Assembly: GCA_025352885.1 (NCBI GenBank)
Contig: JANXRZ010000240.1
Span: forward strand, 26,573 to 90,572
Length of the DNA: 64,000 nucleotides
From: Pseudomonadota bacterium
Lineage (GTDB): Bacteria; Pseudomonadota; Gammaproteobacteria; Burkholderiales; SG8-39
Direction of reading: 5' to 3'
Every line of letters starts with the position of its first letter. Position 1 is the first letter of the stretch. Below are positions 1-64,000 of the stretch, piece after piece. The translations under genes were made by a program, and so were the position numbers. The notes beneath the pieces were generated by a model. That model had not been told where the DNA came from. It saw only the letters and a list, made by a program, of their open reading frames with translations, and searched no databases.

Positions 1-654
1 GCGAGCCTTTCGCTCGCCGCCGACTTCGACTTTTCGGGGTATGTGCTCGACCGCGTCAAGGTCGACGACTACCCGATCAACTGGAAGACATTCATAGAGG
101 TCTACCTCGAGGTCTATCACGTCGACCCGTTCCACCCGGGTCTCGGCAATTTCACGGACTGCAATAACTTCTACCTCGAATCCGATGAGCGGTACTCCTT
201 GCAGGTCGTGGCCGCGAAGGCCGGCCTTGGACGGCCCGGCACGCCGGTCTACAAGCGTTGGCACGACGCCTGCCTCGGGTATCTCGAGGGCAAGCAGCCG
301 AAATACGGCGCCTTGTGGCTGACTTACTTCCCGGGCCTCATGCTCGAGTGGTACCCGAACGTGCTCGTCGTATCGCAGCTGATCCCGCGCTCGCCGACGC
401 TCACGACCAACATCGTGGAGTTCTACTACCCGGAAGACATCGCGCTCTTCGAGCGGGAATTCGTCGAGGCCGAGCAGGCCGCGTATATCGAGACGGCGCT
501 CGAGGACGGCGAAATCTGCACGCGCATGGATCGCGGGCGCCGGGCGCTTCACGCACAGGGCATCAGCGAAGCGGGACCGTACCAGTCGCCGATGGAGGAT
601 GCGCTCGTTCACTTCCACGAGTACCTGAGGCGCGAGCTCGACCGTCCCGCATAG
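1..654 (+). CDS. Rieske ring-hydroxylating oxygenase alpha subunit, C-terminal part (5' end outside window)
   Basis: The reading frame is open from base 1, so the N-terminal Rieske [2Fe-2S] domain lies off the left edge; the GTG at 43 is internal. The visible part matches the catalytic domain of aromatic-ring-hydroxylating dioxygenase large subunits: NWKxxxExxxExYHxxxxHPG supplies the two histidines of the mononuclear iron site, and the ED-GEICTRM-RG stretch near the C-terminus is the region that usually carries the acidic third ligand. Such enzymes insert O2 into aromatic rings or demethylate substrates using electrons from a reductase. No reductase or beta subunit follows; the next gene is a sulfurtransferase. 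The substrate cannot be judged from this half. Confidence 0.85.
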   Translation, partial: ASLSLAADFDFSGYVLDRVKVDDYPINWKTFIEVYLEVYHVDPFHPGLGNFTDCNNFYLESDERYSLQVVAAKAGLGRPGTPVYKRWHDACLGYLEGKQPKYGALWLTYFPGLMLEWYPNVLVVSQLIPRSPTLTTNIVEFYYPEDIALFEREFVEAEQAAYIETALEDGEICTRMDRGRRALHAQGISEAGPYQSPMEDALVHFHEYLRRELDRPA

Positions 655-677
655 CGCCGCTCCTGTAAAATTGCGGC

Positions 678-1526
678 ATGGCCTACCGCACACTCATCGA
701 CACAGCAACGCTCGCGAAGAATCTCGACGCCTCCGACTGGCGGATCTTCGACTTGCGTCACGATCTCGCCCAACCTGAACTCGGACGGCAGCAGTATGCC
801 GAGGGTCATATCCCGGGCGCGACCTTCGTCAGCCTCGACACGCAGCTCTCCGGGGAAAAAACCGGGCGCAACGGGCGACACCCCTTGCCGGACGCAGCCG
901 ACTTCATGGCCGCGCTCGGCGAATGGGGCATCACGCCCGGCCAGCAGATCGTCGTCTACGACGCCTCCGGCGGGACATTTGCCGGAAGGCTGTGGTGGAT
1001 GCTGCGCTGGATGGGTCATTACAGCGTCGCGCTGCTCGACGGCGGATTCGCCAAGTGGGAAAAAGAGGGCCGCCCGGTTACGGCAGAAGTGCCGCACTAC
1101 TCCCCGACCACCTATCGAGGCGCCCCGCGCACGATGCATGTCGATGCCGCCTTTGTCGCAGCGAACCTCGGTAAGTCGGAAGTCACGGTCGTGGACGCGC
1201 GAGCCGCCGGCCGCTTCGCCGGTGCAGGCGAGACGATCGACCCCGTAGGCGGCCATATCCCCGGCGCGATCAACCGGCCCTACAACCAGAATCTCGCCAA
1301 GGACGGAACCTTCAAGTCCCCACAGGTGCTTGCAAAGGAGTTTGCCGAGTTGCTTGGCAACCGCTCGCCCAAGCAGATCGTCCATCAGTGCGGCTCGGGC
1401 GTTTCTGCGTGCCACAACATCCTCGCGATGGAGATCGCAGGACTCGCAGGATCCCGTTTGTATCCGGGTTCGTGGAGCGAATGGTGCGCCGATCCCAAGC
1501 GGCCGATTGCTACGGGCGACGAGTAG
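678..1526 (+). CDS. sseA: 3-mercaptopyruvate / thiosulfate sulfurtransferase
   Basis: This 282-residue protein has two tandem rhodanese domains (about 1-145 and 155-280), the usual architecture and length. The second domain carries the active loop CGSGVSAC, with the persulfide-forming cysteine at residue 238. The CG[S/T]GV-type loop is characteristic of mercaptopyruvate sulfurtransferases rather than the CRxGxx[R/T] loop of thiosulfate rhodaneses, so 3-mercaptopyruvate is the likelier donor. The enzyme would be cytoplasmic; no signal peptide is seen. It follows the oxygenase by 23 bases on the same strand, but a functional link is not evident. Confidence 0.88.
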   Translation: MAYRTLIDTATLAKNLDASDWRIFDLRHDLAQPELGRQQYAEGHIPGATFVSLDTQLSGEKTGRNGRHPLPDAADFMAALGEWGITPGQQIVVYDASGGTFAGRLWWMLRWMGHYSVALLDGGFAKWEKEGRPVTAEVPHYSPTTYRGAPRTMHVDAAFVAANLGKSEVTVVDARAAGRFAGAGETIDPVGGHIPGAINRPYNQNLAKDGTFKSPQVLAKEFAELLGNRSPKQIVHQCGSGVSACHNILAMEIAGLAGSRLYPGSWSEWCADPKRPIATGDE

Positions 1527-1534
1527 GCGCGGAA

Positions 1535-2464
1535 CTAAGCCTTCTGCAGTTGCGTTTTTTCGAGCCAGGCAAAAAGCGCGTCGAGTACCCGGTCCCTGAT
1601 CGGCGGTCTTGAAAGCACCAGGTCGTGGAGCGCGCCGGGGAACTGTTCCACGGTCACCGCCTTGCCCAGCTTGGGGCTCCATTTCACGATCGACCGCCAG
1701 CCGAGCACGATGTCGGCTTCATCCGAATGCATGACCAGGACCGGGCAGGCGATCGACAAGCCTGCATGCACCTTGGCGTGGGCGGCAAGGACGGCGCCCA
1801 CCCAGCCGAAGAAGAGCGGAAAGCCATCGAGCGGCTTCAGGCGCAGGTCGAACATCCACTCGCCACCGTAGTCCTTGTGCAGGCTCTTTGCGTAATCGCG
1901 CGGCAATCGCTTGGGGTCAGTGAGGAAAGGAAACAGCAGCCCGGTGGCCGCCGCAATCCCAAGCTTGAAGCGGTCGGCGGCCGGCACATTGAAATCGAAA
2001 AACGGGCTGTTCAGCCAGAGCGCGGAAATCCGGTCCTTGCTCTCGCCGGCGTTCGCGTAGAGCGAAGCGACCAGCCCGCCGGTCGAGTGGCCTGCAAGCA
2101 GCAAGGGACCCTGCGTCTCGCGCGACACGATGCCGATGGCGGCGGTAATGTCGGCGAAGTACTCCTCGATGCGCTTGCAGAAGCACGGATGCTGATCCGG
2201 TAGCAGCGAGCGGCCGTGCTTCCTCAAGTCGAGCGCATAGAAGGCCCAGCCTTCCGCCTCGAAGCGCTCGGCCATGTGCGCCTGGAAAAAATAATCGATG
2301 AATCCGTGGATGTAGAGCACCGCGCGCCTATGCGATGACCCGCCCGACTTGCGCACTAGCGTCGCAATGACCGGGCCGTCGTAGTCCGGGGAGAAGGTGA
2401 GCGTTGTGCTTTCAAAGCCCGCCATCAGGCTGTCTGCCGACCATGCAACCGGGTGCTGCTTCAT
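1535..2464 (-). CDS. Alpha/beta hydrolase of the lysophospholipase / monoacylglycerol lipase type
   Basis: This is a 309-residue alpha/beta hydrolase (Hydrolase_4-like). An oxyanion/HG strand region VLYIHGF is followed by the nucleophile elbow GHSTGG (Ser of GxSxG), a downstream acid candidate in MHSDEADIV and a C-terminal histidine in GALHDLVL, giving a complete catalytic triad in family order. ATG 2464 overlaps the stop of queG (ATGA), so the gene is translationally coupled behind queG; a longer open frame upstream is just the queG gene in another frame. The likely activity is hydrolysis of carboxyl esters such as monoacyl lipids. The physiological substrate is unknown. Confidence 0.85.
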   Translation of the reverse strand: MKQHPVAWSADSLMAGFESTTLTFSPDYDGPVIATLVRKSGGSSHRRAVLYIHGFIDYFFQAHMAERFEAEGWAFYALDLRKHGRSLLPDQHPCFCKRIEEYFADITAAIGIVSRETQGPLLLAGHSTGGLVASLYANAGESKDRISALWLNSPFFDFNVPAADRFKLGIAAATGLLFPFLTDPKRLPRDYAKSLHKDYGGEWMFDLRLKPLDGFPLFFGWVGAVLAAHAKVHAGLSIACPVLVMHSDEADIVLGWRSIVKWSPKLGKAVTVEQFPGALHDLVLSRPPIRDRVLDALFAWLEKTQLQKA

Positions 2465-3516
2465 GCGTGCCTCTCCAGTGCCCAAGCTACGTGCTCGCGA
2501 ACAAGCGGTGATGGATCGTCGGCGCGGGCTCGAAGCGCCGAAACTGTTTTCTCGGAGGTGTCGGCGTTTCCGAGCCCGACCGCAAGATTGCGCAGCCACC
2601 GCTCATGGCCTATGCGCCGGATTGCAGACCCCGCCATGCGCTCGCCGAACTCCACCTCGCCCCAGGCAAACAATTCGACCAGGCTTGCCGAATCGAGGCC
2701 GTTGCGCACGGCAAAATCCGGCTCGGGCGTAATTTGCGCGAAGCTGTTCCAGGGGCAGGCCAGCTGGCAATCGTCGCAGCCGTACACGCGATTGCCGATA
2801 AGCGCGCGCAACTCGACCGGGATCGAGCCTTTCAGCTCGATGGTCAGGTACGAGATGCACCGGCGGGCGTCGAGGCTGTATGGACCGCGGATCGCCTGCG
2901 TCGGGCAGACGTCGATGCATTTCGTGCAGGTGCCGCAATGGGCCTCAACTGGCGCATCGATCGGCAGCGGCAAGTCGGTATAAATCTCGCCGAGGAAAAA
3001 GTACGAGCCGGCGTCCCTCGACAAAAGCAGCGTGTGCTTGCCGCGCCAACCGAGTCCGGCCTTGGCCGCCAGTTCCACTTCCATGACCGGCGCCGAATCG
3101 GTGAACACGCGGTAGCCGAATTCGCCGACCTCGTGTCCCACCCGGTCGGCGAGTTGTTGCAGGCGGCCTCTCAGGACCTTGTGATAGTCGCGGCCGCGCG
3201 CGTACTTGGCAATGTATGCATGCTTTTGGTCAGCCAGTTCGGCCCATCCATCGCCGTCCTGCGGCAGGTAGTTCATCCGGCAAGCGATCACGCGAACCGT
3301 GCCGGGGATCAGGTCCGCCGGTCGCGAGCGGCGCTCGCCATGGCGTGCCATATAATCCATGTCCCCATGCCAGCCCCGTTCGAGCCATTCGGCCAGGCGC
3401 GGCTCGGCGCTCGAGAGGTCGGTATCTGCAATGCCCACGCTTTGGAATCCGAGTTCCCGGCCCCAGGCCTTGATGGAGAGCGCAAGGCTCGCGACGTCGT
3501 AACCGGTTTTCGGCAT
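2461..3516 (-). CDS. queG: Epoxyqueuosine reductase QueG
   Basis: The 351-residue protein has a DUF1730 N-terminal domain, two [4Fe-4S] clusters of the ferredoxin type (CGTCTKCIDVCP near residue 193 and GCDDCQLACPWN near 245) and a C-terminal HEAT-like segment, exactly the QueG order. It is a cobalamin-dependent cytoplasmic enzyme that reduces epoxyqueuosine to queuosine in tRNA wobble position 34. It is divergent from tsaE with only 17 bases between the two start codons and is coupled by ATGA to the downstream hydrolase gene. Length and motifs leave little doubt. Confidence 0.97.
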   Translation of the reverse strand: MPKTGYDVASLALSIKAWGRELGFQSVGIADTDLSSAEPRLAEWLERGWHGDMDYMARHGERRSRPADLIPGTVRVIACRMNYLPQDGDGWAELADQKHAYIAKYARGRDYHKVLRGRLQQLADRVGHEVGEFGYRVFTDSAPVMEVELAAKAGLGWRGKHTLLLSRDAGSYFFLGEIYTDLPLPIDAPVEAHCGTCTKCIDVCPTQAIRGPYSLDARRCISYLTIELKGSIPVELRALIGNRVYGCDDCQLACPWNSFAQITPEPDFAVRNGLDSASLVELFAWGEVEFGERMAGSAIRRIGHERWLRNLAVGLGNADTSEKTVSALRARADDPSPLVREHVAWALERHA

Positions 3517-3533
3517 CGCCCGATCTTAGCAAC

Positions 3534-4016
3534 ATGACTGCAAGCGCCCCGCAGCTTCCCCTTGCGTCCGAAGACGCCACCCTCGCCTTGGGCGCGGCCC
3601 TCGCAAAGGGCGCGTCGCCCGGTCTCGTCCTCTTCCTCTCGGGCGATCTCGGGGCCGGCAAAACCACACTCGTGCGCGGACTCCTGCGGGCGCTCGGGTG
3701 GACCGGTCGCGTGAAAAGCCCGACGTACGCACTGGTTGAGCATTACACCGCTTCTAGGTTAGACTTGTATCACTTTGATTTTTATCGGTTCAAGGACCGC
3801 GAGGAATGGGTGAACTCGGGTTTCCGGGAGCACTTCAACCCGGAGTCTTTGTGTGTGGTCGAATGGCCCGAAAAGGCCGGCGACCTGCTGCCCCTTCCCG
3901 ATCTGCACCTGACCCTCGAAGTGTCCCCGCCCGGCCGTCGCGCCGCCTTCGAAACGCATTCGGACGCGGGACGCGCCTGGCGGCGTTCTGCACTGGCTTC
4001 CTTGCTGCGTTCCTGA
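3534..4016 (+). CDS. tsaE: tRNA threonylcarbamoyladenosine biosynthesis ATPase TsaE
   Basis: This is a 160-residue P-loop ATPase with Walker A GDLGAGKTT at 37-45, the switch-like SPTY motif and the conserved YHFDFYR and VVEWPE segments of the TsaE family. With TsaB and TsaD it supports t6A37 formation in ANN-decoding tRNAs. The 3' end overlaps the amiC frame extensively, an organisation that fixes neither stop nor start unambiguously for amiC but leaves the TsaE frame complete. TsaE next to an N-acetylmuramoyl-L-alanine amidase gene is a common proteobacterial pairing. Confidence 0.96.
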   Translation: MTASAPQLPLASEDATLALGAALAKGASPGLVLFLSGDLGAGKTTLVRGLLRALGWTGRVKSPTYALVEHYTASRLDLYHFDFYRFKDREEWVNSGFREHFNPESLCVVEWPEKAGDLLPLPDLHLTLEVSPPGRRAAFETHSDAGRAWRRSALASLLRS

Positions 4017-5227
4017 CCGTTGGCCCCGCGTGCGCCGCGGACCAGATTGTTTCCACGCGCATCTGGCCGGCCAAGGACTACACCCGGGTCACGCTCGAAT
4101 CGCGCAATGAAATCCGGTACTCGCTCTTCTCGGTCGTGAACCCGGACCGGCTCGTGCTTGACCTCGAAGGCGTGGAGATGAGCGCCGTGTTGAACGAGCT
4201 CAACAACAAGGTCACGCCTGACGACCCGTATATCCAGAAACTTCGGGTGGCCCTGAACCGGCCCGGCGTCACCCGGGTCGTGCTCGACCTCAAGACGGTG
4301 GTCAAGGCGCAAGCTTTCACTCTCAAGCCGGTCGCCGACTACCGGCACCGGCTCGTGCTCGACATCTACCCCTCGGACCCGCCGGACCCGTTGCTGGTCT
4401 TGCTGCAGGAAGAGGCCGCCAAGCAGTCCACCCCGGTGCCGGCCCCTGTGCCGCAAGCGCAGCCGGCGGCCCCGCAATCCTTGCCGCCCCTTCCCAAAGA
4501 CAAGGTCACCCGCCTTGCCACGATCGTGATCGATCCCGGCCATGGCGGCGAAGATCCGGGCGCGCTCGGCCGCGGCGGCAGCCAGGAAAAATACGTCACG
4601 CTCGTCATCGCCAAACGCCTCAAGACCATGATCGAGCAGGAGCCGGGCCTTCGCGTTGTCCTGACCCGCGATGCGGACTACTACCTGCCTCTCGCCACGC
4701 GGGTAGAAAAAGCGCGCAAGGTGAAGGCGGACCTCTTCGTGTCGATCCATGCCGATGCGTTCGTCAAGCCGCATGCGCGCGGCTCGTCGGTGTTTGCGCT
4801 ATCTGAGCGCCGCGCCACCTCAGAAGCGGCTCGGTGGCTGGCGAAAAAGGAGAACGAGGCCGACCTCATCGGCGGGGTGAACCTCGACGTGAAGGACCGG
4901 TATCTCGCGCAGACGCTGCTCGACCTCTCGCAGACTGCAACGATCAGCGACAGCCTCAAGCTCGGCCGCCATGTGCTGCTGGAACTCGGCGCGATCAACA
5001 CACTGCACAAGGCGCAGGTCGAGCAGGCAAGCTTTGCAGTGCTGAAGTCCCCGGACGTCCCGTCGATCCTGGTCGAGACCGCCTTCATCAGCAACCCGGA
5101 CGAGGAACGGCGGCTGAACGACGACGCCTACCAGGACAAACTCGCCCGCGCGATCCTGAACGGCATCAAGCGCTATTTCGCGAAGAATCCGCCGCGGCCG
5201 CAGAGCCCGCTGGCTTTCAAGAACTAG
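3863..5227 (+). CDS. amiC: N-acetylmuramoyl-L-alanine amidase (AmiC type)
   Basis: Roughly 454 residues: a long N-terminal export region, an AMIN domain (about residues 55-170) that targets peptidoglycan or septa, a Pro/Ala-rich linker, and an Amidase_3 zinc domain with IVIDPGHGG (zinc His), SQEK (acidic ligand), VSIHADA (zinc His) and the catalytic-glutamate segment ILVETAFISN. It cleaves the stem peptide from MurNAc during daughter-cell separation. ATG 3863 is chosen because no ATG, GTG or TTG lies between it and the hydrophobic signal; it overlaps tsaE by 154 bases. A twin arginine (PSRRLR) precedes the hydrophobic stretch ending ACAA, so Tat export, as for E. coli AmiC, is plausible. The last bases CTAG also serve the opposite-strand stop. 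Confidence 0.93.
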   Translation: MARKGRRPAAPSRSAPDPRSVPARPSRRLRNAFGRGTRLAAFCTGFLAAFLTVGPACAADQIVSTRIWPAKDYTRVTLESRNEIRYSLFSVVNPDRLVLDLEGVEMSAVLNELNNKVTPDDPYIQKLRVALNRPGVTRVVLDLKTVVKAQAFTLKPVADYRHRLVLDIYPSDPPDPLLVLLQEEAAKQSTPVPAPVPQAQPAAPQSLPPLPKDKVTRLATIVIDPGHGGEDPGALGRGGSQEKYVTLVIAKRLKTMIEQEPGLRVVLTRDADYYLPLATRVEKARKVKADLFVSIHADAFVKPHARGSSVFALSERRATSEAARWLAKKENEADLIGGVNLDVKDRYLAQTLLDLSQTATISDSLKLGRHVLLELGAINTLHKAQVEQASFAVLKSPDVPSILVETAFISNPDEERRLNDDAYQDKLARAILNGIKRYFAKNPPRPQSPLAFKN

Positions 5228-5634
5228 GCCTGCGGGTACTCGGACACCTCGACGAGGTTGCCGTCCGGATCGCGAAAGTACACCGAGCGGATCGGGCCCA
5301 GCGCGCCCCGGCGCTCCACCGGCCCCGATTCGATTGCAACGTTTTCCGCCTTGAGGTGCGCAATTACTTGTGCCAGGGGCACCGCCGCGATCAGGCAGAA
5401 ATCGCCCGAACCATAGGTCGGCACCTTTGCCTTGGTCGGCGTCTCGGTCGCACGATCCTGCAGGTTGATCTTCTGGCGTCCGAACTTGAGCGCATGACGC
5501 GCCTGCCCCTCGGGCCCACGGAAAAACTCCCGCTCGAAGCCGAGCACCCGCTCGTAGAACTGCGTGGTGGCTTCAATGTCGGCGACGGTCAGGACGAGAT
5601 GGTCGACACGGTCGATCAGGGGGACGGCAGGCAC
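5224..5634 (-). CDS. VOC / glyoxalase-like family protein
   Basis: A protein of about 136 residues with the vicinal-oxygen-chelate fold signature: DHLVLTVADIEATTQFYERVLGF at the N-terminus and a C-terminal VYFRDPDGNLVEV strand carrying the metal-binding glutamate; the first metal ligand is the His of VDHL. GTG 5634 is preferred over TTG 5640 because AAGGA lies seven bases before it. Members include glyoxalases, ring-cleavage dioxygenases and many uncharacterised enzymes; the exact reaction cannot be assigned. It is convergent with amiC and their stops share one CTAG. Confidence 0.8.
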   Translation of the reverse strand: MPAVPLIDRVDHLVLTVADIEATTQFYERVLGFEREFFRGPEGQARHALKFGRQKINLQDRATETPTKAKVPTYGSGDFCLIAAVPLAQVIAHLKAENVAIESGPVERRGALGPIRSVYFRDPDGNLVEVSEYPQA

Positions 5635-5661
5635 GTTCAATTCCTTTTCCGAGAAAGACGT

Positions 5662-6177
5662 TTAATTGCGGACCGGCTCGACGACTGCTTTCCAGGCGTC
5701 GCGCTTTTGTTCGAACTTGAGGGAGGCGTGCGCCGGGCTCGTCGAAGGCAGCCTGCGGTATTCCAGGCTCGGTAACACCGCTCCACGCGCCCCAAGGACG
5801 TATCGGCGGTAGGTCGTCTCGGCCTTGGTGCCGTTGAAGAATACCTTTTCGACTCTCGGATGGGTGAGGTAGAACGACTCGAAATCGTTCACCACGATCG
5901 AGTCCTCCTCGATGGCCGTGTCGAGGCTTCCCTCGCGCACGCACGACTCGAGCACATCCCAGAGCGCAATGCCGTTCGATTTCAACAGGCGGACCCTCGC
6001 GGCATACGAGAGGCCCGGATCCGCGCCCAGCAGGTCGCCCATAATCCGCCAGAAAAGGTTCTGCGGGTGCGCGTAATACTGGGACGCGCGAAGCGACGCG
6101 CCGCCGGGCATGCTGCCGAGGATGAGCACGCGGGCGCGCGTGTTCTCAATCGGCGGGAAACTGCGAACGCGAAGCAC
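5662..6177 (-). CDS. DNA-deoxyinosine / uracil-superfamily DNA glycosylase
   Basis: This 171-residue single-domain enzyme belongs to the uracil-DNA glycosylase superfamily. The N-terminal ILGSMPGGASL loop with SQYYAHPQNLFW matches the hypoxanthine/deoxyinosine glycosylase (HDG, family 6) and Mug-like groups, and the KVFFNGTKAE segment matches the later conserved block. It would excise deaminated bases, probably hypoxanthine, starting base-excision repair. The start is GTG 6177, giving a 32-base overlap with the 3' end of the DedA gene upstream. It sits close to mutL, but on the other strand. Confidence 0.8.
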   Translation of the reverse strand: MLRVRSFPPIENTRARVLILGSMPGGASLRASQYYAHPQNLFWRIMGDLLGADPGLSYAARVRLLKSNGIALWDVLESCVREGSLDTAIEEDSIVVNDFESFYLTHPRVEKVFFNGTKAETTYRRYVLGARGAVLPSLEYRRLPSTSPAHASLKFEQKRDAWKAVVEPVRN

Positions 6178-6805
6178 GCCGGGCTTTCAGGTATTCGTAG
6201 ACCATGGGCAGGAGCGACACCCCGATGATGCCGAAGATGACCACGGTCAGGTTTTTCTTCACCACCGGGATGTTCCCGAAGAAGTAACCGAGCATCGTCA
6301 GCGACACCACCCAGAGGATAGCGCCGCCGATGCAGAAGCCGATGTAGCGCAGGTACGGCATGCGGCCGATGCCCGCCACGAAGGGCGCAAACGTGCGCAC
6401 GAAAGGCATGAAGCGCGCGATGACGATCGTCTTGCCGCCATGCTTGTCATAGAAGGCCTGCGTGCGATCCAGGTGCTTGCGATTGAAGAAGACCGAGTCT
6501 TCCCAGCGAAACACTTTGGGGCCCAGCCAGCGCCCCGCCCAGTAATTCGTGTTGTCCCCGAGCAAGGCCGCCGCAATCAAGACCCCGATCACCAGGCCGA
6601 TGGACAGCCCGCCGGTCGCGGCGAGTGCACCGACGACGAACAGGAGCGAGTCGCCGGGCAGGAACGGGATCACGACGAGCCCCGTTTCGCAGAAGATTAT
6701 GAGAAAGAGCAGTGCATATACCCAGGTGCCGTACTGTGCGAGGAAGGAAGCGATGTGCGCATCGAGATGGACGAGAAAATCCCACGCAAAGGCCACGAGT
6801 TCCAT
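6146..6805 (-). CDS. DedA family inner-membrane protein
   Basis: The 219-residue protein is a typical DedA/SNARE-associated membrane protein: several hydrophobic segments, the ETGLVVIPFLPGDSLLF motif near the N-terminus (E and PGD are family hallmarks), GDNTNYWAGRWLG, and the paired arginines of the RFMPFVRTFAPFVAG motif. DedA proteins are proton-coupled lipid-carrier (undecaprenyl phosphate) flippases or related membrane-homeostasis factors. ATG 6805 is placed just before the first hydrophobic region; the frame upstream is open only by chance. It is divergent from mutL, with 61 bases between starts. Confidence 0.92.
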   Translation of the reverse strand: MELVAFAWDFLVHLDAHIASFLAQYGTWVYALLFLIIFCETGLVVIPFLPGDSLLFVVGALAATGGLSIGLVIGVLIAAALLGDNTNYWAGRWLGPKVFRWEDSVFFNRKHLDRTQAFYDKHGGKTIVIARFMPFVRTFAPFVAGIGRMPYLRYIGFCIGGAILWVVSLTMLGYFFGNIPVVKKNLTVVIFGIIGVSLLPMVYEYLKARRASRSQFPAD

Positions 6806-6866
6806 GGGCCGATTGTAAGGCGTAAGCGCGAGGCGACCGCGAGGCCTCCCCGTTATACTTCGCTTC

Positions 6867-8648
6867 ATGAGCGCCATCCAGGTGTTGCCCGACCTGCTGA
6901 TCAGCCAGATCGCGGCCGGTGAAGTCGTCGAAAGGCCGGCCTCCGTCCTCAAGGAACTGCTCGAGAACAGCCTGGATTCGGGCGCGACCGAAGTGCAGGT
7001 CCTGCTCGACGCCGGCGGCATTTCGCGCATCCAGGTGGAAGACGATGGGGGCGGAATTTCACGTGAGGACTTCGCGCTTGCCCTTGCGCGCCATGCCACG
7101 AGCAAGATCCGGTCACTCGAAGACCTCGAAGCGGTCGGGTCGCTCGGGTTTCGCGGCGAAGCGCTTGCCTCCATCGCTTCAGTCGCGCGCGTCACGCTGA
7201 CTTCACGCACCGGCGGCTCGGCCCATGCTCACTCCGTGAATTCGGAGGGCCCAACAACGGGGCCCGTTGAGCCGGCGGCACGCCAGCCCGGCACCACCGT
7301 TACCGTTGCCGACCTTTATTTCAACACGCCCGCGCGGCGTAAGTTCCTTCGCACGGAGGCAACCGAATTTGGCCACTGCGAAGGGGTGTTCAACCGCATC
7401 GCCCTTGCCCGCCCCGACGTCGCCTTCCTTCTCAAGCACACCGGCCGGGTCAGCGCGCATTACCGCGCACACTCCGTCGGCGAACGCGTAGCCGCGATCC
7501 TCGGCGCAGAGTTCTCCGCGGCGAGCCTGCCGGTCGAAGTGGAGGCCGGAACCCTGTCGCTGCGTGGATTCGCCGGCGCGCCGCAGGCCGCGCGCAATCG
7601 CGCGGACCAGCAGTTCTTCTTCGTCAACGGCCGCTTCGTTCGCGACCGGCTGCTCTCGCACGCGGTTCGCGAGGCTTACAGCGATGTGTTGCATGGCGGA
7701 AGGCAGCCGGCCTATGCGCTCTTCCTCGAGCTCGATCCCCGCGGCGTCGACGTAAACGTCCATCCTGCGAAGACCGAAGTGCGCTTCCGCGATTCGCGCT
7801 CGATTCACCAATTCGTTTTCCATGCGGTGAAGCGCGCGCTCGCCCCGGGCGCAGGACAGGCGCCGGTGGCTTACGCCCAGATGGACCAGGGCGCAGGCGC
7901 GCTTGCAGGGTCGATCGCCCCCAGGCCGGCTTACCGTCCGTACCAGCCGGGGCTGGGCGTGCAGCAGCCGGTCGCCGCTTATCACGCGCTGATGGCGGAT
8001 GTTTCGACAGGCACGGCCGACGTGGCCATCGCGCCGCCGCTCCCGCAGTCGTTGCGGCCGGACTCCCTGCCGCTCGGTTACGCGATCGCGCAATTGCACG
8101 GCGTCTACATCTTCGCGCAAAACGACGCAGGGCTGGTGCTGGTCGACATGCACGCCGCGCATGAGCGCATCGTCTACGAAAAAATGCGGCGCTCGCTGGA
8201 CGCCGGAGTCCTGCAGCGCCAGGCGTTGCTTGTCCCGGCCATGTTCCAAGCCGATTCGGTCGAAGTGGCGACGGCCGAAGAACAGCAGGCGGCCCTGGAT
8301 GCTCTCGGCTTCGAGATCGGCGTGGCCTCGCCCACGACGCTCGCGGTTCGCGCGGTGCCCGCGTCGCTCGCGGGCGGGGACCTGCCGGCCCTCGCACGCA
8401 GCGTGCTCGCCGACCTGCGCGAGTTCGGCGCAACCGAGGCGCTGGCCACGCGCCGGGACGAATTGCTCTCCACGATGGCCTGCCATGCGGCCGTGCGCGC
8501 CAATCGCATGTTGTCGTTGCCTGAAATGAACGCGCTCCTGCGCGAGATGGAAGACACAGAGCGCTCGGGCAGTTGCAATCATGGCCGCCCGACCTGGTAC
8601 CAGATGTCGATGGGCGACCTCGACCGCCTATTCCTGCGTGGGCGCTGA
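6867..8648 (+). CDS. mutL: DNA mismatch repair protein MutL
   Basis: 593 residues. The N-terminal GHKL ATPase has the E-N motif ([12 protein letters not shown]), DDGGGI and [10 protein letters not shown], followed by the transducer domain, a Pro/Gln/Ala-rich linker (about residues 330-400) and a C-terminal dimerisation domain. At residues 427-438 the sequence [12 protein letters not shown] fits the DQHA(x)2E(x)4E metal-dependent endonuclease motif, so this MutL probably nicks DNA itself, unlike E. coli MutL. The downstream miaA starts inside its 3' end, the familiar mutL-miaA pairing. Confidence 0.97.
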
Positions 8649-9567
8649 ACAAACGGCCGTCTGCCTGCTCGGGCCGACGGCGAGCGGGAAATCGCGGCTC
8701 GCCATTGAGCTTGCCACTCGCCTTCCCGTGGAAATCACCAGCGTCGATTCCGGCCAGGTCTATCGCGGCATGGACATCGGCACGGCCAAGCCGACGGCGC
8801 TTGAGCGCGCGGCCGTCCCGCATCACCTGATCGACCTGGTCGAGCCGACCGAGAGCTATTCGGCGGGCCGCTTTCGCACCGATGCCGTCAAGGCGGTCCA
8901 GGAAATCTTTGCTCGCGGAAAGCTGCCGTTGCTCGTCGGCGGAACGATGCTGTATTACCGGTCCCTGACGCAGGGGCTGGATGAGCTTCCGCCGGCCGAC
9001 GCGGCCGTGCGCTCAGCACTCGATGCAGAAGCGCTTGTCAATGGATGGCCCGCGCTGCACGCAGAGCTTGCGAAAGTGGATCCCATGACTGCGGCGCGCC
9101 TGGCCCCGAACGACGCCCATCGCATCCAGCGCGCGCTCGAAGTCTTCAGGACAACCGGTACGCCGATCTCGGCGCTGCGAACCGCGCCCAAGGCCACGTT
9201 GCCCTTCCGGCTCAAGGCGTTCGCGCTGTTGCCCGCCGATCGCGCTGTGCTGCACGCGCGCATCGCCGCTCGTTTCGACGCGATGCTTGCAGCCGGCCTT
9301 GTCGACGAGCTTGCCGCGCTTCGAAAGCAGCATGCATTGAATGCCGCCCTGCCTTACATGCGCTGCGTCGGTTATCGGCAGGCGTGGCAGTACCTCGACG
9401 GCACGATCGACCGGACGGCGCTGCGGGAAACAGGCATCGCCGCTACACGACAGCTTGCCAAGCGCCAGCTCACCTGGCTGCGCAGCCTGCCGGACCTCGA
9501 GCCGCTGGACTCCGAGGACCGCGGCGCGGCGCAAAAAATCGAATCAGCTTTCAACCTGGAGTCGTAA
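8638..9567 (+). CDS. miaA: tRNA dimethylallyltransferase MiaA
   Basis: 309 residues with the P-loop GPTASGKS near the N-terminus, the [16 protein letters not shown] substrate motif, HHLIDL and the [10 protein letters not shown] block, all diagnostic of MiaA, which transfers the dimethylallyl group to A37 of UNN-decoding tRNAs. GTG 8638 is chosen because it begins the protein just before the P-loop strand and overlaps mutL by only 11 bases; the open frame extends further back without an alternative conserved region. The stop (TAATG) overlaps the start of the following receptor gene by one base. Confidence 0.96.
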
Positions 9568-10523
9568 TGAAGCTCATAAAAGCCCTGGCCACGGCCGCCC
9601 TGTGTACCGCCGCACTGAGTGCCTTCGCCGCCTTTCCCGAGAAGCCGATCCGCGTTGTCGTCCCCTGGCCTGCGGGCGGTCCCTCCGACAGCCTTGCGCG
9701 CATCGTGACCGGCAAGCTCGGCGAATTGCTCGGGCAGACGCTCGTGGTGGACAACAAGGTCGGCGCCAGCGGCGTAATTGGCGCCGAATATGTCGCGAAG
9801 GCCGCACCTGACGGCTACACGCTGCTCTGGGTCATCAGCAACCACACGACCAATCACCTGCTGTTCAAGGTGAGCTATGACCCGATCAAGGATTTCGCGC
9901 CGGTGTCCATGGTGGCGAACACTTCGTACATGCTCGTTGCGAGCAGCGGATTCGCGCCGGCCACGCTGAAGGAGTTCGTCGACTATGTGAAGGCCCGACC
10001 CGGCAAGGTGGCGTACGCTTCGGCCGGCAACGGCACGCTCCAGCACTTCGGCATGGAAACTTTCAAAGGCACCGCGGGCCTGGACATGGTGCACATCCCC
10101 TACAAAGGCAGCGCCCCGGCGATTACCGACCTGCTCGGCGGCCAGGTGCCGGTTACTTTCGAAGCGACCTCGGCCATCGCAAGCGCGATCCGCTCGGGTC
10201 GAGCGCGGCCCCTGGGCGTAGCTTCGCTCAAACGCCTCGCGCTCTTTCCGGACGTGCCGACCATCGCGGAGTCCGGCTACCCGGGATTCGAGATCGTCGG
10301 CTTCACGGGCGCAGTCGCCCCCGCGGGTACCCCGCCCGAAGTCCTCGCAAAGCTGAATGCCGAGATCAACCGTGCGCTCGCCGATCCGGACACTCGGGCA
10401 AAAATGGTAACGCTCGGCGTCGAACCTGCGGGCTCTACTGCAGCGGAATTTCGCAGCTACATCCAGGCGCAGATACCGCGCTACGCGAAAATCCTGAAGG
10501 ACTCGGGCGCGACCGTCGACTGA
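9567..10523 (+). CDS. Bug-family TTT periplasmic substrate-binding receptor (1)
   Basis: 318 residues. A Sec signal peptide ([10 protein letters not shown] ... AFAAF) is followed by the Bug/TctC fold: PIRVVVPWPAGGPSDS at the start, AAPDGYTLLW, the GTLQHFGMETF region and a C-terminal helix. Bug receptors bind carboxylates or other small anions for TctAB-type transporters, but most are encoded without them, as here. The gene is translationally linked to miaA by a TAATG junction, which looks like chance packing rather than shared function. The ligand is unknown. Confidence 0.92.
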   Translation: MKLIKALATAALCTAALSAFAAFPEKPIRVVVPWPAGGPSDSLARIVTGKLGELLGQTLVVDNKVGASGVIGAEYVAKAAPDGYTLLWVISNHTTNHLLFKVSYDPIKDFAPVSMVANTSYMLVASSGFAPATLKEFVDYVKARPGKVAYASAGNGTLQHFGMETFKGTAGLDMVHIPYKGSAPAITDLLGGQVPVTFEATSAIASAIRSGRARPLGVASLKRLALFPDVPTIAESGYPGFEIVGFTGAVAPAGTPPEVLAKLNAEINRALADPDTRAKMVTLGVEPAGSTAAEFRSYIQAQIPRYAKILKDSGATVD

Positions 10524-10532
10524 TCGACCGCC

Positions 10533-11069
10533 TCAGGGCTCATTCCGAATCAGCGCGAGCAGATCGGTCACCCCGACATCCTGTCCCGCCTGGAAGAGCA
10601 GCGTCGTCGCCTGCCCCCGGTGATGAGTCTGGTGGTTGAAGAAGTGCATGACCAGGTTCGCCATGCGCTTCTGCGATTTCACGCCCTTGGTGTTCGAGTA
10701 GTGGAGCACGTGGTCGAGGTCCGCCTGCGTGAGGCCGGCCGCCCACCCATTGATGGCTTGGTCGAGCACGACCCGACGCGCCTTCAACTCTCCGAGGTCG
10801 GTGAACAGCACCTCGTTCAATGCCGCCGGGTGCGCGAGCCCGCGCACGGGTTCGAGGGCAGCAGGCCGCGACGGATGCGCTGCGAACCGCTTGAGCCAGA
10901 TGGTGTCCCCGACCACGAGATGGTTGAGCGTGCCGATGATCGAGCCGAAGAAGGCGCCCCGATTTTCCAGCAGCGCGGCGACGGGAAGCCGACCGGCCGC
11001 TTCGTAGAGCTTCGCGTTCATCCACTCGTTGTACGCCGCCATCAGCACGGCATTTGCAGGACTGCTCAT
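10533..11069 (-). CDS. DinB-like (DUF664-type) four-helix protein
   Basis: 178 residues with the DinB/YfiT fold markers: AAYNEWMNAKLYEAA at the N-terminus, a mid-protein GTLNHLVVGDTIWLKRF with the first metal histidine, and FFNHQTHHRGQ near the C-terminus, which supplies the other two histidines of the nickel/zinc triad. The family includes thiol-dependent S-transferases and stress-induced proteins, but this member's reaction is unknown. Its ATG overlaps the stop of the upstream permease gene (ATGA), so the two are probably cotranscribed. Confidence 0.87.
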   Translation of the reverse strand: MSSPANAVLMAAYNEWMNAKLYEAAGRLPVAALLENRGAFFGSIIGTLNHLVVGDTIWLKRFAAHPSRPAALEPVRGLAHPAALNEVLFTDLGELKARRVVLDQAINGWAAGLTQADLDHVLHYSNTKGVKSQKRMANLVMHFFNHQTHHRGQATTLLFQAGQDVGVTDLLALIRNEP

Positions 11070-12064
11070 GGGAGGCCCTTCTTAGTGACCAGCTCCGGTG
11101 GGACGCATTTTGCCGTAACCCGGCGCACCAGGGGGCCGAGCAATTGGGGCGAGAAGTAGATCGGGAATTGCGCGAGGCCGAAGTAAAACCATGTGAACTC
11201 GGGCAGCACACCGCTCACTGCCGCGACCATCAGGCCGGTGTTGCGCTGGGAGGCCATGAACCCGAGCGCGAGCGCACGGTCCCGGCCGGCAAAAGAGAAC
11301 AGCGCGACGGTCAGGCCGAGCACGAGGAAGAACTGGACGAAGACCAGGAGCGTGAGGCCTGCGGCGAGCAACGGTTCGACGATGAAGCGCGCGGCCACGC
11401 TTTCCATGAGCGCGCCCACGAAAACGAAGAGCACCACGATGTTGAATCCGTTGATGCGCTCGCTGTGCCGCTCGATTGCCCCGGGGCCTGCGATCCGCCG
11501 GAGCGTGACCCCCACCAGCGCGGAGCCCGCCAGCATTGCGAACAGCTTGAGCCCGAGTGCCACTGATGAGATCTGCAGCGCCGGGCCGATGAACAGCTCC
11601 GCAAAAACGGCGGCCGTGACCGGGATCAGGGCGGTCGTCGTCACGAGCGTCGCCAGCACGAGGGTCGCGTCAAGGCCCATGAGCGCCGCGAGCGCAGGCG
11701 CCGCCATCATGGGCGAGGCGATCGCCTGCAGCATCAGCGCAAGGTGGAGATCCGGCGCCGTCTTATCCAGGCCAAGCGCCAGGCACCCGAGCCCGGTAAG
11801 GGTGGGCACGGCAATCGAGGTCCACGCCGTCGCGGCGAGGACGACCCCCGGGCGCCGGATGTACCGGCGAAGCGCCTCCGCATCCACCCGGAGGAAAGAG
11901 ATGCAGAGCAGGACGAAGATCGCCTCGGCCACGAAAGGCTTCATGAGCGCGCCGAGCCAGGGGAGCGCAATACCGATCACAACCAGCGCCGCGACCGCCC
12001 GGGCGCCCTGGCGGCCGATCCAGGCCAGGAGCGCCAGCGGACCGTCGATGAAAGCTGCCCTCAC
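11066..12064 (-). CDS. Bile acid:sodium symporter-like (BASS superfamily) membrane protein
   Basis: 332 residues, about ten hydrophobic segments and no soluble domain. The spacing of helices, the MLQAIASPMMAAPALAALMG segment (the discontinuous-helix region) and GFMASQRNTGLMVAAV resemble the BASS/SBF permease group that takes up bile acids, pantoate or keto acids with Na+. The assigned start is GTG 12064, but no clear Shine-Dalgarno precedes it, so the N-terminus is uncertain. It is coupled by ATGA to the DinB-like gene. The substrate cannot be predicted. Confidence 0.72.
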   Translation of the reverse strand: MRAAFIDGPLALLAWIGRQGARAVAALVVIGIALPWLGALMKPFVAEAIFVLLCISFLRVDAEALRRYIRRPGVVLAATAWTSIAVPTLTGLGCLALGLDKTAPDLHLALMLQAIASPMMAAPALAALMGLDATLVLATLVTTTALIPVTAAVFAELFIGPALQISSVALGLKLFAMLAGSALVGVTLRRIAGPGAIERHSERINGFNIVVLFVFVGALMESVAARFIVEPLLAAGLTLLVFVQFFLVLGLTVALFSFAGRDRALALGFMASQRNTGLMVAAVSGVLPEFTWFYFGLAQFPIYFSPQLLGPLVRRVTAKCVPPELVTKKGLP

Positions 12065-12166
12065 TTATTTGTCATTTTTGGAAAACGAATAGGCATGAAG
12101 GCCGCATGGAAATTAGATCCGAAGAAATGAATGTTCACCTTTCTTGCATCCGGTAAACTGGCGCGC

Positions 12167-13093
12167 ATGACCCCATTCATCAGCGTTTCCCGCCTCTCGA
12201 AGACTTACGCCACCGGGTTCAAGGCCCTCGCCGAGGTCGACCTCGGCATCGAGCGTGGCGAGATTCTGGCACTTCTCGGCCCTAACGGCGCCGGCAAGAC
12301 GACCCTGATCAGCATCGTCTGCGGCCTCGTCACGCCGAGCAGCGGCACGGTCACGGTCGACGGCCACGACATCATCACCGACTATCGCAAGACCCGCTCC
12401 ATGATTGGCCTCGTCCCGCAGGAGCTGACCACCGATGCGTTCGAAACGGTTTGGGACACCGTGTCCTTCAGCCGGGGGCTCTTCGGCTACGCCCCCAACC
12501 CTGCGCACATCGAAAAAATCCTGCGAGACCTGTCGCTCTGGGACAAGAAGGGTTCGCGCATCAAGGAGCTCTCCGGCGGCATGAAGCGGCGCGTCATGAT
12601 CGCCAAGGCGCTGTCCCACGAGCCCAAGGTGCTGTTCCTCGATGAGCCGACCGCCGGCGTCGACGTGAACTTGAGGAAGGACATGTGGGACCTCATCCGC
12701 GCGCTGCGCGAATCCGGCGTGACGATCATCCTGACGACGCACTACATCGAAGAGGCCGAATCGATCGCCGACCGGATCGGCGTCATCAACAAGGGCCGCA
12801 TCGTCTTGGTCGAGGACAAGGCCGTGCTCATGCAGAAGCTCGGCACCAAGCAGTTGATCATGGACCTCCAGCACCCGCTTGCCGCCATCCCGCCGGCGCT
12901 CAGCGCCTATGACCTCTCGCTCGCCTCCAACGGCGCCCAGCTCGTCTACACCTACGATGCCGGCAAGGAGACCACAGGGATTACCGAATTGCTGGCCGAC
13001 CTCGGCCGGGCCGGCATCCAGTTCAAGGACTTGAAGACCGACCAGAGCTCGCTCGAGGACATCTTCGTGACGCTCGTGAAGGAGCCGGCATGA
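12167..13093 (+). CDS. ABC-2 type transporter ATP-binding protein
   Basis: A 308-residue ABC ATPase with Walker [11 protein letters not shown]-loop GLVPQEL, signature LSGGMKRRV, Walker [13 protein letters not shown] and a switch histidine in TTHYIEEAE. The roughly 90-residue C-terminal extension is usual for NodI/CcmA/YadG-type exporter ATPases. ATG 12167 is selected over an earlier ATG because it leads directly into the first conserved strand. The ABC-2 permease gene follows with an ATGA overlap. The pair would export a small molecule or glycolipid; the substrate is unknown. Confidence 0.93.
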
Positions 13094-13851
13094 ATTTCCA
13101 TGCCGTGAAGGCGATCTACCGCTTCGAGATGGCGCGCACGTGGCGGACGCTTTTCCAGAGCATCGTGTCGCCGGTCATCTCGACGTCGCTCTACTTCGTG
13201 GTCTTCGGCTCGGCGATCGGCTCGCGCATCCCGCAGATCGAGGGCATCGGCTATGGCTCGTTCATCGTACCCGGGCTCATCATGCTGTCCCTCCTCACCC
13301 AGAGCGTGTCGAACGCTTCCTTCGGGATTTTCTTCCCAAAATTCACCGGCACGATCTACGAGCTGCTCTCCGCGCCCATCTCGTTCGTGGAGATCGCGCT
13401 GGGGTACGTGGGCGCGGCGGCAACCAAGTCGATCCTCCTTGGGCTCATCATCCTCGCCACGGCGGCGCTCTTCGTGCCCTTTCATATCGCGCATCCGCTG
13501 GCGATGGTGGCTTTCCTCGTGCTGACGGCGGTCACCTTCAGCCTGTTCGGCTTCATCATCGGCGTCTGGGCGGACAACTTCGAGAAGCTGCAGATCATCC
13601 CGCTGCTCGTGATCACGCCGCTCGTCTTTCTGGGCGGCAGCTTCTACTCCGTGAGCATGCTGCCGCCGTTCTGGCAGACGGTGTCGATGGCCAACCCTGT
13701 GCTGTACCTCGTGAGCGGCTTTCGCTGGAGCTTTTATGAGGTGGCGGACGTGAGCATCGCGTTAAGCGCGGGGATGATCGGCTTTTTCCTCGTGGCTTGC
13801 CTGGCGGTCGTGTGGTGGATCTTCAAAACCGGGTACCACGTCAAGAACTGA
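13090..13851 (+). CDS. ABC-2 type transporter permease
   Basis: 253 residues with six predicted membrane helices, beginning with an amphipathic cytosolic stretch ([22 protein letters not shown]) typical of ABC-2 permeases of the YadH/NodJ group, and a conserved [11 protein letters not shown] turn before the fifth helix. It is the partner of the ATPase encoded just upstream. The stop overlaps the ATG of the next Bug receptor gene (TGATG), so all three genes may share a transcript, although the receptor family does not normally work with ABC-2 exporters. Confidence 0.92.
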
Positions 13852-14819
13852 TGAAACCTTTCCTGCTTCTGTTCTGGTCGGCGATCGCCGTCCTGTTCGT
13901 CGCGCCTTCCGCTCTAGCGCAGGTCTACCCGTCGAAGCCGGTGCGTGCCGTCATCCCGTGGCCGCCGGGCGGCACCAACGACGTCGTCGGGCGCATCGTG
14001 CTGCAGAAGGTCTCGGAGAACACCGGGCAGACTTTCGTCGTGGAGAACCGCGGCGGCGCGGGCGGCACGATCGGCGCCGATCTCGTGGCCAAGGCCGAGC
14101 CCGACGGCTACACGATCATGATCCATTCGGCCACCCACCTTGCCAACCAGCACCTGTACGCGCGGCTGCCGTATGACACGCTGCGCGACTTCACAGGCGT
14201 GACGACGCTGGCGCGGCAGGCCGGAATGCTCGCCGTGAACCCGTCCATGCAGGTCAGGAACGTGAACGAACTCCTGGCGCTTGCACGCGCGCGTCCGGGG
14301 CAGATCAACTTCGCGACTTCGGGCAACGGCAGCTACATGCACCTGGGCATGCAGATGCTGATGACCATGACCGGCGTCTCGTTCAACAACGTGTCCTACA
14401 AGGGCGGCGGCCCGGCCGCGGTGTCGGTGGCCAGCGGAGAGACGCAGGCCATCCTGGCTGATCTCGGCGCAGTCGTAAGCCTTGCCAAGTCCGGGCGCAT
14501 ACGGCCGGTAGCCGTGACGTCCGAATCGCGGCTCAAGCAGTTCCCCGATGTGCCGACCATGATCGAGTCGGGCGTGCCGGGTTACGAGTTCACCGCGTGG
14601 GTGGGCGCTTTCGTGCCGGCTCGGACGCCGGCGACTATCGTCAACCGCCTCAACGCCGAGTTTCGCAAGGCGCTGGCCGATCCGGTCGTCGCTGAGAAGC
14701 TCGAGTCGCAGACACTCGACCCGATGCCGATGTCACCCGCAGAATTTGCGGAGCGGCTTAAGTCTGACTCAGATAAATACGCGCGGCTGGTGAAGGAAAG
14801 CGGCGCGAAGGTCGAGTGA
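13851..14819 (+). CDS. Bug-family TTT periplasmic substrate-binding receptor (2)
   Basis: 322 residues with a signal peptide ([23 protein letters not shown]), then PVRAVIPWPPGGTNDVVGRIV, AEPDGYTIMI, the GNGSYMHLGMQ region and a carboxy-terminal helix ending ESGAKVE. This is the complete TctC/Bug architecture. It starts inside the stop of the ABC-2 permease gene, so it is cotranscribed with that pair by position. The ligand is not predictable from sequence; orphan Bug receptors in Burkholderiales bind varied organic acids, amides and aromatic compounds. Confidence 0.92.
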   Translation: MKPFLLLFWSAIAVLFVAPSALAQVYPSKPVRAVIPWPPGGTNDVVGRIVLQKVSENTGQTFVVENRGGAGGTIGADLVAKAEPDGYTIMIHSATHLANQHLYARLPYDTLRDFTGVTTLARQAGMLAVNPSMQVRNVNELLALARARPGQINFATSGNGSYMHLGMQMLMTMTGVSFNNVSYKGGGPAAVSVASGETQAILADLGAVVSLAKSGRIRPVAVTSESRLKQFPDVPTMIESGVPGYEFTAWVGAFVPARTPATIVNRLNAEFRKALADPVVAEKLESQTLDPMPMSPAEFAERLKSDSDKYARLVKESGAKVE

Positions 14820-14820
14820 G

Positions 14821-15606
14821 CTAGGTGCGCGGCTCGAGGTTCTTCACGCGCAGCCCGGCGATGGTGAATCCGCCGTCGACCGCGATAGTCTGCCCGGTCA
14901 CGTAGCTCGCGTCGTCGGAGGCGAGGAACGCCGCCACCGAGGCCACCTCTTCAGGCTCGCCGATCCGCGCCAATGGCACCGCGCGCAGCCACGCCTGGCT
15001 GCGCTCCTCGTTGTGCTGCTTGCGGATGCGCGGCGTGTCGATCGGGCCCGGCGCAATCGAATTCACGCGGATGCCGAATTGCGCGAGGTCCACGGCCATC
15101 ACGCGCGTCATCGCGTCGATGCCCCCCTTGGAGGCCGCGTACGCCGAGCGACCGGTGCTGCCGAGAAGGCTCGAGTGGGAAGACACGTTCACGATCGCCC
15201 CGCGACCGAGCTTGGCCATCTCGCGCGCCGCTTCCTGCGCGCACATGAAGGTGCCCTTCACGTTCACTTCCAGCATCGTATCCAGCATCTCGAGCGGCGT
15301 TTCGAGGAAATGCTTCTGCGATCCCACGCCGGCATTGTTCACGAGGATCTCCGCCGGCCCGAAGGTCTTGGCGGCGAAGGCGAGCATCGCCTGGATCTCC
15401 TTGAGGCTACTGATGTCAGTGCGGATCGCAGCCGCCTTACCGCCCTTGGCGACGATCTCCTCGCAGACTGCCTGCACGTTGGCTTCATCCTTGTCCGCGA
15501 GGATGAGCGTCGCACCTTCCTTCGAGAAGCGCCGGGCGGTCGCCGCGCCGATGCCGTCACCGCCGCCGGTGATGATGGCGATCCTTCCTGCGAGTCTTTC
15601 GGTCAT
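14821..15606 (-). CDS. Short-chain dehydrogenase/reductase (SDR)
   Basis: A 261-residue classical SDR: cofactor motif TGGGDGIG, NNAG, catalytic Ser (NVSSHSS), YAASK (Tyr-x-x-x-Lys) and the PGPIDTP segment. Asp-like acidic residues after strand 2 (ILADKDE) favour NAD(H) over NADP(H). The family reduces or oxidises alcohols or ketones, often 3-oxoacyl or sugar substrates, so the substrate stays open. It is convergent with the preceding Bug receptor gene; upstream on its own strand are the HigA antitoxin and a monooxygenase gene. Confidence 0.9.
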   Translation of the reverse strand: MTERLAGRIAIITGGGDGIGAATARRFSKEGATLILADKDEANVQAVCEEIVAKGGKAAAIRTDISSLKEIQAMLAFAAKTFGPAEILVNNAGVGSQKHFLETPLEMLDTMLEVNVKGTFMCAQEAAREMAKLGRGAIVNVSSHSSLLGSTGRSAYAASKGGIDAMTRVMAVDLAQFGIRVNSIAPGPIDTPRIRKQHNEERSQAWLRAVPLARIGEPEEVASVAAFLASDDASYVTGQTIAVDGGFTIAGLRVKNLEPRT

Positions 15607-15624
15607 TTTGAATGATGGGATTCG

Positions 15625-15939
15625 TTATTTTCCGGCTACAGCAAGCAATGCCTTGGGATTCGTCTGCGCAATAGTAAGCAACGTCCGCGCGGCCCCGCTG
15701 GGTTGCTTGCGGCCCTGTTCCCACCCTTGAAGCGTGCGAACCGAAACACCGAGCAGCCTGGCGAATTGCGATTGAGACAACCCGGTACGTTCGCGCGCCT
15801 CAGTTGCGGGGGAAAGAACGACCCGGGTCTTTCCAGCTTTGATTTGCTGCACTGACTCCATCAATTCCGCAGCCAGGTCGCGCTTGGCCTCATAGGCCCG
15901 CAACTTTGCGCCTGTAAGCGTTTTAGTCTTCGAGGACAC
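15625..15939 (-). CDS. HigA-type antitoxin, XRE-family helix-turn-helix protein
   Basis: 104 residues: a short N-terminal segment that would wrap a toxin, then a Cro/C1 HTH (residues about 45-95) with TGLSQSQFARLLGVSVRTLQGWEQGRKQPSG, the recognition pattern of antitoxins paired with RelE/HigB toxins. The start is GTG 15939, which overlaps the last codons of the toxin reading frame, the normal toxin-first arrangement for this family. The toxin frame upstream is broken (see the pseudogene entry), so this is probably an orphan antitoxin that may still bind its own promoter. Confidence 0.85.
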   Translation of the reverse strand: MSSKTKTLTGAKLRAYEAKRDLAAELMESVQQIKAGKTRVVLSPATEARERTGLSQSQFARLLGVSVRTLQGWEQGRKQPSGAARTLLTIAQTNPKALLAVAGK

Positions 15940-16130
15940 GGCGAATCTCCTTGAGTCTTGAGCCAGTTATGGTGTCTGACTTCGCTTTCGAATAATAAGC
16001 AGAAGAACGATTTCCTGTTCGGGTGTACGCACAAAGTAGATGACGCGAACACCGCCTTATTTGCCCGTGCCGGCGCGCCGCCAGCGGACCCTTTCATGGG
16101 CGACTGTACGCCTGGGGCGTATACATGTCC
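15923..16130 (-). pseudogene. Decayed HigB/RelE-type toxin remnant
   Basis: On the minus strand just upstream of and overlapping the antitoxin start, a toxin-like sequence can be read in pieces: HERVRWRRAGTGK, an in-frame TAA (16057-16059), GGVRVIYFVRTPEQEIVLLL, then a one-base loss near 15994-15996 that shifts into YSKAKSDTI...LKEIRRVLED and a stop at 15923-15925. The pattern R-WRRAGTGK-[R]GGVRVIYF...LLIYSK matches the C-terminal two-thirds of HigB/RelE ribonuclease toxins. The N-terminal third is not recognisable upstream. A stop, a frameshift and a missing start together indicate a non-functional toxin; the upstream limit is approximate. Confidence 0.75.
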
Positions 16131-16161
16131 AGGGGGCTGACGCAGCCTTCAGATCAAGCGA

Positions 16162-17340
16162 TTACCCGTCGTAGCCATACAACCAGGCGCTCTGCCTGAG
16201 CGGATCCGCCTGGGCGAAGTTTTCGTCCCTTCTCTGCTGCTCCGGCCCATCGTGCAAATGGTTCTGCACTTCGCGCCCACGGCTCATGAGCTGCACCTTG
16301 CTCGCGCGCGGCAGGCGAATCTGCTCGTAGCGCTTCAACGCCTCCTCCACCGAATCAGACCCCACGCCAGCCAAACAAGCACCGAGCGCCTCTGCGTCCT
16401 CGATTGCCTGCGCGGCACCCTGCCCGAAGAACGGCAACATCGCGTGCGCCGCATCGCCTAAAAGCGCAACACGCCCCTGTGCCCAAGCATCGAGCGGCTC
16501 GCGGTCATACAGCGCCCAGCGCTTGGTATGGGTCGCCGAGGCGATCAACTGCGTCACGCGCGCATCCCAGCCCTCGAACTCGCGCATGAGGTCGTCCACA
16601 CTGCCCTCGGCATTCCATGACTCGGTTCGCCACTCGCGCGCCGGTGCCATGGCGACGACGTTGACGAGGCGCCCGGCCGAGATCGGGTAATGCACGAAGT
16701 GGTGGTCAGGGCCGAGCCACAGGGTCTGCACCGGACGCAGCGCCATCTCCGGCGCGGCAGCGGCGGGCACGAGGCAGCGAAAAGCGCACAGGCCGGAGAA
16801 GCGCGGCTCCGTTGAGGCCGGCGCAACCAAGGTGCGCAAAGAGGAATGGATGCCGTCGGCGCCGATCAACGCGTCGACAGTGACTTCGGACCGCTCGCCG
16901 GCATGACTCGAGAACGTCAGATCAACGGCGTCTTCTCGTTGGCTGACATCTACACAGCGCTGGTCCAACCGCAGCACTCCGGCCGGGAGCGCCCGTTGCA
17001 GCACCGCCATGAGGTCGGCGCGATGCGCTACGTAGCAATGCGCCCCATAGAGCTCATGACAAGCCTCGCCCATGGCCTGCACCGAGAGGACGCGGCCATC
17101 CTGCCAGCGCCGGAATTCCCAAGCGGCTTCCAGGCGCACCGCGCACGCTTCGAGCTCGGCGAGCAATCCTAGCCGCTCGAGCGGCCGCACCATGTTTGGC
17201 GAAACGACGATCCCCGCGCCGACTTCGCGCACTTCCCGGGACTGCTCGTAAACCGTGACGTCGACCCCGGCCTTCCTGAGAAAGAGCGCCGTGGCGATCC
17301 CGCCCAAGCCCGCACCGACGATGGCTACCCGCAGGGTCAT
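16162..17340 (-). CDS. FAD-dependent aromatic monooxygenase (salicylate/3-hydroxybenzoate hydroxylase-like)
   Basis: 392 residues of the class A flavoprotein hydroxylase family: GAGLGGIATALFLRKAG dinucleotide fold at the N-terminus, the ADGIHSSLR (DG) motif in the middle and GDAAHAMLPFFGQGAAQAIEDAEAL near residue 300, which binds FAD ribityl and NAD(P)H. Such enzymes hydroxylate activated aromatic rings such as salicylate or 3-hydroxybenzoate, though the 'VRP' and 'WEFRRW' surroundings do not fix a substrate. It lies downstream of a methyltransferase and a Bug receptor gene on the same strand, suggesting an uptake-and-modify unit for an aromatic compound. Confidence 0.88.
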   Translation of the reverse strand: MTLRVAIVGAGLGGIATALFLRKAGVDVTVYEQSREVREVGAGIVVSPNMVRPLERLGLLAELEACAVRLEAAWEFRRWQDGRVLSVQAMGEACHELYGAHCYVAHRADLMAVLQRALPAGVLRLDQRCVDVSQREDAVDLTFSSHAGERSEVTVDALIGADGIHSSLRTLVAPASTEPRFSGLCAFRCLVPAAAAPEMALRPVQTLWLGPDHHFVHYPISAGRLVNVVAMAPAREWRTESWNAEGSVDDLMREFEGWDARVTQLIASATHTKRWALYDREPLDAWAQGRVALLGDAAHAMLPFFGQGAAQAIEDAEALGACLAGVGSDSVEEALKRYEQIRLPRASKVQLMSRGREVQNHLHDGPEQQRRDENFAQADPLRQSAWLYGYDG

Positions 17341-17397
17341 TTGTCAAATACGGAAAGTAAACTCGGCTGAAAGCCGCTTGGCTACTAGGTCTAACTA

Positions 17398-17418
17398 AAT
17401 GAAAGTTAGACTTTCATT
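17398..17418. repeat. Perfect inverted repeat, 9-bp arms, 3-base loop
   Basis: AATGAAAGT, TAG, ACTTTCATT spans the methyltransferase stop codon and lies 58-78 bases before the monooxygenase ATG. It is AT-rich in a GC-rich setting and has no clean T-run on either side, so it reads more like an operator or an mRNA stem than a standard intrinsic terminator. Confidence 0.5.
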
Positions 17419-18301
17419 GCCCGAACTGCTGCAGCAGGTACCGCTTGTCCCGCGCAAACACCTTGGGGTCGAGCGCATCGAGTCTGACGCGCGCGCGCCG
17501 CGCCGCATATTCTTCGCCGAGCAGGTAGTCGAGCACCGGGTGCCTGGAGAGGAAGCGCCCCGCCGCATAATCGACCGTCGGCAGCGCCACCCGCGAAGCC
17601 CATGCATGCATGAAGCCAAGCGACGGCGTGGTGTTGTCGGTCACGTCGATCTCCTCGGTCATGCGAAAGCCGTGCCTGGCCACCGTGTCCCGGAACATTT
17701 GCAAGGGGTGCCCCGAGCGGTTGTATGCGGGAATGCGCGTACGGTAGTAATCGATGATCACCCACTTGCCGCCGGGTTTCAGCACCTCGCGCACGTTCTT
17801 CACGCCCACTTCGAGCGGCACATTGTGGAAGGACTCAGAGCAGATCACGACGTCAAACGATCCACGGTATTTCGCCATGTCGAGCGCCTCGAACCCGCTC
17901 ACGATCACCTCGACGCCCGGCTGCGCCTTGCGGATGTGCTCGGCATGGCCGGGATTCGGCGTGAGGCCCACGGGCTCAGCGCCCGCGGCCTTGAGCATGG
18001 CGAGCAGCCCGCCGGTTCCGCATCCGAGGTCGAGCACCCGTTGGCCCGGCGTGACGCGTGCCACCAGCAAGCGTGCGTAAGCTTCCGTCGATTCTCGCAG
18101 CGACTGGAAGCTGATTGTCTCGGGGTCGGGAATCGGGTCGAAGTACCCCGAGTGCAGGAAATCGTTGCGGAAGATCTGCGTGTACAAGTCGAGCTCCGGG
18201 TCGGTGCTGCCATCGACCCGGGCGCGCTTTACCTTGTCTACATGAGCCAGCAGCGCCGGGACGTTGAGCAGGCGCTTGAAGACCGTCCAGGCGAGGCTCA
18301 C
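17414..18301 (-). CDS. SAM-dependent class I methyltransferase
   Basis: 295 residues with a Rossmann methyltransferase core: motif I VLDLGCGTGGLL (about residue 90-101), an acidic motif II region, FDVVICSESFHNV (motif IV) and LKPGGKWVIIDYY (motif VI). The N-terminal 85 residues (QIFRNDFLHSGYFDPIPDPETISFQ) and C-terminal 60 residues form caps as in cyclopropane-fatty-acid-synthase-like or natural-product methyltransferases. Start GTG 18301 is ten bases from the upstream receptor stop, so the receptor, methyltransferase and monooxygenase are likely one transcript. The acceptor is unknown. Confidence 0.86.
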   Translation of the reverse strand: MSLAWTVFKRLLNVPALLAHVDKVKRARVDGSTDPELDLYTQIFRNDFLHSGYFDPIPDPETISFQSLRESTEAYARLLVARVTPGQRVLDLGCGTGGLLAMLKAAGAEPVGLTPNPGHAEHIRKAQPGVEVIVSGFEALDMAKYRGSFDVVICSESFHNVPLEVGVKNVREVLKPGGKWVIIDYYRTRIPAYNRSGHPLQMFRDTVARHGFRMTEEIDVTDNTTPSLGFMHAWASRVALPTVDYAAGRFLSRHPVLDYLLGEEYAARRARVRLDALDPKVFARDKRYLLQQFGQ

Positions 18302-18311
18302 GCCGTCCCGA

Positions 18312-19274
18312 TCATTCGGGCTGCATCCCGGAGGCGCGCGTGATGCGCCGGTACTCGTCGATCTGCTCTCTGGTGAAGGCGGCCAGCTCTTCGGGCGTGG
18401 ACGGGTTCATGATGAACGCCTGCTTGTCCATCCCGGCAATGACGTCCGGGCGCTTCATGGCCGCGACGAATTCCTTGTTGATCCGGTCAGTGAGGTCCTT
18501 TGGCATCTTGCCCGGCCCGTACAGCGCAGCCCAGGACAAGATGGAGAATTTGGGCAGCCCGGCCTCCGCTATGGTGGGAACGTCGGGCAGGATCGGCGAG
18601 CGCTGCTTGAGCGAGGTGACCAGCGCCCGCAGCTTGCCTTCCTTGACATACGCAAGACCCGTGGTCGGCGTCGCCCAGATGAGCTGCACGCGCCCCCCGA
18701 TGAGGTCGGTGACCGCGGCCGGCTCGCCTTTGTAGGGCACGTGCAGCATCTGCACGCCGGCGAGCGCGTTCATTTGCGCGAAGGAAACGATGCCCGTGGT
18801 ATTGCCCGTGGCATAGGCCAGCTTCCCGGGGTTCGCCTTCGCGTAGGCAATCAGCTCGCCGAACGTCTTTGCAGGGACGCCCGCATTGGCGAAGAGGAAG
18901 AACGTGTAGCGGCCCACATCGGTGATCGGCGTGAAATCGACGACCGGATCGTAGGGCGGCGCCTTGCGCATTGCCGGCACGACTGCGATCGGGCTGTTGG
19001 TCGCCATCAGAAGCGTGTAGCCATCGGGCAGCGCCTTGGCCACCTCGGCGCCGGCAATCGCGCCGTCGGCACCCGCCTTGTTTTCGACCACGACCGTCTG
19101 GCCGACGGCCTGCGAGACCGAGTTGCCGAGGATGCGGCTGATCGTATCTGTCGCCGACCCCGCGGGAAACGGGACGATCAGCTTGATCGGCTTGTTCGGC
19201 CATTGCCCTTGCGCCGCGGCCGACGCGGCAACTGCAGACAGCGCGAGCGCCGCCACAATGCACGTGAATCTCAT
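18312..19274 (-). CDS. Bug-family TTT periplasmic substrate-binding receptor (3)
   Basis: 320 residues with signal peptide MRFTCIVAALALSAVAASAAAQ and the Bug core: PIKLIVPFPAGSATDTISRIL, ALPDGYTLLM, a GNTTGIVSFAQMNAL loop and VPTIAEAGLP near the C-terminal lobe. It is the first gene of a leftward unit with a methyltransferase and an FAD monooxygenase, so its ligand may be the aromatic or related substrate those enzymes act on; that is inference from order alone. It is divergent from gnd, with 56 bases between the two starts, which include GGAGGAAC before this gene. Confidence 0.92.
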   Translation of the reverse strand: MRFTCIVAALALSAVAASAAAQGQWPNKPIKLIVPFPAGSATDTISRILGNSVSQAVGQTVVVENKAGADGAIAGAEVAKALPDGYTLLMATNSPIAVVPAMRKAPPYDPVVDFTPITDVGRYTFFLFANAGVPAKTFGELIAYAKANPGKLAYATGNTTGIVSFAQMNALAGVQMLHVPYKGEPAAVTDLIGGRVQLIWATPTTGLAYVKEGKLRALVTSLKQRSPILPDVPTIAEAGLPKFSILSWAALYGPGKMPKDLTDRINKEFVAAMKRPDVIAGMDKQAFIMNPSTPEELAAFTREQIDEYRRITRASGMQPE

Positions 19275-19330
19275 ATGTTCCTCCTTTAATTGTGCGCGGA
19301 TTATAGAATGGGTTTCACTCTGGAGGCAGC

Positions 19331-20239
19331 ATGGAAATCGGAATCGTAGGACTGGGACGCATGGGCGCGAACATGGCGCGTCGCCTGGCGCGCGGCGGTG
19401 TGCGAGTGGTGGCGTGGGACCGTGAAAAATCGCAGTGCGACGAGATTGCGAAAGAACCGGGCGTGGAGGCCGCGGAAGGTCTCGCAGACCTCGCGGTCAA
19501 GCTCGCCGGCGAGCGCGTGATCATCATCATGGTGCCCTCGGGCGCGCCGACACAGAGCGCGATCGACAACCTGCTGCCGCTGATTTCCAACAACGACACG
19601 CTGGTCGACGGGGGCAACTCGTTCTACAAGGACTCGATGAACCGCGCGCTCACGCTCTCGCAGCGCGGCGTGCGCTACGTCGATGCAGGCGTTTCCGGCG
19701 GCATACACGGCCTGGCCAACGGCTACTGCCTCATGCTCGGCGGAACGCCGAAGGCCATCGAGAACTTTGCGCCGTTCGCGCGCATCCTTGCGCCCGGACC
19801 GGAAACAGGGTGGCTGCATTGCGGGCAGAGCGGCTCGGGGCACTTTGCGAAAATGATCCACAACGGCATCGAGTACGGAATGATGCAGGCGCTCGGCGAA
19901 GGCTTCGCGCTCCTCGCGGGCCGCAAGGACTTCGACATCGACCTCGCGCGGCTTGCCGAGACGTGGCGCCATGGCAGCGTCGTGCGCTCGTGGCTGCTCG
20001 ACCTCACGAGCGAAGCGCTGGCCGAAGAAGAGAATCTCGCGGGCATCGCGCCTGTGGTGGCCGATTCGGGCGAAGGCCGCTGGACCGCTCTCGAAGCCAT
20101 CGAACAGGGCACGCCGGCCCCGGTCATGACGCTGGCGCTTATGAGCCGGTTCTCGAGCCAAGGCAAGGGCGGCTTCTCCGACAAGCTCCTCGCGATGATG
20201 CGCGCCAAGTTCGGAGGCCACGCGGTCAAGCGCCTCTAG
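19331..20239 (+). CDS. gnd: 6-phosphogluconate dehydrogenase, short decarboxylating form
   Basis: 302 residues, matching the short (about 300-residue, GndA/YqeC-like, often NAD-linked) form rather than the 470-residue enteric enzyme. It has the GLGRMGANMARRL dinucleotide motif, VDGGNSFYKDSMNR, DAGVSGGIHGLANGYCLMLGG and the catalytic-lysine block GSGHFAKMIHNGIEYGMMQ. It converts 6-phosphogluconate to ribulose 5-phosphate with release of CO2. The next gene is gluconokinase, so the two together carry gluconate into the pentose phosphate pathway. Confidence 0.94.
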   Translation: MEIGIVGLGRMGANMARRLARGGVRVVAWDREKSQCDEIAKEPGVEAAEGLADLAVKLAGERVIIIMVPSGAPTQSAIDNLLPLISNNDTLVDGGNSFYKDSMNRALTLSQRGVRYVDAGVSGGIHGLANGYCLMLGGTPKAIENFAPFARILAPGPETGWLHCGQSGSGHFAKMIHNGIEYGMMQALGEGFALLAGRKDFDIDLARLAETWRHGSVVRSWLLDLTSEALAEEENLAGIAPVVADSGEGRWTALEAIEQGTPAPVMTLALMSRFSSQGKGGFSDKLLAMMRAKFGGHAVKRL

Positions 20240-20247
20240 CCGCTCGC

Positions 20248-20280
20248 ATGAACGTCAGCGCATGATCGTCAGCGCATGAT
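20248..20280 (+). repeat. 14-base tandem duplication around the gluconokinase start
   Basis: The unit GTCAGCGCATGATC occurs twice in direct succession (about 20254-20267 and 20268-20281). It places two ATG codons 14 bases apart (20262 and 20276) in different frames; only the second opens gntK. No purine-rich Shine-Dalgarno lies before either. Confidence 0.7.
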
Positions 20281-20755
20281 CGTCATCGTGATGGGCGTGT
20301 CCGGCGCCGGCAAAACGACGGTCGGCGCTGCCCTTGCCAAAGCGTTGGCCGCGGCCTTCCTCGACGCAGACGATTTTCACCCGCCGGAGAACGTCGCCAA
20401 AATGGCCTCGGGCATTCCCCTTACAGATGAGGATCGCTGGCCTTGGCTGGATGGCCTGAACGGCGAACTGCGAAAGCATGAGGCGGAAAGTGAGGACGCC
20501 GTGCTGGCGTGCTCGGCGCTCAAGGCCGTTTACCGATCGCGACTCATCGAAGGGCTGCCTGGAGCGCGGCTGGTTTACCTAAGCGCTTCGTACGAATCGA
20601 TTTCCGAGCGGGTGGCCACGCGAAAGCACAAATACATGCCCGCTTCGCTCTTGGAGAGCCAGTTCAGGACCCTGGAGCCGCCATCCAACGCACGCGAAAT
20701 CGACGCCACGCTGCCCGTGGACGAAGTGGTTCGACGGATCGTCGCGGGTCTCTAG
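20276..20755 (+). CDS. gntK: Gluconokinase
   Basis: 159 residues, the usual size of GntK/IdnK. It has the P-loop GVSGAGKTT at the N-terminus, DADDFHPPENVAKMASGIPLTDEDRWPWL, the conserved CSALKAVYR block and the HxxxMPxxLLxSQFxxLE lid, all diagnostic. It phosphorylates gluconate to 6-phosphogluconate, the substrate of the gnd product encoded 36 bases upstream. ATG 20276 lies in the second copy of a 14-base duplication. The stop is shared, as CTAG, with the convergent DUF2237 gene. Confidence 0.95.
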   Translation: MIVIVMGVSGAGKTTVGAALAKALAAAFLDADDFHPPENVAKMASGIPLTDEDRWPWLDGLNGELRKHEAESEDAVLACSALKAVYRSRLIEGLPGARLVYLSASYESISERVATRKHKYMPASLLESQFRTLEPPSNAREIDATLPVDEVVRRIVAGL

Positions 20756-21123
20756 GAGAGGTCGAGCGCGTAGGCCTTGAGCGCTTCGAGCGGCACGAAC
20801 TCGAGCACTTTGGCGTGCGTCCCTGCGAGCTTGACCGGCGGCGCCATGCCGTCGGCCAGCGCTTCCTTCCAGCGCTCGGCGCACAGGCACCAGCAGTCCC
20901 CCGGCTTCAATCCCGGGAAGCCGTAGGCCGGCATCGGCGTGGAAAGGTCGTTGCCGCGCGAGCGCGAATACTCGAGGAACTCGGCCGTCATGCTGGCGCA
21001 CACCGCGTGTACGCCTAGATCCTCGGCGCCGGTTTCACAGCTCCCGCTGCGATAGAAACCGGTCAGCGGACGCGAGCAGCATTCGCTCAGCGGCTCGCCG
21101 TATACGTTCAGTTGGCTCGGCAT
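20752..21123 (-). CDS. DUF2237 family protein
   Basis: 123 residues, matching the DUF2237 family in full: NVYGEPLSECC, GFYRSGSCETGAEDLGVHAVCA, FLEYSRSRGNDLSTP and GLKPGDCWCLCAERW. Several conserved cysteines and the acidic/arginine blocks suggest a small enzyme or binding protein; structures exist for the family but no function is established that I know of. ATG 21123 is chosen because homologous sequence begins there; the open frame further upstream is not conserved-looking. It follows the gamma-glutamyltranspeptidase gene by 25 bases on the same strand. Confidence 0.88.
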   Translation of the reverse strand: MPSQLNVYGEPLSECCSRPLTGFYRSGSCETGAEDLGVHAVCASMTAEFLEYSRSRGNDLSTPMPAYGFPGLKPGDCWCLCAERWKEALADGMAPPVKLAGTHAKVLEFVPLEALKAYALDLS

Positions 21124-21148
21124 GTCCTCTCCATGGGTAAACGGTTGT

Positions 21149-22879
21149 TCATTCGCCTCGCGCCACGCCTTCGCGACGCGGGTCGGCTCCGCCGCGCCAT
21201 CCTTCTCTGGTGCGCTCGATGCCATGCAATCCGCTGGTCTGCGGCGAAAAATTCAGTGTATGACCGCGCTTTTCGAGCGCGTCGGCCAGGTCCTCGTAGG
21301 CCGACCCCCGCTCGATGAAGGTCGGGCCATAGGCTGCGCCAAAATTCGGCAGCGCGATCGCCGCCTGCATGTCGAGCCGCCAGTCGAGCAGTCCCACCAG
21401 TGTCTTGGCCACGTAGTTGATGATCGCGGGACCGCCGGGCGAGCCGACCACCGCCTGCAACCGTCCCTCGCGATCGAACACGAACGTCGGCGCCATCGAA
21501 CTGCGCGGGCGCTTGCCCGGCTCGACGCGATTTGCTGCGGGGCGGCCTTCGAACTCGGGCGAAAAAGCAAAATCCGTCATTTGGTTGTTGAGCAGGAAGC
21601 CGCGCACCATGATGCGGCTGCCGAACTGGCTTTCGATGGTCGTGGTCAGGGCCACTGCATTGCCTTGGCCGTCGACGATGGAGACATGGCTGGTGCCTGC
21701 GACCTCGGTATCGGGCGCGTCCGCCCAGGCAACGGCGCCGTGCGGCTCCCCCGCACGCGCAGCGCCCATCGTGCGTTCGCCGATCAGGGCAGCCCGCCCG
21801 TTCAGGTAGGCAGGATCGAGGAGGCCCGCGACCGGCTGGGGCACGAAGTCTGGATCGGCGATGTAGCGCAGGCGGTCGGCATAAGCGAGCCGCCCGGCTT
21901 CTGCGAAGAGGTGCACGGCGAGCTCCGAGCCCGGTGCCGCGCGCTCGAACCCGACCCTCTCCAACGTGCCGAGCAGCTCGAGCACCGACACGCTGCCCGA
22001 GCTTGGCGGCCCCATGCCACAGATGCGGACCTCGCGATAGCCGCCGCATACCGGCGCCCTTTCCTTTGCCTCGTAGCGTGCGAGGTCCTCGATCGAAAGG
22101 TCGCCGGGGCGCACATGCCCACGTACGGCAGCAACGATTTCCGCCGCGATCGGGCCGCGATAAAACGCCTCGGCGCCGCCGGATGCGATCTGCGCGAGGG
22201 TCTTGGCGTACTCGAGGTTCACGAGGATCGCGCCCGGCTTCCTGGCTTTGCCCGACGCATCGTAAAAAAGCGCGCGCGCTGCGGGATCCTTCGCAAGGCT
22301 CGATTCGCCTGCGAGCAGGAGGCCCAGCCTGCGCGGCATCGGGAACCCGTTGGTCGCGAGGCGAAGCGCCGGCTCGAAAAGGCGCGGCCAGGCCAGCCGC
22401 CCATGCCGGCGATGCGTTAGCTCGAGCGCCCGCAACGCGCCCGGCGTGCCGACCGCAAGCCCGCTCGCCACGGCGGAATAGCGATCGAGCGGCCGTCCAG
22501 CGGGATCGACGAAGCGAACGGGCTTCGCGGCCTGTGGTGCCGTTTCGCGCCCGTCATACGAGCGCACGACGCGCTCCTTCGCATCCCAGTGCAGCAAGAA
22601 CAGGCCGCCGCCGATCCCGGAAGATTGCGGCTCCACCAATCCGAGCACCAGTTGAACCGCAATCGCCGCATCGACCGCGCTGCCGCCCGCGCGGAGGATC
22701 TCGACACCAGCGTCGACCGCAAGCGGGTTCGCTGCCACGACCATGAAGCGCTTCGTGACGACCGCCTTTTTCGCCTCGAAACCGGTTGCCCCTTCGGGCT
22801 GAAGCAAGCCTTGCGCGAGCGCGCACGGCGCCAGCATTAAAAGCAGTCCGGCAACGATCCCGTTTTTGAGCGCCCTCAT
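21149..22879 (-). CDS. ggt: Gamma-glutamyltranspeptidase precursor
   Basis: 576 residues. A signal peptide (MRALKNGIVAGLLLMLAPCALAQ) is followed by the large subunit, with GGSAVDAAIAVQLVLGLVEPQSSGIGGG and the RGP-xxxEIV segment. An autocleavage site then leads to the small subunit beginning TSHVSIVDGQGNAVA, where the threonine is the catalytic nucleophile. It would work in the periplasm, cleaving glutathione or other gamma-glutamyl amides. ATG 22879 overlaps the stop of the MFS gene (ATGA), so the two and DUF2237 probably form one operon. Confidence 0.95.
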   Translation of the reverse strand: MRALKNGIVAGLLLMLAPCALAQGLLQPEGATGFEAKKAVVTKRFMVVAANPLAVDAGVEILRAGGSAVDAAIAVQLVLGLVEPQSSGIGGGLFLLHWDAKERVVRSYDGRETAPQAAKPVRFVDPAGRPLDRYSAVASGLAVGTPGALRALELTHRRHGRLAWPRLFEPALRLATNGFPMPRRLGLLLAGESSLAKDPAARALFYDASGKARKPGAILVNLEYAKTLAQIASGGAEAFYRGPIAAEIVAAVRGHVRPGDLSIEDLARYEAKERAPVCGGYREVRICGMGPPSSGSVSVLELLGTLERVGFERAAPGSELAVHLFAEAGRLAYADRLRYIADPDFVPQPVAGLLDPAYLNGRAALIGERTMGAARAGEPHGAVAWADAPDTEVAGTSHVSIVDGQGNAVALTTTIESQFGSRIMVRGFLLNNQMTDFAFSPEFEGRPAANRVEPGKRPRSSMAPTFVFDREGRLQAVVGSPGGPAIINYVAKTLVGLLDWRLDMQAAIALPNFGAAYGPTFIERGSAYEDLADALEKRGHTLNFSPQTSGLHGIERTREGWRGGADPRREGVARGE

Positions 22880-24000
22880 CGCTCGATTATCCACAATGCG
22901 GCGCCCCCTGCGGCCAGCGCGGCGGCCGCAACCACAAGCGAAGGGCCGAATCCGCCAAGCCATACGACCAGGTAACCGGCGAACGGCGGCCCGATCAATT
23001 GCCCGAACCCGAACGAAGCGGTGAGCGCACCCATCAGGGGCGCCGCGCTCGTGCGCATCTGTCCGGCCAGGGCGCGCGCACGGTGAAGCGTGAGAAGGGT
23101 GATTGCGACGAAGGCCAGACCCAGCAGCAGGCTTCCGATTGCAAGGCCGATCGCATTGGGAACCACGACCGGCACGATGACGCCCAGCGCTTCGACGAAA
23201 AAACAGCCGATCAGCGCGCCCGATGCGCTCGTGCCCGTAAACCGGCCGAGAAGAAGGGTGCCGGCCAGTGCCGCTGCGCCGAACATCGGCCAGAACCACC
23301 CCGATGCGAACGCTCCGCCCAGCAGGTCGCGCGCAATCACCGGCATGAACGTACCTGGAATGATGTAGCCGAAGCCGTAGAGCCCGTAAGCAACGATCAG
23401 CGTCCAGGCGGCACGGTTCCAACGACGGCTGGTGGTCTCGCCTCCAGGCGCCAAGGTCGCGTCGTGCGCCGGGCCGAACGCCTTCCAGCACAGCGCCGTC
23501 GCGATAAGGCTTGCGCTGCCGAACGCTATCCAGATCGAGGACGAGTCCATCCCCGCAGCGGTCAGCGCAAGGCACGCAAGGCCGGTGGCGATGATGCCGC
23601 ACCCCACTCCGCCGAACACGATGCCGAAGAGCCGCGGGGAACCGGCGCGAGTCAGGCGCTCCAGGCTGATCGCAGCTGCGTAGACGAGCACCCACGCGCT
23701 CGCGACGCCGCTTGCAAAGCGCAGCACCCACCACAGTGCAAATCCGCTCACCAGGCCAACGGCAAGCGTGAGGACACCGGTCGCGACAAGACCAGAGCGG
23801 ACCATGAGCGACGGTCGCGCCGTCACCCAGATCGTGGCGAGCGCGCCGACGAGATACCCGAGGTAATTGGCGAAGGCCAGCCAGCTGCCTTCGGTGAGCG
23901 TCAGTCCGGAATCGGCCTGCATGAGCGGCAGGAGCGGCGTAAACGCAAACCGCCCGACACCCATGGCGACGGCGAGGGCCACCAGCCCGGAAAGCGCCAC
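22876..24000 (-). CDS. YbfB/YjiJ family MFS transporter
   Basis: 374 residues with about 12 hydrophobic helices. The N-terminal GLVALAVAMGVGRFAFTPLLPLM and NYLGYLVGAL segments are the hallmark of the YbfB/YjiJ (MFS_4) subfamily, whose substrates are mostly unknown. The start is GTG 24000, with GGGAGG about 13 bases upstream. It is immediately followed, with ATGA overlap, by ggt, so import of a product of gamma-glutamyl cleavage, or export linked to it, is possible but unproven. Confidence 0.88.
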   Translation of the reverse strand: MALSGLVALAVAMGVGRFAFTPLLPLMQADSGLTLTEGSWLAFANYLGYLVGALATIWVTARPSLMVRSGLVATGVLTLAVGLVSGFALWWVLRFASGVASAWVLVYAAAISLERLTRAGSPRLFGIVFGGVGCGIIATGLACLALTAAGMDSSSIWIAFGSASLIATALCWKAFGPAHDATLAPGGETTSRRWNRAAWTLIVAYGLYGFGYIIPGTFMPVIARDLLGGAFASGWFWPMFGAAALAGTLLLGRFTGTSASGALIGCFFVEALGVIVPVVVPNAIGLAIGSLLLGLAFVAITLLTLHRARALAGQMRTSAAPLMGALTASFGFGQLIGPPFAGYLVVWLGGFGPSLVVAAAALAAGGAALWIIER

Positions 24001-24028
24001 CCGTCGAGGAGACGCCTCCCGAGCGGAA

Positions 24029-24928
24029 CTAGGCGGGCGCGGCCTGTTCAGCGTCGTCGACCGGCTGGCGCCGGCGCTCGTCGCCGATCAGCCGCTCGCG
24101 CAGGATCTTCGACAGGTAGTCGATGGCGTAGACCGTCACGATCACCACCATGATGATGAGGCAGGCCTCCTGCAGTTCATAGGCACGCAGCCGGTCGGCG
24201 AGGAGGAACCCGATCCCGCCCGCCCCGACGATGCCGAGGATAGAAGCCGAGCGCACGTTGTGCTCGAACATGTAGAGCGTGTTCGACAGCATCATCGGCA
24301 GCACCTGCGGCAGCACGCCGAAGCGTATGCGCTGCAACCCGTTGCCGCCCGCTGCGACAATGCCGTCGACCTGCTTTTTCTCGAGGTTCTCGATCGCCTC
24401 GGAATACAGCTTGATGAACGTCCCGGTCTCCACGATTGCGATGGCCATGATTCCCGCGAGCGGACCCAGGCCGATCGCGCGAACGAAGATCAATGCCCAG
24501 ATGAGGTAGTCGAAGGAGCGCAGCAGGTCGGCAAACCGGCGGGTGCCGAACTGCACGGGCCGCGAGCGCATCATGTTTTTCGCGGCGAAAAAGCTCAAGG
24601 GGAAGGCGATCAGCGCCCCCGTCAGGGTGCCGAGGAAAGCCATGGCAATCGTCTCACCCATGACTTTCAGGATCATCGGCAGGCTATCCCAGCCGGTGGG
24701 CGGAAAGAGCTGCGCGACGACCACGGAGGCGAACTTCGTCAGGCCGTGGAGGAAATTCGTCGAAAGGAAGCCGAACCGGTACAGGCAGTACACCGTCAGC
24801 GCGGCGGCACATGCGCCGAGCAGCCATTGGCGCACCCGCTCGGCCGGATCGGGCGAGAAGGCACCCGGCAGGCGTTCGCGCTCGGCGGCGATGTCGGCCG
24901 GGGTAAGGTCGGCGAGGCGCACGGTCAT
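24029..24928 (-). CDS. phnE: Phosphonate-type ABC transporter permease (second PhnE)
   Basis: 299 residues from ATG 24928 (an in-frame ATG at 24967 would overlap the upstream gene). It has about six membrane helices and a binding-protein-dependent permease loop, EAIENLEKKQVDGIVAAGGNGLQRIRFGVLPQVLP, ending with NVRSASILGIVGAGGIGFLL, the PhnE EAA-type motif. It pairs with the neighbouring PhnE paralogue to form a heterodimeric channel for phosphonate, phosphite or a phosphate ester. Last gene of the phnC-D-E-E operon. Confidence 0.92.
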   Translation of the reverse strand: MTVRLADLTPADIAAERERLPGAFSPDPAERVRQWLLGACAAALTVYCLYRFGFLSTNFLHGLTKFASVVVAQLFPPTGWDSLPMILKVMGETIAMAFLGTLTGALIAFPLSFFAAKNMMRSRPVQFGTRRFADLLRSFDYLIWALIFVRAIGLGPLAGIMAIAIVETGTFIKLYSEAIENLEKKQVDGIVAAGGNGLQRIRFGVLPQVLPMMLSNTLYMFEHNVRSASILGIVGAGGIGFLLADRLRAYELQEACLIIMVVIVTVYAIDYLSKILRERLIGDERRRQPVDDAEQAAPA

Positions 24929-24935
24929 TGCGCGG

Positions 24936-25817
24936 TCATCGCGAAAAGCTCGCCTTTCCGATCGCACTGTGGCGGAACTTTTCGCTCAGCATGTCGATGG
25001 CCATGATGGTGGCGACGATGATCAGCAGGATCGCCCCCGCATCGGAAAAATAAAGCAGCTGCACGGAGGTGAAGAGGTCGTGTCCGATGCCGCCCGCCCC
25101 GACGAACCCGACGATCGTCGCGCTGCGCACGTTCAGCTCCATGCGCCAGAACGTGTACGACATGTAATTGGGGATCACCTGCGGCAGCACGGCGAAGCGG
25201 ATCTCCTGCCACCACGTGCCGCCGGCTGCGCGGATCCCGTCTATCGGCAGGGGGCTGATGTTCTCGTTCACCTCGGCGAAGAGCTTGCCCTGCGCGCCGA
25301 TCGTGTGGACCATGATCGCAAGCACGCCGGCCAGCGGCCCGATCCCGAACGCGATGATGAAGAGGAGCGCCCAGACGATGTCCGGCACCGTGCGCGCGAT
25401 TTCGAGGACCCGGCGCGTCGTCCAGTAGGTCAGGTAGCTGCCGGCGAGATTACGGGCGGCAAAGAAGCTGAGCAGGCCGCCAATCGTCGTGCCAAGGATG
25501 GTCGCGAGCCATGCCATCAGCAGCGTGTTCAGGAGGCTGTCCATCCACTTGCCGATGTCCCAGTACCACTCCGCGAGGTCTTTGCCGAATGTCGCATAGC
25601 CGATCGGCGGGATGAGCTTGGCAAGGAAATCCGTCGTTCGCGGCAGGCCCTCGACCAACCGGCCGATGTCGAACTTGGCCGTGATGCCGGCGGCCACGAG
25701 GCAGGCGATGAACGCCACGGCGAACACCGAAGCGTAGACCCGCTTCGTGCGCCGGTAAGCGGCATACTCTTCGGAAAAACGCGCGGCCGCGCCGCGCGGG
25801 ATTGCGACTGCGCTCAC
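24936..25817 (-). CDS. phnE: Phosphonate-type ABC transporter permease (first PhnE)
   Basis: 293 residues with six helices. The coupling segment GIRAAGGTWWQEIRFAVLPQVIPNYMSYTFWRMELNVRSATIVGFVGAGGIG is the PhnE signature. The gene starts four bases inside the phnD stop (ATGA) and is followed seven bases later by its paralogue, so both permeases are made together. Two different PhnE subunits in one system are a common arrangement for phosphonate/phosphite importers outside enteric bacteria. Confidence 0.93.
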   Translation of the reverse strand: MSAVAIPRGAAARFSEEYAAYRRTKRVYASVFAVAFIACLVAAGITAKFDIGRLVEGLPRTTDFLAKLIPPIGYATFGKDLAEWYWDIGKWMDSLLNTLLMAWLATILGTTIGGLLSFFAARNLAGSYLTYWTTRRVLEIARTVPDIVWALLFIIAFGIGPLAGVLAIMVHTIGAQGKLFAEVNENISPLPIDGIRAAGGTWWQEIRFAVLPQVIPNYMSYTFWRMELNVRSATIVGFVGAGGIGHDLFTSVQLLYFSDAGAILLIIVATIMAIDMLSEKFRHSAIGKASFSR

Positions 25818-26746
25818 CGGGCCTTGCGTTTGCGCGCTTCGCGGTCGTCCACCGCAGCCTGGCAGATCAAAGCGTAGTCCTTGTGCGACACGGGCACCAT
25901 GCCGCCGGTCTTGCCTTGGGCAACGGCCTCGGCGAGGCTCATGTCGACGGCTTTCAGGCCGGTGAACAATTTGAGAATGTCCGCCCGCATTTCGGGAGGG
26001 ACGTCCTTGCGGATCACGACAGGCGGCGAAGGCAGCGGGTCGGAGGTCCAGATGACCCGGATGTCGTCGCGCTTGAGCAGGCCCTTGGTCATCATTTGCC
26101 GCAGGTTGCCGAAGTCGTCGTTCTTGGACGTCCAGGTGAACGCGGCGTCATAGGTGCCCTTCAGCACCCCGAGCACGCTCTGCGGGTGGCCGCCCGAGAG
26201 CGGGCTTTTGAAATACTCGTCCACGGGCTTCCCCATGGCGCGAAAAGCCGCGGTCGGGATCAGGTATCCCGAGCCCGACAACGGGTCGGTGCGCGCAACG
26301 ACCTTGCCCTTGAGGTCTTCTATCGTCTTGTAGGGACTGTCGGTTCGCACAACGATGATTGCGTTGTAGCCCATCGTGCCGTCAGGGAGCGACGCAGCCA
26401 CCAGCGGTTCCACCGCGCCCTTGCTGTCCGATGCCGTCTGGCAATAACTGAACCCCGAAAGCCATGCAAGGTTGATCTGGCCGGCAATCAGCGCGTTCAT
26501 GACGCCCGAATAATCCGTTGCCTGGTAAAGCTCCCATTTCACGCCGGTCTGCTTTTCGGCGTGGTGCAGGAAGCCGTCCATGGTCTTGGTGGTCGAGGTT
26601 TGCGTCTCGACCGGGATGACGCCGTATTTCACGACGGGGTATTTTTTCTGCCATTGTGCGAGGGCACTGCCGGCCTGCGCCAACGAGACCAGCATGGCGG
26701 CCAACAGGAACGCGGAGGGAAGTCTGCGCACAGGTGAGTCGTTCAT
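25814..26746 (-). CDS. phnD: Phosphonate-type ABC transporter periplasmic binding protein
   Basis: 310 residues. A signal peptide (LPSAFLLAAMLVSLAQAGSALAQ) precedes a PhnD/SsuA-like binding fold: VVKYGVIPVETQTSTTKTM, GVMNALIAGQINLAWLSGFSYC and a TDPLSGSGYLIPTAAF ligand loop in which serines and threonine would hold the phosphonyl oxygens. The family binds aminoethylphosphonate, methylphosphonate or phosphite; the residues visible do not separate these. The gene lies between phnC and the two phnE genes in a compact leftward operon. Confidence 0.92.
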   Translation of the reverse strand: MNDSPVRRLPSAFLLAAMLVSLAQAGSALAQWQKKYPVVKYGVIPVETQTSTTKTMDGFLHHAEKQTGVKWELYQATDYSGVMNALIAGQINLAWLSGFSYCQTASDSKGAVEPLVAASLPDGTMGYNAIIVVRTDSPYKTIEDLKGKVVARTDPLSGSGYLIPTAAFRAMGKPVDEYFKSPLSGGHPQSVLGVLKGTYDAAFTWTSKNDDFGNLRQMMTKGLLKRDDIRVIWTSDPLPSPPVVIRKDVPPEMRADILKLFTGLKAVDMSLAEAVAQGKTGGMVPVSHKDYALICQAAVDDREARKRKAR

Positions 26747-26761
26747 TTCGGGTGTCTCCTT

Positions 26762-27571
26762 CTAATGCGCGGTTGAGGTGGCGGAAAGCGCGAGCTCGAC
26801 TTCTTCTTCGTTTCCCTGCCCCCCGCTCCCATAGAGCTCTCGGGCGGTAGCCTCGGTCAAGGCCGACGGCGGGCCGTCGAACACGATTGCGCCTTTGCGC
26901 ATGCCGATGATCCGGTCGCAGTAGTCGCGAGCGGTCTGCAGCAGGTGCAGGTTGGAGATGACCGTGATGCCGTCCTCCTGGTTGATCCTGCGCAGGGAAT
27001 CCATGACGATGGTCGCGTTGCGCAGGTCGAGCGAGGCAATCGGCTCGTCGGCCAGCAGGATCCTGGGCTCCTGCACGAGGGCTCGGGCAATCGCTACCCG
27101 CTGCTGTTGGCCTCCCGACAATTCGTCCGCGCGGTGCAGGCCGTGCGACACCATGTCGAGCCGCTGCAAGGCGCGGATAGCGAGCGCGCGGTCCGCGTCC
27201 GAAAATCGCATGAGGAGCGTAGTGAGCGTCGAGTGATAGCTGATGCGGCCCATCAGCACGTTGCTGATCACTGCGAGCCGCGGCACGAGGTTGAACTGCT
27301 GGAACACCATCGCGCACCGCGCACGCCACTGTCTCACCCTGCGTCCCGTGAGAGCGCAGACATCGACTTCTTCCCCCTCGAAGACGTCGTCGCAGAGAAT
27401 GCGCCCGGACGAGGCGTCCGCGAGCCGGTTGATCATGCGCAACAGCGTGGACTTGCCCGCGCCCGAGCGGCCGATGATGCCGACCATCTGGCCGCGAGGC
27501 ACCTCGAACGACACGTTGTCGACGGCAACCAGCGACCCGAACGTCTTTGTCAACCGCTCGACCTTGAGCAC
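26762..27571 (-). CDS. phnC: Phosphonate-type ABC transporter ATP-binding protein
   Basis: 269 residues with Walker [11 protein letters not shown]-loop [11 protein letters not shown], signature [16 protein letters not shown], Walker [13 protein letters not shown] and switch histidine in SNLHLL, in the PhnC-like order. The [14 protein letters not shown] segment and [15 protein letters not shown] match PhnC over other importers. Start GTG 27571 has GGGAGG five bases upstream. It is the first gene of phnC-D-E-E and is divergent from a nucleotidyltransferase gene 164 bases away; no C-P lyase genes are present in the window. Confidence 0.94.
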
Positions 27572-27735
27572 CCAGCCTCCCCTCGCATTCTTTTTTTGGC
27601 GGGCAAAGGTTGGCGAAGAGCGCAGGCACTGTCAAGGAGATCGTTGCGGCCGGCGCGTTTCCTCCCGGTTTGATTTTCCGCCGCCTTTGCCCGATGATCG
27701 CGCGCAGCCAAAAAGACACGGAGCAACCGGGCACT

Positions 27736-28503
27736 ATGCGCGCAATCATCATCGGGGCCGGAAGGGGACAACGGCTCATGCCGACGACCGAGAATGCGCC
27801 CAAGTGTTTCGCGGAGATCAGGGGCAAGCGGATCCTCGACTGGACCGTTGAGGCGCTGAAGGCGGGCGGCGTCGACGACATCTGCTTTGTGGGCGGTTAC
27901 CGGATGGATTCGGTCGAGCGGGAGTATCCGCACTTCACGTTCCGCCACAATCCCGAGTGGGAAAGGAACAACATCCTCGTGTCGCTGATGTACGCCGAGG
28001 ACCTCATGGACCGGCCCTTCATCACGACCTACTCGGACATCCTCTTCACGCGAACGATCGTTTCGGACCTCATCGCCTCGCCCGCGGACATCGCCCTGGG
28101 CCTGGACACGGATTGGCGCGAGCACTATCGCCCGCGCAGCCAGCACCCTCCGCATGACGCCGAGAAGGCGATCGCGCGCAATGGCGTGGTTGAACGCGTG
28201 TATCGCACCATCCCTTATGACGATGCGACCAGCGAATTCATAGGTGTCGCCAAGTTCAGCCGGCGAGGCGGCGAGTTGCTGCGCGAGCACTATCACGCGC
28301 GGCGCCGAGAATTCTGGGACAAGCCCTACCGCGAGGCGGCGCTGTTCCAGAAGGCGTACCTCATCCACCTCTTCCAGGACATGATCGAGCAGGGAGTTCC
28401 CTTCGGTCATGCCGACACGCATGGGCACTACCGCGAGATCGACACGCAGCAGGACATGGACCTCGCGCAAAAGGGCTGGGCCCCGCCGGAGGTGCGCGCA
28501 TGA
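27736..28503 (+). CDS. NTP-transferase family protein (phosphocholine/2-AEP cytidylyltransferase-like)
   Basis: 255 residues with the nucleotidyltransferase N-terminus MRAIIIGAGRGQRLMPTTENAPKCFAEI (G-rich loop plus K), VGGYRMDSVE, the FRHNPEWERNNILVSLMYAEDL block (N-x-W-x-x-x-N-N, typical of LicC/PntC-like enzymes), a Thr-Tyr-Ser-Asp metal site and YREIDTQQDMDLA at the C-terminus. LicC and PntC activate phosphocholine and 2-aminoethylphosphonate with CTP. Lying beside a phosphonate importer, a cytidylyl transfer to a phosphonate or phosphate-ester alcohol is a reasonable inference. ATG 27736 begins at the first conserved strand. Confidence 0.8.
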   Translation: MRAIIIGAGRGQRLMPTTENAPKCFAEIRGKRILDWTVEALKAGGVDDICFVGGYRMDSVEREYPHFTFRHNPEWERNNILVSLMYAEDLMDRPFITTYSDILFTRTIVSDLIASPADIALGLDTDWREHYRPRSQHPPHDAEKAIARNGVVERVYRTIPYDDATSEFIGVAKFSRRGGELLREHYHARRREFWDKPYREAALFQKAYLIHLFQDMIEQGVPFGHADTHGHYREIDTQQDMDLAQKGWAPPEVRA

Positions 28504-29561
28504 GCGCCCTGCCCCTGTTCCCGGCCTCGGTCGTCGGCTCGATTCCGCGCCCGCTTCACGTCCGGGAGCTGATCGACAAGCCGGCGTGGGACGCAGACGA
28601 CGAGCGCACGATGGACGCGGCTGTCCGTTACGTCATCAGCATGCAGGAAATGGCCGGGCTCGACGTGGTCACCGATGGCGAATGGCGCCGGAGGTCCTAT
28701 ATCGGCGTCATTGCCGAGCTCGCGCACGGCTTCACGCTGGAACTCAATCCCTCGGACGGCCGGCCGTGGACCATCGTCACGGAGAAGCTCTCTGCCAAGC
28801 CGCCGGGCTTCATCGCAGGTGAGGCGAAATTCCTTAAAAGCGTGGCCACCGTGGCCACCAAAATAACCCTGCCCGCGCCAGCCCTCCTTGGCGAGCGGCT
28901 GTGGCACCCGCAGCGCTCCAGGAAGGCCTACCCCAAGCGCGACGACTTCGTGCGCGACTGCGTGGCGCCCCTTCGCGCCGAGATCGAGTTGATTCGCAAG
29001 CTCGGCGTGGACATCGTGCAGATCGACGACCCGCACCTGTGCCTCTTTGTCGATCCGGACGTGCGCCGGGGATTCGAGGATCCGGACCGCGCGGCGGATT
29101 TCGCCGTCGACATGATCAACGCGCTCGTGGATGGGTTCGAAGGGATCCGGTTTGCCGTCCACCTCTGCCGCCGTGCGGGCGCGAGAGTCAGAGGCGAGAA
29201 GCACCATGCGGGCACCTATGGCCCGATCCTCCCCCAGCTGAATCGGCTGAACGTGCAGCACCTCACCATGGAATTCACCGCCGCCGGTGCCGACGACCTG
29301 GAAAGCCTGGTACGACTGCGAAACGATTTCGAGCTGGGCCTGGGCGTGGTCGATGTGACGCCGGGTGAAGTCGATACCGTAGAGGTGATCGTCGCGCGCG
29401 TAGAGCGCGCGCTGGGCCGCGTCGCCGCCGAGCGCATCACGCTCAATCCGGACTGCGGCTTCGCCCCCGGCTCGGCGGCAAACGTCGACATCGACGAGGT
29501 TTATCGCAAGCTTTGCGCGGAGGCACAGGCGGCCCGGTTGCTGCGCGAGCGGCATCACTGA
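28500..29561 (+). CDS. MetE-core-like cobalamin-independent methionine synthase family protein
   Basis: 353 residues, about half the length of MetE and covering only its C-terminal catalytic barrel. Zinc-ligand candidates follow the family order: His and Cys in VHLC, an acidic residue in MEFTAAG, and Cys in LNPDCGF. The N-terminus FPASVVGSIPRP and DGEWRR match the catalytic domain. Stand-alone core proteins transfer methyl groups to thiols, in some cases from methylcobalamin, or act in other C-S chemistry. It overlaps the nucleotidyltransferase gene by ATGA, so the two are coexpressed; the actual substrate is unknown. Confidence 0.82.
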   Translation: MSALPLFPASVVGSIPRPLHVRELIDKPAWDADDERTMDAAVRYVISMQEMAGLDVVTDGEWRRRSYIGVIAELAHGFTLELNPSDGRPWTIVTEKLSAKPPGFIAGEAKFLKSVATVATKITLPAPALLGERLWHPQRSRKAYPKRDDFVRDCVAPLRAEIELIRKLGVDIVQIDDPHLCLFVDPDVRRGFEDPDRAADFAVDMINALVDGFEGIRFAVHLCRRAGARVRGEKHHAGTYGPILPQLNRLNVQHLTMEFTAAGADDLESLVRLRNDFELGLGVVDVTPGEVDTVEVIVARVERALGRVAAERITLNPDCGFAPGSAANVDIDEVYRKLCAEAQAARLLRERHH

Positions 29562-29580
29562 CATAGCGATGCGGAAAATA

Positions 29581-29609
29581 AAAAAGGGCGACTGACCGTC
29601 GCCCTTTTT
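29581..29609. terminator. Bidirectional intrinsic terminator
   Basis: A perfect 12-bp stem (AAAAAGGGCGAC / GTCGCCCTTTTT) with a 5-base loop TGACC lies between the convergent MetE-like gene and hppA. The A-run and T-run flank the GC core symmetrically, so it can end transcription from both sides. Confidence 0.93.
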
Positions 29610-29627
29610 CTTTGGGGCAGACTGCTT

Positions 29628-31703
29628 CTAGAGCAACGGCACCAGCAGCAGCGCGACGATGTTGATGATCTTGATCAGCGGGTTGATCGCAGGGCCGGCC
29701 GTGTCCTTGTAAGGGTCGCCGACCGTGTCGCCGGTGACCGCGGCCTTGTGCGCTTCGGACCCTTTTCCGCCGAAGTTGCCTTCCTCGATGTACTTCTTCG
29801 CGTTGTCCCAGGCGCCGCCGCCGGTACACATCGAGATTGCAACGAAGAGGCCGGTGACGATGGTGCCCATCAGCATGCCGCCGATGGCCATGCGCGCCGC
29901 TTCGGCGCCCATCAGGAAGCGCATCACCAGCGCAAGCACCACGGGAGTGAGCACGGGCAGCAACGATGGGATCATCATTTCCTTGATCGCGGCCTTGGTG
30001 AGCATGTCGACCGCGGTGCCGTATTCGGGCTTGGAGGTGCCGGCCATGATGCCGGGGATCTCCTTGAACTGGCGGCGCACTTCGACCACGACCGAGCCGG
30101 CTGCGCGGCCCACGGCTTCCATGGCCATTGCGCCGAAGAGGAACGGGATCAGGCCTCCGATGAAGAGACCGATGATGACCGCGGGCTCGGACAAGCTGAA
30201 CGCCGTGGTCTTGCCCGCATGATCGAGCGCGTGCGTGAAGTCTGCGAAGAGCACCAGCGCCGCGAGTCCGGCCGAGCCGATTGCATAGCCCTTGGTGACG
30301 GCCTTCGTCGTGTTGCCGACCGCATCGAGCGGATCGGTCACAGCTCGCACGGACTCAGGCAGGTTCGACATCTCGGCGATGCCGCCGGCGTTGTCGGTGA
30401 TCGGGCCGTAGGCGTCGAGGGCGACGATGATGCCGGCCATCGAGAGCATTGAGGTTGCAGCAACTGCGATGCCGTACAAGCCACCGAGCGTGTAGGACGC
30501 GTAGATCGCCGCGCAGACGAAAAGCACCGGCCATGCCGTCGAGCGCATGGAGACGGCCAGTCCCGCGATGATGTTCGTGCCATGCCCCGTGGTCGAGGCC
30601 TGCGCCACATAGCGCACGGGGCCGTACTCGGTGCCCGTGTAGAACTCGGTGATCCACACGAGCGCGCCGGTCAGGACCAGGCCCACGACCGCCGACAGGT
30701 AAAGCTTCATTACCCCGCCTTGCGCTGCGAAATCCGTGCCGCCGAACACCCACATCGTGAGCGGGTAGAAGCAGATCAGCGCGAGCACGCCGGCCACGAT
30801 GAGGCCGCGGTAAAGCGCGTTCATGATTTTCGCGCCTTCCTTGTGCTTGACCATGTAGCACCCGACGATCGAAGCGACGATCGAGAAGCCGCCGAGCACC
30901 ATCGGGTACAACACCGCCTGCATCTCCGCGCCTTTGACCATCAGCGCGCCGAGCAGCATGGTCGCGATAAGCGTGACGGCATAAGTTTCGAACAGGTCGG
31001 CCGCCATGCCTGCGCAGTCGCCGACGTTGTCGCCGACGTTGTCCGCGATCACGGCGGGGTTGCGCGGATCGTCCTCGGGAATGCCCGCTTCGACTTTACC
31101 GACGAGGTCCGCGCCGACATCGGCGCCCTTGGTGAAGATGCCCCCGCCAAGTCGCGCGAAGATCGAGATGAGCGAGGAACCGAACGCGAGGCCGATGAGC
31201 GGCTGCAGGACCGTGTGCAGGTCCACCGTCCTGCCCATGCCGTGCGGTGCCGAGTTGATGAGCACGGCGAAGAAGCCCGCCACGCCGAGAAGGCCCAGGC
31301 CGACCACGAGCATGCCGGTTATGGCACCGCCCCGGAACGCAACGTTAAGCGCTGCATCGATCCCCTGGGTCGCGGCCTGCGCGGTGCGCACGTTCGCGCG
31401 GACCGACACGTTCATGCCGATGTAGCCCGCGCCGCCTGACAGGATCGCGCCAATCGCGAACCCCACGGCCGTCGACCAGCCCAGCCCGGGCACGAATCCG
31501 ATCACGAGGAACAGGACCACGCCTGCGATCGCGATCGTCCTGTACTGGCGGTTCAGGTAGGCCTTGGCCCCCTGCTGGATGGCCGCCGCGATCTCCTGCA
31601 TGCGCGCGTTGCCTGCGGGCAGCGACACGATCCATTTCGCGGAGATAGCGCCGTATCCAATGGCAATTGCCGCGCAGACAAGCGCGAAGACGATCTGTTC
31701 CAT
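29628..31703 (-). CDS. hppA: Membrane-bound proton-translocating pyrophosphatase
   Basis: 691 residues with about 16 membrane helices. The substrate motif [44 protein letters not shown] and the mirror motif with DNAGGIAEM are those of H+/Na+-PPases. The segment [10 protein letters not shown] has Lys and Thr where K+-dependent enzymes have Ala and Gly/Ala, so this should be the K+-independent, H+-pumping type. It hydrolyses PPi to build proton-motive force. The gene has its own terminator downstream (29581-29609) and GGGGAG before the ATG. Confidence 0.96.
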
Positions 31704-31829
31704 TGCTCACTCCCCTTTTGCTGACAGGTTTGCAGGCTGGGAGGCCCGCAAGAAAGTCGCGAATTCTAGCAGAAAATCATCGACTTCAGCGTCGACAGGC
31801 GAACCTCGCAACGCGCTTTTGCAGCGCGG

Positions 31830-32519
<690 letters not shown>

Positions 32520-32538
32520 TTATTATTATGTCGCCCGG

Positions 32539-33309
32539 TCAAGGGCGCACTGCGAGTTTACGCACTTTCTCGAGATCCCCGGGAGTATCCACCCCTGGGG
32601 GCGCTTCGGTTTCGCTGATCGCTACCGCAATGCGATAGCCGTGCCAGAGCACGCGCAGCTGCTCCAGGGCCTCGAAGTTCTCGATCGGGCTGGGGGCGAG
32701 TTGCGCGTACCGCTTGAGAAAGCCCGCGCGATAGGCGTAGAGACCGATGTGCCGGTAGCAGGGCAATCCCTCCGGCGCGCCCTGCCTGCCTGAGGGACTG
32801 GCCCATGCATCGCGAGCGAAGGGAACAGGCGCGCGGCTGAAGTACAACGCGAAGCCGCGCGCATCGAGGACGACCTTCACGACACTCGGGCTGAAGATCT
32901 CTTCGGGCGACCGGATCAAATGGCATGCGGTGGAAACTTCGGCCTCCGGCGACTTCTCGAGGGCTGCGGCCACGCTCGCGATCAGCGCCGGATCGATGAG
33001 CGGCTCGTCACCCTGCACGTTCACGACGATGGCGTCGTCCTCGAGGGCCAGTTTCTTCGCCGCCTCGGCAATCCGGTCGGTTCCCGTGGCATGCGCGCTT
33101 CCGGTCATGATCGACGGGAACCCGTGCGCGCGCGCGGCCTCTTCGATTCGCGCATCATCGGTGGCGACGTACACCGCTTTCGCCCCGCTTGCCCTGGCGC
33201 GCTCGGCAACGCGCACGACCATGGGCTTGCCGGCGATGTCGGCCAACGCCTTGCCTGGAAACCGGGTGGACGCATAACGCGCCGGGATTACAACGCTGAA
33301 TGCGGTCAC
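32539..33309 (-). CDS. kdsB: 3-deoxy-manno-octulosonate cytidylyltransferase
   Basis: 256 residues with [19 protein letters not shown] at the N-terminus, [12 protein letters not shown] and [12 protein letters not shown]; these blocks define CMP-KDO synthetase. The enzyme activates KDO with CTP for addition to lipid A, so the organism makes LPS. The start overlaps the stop of the Trm112-like gene (ATGA), and lpxK lies just beyond, so KDO activation and lipid A phosphorylation are cotranscribed. Confidence 0.97.
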
Positions 33310-33488
33310 GCGACCTCTTCCAGCGGGTCGAGCTTGCGCGCATCCTCCTCGAGCATCACCGGGATGCCGTCCTTGACCGGGTAGGCCAAGCGGTCAGCCT
33401 TGCAGATGAGTTCCTTCGCCTCCCTGCGATGCACGAGCGGCCCCTTGCAGATCGGGCAGACCAGGATTTCAAGCAGCTTGGGATCCAC
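33306..33488 (-). CDS. ycaR: Trm112/YcaR family small protein
   Basis: 60 residues with [18 protein letters not shown], a central [26 protein letters not shown] and an acidic end, the pattern of the UPF0434/YcaR proteins related to Trm112. Three cysteines (VCPIC and ICK) remain of the potential zinc site. It sits between lpxK (directly adjacent, no gap) and kdsB (ATGA overlap), the conserved lpxK-ycaR-kdsB order. Its role is not established; Trm112 relatives activate methyltransferases in other lineages. Confidence 0.93.
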
Positions 33489-34625
33489 TCAGTGTCCTTG
33501 CGGTTTTGCGTTGCGCAGTTTTTCTACGATCGTCGCGCCGAGCGCGGAGTCGACCACCGCACGCACCGGCAGCATCCAGAAGCCCGGCTGGGCGGCGCTC
33601 GCCAGACGACGGCATTTTACCGCGTCCTTTTCCGTCATCACGACGGCAAGCCCATCGCTGAATTGAAGGTCGCTCGCAACGAACGCATGGTGATCGGGGA
33701 AGGCATGGGGGACCACTTCCAGCCCGAGGCTTTCGAGGTGCCGGAAGAAGCGCGGCGGCGAGCCGATCCCGGCAACGGCATGCACGCGCTTCGGGACAAG
33801 GTCGGCTGCGTCCATGACCCGGCCCGATCCCCCAAGGCTGGCCAGCGTGCGGCCCTCCATGCGCATCGCATGGCCCTTGACCTCCGAAGGCCCGTTGCAA
33901 ACGACTGCGTCCACTTCGTCCAGGCGCGAGCGGAGCTCGCGCAGCGGGCCGGCCGGGAAGAGATGGCCGTTCCCGAAGCCGCGGGCGTCCACGACTGCGA
34001 TCTCGAAGTCGCGCTGCAAACGGTAATGCTGCAATCCGTCATCGAGGACGAGGACATCGCATTCAGGATGCGCGTCCCGTAGGGCGTGGCAGGCCGCCAC
34101 GCGGTCAGCGCCGACCCAGACCGGGCAGTCCGAGCGGCTCGCGAGCAGGACGGGCTCGTCTCCCACCAACGCCGGATCCGAGTCGGGTCTCACGCCACAG
34201 GGACCTTTGCCGGATCCGGCAAGGCTGCCGCCGTAGCCCCGGCTGACGATGCCCGGGTGCCATCCCAATCCAATGAGGTACTCCACGATCCACAGGACGA
34301 GAGGCGTCTTGCCGCTGCCCCCGGCGGTGATGTTGCCGACCACGATGACCGGGACGCCGACGTGTGTCTGCGGCAGCAGGTGCCATCTGAAGAGCGCGCG
34401 TCGAAACCAGACGATCGCCGCGAAGACAATCGCTAAAGGCGCGAGCAGCCGGGTGAGGGGCGTCGTGCGGTACCAGTGGCGAGCGAGGGATTCGAAGGCG
34501 ATGACCGCGGACCTAGTCAGGAAGCGCGCGCGGATGCGCTGGTGCTGCCTACTTCCCGGCGGCCTGGGTCGTGAACGTGATCTGCGCGTACCCGGCCAGG
34601 CGCGAGGCTTCCATGACACGCACAA
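33489..34625 (-). CDS. lpxK: Tetraacyldisaccharide 4'-kinase LpxK
   Basis: The conserved protein begins around FESLARHWYRTTPL (about 34500) with a membrane-anchoring hydrophobic helix (LLAPLAIVFAAIVWF), then the P-loop GNITAGGSGKTPLVLWI, SRGYGG, and the DDGLQHYRL metal/catalytic block. It phosphorylates the lipid A disaccharide at the 4' position on the inner membrane. No ATG, GTG or TTG exists between the exbD stop and the conserved start: the only usual codons in frame are GTG 34619 and TTG 34625, inside exbD, giving a 71-77 base overlap. The given start is therefore provisional; a rarer codon (CTG 34520) is an alternative. Confidence 0.9.
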   Translation of the reverse strand: MCVSWKPRAWPGTRRSRSRPRPPGSRQHQRIRARFLTRSAVIAFESLARHWYRTTPLTRLLAPLAIVFAAIVWFRRALFRWHLLPQTHVGVPVIVVGNITAGGSGKTPLVLWIVEYLIGLGWHPGIVSRGYGGSLAGSGKGPCGVRPDSDPALVGDEPVLLASRSDCPVWVGADRVAACHALRDAHPECDVLVLDDGLQHYRLQRDFEIAVVDARGFGNGHLFPAGPLRELRSRLDEVDAVVCNGPSEVKGHAMRMEGRTLASLGGSGRVMDAADLVPKRVHAVAGIGSPPRFFRHLESLGLEVVPHAFPDHHAFVASDLQFSDGLAVVMTEKDAVKCRRLASAAQPGFWMLPVRAVVDSALGATIVEKLRNAKPQGH

Positions 34626-34968
34626 CCGATTGGTGCGAAGCGAGCGCGTCCGCGCTGATCACGATGACCGGGTCCTTGCGCTCGCCTCCCGCCTGCCGCA
34701 ATGCATCGGACAGCGCGGCAACGTTAGTGAACTTGACTGGCGTCTTGCCGATGACGTACTGGCCGGCGGCATTCACCAGCACCGAAATCTCGTTGGGACG
34801 CTCGAGCTGCTTTTCGGCGTCCGCCGTCGGCAGGTTGATCTGCAGCTCGGTGTACTTGGAATAAGTCGTCGTGATCATGAGGAAGATCAGGATCACCATC
34901 ATGACGTCGATCAGTGGAACCAGGTTGATCTCCGGCTCCTCCCTGACCCGGCCCGGGCGGAATTTCAT
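34549..34968 (-). CDS. exbD: ExbD/TolR family biopolymer transport protein
   Basis: 139 residues: a short cytoplasmic start, one transmembrane helix (INLVPLIDVMMVILIFLMITTTY) containing the essential aspartate of the family, and a periplasmic domain ending in SRLAGYAQITFTTQ. With the product of exbB just upstream (ATGA overlap) it forms the proton-driven motor that energises TonB- or Tol-type processes. No tonB follows; instead lpxK comes next, as in many betaproteobacteria. Confidence 0.95.
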   Translation of the reverse strand: MKFRPGRVREEPEINLVPLIDVMMVILIFLMITTTYSKYTELQINLPTADAEKQLERPNEISVLVNAAGQYVIGKTPVKFTNVAALSDALRQAGGERKDPVIVISADALASHQSVVRVMEASRLAGYAQITFTTQAAGK

Positions 34969-35594
34969 TTGGCCGGGGCGGCCTTGAAGTCGGCGCGCGC
35001 GCCATGGACGATATCGACCAGGCGAGCGGCCGCGCGTTCCATATCGACGACGAACCCGTCGACCTTGCTCCGGAAATGGCGGTAGAAAATCAGCGAGGGG
35101 ACCGCAATGCCGATGCCGAACGCCGTGTTGTAGAGCGCGATGGAAATGCCCTGGGCGAGCTGCTGCGGGTTGGTGCCCGTCGGTCCTTGCGAACCGAAGA
35201 TCTCGATCATCCCGATCACCGTGCCGAACAGTCCGAGCAGCGGCGATGCGGAGGCAATTGTGCCGAGCGTAGTCAGGAAGCGCTCGAGATCGTGTGCGGC
35301 GCTGCCGCCGGCCTCCTCGATGGCCTCCTTCATCACTTCGCGGGGACTGTTCACGTTGCGTAACCCCGCCGAGAGCACCTGCCCGAGCGGGGAGTCCTGC
35401 GAAAGCTTGTCGAGGACGTCCGGCGTCACGCCCTGCCGTTGATAGACCGTCACGACTTCGTTCAGGAGCGTCGGCGGCACGATCCGGTTCCTGCGCAGGC
35501 TGACCGAACGCTCGATGATGAGGGCGACCGCGATGATCGAGGCGAGCAGCAGCGGGTAAATCGGCCAGCCGGCGGCCTGGATCATGGCGAACAA
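34965..35594 (-). CDS. exbB: ExbB/TolQ/MotA family proton channel protein
   Basis: 209 residues with three helices, the first at residues about 8-28, and the conserved LGLFGTVIGMIEIFGS and GISIALYNTAFGIGIAVPSLIFYRHF blocks. It partners with ExbD. The start TTG 35594 is preferred over ATG 35585 because AGGGAG lies seven bases ahead of the TTG and 16 ahead of the ATG. Upstream is the 500-base spacer holding DnaA-like boxes; this gene is the first of the leftward exbB-exbD-lpxK-ycaR-kdsB run. Confidence 0.94.
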   Translation of the reverse strand: MFAMIQAAGWPIYPLLLASIIAVALIIERSVSLRRNRIVPPTLLNEVVTVYQRQGVTPDVLDKLSQDSPLGQVLSAGLRNVNSPREVMKEAIEEAGGSAAHDLERFLTTLGTIASASPLLGLFGTVIGMIEIFGSQGPTGTNPQQLAQGISIALYNTAFGIGIAVPSLIFYRHFRSKVDGFVVDMERAAARLVDIVHGARADFKAAPAK

Positions 35595-36093
35595 ATCGGT
35601 TCTCCCTGTTGGCTTCTGGACGCTCGGCGCATGCCGGCGTCAGGGGCGCACTTTAGCCAATGCCACCCTGCCCGGCAACATGCTGCGCTGCTTCAAAGGC
35701 GTAGGCCGAGTGTCTCAGATCGGACCCTCCACGTGCGCCAAAATTGCCGGCGCGAGGCGCGCAAAATGCGGGCCAAGGCTGTTATCCACAAAACCTGTGG
35801 ATAAGTTTGTGGATTGTGCTTGTACAGTTGCCCTTTTACCTGCCAAGCGGCGCGCACCAATCGGCGTGATTAAAATTTCACCGCCAAATATTTGCCTCTA
35901 AACAAGCTGTTGTGACTAAGAATGGGCCTCCGCGGGCGACGCACAGTCATTGTGTGCGCCCGGCCTCAAAAGTGTGGATTAGTCAAGCGCCGGCAATCGA
36001 AAAGCGGTTGAAAAATGCGGGCTTATGTGAGTGTGCGGACTACACGTGTAAGCAGGGGCGTGGGATAGACTCCGGGCGCTTGGAACGCCTGCC
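35595..36093. other. Spacer between divergent exbB and xseA; holds DnaA-box-like elements
   Basis: This 499-base stretch has no credible gene. It contains two perfect TTATCCACA boxes in inverted orientation, two weaker copies further right, and an AT-richer segment (about 35866-35912) unlike the surrounding GC-rich DNA. Promoters for both flanking genes must lie here; I could not pick a convincing -35/-10 pair by eye. Confidence 0.7.
35782..35804. promoter_or_regulatory. Inverted pair of consensus DnaA boxes
   Basis: TTATCCACA (35782-35790) and its reverse complement TGTGGATAA (35796-35804) are separated by five bases, AAACC. Both match the DnaA 9-mer exactly. A degenerate copy TGTGGATTG follows at 35808-35816 and TGTGGATTA lies at 35973-35981. 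Confidence 0.7.
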
Positions 36094-37368
36094 GTGAGTA
36101 CTCGACCAACCATGTTCGATCCACCCATCCTGACCGTTTCGGAACTCGCCCGCGGCGTGCGCGACCTCCTCGAGCGGCGCTTTCCGCTCGGATGGGTCGC
36201 CGGCGAAATCTCCAACTTCAAGCGCTATGACTCCGGGCACTGCTATTTCACCCTGAAGGACGCCGGCGCCCAGGTGCGCTGCGTCATGTTCCGCAGCCGG
36301 TCCCAGTACATGGACTGGCAACCAAAGGAGGGCATGCAGGTCGAGGTCCGCGCCCTGGTCACCCTTTACGAGCCGCGCGGCGACTTCCAGCTGAACGTCG
36401 AGACCATGCGGCGGGCCGGGTTGGGACCGCTCTACGAGCGCTTCCTCCGGACGCGGGACGCGCTGGAACGCGAAGGCCTCTTCGACCCCGCCTCCAAGCG
36501 CGCAATCCCGCTCTTCCCAAAGACGGTGGGCCTCGTCACTTCGCTTGCCGCGGCGGCCCTCCAGGACATGCTCACGACATTGAGTCGCCGCAATCCCTCG
36601 ATCAAAGTCGTCGTATACCCGGTTCCCGTGCAAGGCGAAGGCGCTGCGGCGCGCATTGCCGCCATGCTTGCAACGGCCAGCCGACGCAACGAGTGTGAAG
36701 TCCTGCTCCTCGCCCGAGGCGGCGGATCCATCGAGGACCTCTGGCAGTTCAACGAGGAAGTAGTTGCGCGCGCGATCCGCGCATGCGGCATTCCCGTGGT
36801 CACCGGGGTCGGGCATGAGACCGACTTCACGATCGCCGATTTCGCTGCGGACCTGCGCGCGCCGACGCCTACCGCCGCAGCCGAGGCAGTGAGCCCTTCA
36901 CGCGATGCGCTTTTCGCGCGTCTCGGGGAATTGGTCGAGCGTTCAACGCGAGCTGCGTTGCGCCGGATCGAAACCGAACTTCAGCGCGTCGACGGATACG
37001 GGCGGCGCCTCGTGCACCCGAAGGCGCGGCTGGCCGCGAGCGGCCGCTTCCTCGAGCAGCTGCGCGCACGCCTGGCCGCTGCCCGGCCGGACCTGCGAGC
37101 ACTCGAGCGGGAGCGCTCCGAGCTTCTTCGGCGCCTCGACTTCGCCGTCCGTCGCAATCTCGAGCGACCGGCCCAGCGCTTACATACCTTGAGAGCAAGC
37201 CTGGCGAGCCTCGATCCCACTGCAGTCCTTGCGCGCGGCTACAGCCTTACGCGCAACGCGAAAGGCGAAGTGATCCGCGATGCCACGACGCTCGTCACCG
37301 GCGAGACCTTGACCACGCATTTTTCTCGCGGGCGCGCAACGAGCGAGGTCAAGACGCTAGGCGAGTGA
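36094..37368 (+). CDS. xseA: Exodeoxyribonuclease VII large subunit
   Basis: 424 residues: an N-terminal OB fold (ILTVSELARGVRDLLERRFPLGWVAGEISNF...), the catalytic core with GLVTSLAAAALQDML, RGGGSIEDLWQFNEE and GVGHETDFTIADFAADLRAPTPTAAAE, and a long alpha-helical C-terminal region ending in LARGYSLTRN. With XseB it degrades single-stranded DNA. The start may be GTG 36094 or ATG 36112; the latter begins the conserved MFDPPILT. It is the first gene of a rightward run. Confidence 0.95.
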   Translation: MSTRPTMFDPPILTVSELARGVRDLLERRFPLGWVAGEISNFKRYDSGHCYFTLKDAGAQVRCVMFRSRSQYMDWQPKEGMQVEVRALVTLYEPRGDFQLNVETMRRAGLGPLYERFLRTRDALEREGLFDPASKRAIPLFPKTVGLVTSLAAAALQDMLTTLSRRNPSIKVVVYPVPVQGEGAAARIAAMLATASRRNECEVLLLARGGGSIEDLWQFNEEVVARAIRACGIPVVTGVGHETDFTIADFAADLRAPTPTAAAEAVSPSRDALFARLGELVERSTRAALRRIETELQRVDGYGRRLVHPKARLAASGRFLEQLRARLAAARPDLRALERERSELLRRLDFAVRRNLERPAQRLHTLRASLASLDPTAVLARGYSLTRNAKGEVIRDATTLVTGETLTTHFSRGRATSEVKTLGE

Positions 37369-37427
37369 CCGCGGGAGACTGCGGACGCGCGGCTATAATT
37401 CCAGCCCTGCTCCAGGACCTCTCGCTC

Positions 37428-37988
37428 ATGGGCCATCGCCTTTCAAAAATCTACACGCGCACCGGCGACGCCGGCGAAACCGGTCTCGGTGACGGCTCTC
37501 GCGTCCCGAAGGAAAGCGCGCGCATCCAGGCCCTTGGTGACATTGACGAGCTGAATTCCACGGTGGGCCTGTTGCTGGCCGAGGACCTTCCGGGGCCGAT
37601 CCGCGATGCTTTCGAAGGCATCCAGCATGATTTATTCGACCTCGGCGGCGAAGTTTCGATTCCGGGACGCAGCGCGATCGGCGAAGTACACGTGAAGCGG
37701 CTTGAAGACCTGCTCGATGGATTCAATGCGGATCTTCCCCCGCTCAAGGAATTCATCCTGCCCGGCGGCTCGCGAGCTGCCGCGTGCGCGCACCTTGTTC
37801 GCACGGTCTGCCGGCGCGCCGAGCGCAGCCTTGTCGCCCTTGCGCGGGACGAACCGGTGAGCGAGCGAGCGAGGCAATACCTCAACCGGCTTTCGGACCT
37901 CGCGTTCGTGATCGGGCGCCTTGCGAACCGCCATGCCGGCCGCGGCGACGTCCTGTGGCAACCCGGCCGCACGAAAGGCAGCCAATGA
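37428..37988 (+). CDS. Cob(I)alamin adenosyltransferase, PduO type
   Basis: 186 residues with the ATP-binding N-terminus KIYTRTGDAGETGLGDG, LGDIDELNSTVGLLL, the FILPGGS block and RTVCRRAERSLVAL, the full PduO-type ATR pattern. It converts cob(I)alamin to adenosylcobalamin. ATG 37428 is used because conserved sequence starts right there. No adenosylcobalamin-dependent enzyme is encoded nearby, though QueG (2.5 kb) is a cobalamin protein. The following SIMPL gene overlaps it by ATGA. Confidence 0.94.
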   Translation: MGHRLSKIYTRTGDAGETGLGDGSRVPKESARIQALGDIDELNSTVGLLLAEDLPGPIRDAFEGIQHDLFDLGGEVSIPGRSAIGEVHVKRLEDLLDGFNADLPPLKEFILPGGSRAAACAHLVRTVCRRAERSLVALARDEPVSERARQYLNRLSDLAFVIGRLANRHAGRGDVLWQPGRTKGSQ

Positions 37989-38674
37989 AGCGCATCGCCG
38001 CACTCGCACTGGCCCTCGCGATGGCATTCACTTGCGCGCACGCCCAGGAGCGCGCCGAAACGCTCTTCAACCTGGTGACGCTTTCCGCCCAGGCCGAGCG
38101 GGAAGTCGCGAATGACACGCTCTCGGCGGTACTGGCAGCCGAGGCCGAAGGCAGCGATCCGGCAGCGCTTTCCGACGGCGTCAATCGCGCGATGCGCGAT
38201 GCCCTGAAACTCGCACAGGGCTACCGTGGCGTAAACGCGCGCTCGCTCAATTACCAGACTTGGCCGGTCTACGACAAGACACGCATCGTGCGCTGGCGCG
38301 TGCGGCAGGAGATCAGGCTCGAAAGCCGAGATTTCGCCCAGGCCACCGACCTTATCGGCAAGCTGCAATCGAGCCTTGTAGTGACGAGCCTGGCGGTTGG
38401 CCTGTCGCCCGAGGCGCGCAGGCAGGCGGAAAACGCGCTTATCGGGGAGGCGCTGGCCGCTTTCCATGAGCGCGCTTCCATCGTGCGCGATGCACAGAAA
38501 GCAAAGTCGTACCGCACAAAGGACCTGCAACTCAACACCGGGGGCGGCTTCCAGCCCCGGATGTACGCCGCGCAGCGCGCGGGAGCGGTTTCCGCATCGG
38601 TTGCGCCGCCGTCCGTCGAGCCGGGCGCTTCGAGCCTGCAAGTGACCGTCAGCGGCACCGTTCAGCTTCAGTAG
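37985..38674 (+). CDS. SIMPL domain (DUF541) periplasmic protein
   Basis: 229 residues. A signal peptide (MKRIAALALALAMAFTCAHAQ) precedes a SIMPL/DUF541 domain with LVTLSAQAEREVANDTLSA near the start and LNYQTWPVYDKTR in the middle. SIMPL proteins in bacteria are periplasmic or outer-membrane associated (YggE-like) and linked to oxidative stress, without a known catalytic activity. The gene overlaps the ATR gene by four bases, a conserved-looking pairing of unknown meaning. Confidence 0.88.
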   Translation: MKRIAALALALAMAFTCAHAQERAETLFNLVTLSAQAEREVANDTLSAVLAAEAEGSDPAALSDGVNRAMRDALKLAQGYRGVNARSLNYQTWPVYDKTRIVRWRVRQEIRLESRDFAQATDLIGKLQSSLVVTSLAVGLSPEARRQAENALIGEALAAFHERASIVRDAQKAKSYRTKDLQLNTGGGFQPRMYAAQRAGAVSASVAPPSVEPGASSLQVTVSGTVQLQ

Positions 38675-38706
38675 AATACGCACTTCACTCGTCCCAAGGC
38701 AGCCGG

Positions 38707-39426
38707 ATGCCCGCAAAGTTTCACGCGATAAAAGCGCTCGTCTTCGATGTTTTCGGGACAGTCGTGGACTGGCGCGGGTCGATCATCCGCGAAGTGAGGA
38801 AGCTTTCACGCGAGAAGAAGCTCGCGCTCGATCCGGCCGAATTCGCAGACGCGTGGCGAGCCGGATACCAGCCCGCAATGGCGAAGGTTCGCTCGGGCAC
38901 GCTCGGCTGGACGAAGATCGACGCCCTGCATCGCATGATCCTCGATGACCTGCTGGCGAAATTCGGCGTAGAGGGACTGAAGGAATCGGAGATCGACCAT
39001 CTCAACCGGGTCTGGCATCGCCTCGCTCCCTGGCCCGATTCGCGCGCCGGCCTCAAGGCGCTCAAGAAAACGCGCACGATCGCGACGCTGTCCAATGGCA
39101 ACGTCTCCCTCCTTACGAACATGGCCAAGGCAGGCGGCCTGCCGTGGGACTGCGTTTTTTCGGGCGAGCTCTTCCACCATTACAAGCCCGATCCCGAGAC
39201 CTATCTCGGCGCCTGCGAGCTGCTCTCGCTCGAGCCGGCCGAGGTGATGATGGTGGCCGCGCACAAGAACGACCTGTTCGCAGCCAAGGGCTGCGGCCTC
39301 GCCACTGGGTTCGTCCGGCGCCCGCTCGAGCACGGGCCGGCCGTCAAGAATGACCTCAAGGCCGAGAAGGCATTCGACATCAACGCCAACGATTTCCTCG
39401 ACCTCGCCCGGCGCCTGGGCGCATGA
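38707..39426 (+). CDS. Haloacid dehalogenase, type II (HAD superfamily)
   Basis: 239 residues. The nucleophile motif FDVFGTVVDWRGS at the N-terminus, ATLSNGNVSLL (motif II), a conserved lysine in HHYKPDPETYLGA (motif III) and VAAHKNDLFAAKGCGLATGFVRRP (motif IV) match L-2-haloacid dehalogenases. The VAAHKNDL block with an N-D pair is typical of the type II dehalogenase subclass rather than phosphatases. It would hydrolyse 2-haloalkanoates, though natural substrates are often unknown. The next gene overlaps it by ATGA. Confidence 0.88.
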   Translation: MPAKFHAIKALVFDVFGTVVDWRGSIIREVRKLSREKKLALDPAEFADAWRAGYQPAMAKVRSGTLGWTKIDALHRMILDDLLAKFGVEGLKESEIDHLNRVWHRLAPWPDSRAGLKALKKTRTIATLSNGNVSLLTNMAKAGGLPWDCVFSGELFHHYKPDPETYLGACELLSLEPAEVMMVAAHKNDLFAAKGCGLATGFVRRPLEHGPAVKNDLKAEKAFDINANDFLDLARRLGA

Positions 39427-39833
39427 GCAGCATCGACCAGCCGCCGAATCATCGCCTGCTGATAGTCGACGACGAAGAGGCCACGCGCCTCCTGCTCGCG
39501 CGAATCCTCACGAACGACATGCAGGTGGAGATCACGCTCGCCGGCACGTGCGAGCAGGCGGTGCGCCTGGGCGGGAGCTACGCCTACGACGCGATCCTCC
39601 TCGACCTGATGATGCCGGGCATCGGCGGATTCGGTGTGCTGAGGGAATTGCGCACCAACTCGCCTAACTCGACCACCCCCATCATCATCGTCTCGATGCT
39701 CTCGGAGCAGGAGACGGTGGACCGCTGCATGGCCGCGGGCGCGAGCGCCTATCTCGTGAAGCCGGTCGAGCGCAACACGCTCACGGCAACGATCCGGGCG
39801 CAGATCGCCGGCCGCGGCCGCCCCCAAACCTGA
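39423..39833 (+). CDS. Single-domain response regulator (REC only)
   Basis: 136 residues, consisting of one receiver domain: acidic pair in LLIVDDEEATR, phosphoacceptor Asp in DAILLDLMMPGIGG, a Ser in IIIVSMLSEQ and Lys in YLVKPVERN. There is no output domain and no sensor kinase close by, so it must act through partner proteins. It overlaps the HAD gene by four bases and is followed 19 bases later by a RidA gene; a functional link among these three is not evident. Confidence 0.92.
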   Translation: MSSIDQPPNHRLLIVDDEEATRLLLARILTNDMQVEITLAGTCEQAVRLGGSYAYDAILLDLMMPGIGGFGVLRELRTNSPNSTTPIIIVSMLSEQETVDRCMAAGASAYLVKPVERNTLTATIRAQIAGRGRPQT

Positions 39834-39852
39834 TCAAAGGACTTCACGAATC

Positions 39853-40236
39853 ATGGCCGACATCCGCATCTACAACCCCGAATCGCTCGGCGCACCGCTG
39901 GGGCAGTACTCGCACGTGGCGAGGGTCAAGGCGGCCGAGACGCTTTACATCGCCGGCATGCTCGCGCCGGGCGAGGATTTCGACACGCAGTGCAGCGGCG
40001 TTTTCCGCAGCATTGAAGCGGCGCTCAAGTCCGCAGGCGCTGGTTGGGGCAATGTGGCCCAGTTCACGACCTACCTTGTGCACTCCCAGGACATCCCGAA
40101 ATTCATGGCCTGGCGGCTGCGGGAATTCCCGAAGATGTTTCCCGACGGCAAATACCCGCCGAACACCCTGCTTATCATCGACCGCCTCGTGCAGGAACAG
40201 TTCGTGGTCGAAGTGCAGACCATCGCAGCGCTCTGA
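39853..40236 (+). CDS. RidA/YjgF family protein
   Basis: 127 residues, the usual RidA size. Conserved stretches are TLYIAGMLAPGEDFDTQCSGVFRSIEAALKSAGAGWGNVAQFTTYLV and a C-terminal VEVQTIAAL. RidA proteins hydrolyse reactive enamine/imine intermediates; members lacking the substrate-binding arginine may have other roles. Here the C-terminal region reads NTLLIIDRLVQEQFVVEVQTIAAL, so the typical PxR-xxxEV arginine is not clearly in its usual place, and this may be a RidA paralogue. Last gene of the rightward run. Confidence 0.85.
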   Translation: MADIRIYNPESLGAPLGQYSHVARVKAAETLYIAGMLAPGEDFDTQCSGVFRSIEAALKSAGAGWGNVAQFTTYLVHSQDIPKFMAWRLREFPKMFPDGKYPPNTLLIIDRLVQEQFVVEVQTIAAL

Positions 40237-40318
40237 ATCCCGGACATTCGTTTCGTTAAAACCAACGCCGGCGCGCCTCTTAGGCCGATTCGTATAACTA
40301 ATCCGATATAGCGCCTGG

Positions 40319-41278
40319 TCAGTCCGGCTTGGCGCCGGACACCTTTACCAAGCGCGCGTAAAGCGCCTTCTCGCTTTCTATGAACGAGGTGAACGCTTCG
40401 GGCGAGCGGATGGAAGGCGTCTCCGAACCCATGGTGCGCAGCCTTTCCTTGGTGTCCGCTGAATCGAGCGCCTTGAAAATTTCGGCCGAAAGGCGGGCGA
40501 CGACCTCGTTCGGCGTCTTCCCCGGGGCCATTACGCCCCACCACGTGGTCATGTCGAAGCCCTTGAGGCCGGATTCGTCGAGCGTGGGCAACTCGGGGAC
40601 GAAGCCCGTGCGTTTTTTCGTCGTGACCGCCAGCGCGCGCACCTTGCCGGCCTTGATGTTGGGCAGCGAGCTTGCAAGGTTGTCGAACATGAGGTGCAGG
40701 CGCCCGGACATGAGGTCGAGCACGGCCGGCGCCGAGGCTTTGTACGGAATGTGGACCATGTAAGTGCCGGTCATCTGCTTGAAGAGTTCGCCGGCCAGGT
40801 GTCCCGTCGAGCCCGTCGAACCCGAGCCGAAGTCGAGCTTGCCGGGACGCGATCTGGCCAATTCGACGAGCTCCCGCACGTTTCGCGCCGGCAGGTCGTT
40901 GTTGACGATGAGCACGTTCGGCACCTGCACGACGAGCGCGACGTGCCGGAAATCCCGGATCGGGTCGTATGGCAGGCTCGGCATGAGCGCGGGGTTGATC
41001 GCATGCGTGGCGATCGCGCCCATGAGGAGCGTGTAGCCGTCGGGGGCGCTCTTGGCCACGTAGTCGGCCGCGATCACGCCACCGGCGCCCGGCTTGGTTT
41101 CCACTACGACGGGCTGCCCGAGGGCCTCCTGCAGCTTTTGCGCGATTACGCGCGAAGAGATGTCCACCGGCCCGCCCGGATACGGGCAGATCAGCCTGAC
41201 GGGTTTGGAAGGCCACGCCTGGGCCGCGACCACCCCTGCCTGGGCAAGCAGTGCCAGCCCGATCAACAGTCGCTTCAT
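40319..41278 (-). CDS. Bug-family TTT periplasmic substrate-binding receptor (4)
   Basis: 319 residues with signal peptide MKRLLIGLALLAQAGVVAAQA and Bug core: PVRLICPYPGGPVDISSRVIA, SAPDGYTLLMG, SGSTGSTGHLAGELF and a C-terminal VKVSGAKPD. GGAGG lies eight bases before the ATG. It follows tctB-tctA on the same strand and is a likely cognate receptor, but an intrinsic terminator stands directly before its ribosome-binding site, so its level may be set separately from the membrane subunits. Confidence 0.92.
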   Translation of the reverse strand: MKRLLIGLALLAQAGVVAAQAWPSKPVRLICPYPGGPVDISSRVIAQKLQEALGQPVVVETKPGAGGVIAADYVAKSAPDGYTLLMGAIATHAINPALMPSLPYDPIRDFRHVALVVQVPNVLIVNNDLPARNVRELVELARSRPGKLDFGSGSTGSTGHLAGELFKQMTGTYMVHIPYKASAPAVLDLMSGRLHLMFDNLASSLPNIKAGKVRALAVTTKKRTGFVPELPTLDESGLKGFDMTTWWGVMAPGKTPNEVVARLSAEIFKALDSADTKERLRTMGSETPSIRSPEAFTSFIESEKALYARLVKVSGAKPD

Positions 41279-41299
41279 TTCGGTTGCCTCCGGAAAAGA

Positions 41300-41325
41300 A
41301 AAGGGCGCGCCGAGGCGCGCCCTTT
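41300..41325 (-). terminator. Intrinsic terminator between tctA and the following receptor gene
   Basis: A near-perfect stem AAAGGGCGCGCC / GGCGCGCCCTTT with a very small loop is followed on the minus strand by TTTTCTTTTC. It sits 22 bases before the next ATG, with the T-run running straight into that gene's GGAGG, so it could limit or attenuate expression of the downstream receptor. Confidence 0.85.
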
Positions 41326-41342
41326 GACGGACTTTGCCCTCG

Positions 41343-42851
41343 TTAAGCTTCGACGAACGCCTCTTCCCGCTTCTTCCGGATGTTCGGCAGCAGCAGGATG
41401 ATGAGGAGCACGATCGAGGCGATCAGGAACCCGGCGCTGATCGGCTTGGTGAAGAACACGATCGGGTCGCCTCGAGAAAGCAGCATCGCCCGGCGCAGGT
41501 TCTCTTCCATGAGGGGCCCGAGGATGAATCCGAGCAAGAGCGGTGCCGGCTCGCACTCGAGCTTCACGAAGACGTAACCCAGGAGGCCGAAGATCATCAT
41601 GAGCAGCACGTCGAACGGGTTGTTCGAGAGGCTGTAGACACCGATCGCCATGAACACGAGGATCGACGGGAACAGGATGCGGTAAGGCACCGTCAGCAGC
41701 TTGATCCACAAGCCGATCATCGGCAGATTCAGGATCACGAGCATGAGGTTGCCCACCCACATCGAGCAGATCATGCCCCAGAAGAGTTGCGGCTTCTCGG
41801 TCATCACCTGCGGACCCGGGGCGATGCCCTGGATCATCATCGCGCCGATCATGAGCGCCATTACGGCGTTCGACGGGATGCCCAGCGTGAGCAGCGGGAT
41901 GAACGAAGTCTGGGCGCCGGCATTGTTTGCCGACTCGGGTGCAGCTACCCCTTCGATGGCGCCCTTGCCGAACTCGTGGCCGTATTTCGAAACCTTCTTC
42001 TCGAGCGTGTAGGCGCCGAACGAGGCGAGCAGCGCGCCGCCGCCCGGCAGGATGCCGAGCGCCGAGCCGAGGAACGTCCCGCGCAGGATGGGCTTCCACA
42101 TGCGCTTCCAGTCCTCCTTCGTCGGGAACATGTTGGTCACCTTGTTGGTGAACACCTCGCGCTCGTCCTTGAGCTCGAGGTTGGTGATGATCTCTGCGAT
42201 CCCGAACAGGCCCATCGCGACCGTCACGAAGCCGATGCCGTCGGCCAGTTCCGAGATGCCGAAGGCAAAGCGCAGGACGCCTGAGTTCACATCCGTGCCA
42301 ACGAGGCCGAGCAGGAGCCCGAGGATCACCATGGCGACGGCCTTGAGCACCGACCCGTGGGCGAGCACGACGGCCGCCACGAGACCCAGCACCATCAGCG
42401 AGAAGTATTCCGACGGGCCGAACTTCAGCGCGACTTCTGCAAGCGGCGGCGCGAACATCGCCACGATCACCGTGGCCACGCAGCCGGCGAAGAACGAGCC
42501 GATCGCAGCAGTGGCGAGTGCGACGCCCGCCCTGCCCTGCCGGGCCATCTGGTAACCGTCCAGGCAGGTCACCACCGAGGAGGATTCTCCCGGGAGGTTG
42601 ACGAGAATCGCGGAGGTCGAGCCGCCGTACTGGGCGCCGTAGTAAATGCCGGCCAGCATGATGAGCGCCGTGATCGGCGACAGGCTGAAGGTGACCGGCA
42701 GGAGCATCGCGATGGTGGCGACCGGCCCGATGCCCGGGAGCACCCCGATGAGGGTGCCCAGCAGTACGCCGATCAGGCAATACAGCAGGTTGACCGGCGT
42801 GAGTGCGACACCGAAACCAAGGGCGAGGTTGCTGAAGAGATTCATGTCCAT
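41343..42851 (-). CDS. tctA: TTT family transporter large membrane subunit TctA
   Basis: 502 residues with about 12 hydrophobic segments. The N-terminal GTLIGVLPGIGPVATIAMLLP and YGGSTSAILVNLPGESSSVVTC motifs and the later GLPGGGAL-like turn (ILPGGGALLASFGAYTLEK) are invariant TctA features. With TctB it forms the secondary transporter that takes a substrate from a Bug receptor. It follows tctB by ten bases. A terminator lies directly downstream. Confidence 0.96.
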   Translation of the reverse strand: MDMNLFSNLALGFGVALTPVNLLYCLIGVLLGTLIGVLPGIGPVATIAMLLPVTFSLSPITALIMLAGIYYGAQYGGSTSAILVNLPGESSSVVTCLDGYQMARQGRAGVALATAAIGSFFAGCVATVIVAMFAPPLAEVALKFGPSEYFSLMVLGLVAAVVLAHGSVLKAVAMVILGLLLGLVGTDVNSGVLRFAFGISELADGIGFVTVAMGLFGIAEIITNLELKDEREVFTNKVTNMFPTKEDWKRMWKPILRGTFLGSALGILPGGGALLASFGAYTLEKKVSKYGHEFGKGAIEGVAAPESANNAGAQTSFIPLLTLGIPSNAVMALMIGAMMIQGIAPGPQVMTEKPQLFWGMICSMWVGNLMLVILNLPMIGLWIKLLTVPYRILFPSILVFMAIGVYSLSNNPFDVLLMMIFGLLGYVFVKLECEPAPLLLGFILGPLMEENLRRAMLLSRGDPIVFFTKPISAGFLIASIVLLIILLLPNIRKKREEAFVEA

Positions 42852-42861
42852 GGTTTTCTCC

Positions 42862-43314
42862 TCAGCCCAGGAAGTCGGGCCAGAGCGGGAAGGGCAGCGT
42901 AAGGCCCTTCACGAACACCAGCACGGAAAAGATGATCAGAACGATGGTGAGGATCCCCACTTCCTTCGCCTTGAACTCGTGGCCGCCGAAAGCGCACACG
43001 AAGATCAGCACGACCAGCGCAAGAACGAAACCCAGGGGCTTGAGCAGGTACCCGAACAGCACCAGCGAAAGGGAGATGAAGAACAGCGGCTTGAAGGAAA
43101 ATTTCGGAAGACCCTCGCCCTGCACGACCAGCGCCTGGAAGAGGACGATCGCGCCAAGCACCGCCATGATGCCGCCAAGGACGGTCGGGAAGTACGCCGG
43201 ACCCATGCGCACCGCGCTTCCCATCTGGTAGTTGCGCGCAACGACAAGGAAGAACAGGCCGAACGCGATGAACAGCAGGCCTGCCCAGAAATCCTTGGGA
43301 CTTTTGATCTTCAT
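42862..43314 (-). CDS. tctB: TTT family transporter small membrane subunit TctB
   Basis: 150 residues with four hydrophobic helices: DFWAGLLFIAFGLFFLVVARNY at the start, the MGPAYFPTVLGGIMAVLG segment (GxAxxFP is typical of TctB) and paired C-terminal helices. It completes the membrane complex with TctA. A Bug receptor gene lies 214 bases upstream on the same strand and another follows tctA, so two receptors flank this one transporter. Confidence 0.94.
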   Translation of the reverse strand: MKIKSPKDFWAGLLFIAFGLFFLVVARNYQMGSAVRMGPAYFPTVLGGIMAVLGAIVLFQALVVQGEGLPKFSFKPLFFISLSLVLFGYLLKPLGFVLALVVLIFVCAFGGHEFKAKEVGILTIVLIIFSVLVFVKGLTLPFPLWPDFLG

Positions 43315-43528
43315 GTGCCTCCTTCAGGAACGATGCGCCGATTTGGCTTCTGCCATAGAGCCGATCCCGGCAAAAACGCGTTGGAGTGTATCACGGCGAT
43401 TTGCACGGAATCCATAAATGCGGCGACGGAATACTGTCTGTGGCGTCAGCCATTTTGACCCGCACGACACCGGTGCGCTTGCGCGCCCGCATTGTGCATC
43501 GCAAGGCGCCCGGCTTCCTGCAATCGCC

Positions 43529-44503
43529 CTAGTCGACCTGTGCGCCCGACGCCTTCACGACGCGCGCCATCTTGTCGAAATCGGCTCGCAGCAGGCGGGA
43601 GAACTCTTCGCTCGAGAGCGCCTGCGGCTCGATGCCCTGCTTGGCGAGCCGCTCGAGGATGACCGGGTCCCTGAGCAGCTTGCCGACGGCCGCATTCACC
43701 TGCTCGACGATCGCCCTCGGCGTGCCCGCCGGCCCCAGCAGGCCGAACCAGGAATCGAATTCGTATCCGGGCAGGCCGCTCTCTGCGATCGACGGGATCT
43801 CCGGCAGGAACTTCGAGCGCTTGGCCGATGTGACGCCGATCAGCCGGACCCGTGAATCTTTTACAAACGGAATGGCGCCGATGTTGGCTGCGATGACCGC
43901 CTGCGCCCGCCCGACCACGACTTCGTTCACCGCCTCGCCGGTCGCCTTGAAAGGAATGTGGACGAGATCGATGCCGGCAAGGCCATTGAAATACGCCATC
44001 GAAAGATGCGTGGCGCTGCCGTTCCCTGCGGTTGCGTAATTCATCTTGCCCGGATTGGCTTTGGCATAAGCGATGAACTCCGCCACGTTCTTCGCCGGCA
44101 CCGCGGCATTCACAATCAATACGTAGCTGGCATTGCCGATATGCGCGATGGCCGAAAAATCCTTGATGGGGTCATAAGCAAGTTTTTTGTAAAGCGACCC
44201 GTTGATGGTGTGGCTCGCGGCGGAAAGCACCATCGTGGTGCCGTCCGGGACGCTCTTGGCGACTTGCGCATTGGCAATCGTGCCGCCGGCGCCCGGCCGA
44301 TTTTCCACGATGACGCTCGTGCCGAGCGCCTGCCCGAGTTCATTCACGATCGAACGGGCAAGGATGTCCTGCACCCCGCCCGAGGCGAAAGGCACGATCA
44401 CATGAACGACCTTGCCGGCGGTGAGCTGCGCGTGAGCGGGCACAGCGCCCAATGCGAGGGTCGTTGCCGCGGCAATGAGGCGAAGGGTCGAGAAAACACG
44501 CAT
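43529..44503 (-). CDS. Bug-family TTT periplasmic substrate-binding receptor (5)
   Basis: 324 residues with signal peptide MRVFSTLRLIAAATTLALGAVPAHAQ and Bug core: VVHVIVPFASGGVQDILARSI, SVPDGTTMVLS, GNGSATHLSMAYF and VKASGAQVD at the end. ATG 44503 begins a normal signal peptide; the frame is open further upstream but without one. It lies upstream of tctB-tctA on the same strand, separated by 214 bases, and is the other candidate receptor for that transporter. Confidence 0.92.
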   Translation of the reverse strand: MRVFSTLRLIAAATTLALGAVPAHAQLTAGKVVHVIVPFASGGVQDILARSIVNELGQALGTSVIVENRPGAGGTIANAQVAKSVPDGTTMVLSAASHTINGSLYKKLAYDPIKDFSAIAHIGNASYVLIVNAAVPAKNVAEFIAYAKANPGKMNYATAGNGSATHLSMAYFNGLAGIDLVHIPFKATGEAVNEVVVGRAQAVIAANIGAIPFVKDSRVRLIGVTSAKRSKFLPEIPSIAESGLPGYEFDSWFGLLGPAGTPRAIVEQVNAAVGKLLRDPVILERLAKQGIEPQALSSEEFSRLLRADFDKMARVVKASGAQVD

Positions 44504-44526
44504 GCGTTGCACTCCGCGCTCGGGAT

Positions 44527-45267
44527 TCAAGGTGGGCCGAATGATATATCGCCATAGAATGCCACGGCCGTTTCGCCGGTGTTGTCCGTGTCGGTCGACA
44601 CGATCACCCCGCTCACTTGGGGCGGCGCCGTTCCGAACGCCCGGCGATAGTCCGTCGCAATGTTGCGCTCTACGCGCACCCACTTCCCGGTGCGGGCCGA
44701 TCCGCTTTCCGCCACGATCATCGCAACCCGTGGCGTGTAGGCGTTCGGCAAGAACGTGTCCCGCGGCGCCTTGCCGTCCCAGACGTAGCACAGGGCGGCG
44801 GCGGGCACCCGCTCGCCGTAGAGCATTCGCGCAAGTGATAGCTTCATGCGCTCACCCGCGGGAAGCGTTGCGGGATCCACGTCGAACGTGACGTATACGC
44901 GGGCGACGAAGTCATCACCTTCCTTCGTGCGCAAGTCGCCCTTCTCGACCACGCTCATCGCCTTCCAGCGCCAAGAGAGCGTTGGATGGGTCCTGGCATC
45001 GACACGCATCTCGCGTACGATTCCCGAAGCGGAGCGTTCTGCATCAGCGCGCAGCACGACTTCGCCTTCGTCGGCGACCAGCGTATAGCGCGTTTCCGGG
45101 GCGCGATTGCCGAATCCCCACGGCCTGAGCTCATCAGGCAGGCGGCCGCCGGCCTGAAGAGTGGAGAACCGCATGGCGTCGATGCGGGAGGCCTGTGCGC
45201 CGGCGGGTCCGGCGCCTCCCGCCGCTAGGACGCCCGCGGTCAATCGCAGCCATCTCCGACGGTTCAC
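44527..45267 (-). CDS. DUF3047 domain protein, exported
   Basis: 246 residues. An N-terminal Tat-like signal (MNRRRWLRLTAGVLAAGGAGPAGAQ, with RRRWLR) precedes a DUF3047 domain with WKAMSVVEKGDLRTKEGDDFVARVYVTFD, LCYVWDGKAP and VRVERNIATDYRRAFG. DUF3047 proteins are jelly-roll-like periplasmic proteins of unknown function. The ATG overlaps the stop of a glycosyltransferase gene (ATGA), making it the last member of a leftward cluster around an ArsS-family radical SAM gene. Confidence 0.88.
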   Translation of the reverse strand: MNRRRWLRLTAGVLAAGGAGPAGAQASRIDAMRFSTLQAGGRLPDELRPWGFGNRAPETRYTLVADEGEVVLRADAERSASGIVREMRVDARTHPTLSWRWKAMSVVEKGDLRTKEGDDFVARVYVTFDVDPATLPAGERMKLSLARMLYGERVPAAALCYVWDGKAPRDTFLPNAYTPRVAMIVAESGSARTGKWVRVERNIATDYRRAFGTAPPQVSGVIVSTDTDNTGETAVAFYGDISFGPP

Positions 45268-45890
45268 GGCCGCCGCTCCAACAGCGTTCCTGCCTTCAGG
45301 CGATCAAGGTCCGCCGGACGATCGACATCCCAGACCGTGCGCAATTCGCGCCAGCGCCAGCCCAGGCGCGCAAGCTTTTTGCGCGTCTCTTCCATCACCG
45401 ACGGCGTGCTCCAGGAAATCCCCTCGAACAAAGAGGCCGAAGGTCGCGCAAGACCGATCAGCGGATACCCCCCGTCCTCCGCCGGCGCGAAGACGGCGTC
45501 GCATCCCCGCAGCAGTCGCGCAGCCCGGCGAAGGTCGGCGACCGTCAGCGCCGGACAGTCCGCCCCGACAAGGACCATGCGCCGGTGGCGCCGCAATCCA
45601 CCCCGAAAGGCTTCGTGCATTCGCCGGCCGACATCGCCCTCCGACTGGTGTCGCAGCTCTACACCATGACGCTGCGCGAGCGCACGCAGCCATGCGTGAC
45701 CCGCAGGCGCTCCATGCAATTCGACGGGTCCGCAGGCGGCTTTTACAGCGGTGCGGAGAGTGCAATTGAGCAGCCGCGCGTGAAGTTTTGCCGCAGCCTC
45801 GTCGCCGATCGCGGCAGCAAGGCGCGTCTTCACGCGCCCGGCCTGCGGCGCCTTCGCCAGCACGACGACAAGGGTAGAGGGGTCGCGCAT
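45264..45890 (-). CDS. rSAM/selenodomain-associated glycosyltransferase type 1 (TIGR04282, DUF2064)
   Basis: 208 residues with VLAKAPQAGRVKTRLA at the N-terminus, the middle VLVGADCPALT with a D-C-P motif, a DAVFAPAEDGGYPLIGL block and WDVDRPADLDRL at the end. This is the CofC-like nucleotidyl/glycosyltransferase 'transferase 1' that co-occurs with ArsS/SeCys-domain radical SAM proteins. It may activate a sugar or phosphate compound with a nucleotide. It sits between transferase 2 (four-base gap) and the DUF3047 gene (ATGA overlap). Confidence 0.88.
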   Translation of the reverse strand: MRDPSTLVVVLAKAPQAGRVKTRLAAAIGDEAAAKLHARLLNCTLRTAVKAACGPVELHGAPAGHAWLRALAQRHGVELRHQSEGDVGRRMHEAFRGGLRRHRRMVLVGADCPALTVADLRRAARLLRGCDAVFAPAEDGGYPLIGLARPSASLFEGISWSTPSVMEETRKKLARLGWRWRELRTVWDVDRPADLDRLKAGTLLERRP

Positions 45891-45894
45891 CGCC

Positions 45895-46572
45895 TCAGGA
45901 GCGCCGGTTGTAGAGGCGCGCGAGGTTGTCCGGATCGGCGCCGAAAAAATACAGGAGTCGCAACCGCCACATGAGCACCATTGTGGCGACGATGCCGTTA
46001 CCTTCCCACCTGCGCGCCGCGGTAACGACTTTGGCTCGCAGGCACGCGGGAGGGCCGATCTCCTTGAGCGCGCTTGACAGCGCGATGTCCTCCATGAGTG
46101 CAATCGGCGGGAATCCGCCGGCCGCGTCGAACGCCTCGCGCCCGGCGAACATCGCCTGGTCGCCCGTCGCAATGCCGGTAAGCCTCGAACGCAGGTTCAT
46201 CACCGTCCCTACCAGCGCGAGGAGCGGGTGGGACGAATCGAGGCGCACATCGAACCGGCCCCAGCGGCGCTGCTGCAGCGCCCGGGCAATGAGTTCATCG
46301 GCCTTACCTGGCAGGCGCGTGTCGGCATGCAGGAAAAGAAGAGCTTCTCCAGAGGCCGCCCGCGCACCGGCGTTCATCTGGGCCGCACGGCCACGCTGCG
46401 ACGTAAGCACACGATCGGCGAGCGGTTCGGCGCGCAGGCGCGTGGCATCGGCGCTTCCGCCGTCGACTACGATGACTTCATGGCCGCGCTCGCGCAGCGG
46501 CTGGAGCGCGCCAAGGCAATCTGCTATGCGCGCTTCCTCATCCAGGACGGGAACGACAATCGAGATGCGCAT
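45895..46572 (-). CDS. rSAM/selenodomain-associated glycosyltransferase type 2 (TIGR04283, GT2)
   Basis: 225 residues of the GT-A (GT2) fold: SIVVPVLDEEARI at the N-terminus, VIVVDGGSADAT, LLFLHADTRLP as the D-x-D equivalent, and GDQAMFAGREAFDAAGGFPPIALMEDI. The MFAGREAFDAAGGFP block is characteristic of 'transferase 2' associated with ArsS-like radical SAM genes. A short hydrophobic stretch near the C-terminus suggests membrane contact. It is followed by transferase 1 after four bases. In arsenosugar models these transferases would add sugar groups to the product. Confidence 0.88.
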   Translation of the reverse strand: MRISIVVPVLDEEARIADCLGALQPLRERGHEVIVVDGGSADATRLRAEPLADRVLTSQRGRAAQMNAGARAASGEALLFLHADTRLPGKADELIARALQQRRWGRFDVRLDSSHPLLALVGTVMNLRSRLTGIATGDQAMFAGREAFDAAGGFPPIALMEDIALSSALKEIGPPACLRAKVVTAARRWEGNGIVATMVLMWRLRLLYFFGADPDNLARLYNRRS

Positions 46573-46591
46573 TCCGTAGCCGAGCGCCCGT

Positions 46592-47383
46592 TCATTTTCG
46601 GGCGTCGTTGAGGCTCCAGTCGTATTCGAGGAATGAAAGGGGCGCCTTGCCCTCGGCAACGACCTTTTGGCCTTCCGGCGTCTCGGCGAGGACTTTCGCG
46701 TACTTCGCAAAGTACTGCTCGCGCATGCCGAAGTCCTCCTTGAACCAGTCGAAGATCTTGGAGACCTCGAGCTTCCCGTTTTCATAGCGATTGCGCGAGC
46801 GGTCGGAGAGGAACCGGATCGCCTGCTCATCGAGCTGCCGCTCGAGTTTTGCGGCCGTATACGCTTCCTCGCGCAGCATGGGGCAGCCGATGGACGCGCA
46901 ATTCAATGCGTAGTGCACCCTGGGCTCGTTATACGCGCCCGGTTTGCGCAAGGTCTCGTGTTCGATCTGGTCCAGGAAGGATTCGCGCCCGAACAGCGTG
47001 AAGAATTTATCCTTCCAGGGATTGCCGAACACGGTGCCGAAATCGCGGATGGACTTGAGGTTCGGGTACCGGGTGAGGATCTTCTCGACGGTGAATGCGT
47101 TGTAGGCGTTGATGAGGAACGCCATGCGCTGCTCCCTCGACCAGCCGTTGAATTCGGCCTCGGGCACTTTGGAGAGCGTGTCGAGATAGGCCTTGAGCGC
47201 GGGGCGCTCCCTGGCGAATTCCGCATAACGCACCTGCGAGGCCTTGCCGCCCTGCAGCACCACTACGTTTTTGCCCAGCAGCGCGTCCCACGCCTTGTGC
47301 GAGTGGTCGAACCCCTGCGCCATGGCGCCGCCACAAAGGCACAACAACAAGCCGGCAACCAGGCTCGCCACAAATCGGTTCAT
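46592..47383 (-). CDS. DUF547 domain protein, exported
   Basis: 263 residues. A signal peptide (MNRFVASLVAGLLLCLCGGAMAQG) is followed by a DUF547 domain: FLINAYNAFTVEKILTRYP, a mid-protein RVHYALNCASIGCPML and SKIFDWFKEDFG. The papain-like folds proposed for DUF547 rest on the Asn-rich/Cys/His positions visible here, but no activity is established to my knowledge. ATG 47383 is chosen over 47401 because GAGG lies six bases before it and it avoids overlapping the upstream stop. It lies in the ArsS cluster. Confidence 0.88.
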   Translation of the reverse strand: MNRFVASLVAGLLLCLCGGAMAQGFDHSHKAWDALLGKNVVVLQGGKASQVRYAEFARERPALKAYLDTLSKVPEAEFNGWSREQRMAFLINAYNAFTVEKILTRYPNLKSIRDFGTVFGNPWKDKFFTLFGRESFLDQIEHETLRKPGAYNEPRVHYALNCASIGCPMLREEAYTAAKLERQLDEQAIRFLSDRSRNRYENGKLEVSKIFDWFKEDFGMREQYFAKYAKVLAETPEGQKVVAEGKAPLSFLEYDWSLNDARK

Positions 47384-47385
47384 GT

Positions 47386-49536
47386 TCAGCCTCGCATCCA
47401 TGTGTGGAATTTCTCGATCCGCGCAAGCCAAGCCTGCGGCGCATGCGCTTTCTTCCAGACTCCCGCGGCAAACTTGTTGGCCTCGACCATTGTCGGGTAG
47501 ATGTGGATTGTGCCGAGGATCTTGTTCAGCCCCAGCCCATGACGCATGGCGGTCACGAATTCGGCGATGAGGTCCCCGGCGTGCTCGCCGACGATGGTCG
47601 CGCCGAGGATCGTGTCCTTGCCCGGCACCGTGAGCACCTTTACGAAGCCGTGCGCTTCCTCATCGGCGATCGCGCGATCGAGGTCGTCGATGCCGTACAC
47701 CGACACTTCGACCGGGATACCCTTCTCATTGGCTTCCGTTTCGTTCAATCCGACGCGCGCGACCTCGGGGTCCGTAAACGTCGCCCACGGAATCACGGAA
47801 TAGTCCGCCCGGAACTTCTTCAGGCCACCGAAGAGCGAGTTGACCGATGCGTACCACGCCTGATGGGAGGCGGTATGCGTGAACTGGTAAGGGCCGGCCA
47901 CGTCGCCGCAGGCATAGATGTTCGGATAGATCGTCTGCAGGTACTCGTTCGTCTGCACGGTGCGTGTCTTGGTCAGCGGGATGCCGAGCTCCTCGATCCC
48001 ATAGCCCGTCACGCGCGGCGCCCGGCCTACCGCCACGAGGACGGCGTCGAACTCGATGCGCACCTCGCCACCTTCGCGCTCGCAGACCAGCACCTTGCGC
48101 CCGTCGTCCTGCAGGAACTGCTTCGCCTTGTGCCCGACCAGCACATCGACGCCTTCTTCGCGGAACTTATTGGTCACCATCTCGGATATTTCCGGGTCTT
48201 CGCGGATCATGATCCGCGGCAGCATCTCCACCTGCGTGACTTTGGCGCCGAGGCGGCAGAACGCCTGCGCAAGCTCGCACCCGATCGGCCCGCCGCCGAG
48301 CACCACGAGGCGCTTCGGAAGCGTACGCAAGGACCAGAGCGATTCCGACGTGAGGTAACCGATCGTGTCCAGGCCCGGGATGGGCGGCACGAAGGGCGCG
48401 GCGCCCGCCGCGATCACGATGGAACGCGTAGTCAGCGTGCGCGTGGCTCCGCCAGCCTCGCGAATCTCCACTTCCCAGGGCGAGAGCATCTTTGCCTCAC
48501 CCATGACGCATTCCACGCCAAGCGACGTGTACCGCTCGACCGAGTCGTGCGGCTCGATGGTCTTGACGACGCGCTGGACGCGCTCCATCACGTCGGCAAA
48601 GTCGAATTCGACTTCGGCGCTCTTCAGCCCGTACTCCTTCGCGCGCCGCATTTGCGCGAGCACTCGGGCCGTTTTGATCAACGCCTTGGAAGGTACGCAG
48701 CCCGTGTTCAGGCAGTCGCCGCCCATTTCGTGCTTTTCGATCAGCGTGACTTTCGCCTTGACGACCGCCGCGATCAACGCTGCGACGAGGCCGCCGGACC
48801 CGGCCCCGATCACGACCATGTTGCGATCGAATTTCGCGGGCTTGGTCCAGCGCGCGTATACCTTGCGCGCCTTGAAGAAATCGATTGCCTTCGAAGCAAT
48901 GAGCGGAAACAGCCCCAGCAATACGAATGCGCCGATCAGTCCCGGCGAAAGGATCCCCGACAACGATTCGAGCCGCGCGAGCTGCGTGCCGGCATTCACG
49001 TAGACCAGCGTCCCGGCCAGCATGCCGACCTGGCTTACCCAATAGAACGTCCGAGCGCGCAGCGGCGTGAGGCCCATTGCGAGGTTGACCACGAAGAACG
49101 GCACGACCGGGATGAGGCGCAGCGTAAAGAGGTACAGCGCACCCTCTCGCTCCACGCCGTCGTTGATCCGCTTGAGGGTGGTCCCGAATTTCGACTGGAC
49201 CCAGTCACGCAGGAGGAACCGCGAGGCCAGGAACGCCAAGGTGGCCCCGATCGACGAGGCGAATGAAACGATGAGGGTGCCCCAACCCAGGCCGAAGATG
49301 GCGCCCGCGGCCAGCGTCAATATCGTTGCGCCCGGCAACGACAACCCGGTCACCGCGACATAAAGCGCGAAGAAGCACAGGGCCGTGACGAAAGGATGGC
49401 TCTCGTACCAGGCCCCAATGGCCGCCTGGTGAGCCTGCACCTGCTCGAAGCTGAGGTATCGGTGGCCGCCGAGCGCGAAGAAGGCCCCGACCGCCACGGC
49501 GATCCCGGCCAGCACGACAAGCTTCGACTTCCTCAT
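47386..49536 (-). CDS. TVP38/TMEM64 membrane domain fused to a flavin disulfide reductase
   Basis: 716 residues. Residues 1-225 form a TVP38/TMEM64 (DedA-related) domain with SLPGATILTLAAGAIFGLGWG, LRLIPVVPFFVVNLAMG and several helices. Residues about 238-716 form a complete class I flavin disulfide reductase (mercuric reductase/lipoamide dehydrogenase-like): GAGSGGLVAA FAD loop, the redox pair GGDCLNTGCVPSK, an NAD(P)H-binding GGGPIGCELAQAFCRLG and a dimerisation domain ending VHIYPTMVEANKF with an His-Tyr-Pro turn. A reductase anchored in the membrane by a lipid-flippase-like fold could deliver electrons to a periplasmic or membrane thiol; the partner is unknown. Part of the ArsS cluster. 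Confidence 0.92.
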   Translation of the reverse strand: MRKSKLVVLAGIAVAVGAFFALGGHRYLSFEQVQAHQAAIGAWYESHPFVTALCFFALYVAVTGLSLPGATILTLAAGAIFGLGWGTLIVSFASSIGATLAFLASRFLLRDWVQSKFGTTLKRINDGVEREGALYLFTLRLIPVVPFFVVNLAMGLTPLRARTFYWVSQVGMLAGTLVYVNAGTQLARLESLSGILSPGLIGAFVLLGLFPLIASKAIDFFKARKVYARWTKPAKFDRNMVVIGAGSGGLVAALIAAVVKAKVTLIEKHEMGGDCLNTGCVPSKALIKTARVLAQMRRAKEYGLKSAEVEFDFADVMERVQRVVKTIEPHDSVERYTSLGVECVMGEAKMLSPWEVEIREAGGATRTLTTRSIVIAAGAAPFVPPIPGLDTIGYLTSESLWSLRTLPKRLVVLGGGPIGCELAQAFCRLGAKVTQVEMLPRIMIREDPEISEMVTNKFREEGVDVLVGHKAKQFLQDDGRKVLVCEREGGEVRIEFDAVLVAVGRAPRVTGYGIEELGIPLTKTRTVQTNEYLQTIYPNIYACGDVAGPYQFTHTASHQAWYASVNSLFGGLKKFRADYSVIPWATFTDPEVARVGLNETEANEKGIPVEVSVYGIDDLDRAIADEEAHGFVKVLTVPGKDTILGATIVGEHAGDLIAEFVTAMRHGLGLNKILGTIHIYPTMVEANKFAAGVWKKAHAPQAWLARIEKFHTWMRG

Positions 49537-49599
49537 GAGACGCGTCCCCCTGCCCTTCGTCCTTCCCTTGCCTTGCCCGGACCTGCGGGGCCCGGAATC

Positions 49600-50565
49600 T
49601 TACAGCGCGAGTTCTGGCTCAGCCTGCCTGCCCAAGCGAACCGCGTCTCCCATGGTGTAGGTCGGGCCCTGGGTGATTCGGTTGAAATAGGACATGTGCG
49701 CATCGGACCCCGCCGGCCACTGCTCGAGGAAGCGCGGCTTCCAGGCCTCGGCGTCATACACGACAGAAACCGCGTCCACATGAACGCCTTGGACGGTCGT
49801 GCCATAGAGCGCCCGGCCCTCCGGGGGGTGGACCGAGATGCGCGTCGCGATACCGTGCAGCGCGCCGCGAAAATTCGGCATCCCCGCCGCGCCATTGTTG
49901 ATGAGGACGGCTTCGCGTGGCACATCGGCAATGCGCTGGAGCACCGGTAGGCAGGTGTGGCTGCTGGCCATGATGCTCACGCCCGAAGATCCGAATGCAG
50001 CACGGGCGGCGGCAAGCCCTTCGGCCGTGGCGAGCGCCTCCTGCGAAAATGCCCAGCCGGCAAGCGAACCGCCATCGCCGTGGACGATGCCGACCTTGAC
50101 GCCTGCGACCCGCGCGACAATGAACATGGGCAACGCGCCCAGCCGGGCAGTCAATTCGGGGAACTGCTGCGCCGTTTCGCGCAGGCGCTCCTGGATCCGG
50201 TTCGAGCGCATCACTTCCGCATCGCCCACCCAGTCGGGATAGCCGCACCCGCATCCGGCGTCCTTTCCGGGCTGCGCGAGTTCTGTCTCCACGTTTCCGC
50301 GCGTCGCCAGGTGCGCGAGCACTGTTTCATTGATGCGTCGAAAGTCTTCCGGATTTACATCGAACCAGTTGAAATCGCCATTGAAGACCAGCCGGGCACC
50401 CGGTTCCGAGGCAACGAGGTCGAGCAGGGCGTCAAGCGCCAAGGGATTGCCGTACAACCCGCCCGCGACATACAGGGTGTCGGCGGCGAGGGAAGGTTCC
50501 GCACGCAAAGCTTCTGCGCCATACCGGTAACTTACGGGACAGGCGCGGCCCGGGCCTTCAGCCAT
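49600..50565 (-). CDS. Metallophosphoesterase-like protein
   Basis: 321 residues from ATG 50565. Metal-ligand blocks run in calcineurin-like order: LYVAGGLYGN, NGDFNWFD, ATRGNVE, IVHGDGGS and SHTCLP; the usual GD and GNH elements appear as GDF and GNV. A cysteine pair in CGCGYPDW is unusual for the family and may relate to the thiol or arsenic chemistry suggested by the neighbours. It overlaps the ArsS-like gene by eight bases. An in-frame ATG at 50610 is the alternative start. The substrate is unknown. Confidence 0.78.
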   Translation of the reverse strand: MAEGPGRACPVSYRYGAEALRAEPSLAADTLYVAGGLYGNPLALDALLDLVASEPGARLVFNGDFNWFDVNPEDFRRINETVLAHLATRGNVETELAQPGKDAGCGCGYPDWVGDAEVMRSNRIQERLRETAQQFPELTARLGALPMFIVARVAGVKVGIVHGDGGSLAGWAFSQEALATAEGLAAARAAFGSSGVSIMASSHTCLPVLQRIADVPREAVLINNGAAGMPNFRGALHGIATRISVHPPEGRALYGTTVQGVHVDAVSVVYDAEAWKPRFLEQWPAGSDAHMSYFNRITQGPTYTMGDAVRLGRQAEPELAL

Positions 50566-51523
50566 CCAGCGCGCCGCCGCAGGAGGAGCCTTGGCCGGCC
50601 GTACAGCCATAACAATGGTCGCGCACCGAGATCGGGTTGCCCGCGAGGTCGCGCCCGATGAGGTCGGACAGTTGCGGGCGACGCTTGCCTTCGATGACCA
50701 GCGGCAGGCCGAGCATCTGGTTGAAATCGCAGTCGTACACGGCGCCTTGCCAGTCGACTGAGAGGAGCGACCGGCACATGACGCCTTCCAGGTTTTCGTC
50801 CCGGTGGGCGCCCTTGAGCAGCGTCATGTAGTCGCCAAACTGTCCCTTGGAAACGAGCGTGCTGCCGAACCGCTGGATCGGCATGTTCGCCAGCGTGTAC
50901 AGGCGGTTGAAAACGATGCCGTGCCGCGAGCCAAGCTCGCGTTTGTAATCGGCCTCGAGCGCCTCCTGGCCAGGGGGCAGCGAGGGGCCCTGGGGGTTGT
51001 AGACGAGGTTGAGCACGAGACCGCTGCCGTCCTTGCCATAGCCGAGCGCATTGAGGCGCACCAGACCCGCGATGCTCTTTTCGTAGACTCCCTTGCCTCT
51101 TTGGCGATCGACAAGGTCTTCCGTGTAGCAAGGCAGGGACGCGGTGATCTCGACTTCGTTTGCGGCGAGGAATTCGGCGAGCCCTTCCTGGCCCGGCTCC
51201 TCGAGGATCGTGAGGTTGCATCGGTCGATGATTCGGGTACCCAGCTCACGCGCGCGGCTCACGAGCTCGCGGAAATGCGGGTTGAGCTCAGGCGCGCCGC
51301 CGGTGACGTCCAGCGTGCGGATCCCGGCCACCGCAATGAACGACAGCACATCGCCGATCGTCTCGCGGGACATCAGCTCCGTGCGCGTCGGCCCGGCGTT
51401 TACATGGCAATGCAGGCAGCTCTGGTTGCATTTGTATCCCAGGTTGACCTGCAGGGTTTCCAGGCGGCCGCGGCGAAGCGCGGGAAACCCGAATTGCTGG
51501 ATCAACGGTAATGTGGCGTGCAC
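50558..51523 (-). CDS. ArsS-family radical SAM protein (TIGR04167, DUF3641)
   Basis: 321 residues. CNQSCLHCH (CxxxCxxC) near residue 31 binds the [4Fe-4S] cluster; TGGAPELN and RCNLTIL are the SAM-binding and barrel motifs. The C-terminal domain ends with CYGCTAGQGSSCGGAL, the cysteine-rich tail of the ArsS/SeCys-domain family (selenocysteine in some relatives; here ordinary cysteines). ArsS proteins make arsenosugar precursors by adding a 5'-deoxyadenosyl group to dimethylarsinite in cyanobacteria. Start GTG 51523 has GAGGA eight bases upstream. The arsenic role is inference here, since no arsM is in the window. Confidence 0.87.
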   Translation of the reverse strand: MHATLPLIQQFGFPALRRGRLETLQVNLGYKCNQSCLHCHVNAGPTRTELMSRETIGDVLSFIAVAGIRTLDVTGGAPELNPHFRELVSRARELGTRIIDRCNLTILEEPGQEGLAEFLAANEVEITASLPCYTEDLVDRQRGKGVYEKSIAGLVRLNALGYGKDGSGLVLNLVYNPQGPSLPPGQEALEADYKRELGSRHGIVFNRLYTLANMPIQRFGSTLVSKGQFGDYMTLLKGAHRDENLEGVMCRSLLSVDWQGAVYDCDFNQMLGLPLVIEGKRRPQLSDLIGRDLAGNPISVRDHCYGCTAGQGSSCGGALDG

Positions 51524-51613
51524 TCTTCGATTCCTCGTGGATGGGTTGGGTGGCTGTCGCGCGTGCCCGGAGAACAGAAGTTTGTCGCAAGGGCGGCGAC
51601 TTTCCTTACAGCC

Positions 51614-52186
51614 TCAGGGGGGCGGCCAGACCGTGCCGTTCTGCATGCGTTCGTCGAGGACGCTCACGAGGCGGGAGCTTGTGGCGCGCAGCCGCTGGGA
51701 GAGCATCAGCACGAATTCCATCAGGATCTTGGCGCCCAGCATCGGCTGCTCGACGATGATACGGGCCAGGTTTTCCCGGTTCAGCACGGCGATCATCGTG
51801 GGCTGGTCCGCAATACAGGTGGCAAAGCGCGGTTCCCCGTCGATCATGGACATCTCGCCAAGGGTCTTGCCCGCATCGACCACGGCGATCACCTGCTGGG
51901 TGTTCCAGCGGTCGCGCTTCATCACCTCGACCCGCCCTTCGATGATCATGAGCATGAAATCGCCGCCTTCACCTTCGCGGATGATCTCCGCGCCCTGCCC
52001 GCACATGTAAACGTCCATGAAGTGGGACAGCAGGCGAACCTCTGCGTGCGAAAAATTTTCGAGGAGGTTGCATTTCGGGATCAATGCATGGATCTGCCCC
52101 GAGAATTTGGTCGCATCGCCCAGAAAGTCGAGGTGGGCCAGCTGGTTTGGGCGATCGGACATGGGCATGGCGGCTTTGCGGTCCAT
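51614..52186 (-). CDS. Cyclic nucleotide-binding domain protein without output domain
   Basis: 190 residues. One cNMP-binding domain: GAEIIREGEGGDFMLMIIEGRVEV, the phosphate-binding cassette GKTLGEMSMIDGEPRFATCIA, in which the E and the R contact the nucleotide in CRP-like proteins. There is a C-terminal helix but no HTH. It may allosterically control a partner protein. It is one base away from the UbiA-like gene upstream and 90 bases ahead of the ArsS-like gene, inside the same leftward run. Confidence 0.87.
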   Translation of the reverse strand: MDRKAAMPMSDRPNQLAHLDFLGDATKFSGQIHALIPKCNLLENFSHAEVRLLSHFMDVYMCGQGAEIIREGEGGDFMLMIIEGRVEVMKRDRWNTQQVIAVVDAGKTLGEMSMIDGEPRFATCIADQPTMIAVLNRENLARIIVEQPMLGAKILMEFVLMLSQRLRATSSRLVSVLDERMQNGTVWPPP

Positions 52187-52187
52187 T

Positions 52188-53063
52188 CTAGCCGATCAGA
52201 AGCACCACGGCCGTCATCCAACCCGCCGCCGACCCGAGCAACCACGGGTCGTCCAGGAGCTCGTTCGAGGGATTGCCTCCCCCACCCCGATGGCGCAGGA
52301 GAAATAGATAACGAAATGTCCCGAACAAGACGAACGGCAGCGTCAGCGTAAGGTCGGTGCCGTGCTCCGCCAGGGTCGTGGCGGACACCGTATAAAACCC
52401 GTACGCGATCATCATCCCCAGCGCGCACATGAGCACCGCCGCATCGAGGAACGATTCGCTGTACGCATCGAGCACGGGACGGTGCCGGCCCGCGTCTTCG
52501 GCCAGGCGAATGAGCTCGGCGCGGCGCTTCGCAAAGCCGAGGAACAGCGTCACGAGAAAACCGCAGAACAGGAGCCACCGGGACGGCTCGATGCCGATCC
52601 CAAGCGTGCCGGCAAGGATGCGCAACATGAATCCCGAGGCGATGATGAAGACGTCCACTACCGGGATTCGCTTCAGTCCCAGCGAGTACGCAAGGTTCAG
52701 CAGCGCATAAAGCAGGAGGATTACGGCGACCAGCGTACTGACATAAGCGCCCAGCGCCAATGCGGCGATTGCCAGCACCAGCGCGAACAGGACGGCCGCC
52801 CGGACACTGATTTCGCCGCTCGCGATCGGCCGCGAGCGCTTGTCCGGATGGTCCCGGTCGCGCTCCCGGTCGAAGCAGTCGTTCATCGCATAGACCGCAC
52901 TCGACATGAGGCAGAAAGCAACGGTTGCAAGCAGCGCGGCCGAGAGCATGTCGGGCTGGGCGAGGCCATGGCCGAAAATCAGGCCCGGCAGCACGAAAGC
53001 GTTCTTGATCCATTGCTGCGGGCGGGCCAGCCGGGCTAGTCCCCGGACGCTCATCTTCCGCAT
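52188..53063 (-). CDS. UbiA-family decaprenyl-phosphate phosphoribosyltransferase-like enzyme
   Basis: 291 residues with eight to nine helices. RPQQWIKNAFV, NDCFDRERDRDHPDKRSRPIASG (Asp-rich NDxxDxxxD with KRxRPIASG) and a second aspartate-rich loop match the DPPR synthase branch (UbiA_DPPR) that transfers phosphoribose from PRPP to decaprenyl phosphate. This supplies lipid-linked ribose or arabinose donors. The following GT39-type gene overlaps it by 13 bases, suggesting a joint lipid-linked glycosylation step. Confidence 0.86.
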   Translation of the reverse strand: MRKMSVRGLARLARPQQWIKNAFVLPGLIFGHGLAQPDMLSAALLATVAFCLMSSAVYAMNDCFDRERDRDHPDKRSRPIASGEISVRAAVLFALVLAIAALALGAYVSTLVAVILLLYALLNLAYSLGLKRIPVVDVFIIASGFMLRILAGTLGIGIEPSRWLLFCGFLVTLFLGFAKRRAELIRLAEDAGRHRPVLDAYSESFLDAAVLMCALGMMIAYGFYTVSATTLAEHGTDLTLTLPFVLFGTFRYLFLLRHRGGGGNPSNELLDDPWLLGSAAGWMTAVVLLIG

Positions 53064-54568
53064 GCGTCGCCCGGGAAATACCGCTCGCAGAAATAGCAGC
53101 CGCCGATCGGCAGGAATGCCGGGATGCGGTACCAGCGGTCACGCACGCTCTTCAGCACGCCTTCACGATAGGCCTGGTAGTCGAATCCTTTGCCAAGCAC
53201 GAGATGCAGTGTCGTGCCGGAAGTTTCGATCGTGCGCACTTCGATGGACTTGAAATACGGCCGGTAATCCTGCTCAGGCGGTGGATCGCGCCGCACGATC
53301 AGGATGTCCTTGCCCTCGAAGGACCGAACGTCGGTGACGATATCGTCGTGGCGCGCATGCGAGGTGCCTGCGCCGAAAACAAAGAAGTACCGTCCGCCGT
53401 AATAGGACAGGATCGATGACAAGGTGTAGTTGTCGGTCGCCGGAATGTAGTCCTTGTAGGGAGCGAGCTTGGCCACCACCTCCGCCGTGCGGAATTGCAG
53501 CACGAGGCGCGAATACAGCCGGTTGGATTTCCACACTTCCAGTGGAATGGCGGCCAGCACCCCGGCCACGACTACGTGGAGGACGGCGAACACCGCAAAG
53601 AAGCGCACGCATTTCGCAAGCTTTTCCACCGGCAGTGCGATGGCCAGTGTGAGGACGAGTGGCGCAATGAAGGACAGCAGCCAGTGCAGCCCGACCTTCT
53701 TGAGCGGCGAAAGCGCAGCGAACACGGCCAGCGGCACGAGCCATGCGAGCAGGAGCGCGCGTGAGCCTGGCCCCCTTTGCAATCGGGCCAGCGATGCGCG
53801 CTCACGCCACGCGTACCAGAGCAAGGGCGCCGCAAGATAGGCGAGCGAGGCGATATAGAGAAGGGGGTTGCGCCAACCCAGGCCGGAGCCTTCGTGCCGG
53901 TTGATTGCGTTGAACATGATGTTCGACCAGCAGGCTTCGTAATTCCAGTAGAGGTTCAAGAGGCCGGCGGGCAATGCGCCGAGGAGTACCAACCCGAGCG
54001 CGCTCCACCTGCGCTCACCACGCCCGCCAAGCGCCCAGGCAATCATGCCCAGGCCCAGCAGCACGGCGAAGTACTTCGAGAGGAAGGCAAGGCCCAGGCA
54101 GACTCCGGCGAGCAGGAAGCCGGGACGCCAGCTTTGTTCGGCGGCACGCGCGAAGAGCACGATCGCCCCGAACGAAAACAGGATCAATGGCGTGTCGGTC
54201 GTGATCAGCACGTTCCACACGTTCATCGGGACCAGCAGGACGAGCGCGCCCGCGAAGTCCGCAACGTTTTGCGGGCGCCCGAACCACCTGGCGAGTGTCC
54301 AACGCACACCGAAACCCAAGGCGACCGGCAGCAGGACTGCGGGCAGGCGAAGCACCCATTCACTCATCGACAGCGGCGCCAGGAGCGCCAGCAGCCATCC
54401 AACCATCGGCGGATGATCGTAGTACCCGAGCGCCGGCTGCTGGCCCCACACGAGGAAGTACGCTTCGTCCCCCGTGAGCGGCACGACGCTCGCAAGCCAG
54501 GCACGAAAGACCAGCGTGCAGGCCAGCGCGCCGAAGAACCAGCGACGGGCGATGTGGTCGGCCTTCAT
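53051..54568 (-). CDS. GT39-type (PMT/ArnT-like) glycosyltransferase
   Basis: 505 residues with about ten membrane helices. An N-terminal periplasmic loop TGDEAYFLVWGQQPALGYYDHPPMVGWLLAL carries the DE motif and YYDHPP of the glycosyltransferase 39/83 family, which uses polyprenyl-phosphate sugars. A periplasmic C-terminal domain with FVFGAGTSHARHDDIV follows. Substrate and product are unknown. It lies between a TauE-like permease gene (ATGA overlap) and the UbiA-family gene (13-base overlap). Confidence 0.88.
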   Translation of the reverse strand: MKADHIARRWFFGALACTLVFRAWLASVVPLTGDEAYFLVWGQQPALGYYDHPPMVGWLLALLAPLSMSEWVLRLPAVLLPVALGFGVRWTLARWFGRPQNVADFAGALVLLVPMNVWNVLITTDTPLILFSFGAIVLFARAAEQSWRPGFLLAGVCLGLAFLSKYFAVLLGLGMIAWALGGRGERRWSALGLVLLGALPAGLLNLYWNYEACWSNIMFNAINRHEGSGLGWRNPLLYIASLAYLAAPLLWYAWRERASLARLQRGPGSRALLLAWLVPLAVFAALSPLKKVGLHWLLSFIAPLVLTLAIALPVEKLAKCVRFFAVFAVLHVVVAGVLAAIPLEVWKSNRLYSRLVLQFRTAEVVAKLAPYKDYIPATDNYTLSSILSYYGGRYFFVFGAGTSHARHDDIVTDVRSFEGKDILIVRRDPPPEQDYRPYFKSIEVRTIETSGTTLHLVLGKGFDYQAYREGVLKSVRDRWYRIPAFLPIGGCYFCERYFPGDACGR

Positions 54569-55305
54569 GCCGCGCCCCGAAAGACCAAGGAAACGCCGGC
54601 GATGACGAGCACCGAATACACGGCCCGCACGACGCTCGCAGCCGGAATCCGTGCATGCAGCCGATTGCCCACGAAGAATCCGCCAAGCATTGCAGGCACC
54701 AGAATGGCGACCGAAGCAAGCAATCCATCCTGTGTGAGCAATCCGGTCAGGCCGAACAGGACGACGCGCACCAGTGCCGAGAACATGATCATCGAGGCAT
54801 TCGTCGCGCGAAGCTCATCCTTGTCCCGGATCCGGCCGGTGAAGTACAAAGCGAACAACACTCCACCCGTGCCGAAGAGGGCCGACAGCGCCCCGCCGGC
54901 GAGGCCAATGGGCGCGCTCCATATGCGCCCGAGCGCAATCGGCGCTCCGCTCCGTGTAAATCCATAACCCGCGTAGAGCAGCACGAAGGCGCCCAGGCCA
55001 AGGAGGAGCGAGCCTTCGGCCACCTTGATGAGCAGCGTGAGCCCGAGCGCCATGCCGGCGAGGATGAATGGGATCAGCCAGGCCACCTCGTCAACGCGGA
55101 TGCCCTTCCTGAGCTTCGCACCGAGCATGGCTGTCGCCACCAGGTCGAGCAGCATCATGAGCGGCACCGCGAACTTGAGCGGCAGGACAAGCGCAAGCAG
55201 CGGGACCGCGATGACCGTCGACCCGAACCCGGTCAACCCGAAAACGACGTAGGCGCCGGCGACTATGAGCGCCGCGATGGCGAGCGTCTCGAAGGGCAGG
55301 CTCAT
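54565..55305 (-). CDS. TauE/SafE family (DUF81) membrane protein
   Basis: 246 residues with about eight helices in two internally repeated halves: AYVVFGLTGFGSTVIAVPLLALVLPLKFAVPL in the first and GLAGGALSALFGTGGVLFALYFTGRI in the second, typical of the sulfite/organosulfonate exporter family. The ions transported by members vary and are often unknown. It starts 22 bases after aroG ends and overlaps the GT39-type gene by ATGA, so it may be transcribed with either. Confidence 0.9.
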   Translation of the reverse strand: MSLPFETLAIAALIVAGAYVVFGLTGFGSTVIAVPLLALVLPLKFAVPLMMLLDLVATAMLGAKLRKGIRVDEVAWLIPFILAGMALGLTLLIKVAEGSLLLGLGAFVLLYAGYGFTRSGAPIALGRIWSAPIGLAGGALSALFGTGGVLFALYFTGRIRDKDELRATNASMIMFSALVRVVLFGLTGLLTQDGLLASVAILVPAMLGGFFVGNRLHARIPAASVVRAVYSVLVIAGVSLVFRGAA

Positions 55306-55327
55306 GCCGCCCGCGAAGCCGTCGGCT

Positions 55328-56449
55328 TCAGGCCTTGCCCAGCTTGCGGCGCGATTTCACTGCACCGGCCAGCATCTCGAGCATCCGCGTAGTGTCTTCC
55401 CAGCCCAGGCACGCATCGGTGACGCTCTGGCCGTACGTCAGCGCGGTCAAAGGTTTTCCGGCAATGAGATCCTGACGGCCCTCCACGAGGTTCGACTCCG
55501 CCATTACTCCGATCACGCGTCGCTCACCCGCGGCGATCTGGCCGGCAATGTCGTTGGCCACGTCCATCTGCCGCTTGTAATCCTTCGAGCTGTTTGCATG
55601 AGAGAAATCGACCATCAACCGCTCGGGCAGCTTGGCCTTGGCCAGTTCCTGGCAGGCGGCCCGGACACTTGCCGCATCGTAATTCGGCGCCTTGCCCCCC
55701 CGCAGGATGATGTGGCAATCCTCGTTGCCGCGGGTTTCCACGATCGCGACCTGGCCGCTTTTGTGCACCGAGAGAAAATGGTGCTTCTGGCTGGCCGCGA
55801 GGATCGCATCCACGGCAATCTTTACGTTGCCGTCGGTCCCGTTCTTGAACCCGACCGCCGCCGACAAGCCGGAAGCGAGTTCCCGGTGCACTTGCGATTC
55901 AGTGGTCCGCGCGCCGATCGCACCCCACGACACGAGGTCGCCGATGTACTGCGGCGAAATGACGTCGAGGAATTCGCAGCCGGCCGGCACGCCGGCCTGG
56001 TTGATTCGCACGAGCAGGTCGCGCGCGATGCGCAGGCCCTCGTTGATGCGGAAGCTCCCGTTCATGTACGGGTCGTTGATCAGGCCTTTCCAGCCCACGG
56101 TGGTGCGCGGCTTTTCGAAATACACACGCATCAGCACCTCGAGATCGTCCGAGTGCCGCTCGCGTTCCGCCTTCAGCTTTTCCGCGTAGGCCACCGCGGC
56201 GGCCGGATCATGGATCGAGCAAGGCCCGACAATGACGATGAGGCGGTCGGACTTCCCGGCGAGGATCTCGCGTACCTTGCGCCGCGTGCCCGTGATCAGC
56301 GCCTCCACCGGCGTGTGCTGGATCGGGAAAAACCGGATCAGGTGTTCGGGCGGCGGCAGCGGAACGATGTTCTCGATGCGCTCGTCGTCGGTAAGCGAGG
56401 TCTTGTCCGCGGGCACGGTGGCGAGATAACTGTCAGGGAGCGTTGTCAT
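55328..56449 (-). CDS. aroG: 3-deoxy-7-phosphoheptulonate synthase (DAHP synthase, AroG-type)
   Basis: 373 residues of the class I-alpha DAHP synthase type: IVGPCSIHDPAAA, MRVYFEKPRTTVGWKGLINDP, SWGAIGARTTESQVHRELASGLS, RGG, and DFSHANS with SNLVEGRQ at the end, all metal or PEP/E4P-binding blocks. It catalyses the first step of the shikimate pathway, normally under feedback control by an aromatic amino acid. Just before its ATG is a strong intrinsic hairpin with an alternative pairing partner upstream, suggesting transcription attenuation. Confidence 0.95.
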   Translation of the reverse strand: MTTLPDSYLATVPADKTSLTDDERIENIVPLPPPEHLIRFFPIQHTPVEALITGTRRKVREILAGKSDRLIVIVGPCSIHDPAAAVAYAEKLKAERERHSDDLEVLMRVYFEKPRTTVGWKGLINDPYMNGSFRINEGLRIARDLLVRINQAGVPAGCEFLDVISPQYIGDLVSWGAIGARTTESQVHRELASGLSAAVGFKNGTDGNVKIAVDAILAASQKHHFLSVHKSGQVAIVETRGNEDCHIILRGGKAPNYDAASVRAACQELAKAKLPERLMVDFSHANSSKDYKRQMDVANDIAGQIAAGERRVIGVMAESNLVEGRQDLIAGKPLTALTYGQSVTDACLGWEDTTRMLEMLAGAVKSRRKLGKA

Positions 56450-56461
56450 TGTCGGGCCTTG

Positions 56462-56499
56462 AAAAACAAAAACCGCCAAGCATTCCTGCGCTGGCGGTT
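56462..56499 (-). terminator. Intrinsic terminator in the aroG leader
   Basis: On the minus strand, AACCGCCA and TGGCGGTT form an 8-bp GC-rich stem around a 13-base loop, followed by TTTTTGTTTTT. It ends 12 bases before the aroG ATG and lies 125 bases after the thioesterase stop. It may end that gene's transcript, control aroG, or both. Confidence 0.85.
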
Positions 56500-56547
56500 C
56501 GGTGGGGAAACTTGCCGATGAGCTTAGCCGGTCCCCTCCGCCGCCAG
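56491..56547 (-). promoter_or_regulatory. Possible antiterminator pairing in the aroG leader
   Basis: On the minus strand, CTGGCGG (56547-56541) is complementary to CCGCCAG (56497-56491), the 5' arm of the leader terminator. Pairing there would prevent terminator formation. I found no short leader peptide with a run of Phe, Tyr or Trp codons; a downstream ATG at about 56571 opens a frame with Phe and Trp codons, but it runs past the aroG start. Confidence 0.4.
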
Positions 56548-56623
56548 GCGGGCGAAAAAGTAAAAGAACGCATAAAACCGGGGGCTCATGGACCGGATTC
56601 AAGCATGAACGGCCCGATCGTGT

Positions 56624-57085
56624 CTACTTCGCCCCCGCGGTCTTGCCCGCGGTCGGCCACAGGATCATCTGGGTGCAGCGAAAGAGCGCGATTGTCCGGT
56701 CGCTGCCTTCCACGCTGACGACCGCATCCCAGACCTGCGTGGTGCGGCCCAAATGTACCGGCACGGCCCTGCAGAAAATGCTGCCGTCCCGCGCGGTGCC
56801 TACATGGTTGCTCTTAAGCTCCACTGTGGTGAAGCCGCTTGCGCCTGCAGGCAGGTGGGCGCTGCAGCCGTAGCCGCAGGAGGTGTCGGCGAGCGCGACG
56901 ACCGTGGCCGCGTGCAGGTAGCCGTTCGGCGCGAACAACTCGGAGCGCACCACGACGCGGCTCTCCAATGCCTCGGCACGGACCGAGAGAATCTCGATGC
57001 CGATGAGCCCAGGCAAATGTCCGGGCCCTCTCGAGTTCAGGAATTCGGCGGTGATTTCGGGACGAAGCGAAGAATCGGCGTTCAT
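56624..57085 (-). CDS. PaaI-type hotdog thioesterase
   Basis: 153 residues of the hotdog fold: GIEILSVRAEALESRVVVRSELFAPNGYLHAATVVALADTSCGYG, where GYLHAATVVALADT holds the catalytic Asp of the 4HBT/PaaI class, and a C-terminal DRTIALFRCTQMIL strand. Such enzymes hydrolyse acyl- or aryl-CoA esters. The gene is leftward, 178 bases from the divergent AAA+ gene start, and a terminator follows 125 bases after its stop, before aroG. Confidence 0.87.
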   Translation of the reverse strand: MNADSSLRPEITAEFLNSRGPGHLPGLIGIEILSVRAEALESRVVVRSELFAPNGYLHAATVVALADTSCGYGCSAHLPAGASGFTTVELKSNHVGTARDGSIFCRAVPVHLGRTTQVWDAVVSVEGSDRTIALFRCTQMILWPTAGKTAGAK

Positions 57086-57263
57086 GCGTTTGTCTTTTCC
57101 GGAATGAGGTTATGTGAACTATATAACGCTGCTGGCACTCACCATCGCCGACTGCCAGCAACACTTCAACTCAACGCCCGGTCAACGCAATCTCTGGAAT
57201 GAACGTTGCTTTAGCGAAGGGAGCGTGTTACGTTTTTTCCGTCGGCTAAAAGGAGAGAACAAG

Positions 57264-58277
57264 ATGTCGGCTACCGTGGCGGTCAACCCACCCTCTGCAG
57301 GTTCATCTGCAGTCTTACCCGCAGTACTTCCCATCGCTGGCTTCAGGGACGTCTACCACGTCTCGAGCGTCGACAAGGCGCTGCAAGGCCTGCCTTCGAG
57401 CGCGAACGAAGCGCTCCGCTCTCTCTACGAAAAGATGCTCAAGCTCGGCGGCCAGCGCTTCACAGTCAAGCCCTCCGCTATGCCCGAGATGGACGAGCTC
57501 TTCGAGGAACTGCCGAACTTCTCCGAGGTGCTCGAAGACATCAGGAAACACCTCGCGCTCTGCATCGATTCTAACGATTCGATCGAGTTGCCGCCGATGC
57601 TGCTGCTCGGTGAGCCGGGCATCGGCAAGACGCACTTCGCGCGGCGGGTCGCGCAACTGCTCGGCACCGGCTATGGGTTCGTGCCGATGAGTTCGCTCAC
57701 GGCCGGCTGGGTACTTTCGGGCTCGTCCTCCCAATGGAAGAACGCGAAGCCCGGAAAGGTCTTCGACACGTTCATGCATGGCGACTATGCGAACCCGGTC
57801 ATGGTTGTGGACGAGATCGACAAGGCCTCGGCCGACGGTCACTACGACCCGCTGGGCGCGCTGTATGAACTGTTGGAGATCAACACGGCCACGCGCTTTG
57901 TGGACGAGTTCGTCGAGGTGCCGATCGATGCGTCCGGCGCGGTGTGGTTCGCGACCGCGAACGACGCCTCGCGCATTCCCGACCCGATCCTCAACCGCAT
58001 GAACGTGTACGAAATCGAGCCACCGGATGCGCAAGGCGCAGCACGCATCGCAGTGTCCATCTACAAGGAGATCCGCAACGGCCACGACTGGGGCAAGGCT
58101 TTCCCGGACGCCCCATCGGCCTTGCTCGTCGAGAAGCTGTCCGCGTACGGACCGCGCGAGATGCGGCGTGTGATCCAGTCGGGATTCGGCAACGCGAAAC
58201 TTGCCGGGCGCTCCGAAATTACCGTCGAGGACGTTCAGGAGAACCGCGCCGGCAGGAAGCAGCGAATCGGCTTCTGA
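57264..58277 (+). CDS. Lon-type AAA+ ATPase without a protease domain
   Basis: 337 residues. A short helical N-terminal part is followed by a Lon-like AAA+ module: LLLGEPGIGKTHFARRVA (Walker A), MVVDEIDKAS (Walker B), WFATANDASRIPDPILNRMNVYEI (sensor 1 and arginine finger region) and a lid ending RRVIQSGFGNAKLAGRSEI. The Lon serine-lysine protease domain is absent, so it may be a stand-alone remodelling ATPase. ATG 57264 has AGGAG eight bases upstream. It is divergent from the thioesterase gene and convergent with alaS. Confidence 0.85.
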   Translation: MSATVAVNPPSAGSSAVLPAVLPIAGFRDVYHVSSVDKALQGLPSSANEALRSLYEKMLKLGGQRFTVKPSAMPEMDELFEELPNFSEVLEDIRKHLALCIDSNDSIELPPMLLLGEPGIGKTHFARRVAQLLGTGYGFVPMSSLTAGWVLSGSSSQWKNAKPGKVFDTFMHGDYANPVMVVDEIDKASADGHYDPLGALYELLEINTATRFVDEFVEVPIDASGAVWFATANDASRIPDPILNRMNVYEIEPPDAQGAARIAVSIYKEIRNGHDWGKAFPDAPSALLVEKLSAYGPREMRRVIQSGFGNAKLAGRSEITVEDVQENRAGRKQRIGF

Positions 58278-58301
58278 CCTGCGCCGGGCGAACGGCCCCG
58301 G

Positions 58302-60917
58302 CTAGACGCGCTGGCTGACCCAGTCTTTCACCGAGGCGAGCGCCTCACCCAGCTTGCCGGGGTCGGTCCCACCGGCTTGCGCCATGTCAGGGCGCCCGCC
58401 GCCTTTTCCGCCCACCTGCTGGGCAACGAAGTTCACCAAGTCGCCTGCCTTGACCTTGCCGGTGAGGTCCGGCGTCACACCCGCAATCAGGGCCACCTTC
58501 CCGTCGGCGACCGCGCCGAGCACGATCGCGGCCGACTTGAGCTTGTCCTTGAGCTTGTCGAGCGTCTCGCGAAGCACCTTGGCATCCGCGCCTTCTAGCA
58601 TGGCCGCCAGGACCTTGGCGCCTTTGACCTCCACCGCCTGCGAAGCAAGGTCATCACCCTGGGACGAGGCCATCTTGGATTTGAGCTTGGCCAGCTCGCG
58701 CTCCAGGCTCTTGACGTTATCGAGGATCTGGCCGATCCGGGCGGTGAGTTCCTGAGGCTGGGCGCGCACGGCTGAAGCCGCCTGGGCAAGTTGTGTTTCC
58801 TGTTGCTGGATAAAGGCCAGCGCCCCGTCGCCGGTCACCGCTTCGACGCGCCTGATTCCCGCCGCGACTCCGGATTCGGACACGATCTTGAACAGGCCGA
58901 TGTCCCCGGTGCGCTTGACGTGCGTCCCGCCGCACAACTCGGTCGAGAACTCGCCCATGCCGAGCACGCGCACTTCGTCGCCGTACTTTTCGCCGAACAG
59001 GGCCATGGCGCCGGCCTTGATGGCGTCGTCGTATTTCATCGTGCGCGCCATGACTTCGCTGTTGGCGCGGATCTCGCGGTTCACGAAGTCCTCTACCTTG
59101 CGGATCTGCGACGGCGTCATCGGCTCGTTATGCGAGAAGTCGAAGCGCGTCTTCTGCGCGTCCACGAGCGAGCCTTTCTGCTGGACGTGCTTGCCGAGCA
59201 CTTCCCTCAGCGCCGCATGCATGAGGTGCGTGGCCGAGTGGTTCCAGGCCGAGCGCGAGCGAGAAACGACGTCGACCTGCGCCATCACCTCGTCGCCCAC
59301 CTTTAGCGAGCCGGCTTTTACGATGCCGTGGTGGCCGAAGACGTCCGCCTGGATCTTTTGCGTGTCGTCGACCGCGAAGGTGCCCGAGGGTGACGCCATC
59401 TCGCCGCGGTCGCCGACTTGTCCGCCGGACTCCGCATAAAACGGCGTCTTGTCGAGCACCACGACGCCTGCGTCGCCCGCATGGATCTGCTGGACCTGGG
59501 AGCCGTCGCGATACAGCGCGATGACTTTTCCTTTGAGCGTCAGCTTTTCGTACCCGTGGAACTCGGTCTTGTTGCCGGAATATTCGAGGCTCGCGCCCAT
59601 GGAAAACCGCGAGGCCGAGCGCGCGCGCTCGCGCTGCGCCTGCATGGCCGCCTCGAAGCCCGCGAAATCGATCTGGATTCCGCGCTCCCGGCAGATGTCC
59701 GCCGTGAGGTCGACGGGAAAGCCGAACGTGTCGTAGAGCTTGAAGGCGGTTTCGCCATCGAGCATCGGCGACTCACCGGCCAGCGCGCCCTCGAGCACGC
59801 CCATGCCGTTCTCGAGCGTCTCCGCAAATCGCTCCTCTTCGGTCTTGAGAATCTGCGCAACCCGCTCTTTTGCCGCGGTGAGCTCCGGGTACGCAGCGCC
59901 CATCACGCGATCGAGATCGGCAACGAGCTTGTAGAAGAAAGGCTGCTTCTGGCCGAGCTTGTAGCCGTGGCGGATGGCGCGGCGGATGATCCTGCGCAGC
60001 ACGTAGCCGCGCCCTTCGCTGCCGGGAATGACGCCATCGACGATCAGGAAGGAGCAGGCGCGGATGTGGTCGGCGATTACGTTGAGCGACGGGCTCTTGA
60101 GGTCGGTCGCGCCTGTCTCGCGGGCCGCCGCGCGGATCAGTTCCTGGAAAAGGTCGATCTCGTAATTGGAATGAACGCCCTGCAGGACCGCGGCGACCCT
60201 CTCCAGGCCCATGCCGGTGTCCACCGAAGGCTTGGGCAGCGGATGCATCTGCCCTTTCTCGTCCCGGTTGAACTGCATGAACACGAGGTTCCAGATCTCG
60301 ATGTAGCGATCGCCGTCGGCGTCCGGGGACCCCGGCGGGCCGCCGGCCACTTCCGGGCCATGGTCGTAGAAAATTTCGCTGCACGGGCCGCAGGGGCCGG
60401 TATCGGCCATCTGCCAGAAGTTGTCCGACTGGAATTTCGCACCCCCGGGCTTGTCGCCGATGCGGACGATGCGCTTTTGCGGGACGCCGATATCCTTTGC
60501 CCAGATGTCATAGGCCTCGTCATCCGTGTGGTAGACGGTGACCCACAGCTTGTCCTTCGGCAGCTTGTAGACATTCGTAAGCAGGTCCCAGGCGAAGGGG
60601 ATCGCATCCTTTTTGAAATAGTCGCCGAAGGAGAAATTGCCGAGCATCTCGAAGAATGTGTGATGGCGTGCGGTGTAGCCGACGTTCTCGAGGTCGTTGT
60701 GCTTGCCGCCTGCACGCACACTTCTCTGCGAGGTGGTCGCGCGCGTATAGGGGCGCTTCTCCTTGCCGAGGAACACGTCCTTGAACTGCACCATTCCCGA
60801 GTTGACGAACAGGAGCGTCGGGTCGTTGCCCGGGACGAGGGAGGACGATGCGACGATCGCGTGGCCCTTCGACTTGAAGTAGTCGAGAAAACTCGAACGA
60901 ATCTCTGCGCTTTTCAT
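58302..60917 (-). CDS. alaS: Alanyl-tRNA synthetase
   Basis: 871 residues, full length for AlaS. The class II core has [18 protein letters not shown]; the editing domain has [12 protein letters not shown] and [13 protein letters not shown], which bind zinc and hydrolyse mischarged Ser-tRNAAla; the C-terminal DHHA1 domain carries [15 protein letters not shown]. It charges tRNAAla and edits. ATG 60917 starts at the conserved [14 protein letters not shown]. Downstream on the same strand nothing follows before the AAA+ gene; upstream lie the small Myb-like gene, recX and recA, the common alaS-recX-recA neighbourhood. Confidence 0.97.
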
Positions 60918-61038
60918 TGCTTTCCAGACGAAACCGGGGGAAGGCCCCGATTGTAAAGGATCGATCGGTAAAGGATGGATCGCAAAGGCCGTGCGGATCG
61001 TCACCCGCACGTAAAAATCCAACCGCAACCCTGCCAGG

Positions 61039-61377
61039 CTACGCGGTCAGGCGTCCGTACTTGAGGAGCCTCGAGCGGACTCCATGCTGCGTGCGCTGGT
61101 GCTCGAGCGCGAGCTCGGCAATCGCGCGGCCGGCATCGAACCCCGCGAGGAGCGTGCGGTCTTCGTCTTCGGTCCAGGGCGCGCCGGTTTTCGCCGGCAG
61201 GCTCTCGCGGCGCTTCTCCGTTTTCTCGCGCTGCTCGAGCGCTTGCGCGGCGACGAACAATGCGCGCACGGTTTCAGGACGCTGGTAGGGACTTTCCGCC
61301 GAGAACACTTCTCCGGTGTCGGGATCGACACCGTTGGCAAGGGACCTTACGACTTCGAGTGCTTGGGTCTGGTTCAT
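61039..61377 (-). CDS. Small protein with Myb/SANT-like helix-turn-helix
   Basis: 112 residues. The N-terminal half includes [10 protein letters not shown]...[11 protein letters not shown]; the C-terminal half, [42 protein letters not shown], resembles a Myb/SANT or sigma-like HTH with an R-T-x-x-x-x-R-L end. A perfect AGGAGGTGA lies eight bases before the ATG, among the strongest ribosome-binding sites in the window. It stands between recX and alaS on the same strand. A DNA-binding role is possible but unproven; I do not recognise the family. Confidence 0.8.
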
Positions 61378-61445
61378 CTTTGCTTCACCTCCTTTTCAGT
61401 TAAAGGCGAAGAGATGAACGCGCGCGGATCACACGTGGATGACGT

Positions 61446-61966
61446 TTATCCTTCTTCAGGACTAGCAGAATCTTCCGATTCGCCGCTTCCTTCGCCGCTC
61501 ATCACTTTCTTGATCGTGTCGTGCGAGAAACCCCGCGCCGCGAGGAAGCGCATTTGCTTGGCGCGCTCGGATTGCGAAGCCGCGGGCTCCCGGAATTTGC
61601 GCTTCCAGATTTCGCTGGCGCGCCCGACTTCGGTCGCCTTCGCCTCCTCGGTGACACGCTCGATCGTCTCGTCGGCGATGCCTCTTGCGCGCAAATCCTG
61701 CCGGATGCGGGACGCGCCGAATTTTCGCGACAGCGTGTGCGCGCGCGATTCGGCCACCCTGTCCTCGGAGAGGAGCTTGCGCCGCACGAGCTCGTCGAGC
61801 AGCATCTCGAGCGCCTCGGGCGACTCGGCATGCCGTGTGAGTTGCCTGACGAGCTCGGCGCGCCCGTGATCGCGCCGCATCAGCAGGCGCAATGCACGGG
61901 CCTTTAACTCCCGGGGTGAATCCGGCCCGTCTTTCTTGCCGGAAGTATTGCGCTCCTCGGAGTCGC

Positions 61967-61970
<4 letters not shown>
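61446..61970 (-). CDS. recX: RecX regulatory protein
   Basis: 174 residues with three-helix RecX repeats: [68 protein letters not shown] and [17 protein letters not shown]. RecX binds RecA filaments and modulates or inhibits them. The start overlaps the recA stop (ATGA), so it is translated from the recA transcript and should share SOS control. The charged tails at both ends are longer than usual. Confidence 0.95.
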
Positions 61971-63052
<1,082 letters not shown>

Positions 63053-63136
63053 GACTGAAACTCCTTTTTTTGGGCCGTCAGCATCAAATGGCGGGACGCT
63101 TGGTCTGGAGGACTGGAGCGCCCGGGCTAACACCGG

Positions 63137-63156
63137 TACTGTATAAACGTGCAGTA
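63137..63156. promoter_or_regulatory. LexA (SOS) box upstream of recA
   Basis: TACTGTATAAACGTGCAGTA is a near-palindrome that fits the CTGT-N8-ACAG box with one change (GCAG for ACAG). It stands 85-105 bases before the recA ATG, where LexA would cover the promoter. It also lies about 120 bases before the rightward dehydrogenase gene. Confidence 0.75.
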
Positions 63157-63276
63157 ATTGTAGTGGTTGACCTTGCTACTGCGCAAGAGGCTCATCCAGT
63201 GAGCCCGGGGAGGCATGGGACCCCGGTGTAAGATCCGCGCTTTCCTCAATTCAGACAACCGCTTGGAGATTCGAAC

Positions 63277-64000
63277 ATGGCGAAAGTTGCATTCATCGGC
63301 CTGGGGGTCATGGGCTATCCGATGGCCGGCCACCTGCTCAAGAAGGGCGGCCATGAAGTCACCGTCTACAACCGTAACGCGGCCAAGGCCGCCGAGTGGA
63401 CAAAGGAATACGGCGGGACGTCCGCAGCGACGCCCAAGGCCGCCGCGACCGGCGCCGACTACGTCATGGTCTGCGTCGGCAACGACGACGACGTGCGCTC
63501 GGTGATCTACGGCGAAACCGGTGCGCTCGGGGGCATGAAGTCGGGTTCCACGCTCGTCGATCACACGACCGCCTCGGCGATTCTCGCGCGCGAACTGCAT
63601 GCCCGGGCCAAGGACAAGGGCGTCGACTTCATCGATGCACCCGTCTCAGGCGGCCAGGCCGGCGCCGTCAACGCCCAGCTCGGCATCATGTGCGGCGGGG
63701 ACGAGCCGGTGTTCGCCAAAGCCAAGCCCATCCTCGACATCTACGCCAAAAGCTGCGTGCTCATCGGCCCCGCCGGCGCGGGCCAGCTGACCAAGATGGT
63801 CAACCAGATCGCCATCGCCGGCCTGCTGCAAGGCCTCTCGGAAGCGCTCAACTTCGGCAAGAAGGCAGGCCTCGACATCGAGCGAGTCGTCTCGGTGATT
63901 TCCAAGGGCGCGGCCGGTTCGTGGCAGATGGAGAACCGCTGGAAGGCGATGAACGACGTCAAGTTCGACGGGTTCGGCTTTGCCGTCGACTGGATGCGCA
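63277..64000 (+). CDS. 3-hydroxyisobutyrate dehydrogenase family oxidoreductase, N-terminal part
   Basis: The reading frame starts at ATG 63277 (GGAG eight bases upstream) and is still open at the right edge, giving 241 visible residues of about 290-300. It has FIGLGVMGYPMAGHLLKKGG, the N-terminal NAD(P) fold, DHTTAS, DAPVSGGQAGAVNAQLGIMCGG and catalytic-lysine block GPAGAGQLTKMVNQI. The family includes 3-hydroxyisobutyrate, tartronate semialdehyde and glyoxylate/succinic semialdehyde reductases; substrate class cannot be decided from this part. It is divergent from recA. Confidence 0.92.
   Translation, partial: MAKVAFIGLGVMGYPMAGHLLKKGGHEVTVYNRNAAKAAEWTKEYGGTSAATPKAAATGADYVMVCVGNDDDVRSVIYGETGALGGMKSGSTLVDHTTASAILARELHARAKDKGVDFIDAPVSGGQAGAVNAQLGIMCGGDEPVFAKAKPILDIYAKSCVLIGPAGAGQLTKMVNQIAIAGLLQGLSEALNFGKKAGLDIERVVSVISKGAAGSWQMENRWKAMNDVKFDGFGFAVDWMR

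Follow-up and report, generated by a model that had tools for sequence, protein, structure and literature searches.

A possible import-fed, ArsM-free route to arsenosugars in a betaproteobacterial ArsS cluster encoding a CGC-bearing metallophosphoesterase-fold protein

A seven-gene cluster built around the radical SAM protein ArsS, found in a 64-kb stretch of DNA (the window), encodes a predicted metallophosphoesterase-fold protein (MPE) with an invariant CGC motif and runs on into transporter genes; searches of the genome found no arsM. Relatives of this MPE are closely linked to both ArsS and transporters. Together, these features may reflect a second, ArsM-free entry into arsenosugar biosynthesis, which pairs a dedicated methylarsenical importer (PhnDEC, SSS or TTT) with an MPE turned organoarsenical reductase, its hydrolase site dismantled and its Car1-type CxC kept. 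The pair would exchange with ArsM beside the same ArsS across betaproteobacteria, and its hosts would consume the methylated arsenic of their neighbours. In this full form, the proposal is advanced tentatively.

All seven genes lie on the minus strand, at 44527..51523, as a sequence-only reading of this DNA had described; its claim that the gaps are of 90 bases or less also holds, since the spacings from arsS to the DUF3047 gene are -8, 63, 2, 19, 4 and -4 nt with refined starts. These place the start of ArsS at GTG 51523 and that of the MPE at ATG 50565, overlapping ArsS by 8 nt; a further MPE ATG lies upstream, at 50610. The same-strand run goes on 23 nt past the DUF3047 gene into a tripartite tricarboxylate transporter (TTT). 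The features are as follows:

50558..51523, minus strand: arsS, radical SAM protein of the arsenosugar family (TIGR04167, PF04055, PF12345/DUF3641, Cys motifs)
49600..50610, minus strand: MPE, predicted metallophosphoesterase fold with invariant CGC; likely start ATG 50565
50242..50253, minus strand: CGCG of the MPE, residues 120-123 (numbered from 50610); C-G-C core invariant in 79/79 rows
47386..49536, minus strand: VTT (TVP38-type) membrane domain fused to a MerA/lipoamide-dehydrogenase-like FAD disulfide reductase (PF09335, PF07992, PF02852)
46592..47383, minus strand: DUF547 protein with an N-terminal hydrophobic stretch (PF04784; start refined)
45895..46572, minus strand: TIGR04283 arsenosugar-family GT2 glycosyltransferase (270.7 bits, cut-off 182)
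45264..45890, minus strand: TIGR04282 arsenosugar-family CofC-like transferase (195 bits, cut-off 134)
44527..45267, minus strand: DUF3047 protein (PF11249, 250.9 bits)
43529..44503, minus strand: Bug/TctC receptor of the TTT, candidate importer part (PF03401, 247.4 bits)
42862..43314, minus strand: TctB small membrane subunit (PF07331, 66.2 bits)
41343..42851, minus strand: TctA large membrane subunit (PF01970, 550.9 bits)
40319..41278, minus strand: second Bug/TctC receptor (PF03401, 243 bits)

TctB-TctA blocks also lie downstream in the related loci L004, L007, L012 and L013. A PhnC-D-E-E set is located 17 kb from the cluster in the window, and the 64 kb gave no match to MTAP or SSS.

By its sequence, the radical SAM protein is a true ArsS. 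It scores 453.9 bits against TIGR04167 (cut-off 300), carries the CX3CX2C motif CNQSCLHC and a Cys-rich tail (CYGCTAGQGSSCGG), and matches PF12345 (DUF3641) at 182 bits. In an ArsS tree of 135 rows, built by a quick method with some long rows and without cyanobacterial ArsS, the window copy nests with those of L004, L005, L007 and L012-L014 (99*), inside a set of mixed MPE, ArsM or no linkage; the protein thus falls within the ArsS family, as had been read from its sequence. MPE and ArsM labels alternate along this tree, the supported (starred) branches forcing at least six changes for MPE and at least nine for ArsM, and on this interspersion a separate ArsS clade with its own substrate was rejected. 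Because MPE- and ArsM-linked copies alternate on one tree, they suggest a single shared substrate, predicted to be a trivalent methylarsenical that ArsS adenosylates. The earlier idea of a related pathway acting on another substrate retains some room, but the alternation favors the same one.

Both arsenosugar-family transferases score above their NCBI cut-offs; the TIGR04282 protein also matches the CofC guanylyltransferase profile at 39.1 bits (below the cut-off of 105), and the VTT-FAD reductase scores under the MerA and lipoamide dehydrogenase cut-offs. Of 276 genomes sampled from the class, 140 hold an ArsS above the cut-off; the protein is widespread, far beyond the cyanobacterium described in the available portions of PMC8552651 and PMC12159101.

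The arrangement around the MPE is conserved, since MPE relatives are encoded in 378 genome-contig stretches and, among the best 80 of these (many cut by contig ends), 62 have ArsS no more than 8 kb away. Comparison of the neighborhoods bore out the claimed co-occurrence of ArsS with the two transferases and showed the neighborhood to be conserved across ArsS homologues. Some relatives also carry an MTAP-like phosphorylase; a Burkholderia glumae plasmid has MTAP, TIGR04283 and TIGR04282 in a single run next to arsS-MPE. Among 240 genomes of the window's order, ArsS is present in 38 of the 39 with the MPE versus 37 of the 201 without it (p 4.5e-22, Fisher test ignoring kinship), the exception lacking a whole ArsS being G490. 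Whole ArsS is likewise missing from G277, G278, G305 and G303 (a fragment) among 50 MPE-carrying genomes, and from G051, G180 and G076 (a fragment) among the seven strong MPE genomes of the class sample.

The MPE is assigned to the metallophosphoesterase fold (PF00149/PF12850), the window copy scoring 18.7 bits against PF12850, below the gathering cut-off of 27; at E<=1, PF12850 is matched by 44 of the 79 MPE rows and PF00149 by 25. No PDB sequence matched the MPE at E<=1. The family has many members: of 7,996 database candidates scored, 7,935 reach E<=1e-3, and the named members among the best 120 are annotated as hypothetical, predicted phosphodiesterase or metallophosphoesterase family proteins. 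DxH and GHxH are the canonical metal-ligand motifs of metallophosphoesterases; in the window MPE, GGLYGN and SHTC stand in their place, with GD, GN and HG kept. The loss of DxH and of the final His of GHxH breaks the dinuclear hydrolase site, and on these missing ligands the reading as an ordinary phosphatase was rejected.

Profile alignment sets C120-G-C122 of the window MPE on C74-G-C76 of an ars-operon homologue, a Hymenobacter plasmid protein (Rufibacter likewise belongs to the Hymenobacteraceae). CxC homologues of the MPE sit in ars operons, and the family aligns with ars-operon MPEs at 97.7% (hhalign, E 2.3e-12), CGC on CGC, with an intermediate group bridging the two at 99.6% and 99.9%. 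This homology places the MPE in a CxC branch together with ars-operon metallophosphoesterases, and the protein is likely a thiol reductase acting on a pentavalent (methyl)arsenical. Of nine ars loci opened that have a CGC MPE, three carry ArsC as well, so the arsenate reductase of such loci may be a protein other than their MPE; moreover, the chemistry of the window protein may differ, because it has lost metal ligands that its ars-operon homologues keep.

The same CGC homology would also suit a plain arsenate reductase like Car1, with ArsS adenosylating As(III) or a less methylated arsenical to yield unmethylated or mixed arsenoribosides without ArsM. The failure of the genome searches to find arsM fits this reading, as do the PhnD-type receptors of related loci, which belong to the phosphate/phosphite/phosphonate family. 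It is nevertheless unlikely, if far from negligible: the alternation of MPE- and ArsM-linked ArsS forced by supported branches suggests one substrate, and arsenate enters cells through phosphate uptake, requiring no dedicated importer.

Transporter genes of the SSS, PhnDEC or TTT type occur at 43 of 62 ArsS-MPE loci versus none of 71 ArsS loci without an MPE in the stretch, the latter including genomes with an MPE elsewhere (L145-L147, L191 and L203). The 71 loci were searched with MPE-linked SSS, PhnD/E and window TctA queries at >=100 bits, so transporters unlike these queries would escape. Many relatives have PhnDEC or an SSS symporter, and TTT is found in the window and its nearest kin. 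SSS lies upstream of the MPE on the same strand in all 24 loci having it, with matches 0-90 nt apart, and PhnE is upstream in 20 of 20. Because betaproteobacteria commonly carry TTT transporters, the window's own importer is the weakest link. The literature searched, in part as excerpts, assigns no steps to the genes around ArsS and yielded no account of an ArsS-MPE link. The earlier remark that the companions have no assigned step can be refined: the MPE has a place in the CxC ars-operon branch and travels with transporters.

Some loci (e.g., L077, L082, L140 and L227) have PhnDEC- or SSS-MPE modules with no ArsS in the stretch analyzed, and relatives of the MPE fold include SapH/Ap4A hydrolase. 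Both observations would accord with a salvage module, in which imported arsenosugar phosphodiesters or other phosphorylated organics are hydrolyzed and the product is reworked by the ArsS-cluster enzymes. We consider this quite unlikely, however, in view of the broken hydrolase site beside an invariant CGC, the near-constant presence of ArsS in MPE genomes of the order (38/39), and the finding that the genomes of L077 and L082 carry ArsS elsewhere (G323 and G325).

In the window, tblastn with the long ArsM gave no match at E<=1e-4. Across the genome, NF008823 gave 20 matches, all below the cut-off of 263 bits (best 56.7), the long ArsS-linked ArsM gave no match at E<=1e-3, and a 25-row ArsM profile gave none at E<=1e-25. 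The absence of an arsenite methyltransferase noted earlier thus holds in the window and, by the genome-wide searches, throughout the assembly; the arsM on which an ArsM-dependent arsenosugar pathway would rely was not found in this draft genome (294 contigs, 99.84% complete, 5.21% contaminated). The earlier proposal of a distant arsM as feeder was rejected, because three genome-wide searches found none and an ArsM at E<=1e-25 was present in just 9 of 50 genomes carrying the MPE (a set drawn from the 80 loci and chosen to include ArsS-distant loci and longer contigs). It is likewise improbable that this is an ordinary arsenosugar cluster whose arsM lies in a missing part of the assembly, the MPE and transporters being accessories. 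The genome is a draft, and in the class sample ArsM occurs in 100 of the 140 genomes with ArsS and in 20 of the 136 without it, but it is found in only 8 of 46 ArsS-positive MPE genomes; besides the high completeness and the 9 of 50 above, the long ArsS-linked ArsM matches 0 of 80 MPE loci at E<=1e-8.

Within the order, ArsM is present in 6 of 38 genomes with ArsS and MPE versus 15 of 37 with ArsS alone (p 0.022, Fisher test ignoring kinship). At the level of loci, ArsM is within reach of none of the 27 ArsS copies lying <=10 kb from an MPE versus 11 of 51 others (p 0.013, kinship ignored). This is the fair ArsM test, since the figure of 28 among the 71 ArsS loci without MPE is biased by locus choice, some having been picked with ArsM positions already known. 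Phylogenetic pairs for MPE/ArsM exclusion include none in the wrong direction and are too few for significance. Genome G449 encodes two ArsS copies, one adjoining the MPE and the other adjoining ArsM. Absence of ArsM is not peculiar to the MPE, because 22 of the 37 genomes of the order with ArsS and no MPE lack detectable ArsM too; strict replacement of ArsM by the MPE was accordingly rejected. A small gene between ArsS and VTT in L206, L222, L225 and L226 was examined as a third alternative, and nothing consistent emerged.

A non-arsenic substrate (selenium, or a phosphorus oxyanion analogue, so that ArsS would use a lone-pair element other than arsenic) is very improbable: TIGR04167 is named for selenoprotein members, one being listed in the accessible part of PMC13188914, and the PhnD-like receptor of L031 scores 99.9 bits against the putative selenate receptor TIGR04553 (cut-off 250), but the ArsM linkage of close ArsS relatives and the CGC common to ars-operon MPEs both point to arsenic.

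The preferred reading is an import-fed arsenosugar pathway in which the MPE would reduce external dimethylarsinate and deliver the product to ArsS, taking the place of ArsM; we regard this reading as a serious possibility, somewhat short of probable. It draws on gene content, motif homology, co-occurrence and swapping, from which we infer the substrate, the direction of transport and every reaction. A pentavalent methylarsenical would be imported by PhnDEC or SSS in many relatives and by TTT in the window and its nearest kin, the PhnC-D-E-E set 17 kb away being the other candidate importer in the window. The MPE would reduce DMAs(V) to DMAs(III) through C120/C122, its thiols recycled by the VTT-FAD disulfide reductase, and ArsS would adenosylate the DMAs(III). 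An MTAP-like phosphorylase could then release adenine to give arsenoribose-1-phosphate, which the TIGR04282 protein may activate as an NDP-sugar for transfer to an acceptor by the TIGR04283 protein. In the variant with ArsM, DMAs(III) is produced intracellularly by the methyltransferase; importer and reductase would thus be unneeded, which would explain the swap.

If this proposal is correct, other bacteria would take up the methylated arsenic of soil and water microbes and convert it to arsenosugars, and an importer-fed methylarsenical reductase would constitute a community-level step in the arsenic cycle. One fold would also have passed from phosphatase to arsenate reductase to organoarsenical reductase.

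Among known systems, Car1 of Rufibacter tibetensis is a reported arsenate reductase with Cys74 and Cys76 essential, according to the available text of PMC12124457. Like Car1 and the ars-operon MPEs, the window MPE belongs to the metallophosphoesterase fold family and has a CGC that aligns, through the ars-operon homologue, with the residue numbers reported as essential, by which Car1 was matched; unlike them, it sits in an ArsS operon rather than an ars operon, lacks DxH and the final His of GHxH instead of keeping its metal ligands, and bears the extra conserved cysteines C24 and C220. MrMe1 and MrMe2 of Mucilaginibacter gossypii, described in the accessible part of PMC10652896 as uncharacterized, are tandem metallophosphoesterases of ars operons without the ArsS link; in a similar Pedobacter pair, one copy has the CxC and the other does not. 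Of the fold relatives, SapH (3qfn) is by its title an asymmetric Ap4A hydrolase, and the Sphaerobacter MPE (3rqz), unlike the window protein, has no CxC at the aligned place. In the arsinothricin arsQML cluster, as presented in excerpts of PMC8552651, ArsL transfers a 3-amino-3-carboxypropyl group and ArsQ is a proposed exporter; that system likewise joins radical SAM C-As bond formation to a transporter gene, but differs in the group transferred, in having arsM and in its proposed direction of transport. Synechocystis makes arsenosugars by an ArsM-ArsS pathway (Xue et al., 2019; Cheng et al., 2021, as described in the available parts of PMC8552651 and PMC12159101): the window ArsS is of the same family and TIGR04282 and TIGR04283 are named for that pathway, whereas the window genome, in which no arsM was found, has an MPE and transporter genes instead.

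The seven leftward, closely spaced genes of the sequence-only reading do form a single run, on the minus strand from 51523 to 44527, with successive spacings of -8, 63, 2, 19, 4 and -4 nt. The assignment of ArsS and its transferases is close to certain: ArsS scores 453.9 bits against TIGR04167 (cut-off 300), the glycosyltransferase 270.7 bits against TIGR04283 (cut-off 182) and the second transferase 195 bits against TIGR04282 (cut-off 134), with a weak match to CofC nucleotidyltransferase. Pfam confirmed the VTT-FAD disulfide reductase, DUF547 and DUF3047 proteins; the remaining gene, beside arsS, encodes a protein of predicted metallophosphoesterase fold (MPE) with a CGC motif. After 23 nt more, the run extends into Bug-TctB-TctA-Bug, a tripartite tricarboxylate transporter. 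Such transporters are common, which weakens the case for this one as the pathway's importer.

The lack of arsM, also proposed from the sequence, extends to the rest of the host genome (4.88 Mb in 294 contigs; completeness 99.84%, contamination 5.21%), which carries one ArsS above cut-off. There, NF008823 gave 20 matches, the best at 56.7 bits (cut-off 263); a long ArsM that neighbours ArsS in other genomes retrieved none at E<=1e-3, and a 25-row ArsM profile none at E<=1e-25.

MPE relatives are encoded in 378 genome-contig stretches. Among the best 80 of these 378 loci, the neighbourhood is conserved, with ArsS within 8 kb of MPE in 62/80, VTT in 54/80, FAD reductase in 53/80, TIGR04283 in 51/80, TIGR04282 in 50/80, DUF547 in 34/80 and DUF3047 in 24/80; an MTAP phosphorylase (7/80) and the transporter genes SSS (24/80), PhnE (20/80), PhnD (18/80) and TctA (6/80) also occur at this distance. 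A transporter gene lies within 8 kb of ArsS in 43 of the 62 ArsS loci (SSS 24, PhnD/E 14, TctA 5), 61 of which have MPE equally near; SSS, PhnD/E or TctA was found in 0/71 ArsS loci without MPE. SSS lies upstream of MPE in the same orientation in 24/24 loci, the matches 0-90 nt apart, and so does PhnE in 20/20. TctB-TctA lies downstream, as in the window, in clade members L004, L007, L012 and L013, and is not present in L005 (a short contig) or L014. One stretch (L141, G180:C16) combines homologues of MPE, SSS, VTT-FAD reductase and DUF3047; its genome has no ArsS above cut-off. Four further features of the window bear on the cluster's surroundings:

51614-52186, minus strand: cyclic-nucleotide-binding protein, directly upstream of arsS
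52188-54568, minus strand: UbiA-family protein and PMT_2 glycosyltransferase, upstream of the preceding gene
24029-27571, minus strand: PhnC-D-E-E transporter, 17 kb from the cluster
21149-23734: gamma-glutamyltransferase gene, following the PhnC-D-E-E set

The cyclic-nucleotide-binding protein, encoded close to ArsS in 6/62 loci, may be part of regulation in the window's clade. The UbiA-family protein, close to ArsS in 4/62, passes the decaprenyl-phosphate phosphoribosyltransferase cut-off (268 bits versus 234) and is possibly, with PMT_2, a ribosyl-lipid pair adjoining the arsenosugar cluster. The PhnC-D-E-E set is 29-36% identical to the MPE-linked type and scores above all cut-offs (PhnC 315.6 bits; both PhnE about 271; PhnD 196.7 against TIGR01098, cut-off 112); it may be a conventional phosphonate uptake system or a candidate for the pathway's importer.

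Beside ArsS, ArsM is swapped with MPE. In a class sample of 276 genomes, 140 had ArsS, 120 ArsM and 100 both. Among 50 MPE genomes, 46 had ArsS above cut-off and nine had ArsM (8/46 of those with ArsS). In an order sample of 240 genomes (MPE 39, ArsS 75, ArsM 31), ArsS occurred in 38/39 genomes with MPE versus 37/201 without (p 4.5e-22); given ArsS, ArsM occurred in 6/38 with MPE versus 15/37 without (p 0.022), and the long ArsS-type ArsM in 2/38 versus 10/37 (p 0.012). Across 78 ArsS copies, ArsM lay within 10 kb of 0/27 with MPE that near versus 11/51 others (p 0.013); one genome (G449) has two copies, one adjoining MPE and the other ArsM. In an ArsS tree of 135 rows (labelled MPE 63, ArsM 28, neither 44, both 0), the window protein nests with six further MPE-linked rows (99*), and supported branches force at least six changes for MPE and at least nine for ArsM. 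In independent pairs, which are too few for significance, the two never change in the same direction. Counting against the reading that MPE replaces ArsM, 22 of the 37 order-sample genomes with ArsS and no MPE also lack ArsM. MPE genomes lacking a complete ArsS are a further point against: G277, G278, G305 and G303 (fragment); G490; and G051, G180 and G076 (fragment).

Another genome (G524) holds two ArsS clusters (L196, L197) with VTT, FAD reductase, both transferases and ArsM, and no MPE. In genus g22 (L149, L151, L153; G246, G019, G151), one genome has ArsM next to ArsS and in the other two no ArsM was found, with ArsS, VTT-FAD reductase and both transferases retained in all three; they form a natural deletion series.

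The window MPE is probably a thiol reductase of arsenic. Weak MPE matches in three class genomes (L094-L096) also carry CGC, and a plasmid tblastn search with one of these three gave 47 records, 11 of which were examined. In eight, arsR with ACR3 and/or arsM lies beside MPE (Pontibacter, two Hymenobacter, Pedobacter, Mucilaginibacter, Adhaeribacter, two Paraclostridium); a Rubrobacter record with ArsR, ArsC, ArsM and ArsH is a ninth ars setting, and the aligned MPE has CGC in all nine. Because ArsC is also present in three (Mucilaginibacter, Rubrobacter, one Hymenobacter), MPE is not the sole possible arsenate reductase there. The eleventh record, Halapricum, has MPE without CxC and no ars genes; a second Pedobacter MPE likewise lacks CxC. 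The Hymenobacter motif is C74-G-C76, and Rufibacter belongs to Hymenobacteraceae; in the Rufibacter tibetensis arsenate reductase Car1, Cys74 and Cys76 are reported to be essential, and a Paraclostridium dentum ars-operon MPE is reported to be ~40% identical to Car1 (PMC12124457). Profile comparison matched the window MPE family to ars-operon MPEs (probability 97.7%, E 2.3e-12), CGC aligned on CGC, and to an intermediate group (99.6%) that itself matched ars-operon MPEs (99.9%). Unlike the window family, the solved relative 3rqz has no CxC at the aligned place. Counting against the reading, the window MPE has lost ligands that ars-operon MPEs retain.

The tenth record, from a Roseomonas haemaphysalidis plasmid (L232, 12.8 kb), is an arsenosugar-like cluster without TIGR04167 ArsS above cut-off; it encodes TIGR04282, DUF547, two radical SAM proteins, PhnD-PhnE-PhnC-MPE, VTT and FAD reductase. 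Its MPE carries CGCG (CGCGF), and one radical SAM protein is closest to the Rv1681 family (94.9 bits; ArsS, 61.3).

ArsM delivers trivalent products; thus, no reductase is required where ArsM feeds ArsS. Lacking ArsM, an organism that takes up pentavalent dimethylarsenical from its surroundings would need a transporter and a reductase, the same two extras that MPE clusters are predicted to carry. The MPE CGC would attack pentavalent arsenic; its thiols would be regenerated by the FAD disulfide reductase, which is encoded in ArsM-type clusters too. Arsenic is reported to be adenosylated by a radical SAM enzyme, and ArsS to work with ArsM in Synechocystis (PMC12159101, PMC8552651). After ArsS, an MTAP-like phosphorylase would yield arsenoribose-1-phosphate, which TIGR04282 would activate, TIGR04283 then transferring the activated sugar. 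MTAP had no match in the window; it lies near ArsS in ArsM-type clusters L193, L195, L199 and L200, and with TIGR04283 and TIGR04282 beside arsS-MPE on a Burkholderia glumae plasmid. That plasmid (L228) has MTAP-TIGR04283-TIGR04282 on the opposite strand, and arsS-MPE with a YiiX-like hydrolase, DUF547 and a second, TrsS-like radical SAM protein (106 bits, cut-off 490); 47 plasmid records from Burkholderia contain an MPE match. Putative import of a methylarsenical is plausible, if somewhat doubtful, and the whole chain of predicted import, MPE reduction, ArsS and downstream steps slightly more tentative.

The window cluster, with no arsM found in its genome, is not an ordinary ArsM-ArsS cluster; it is a widespread variant distinguished from that system by a Car1-related MPE and transporter genes.
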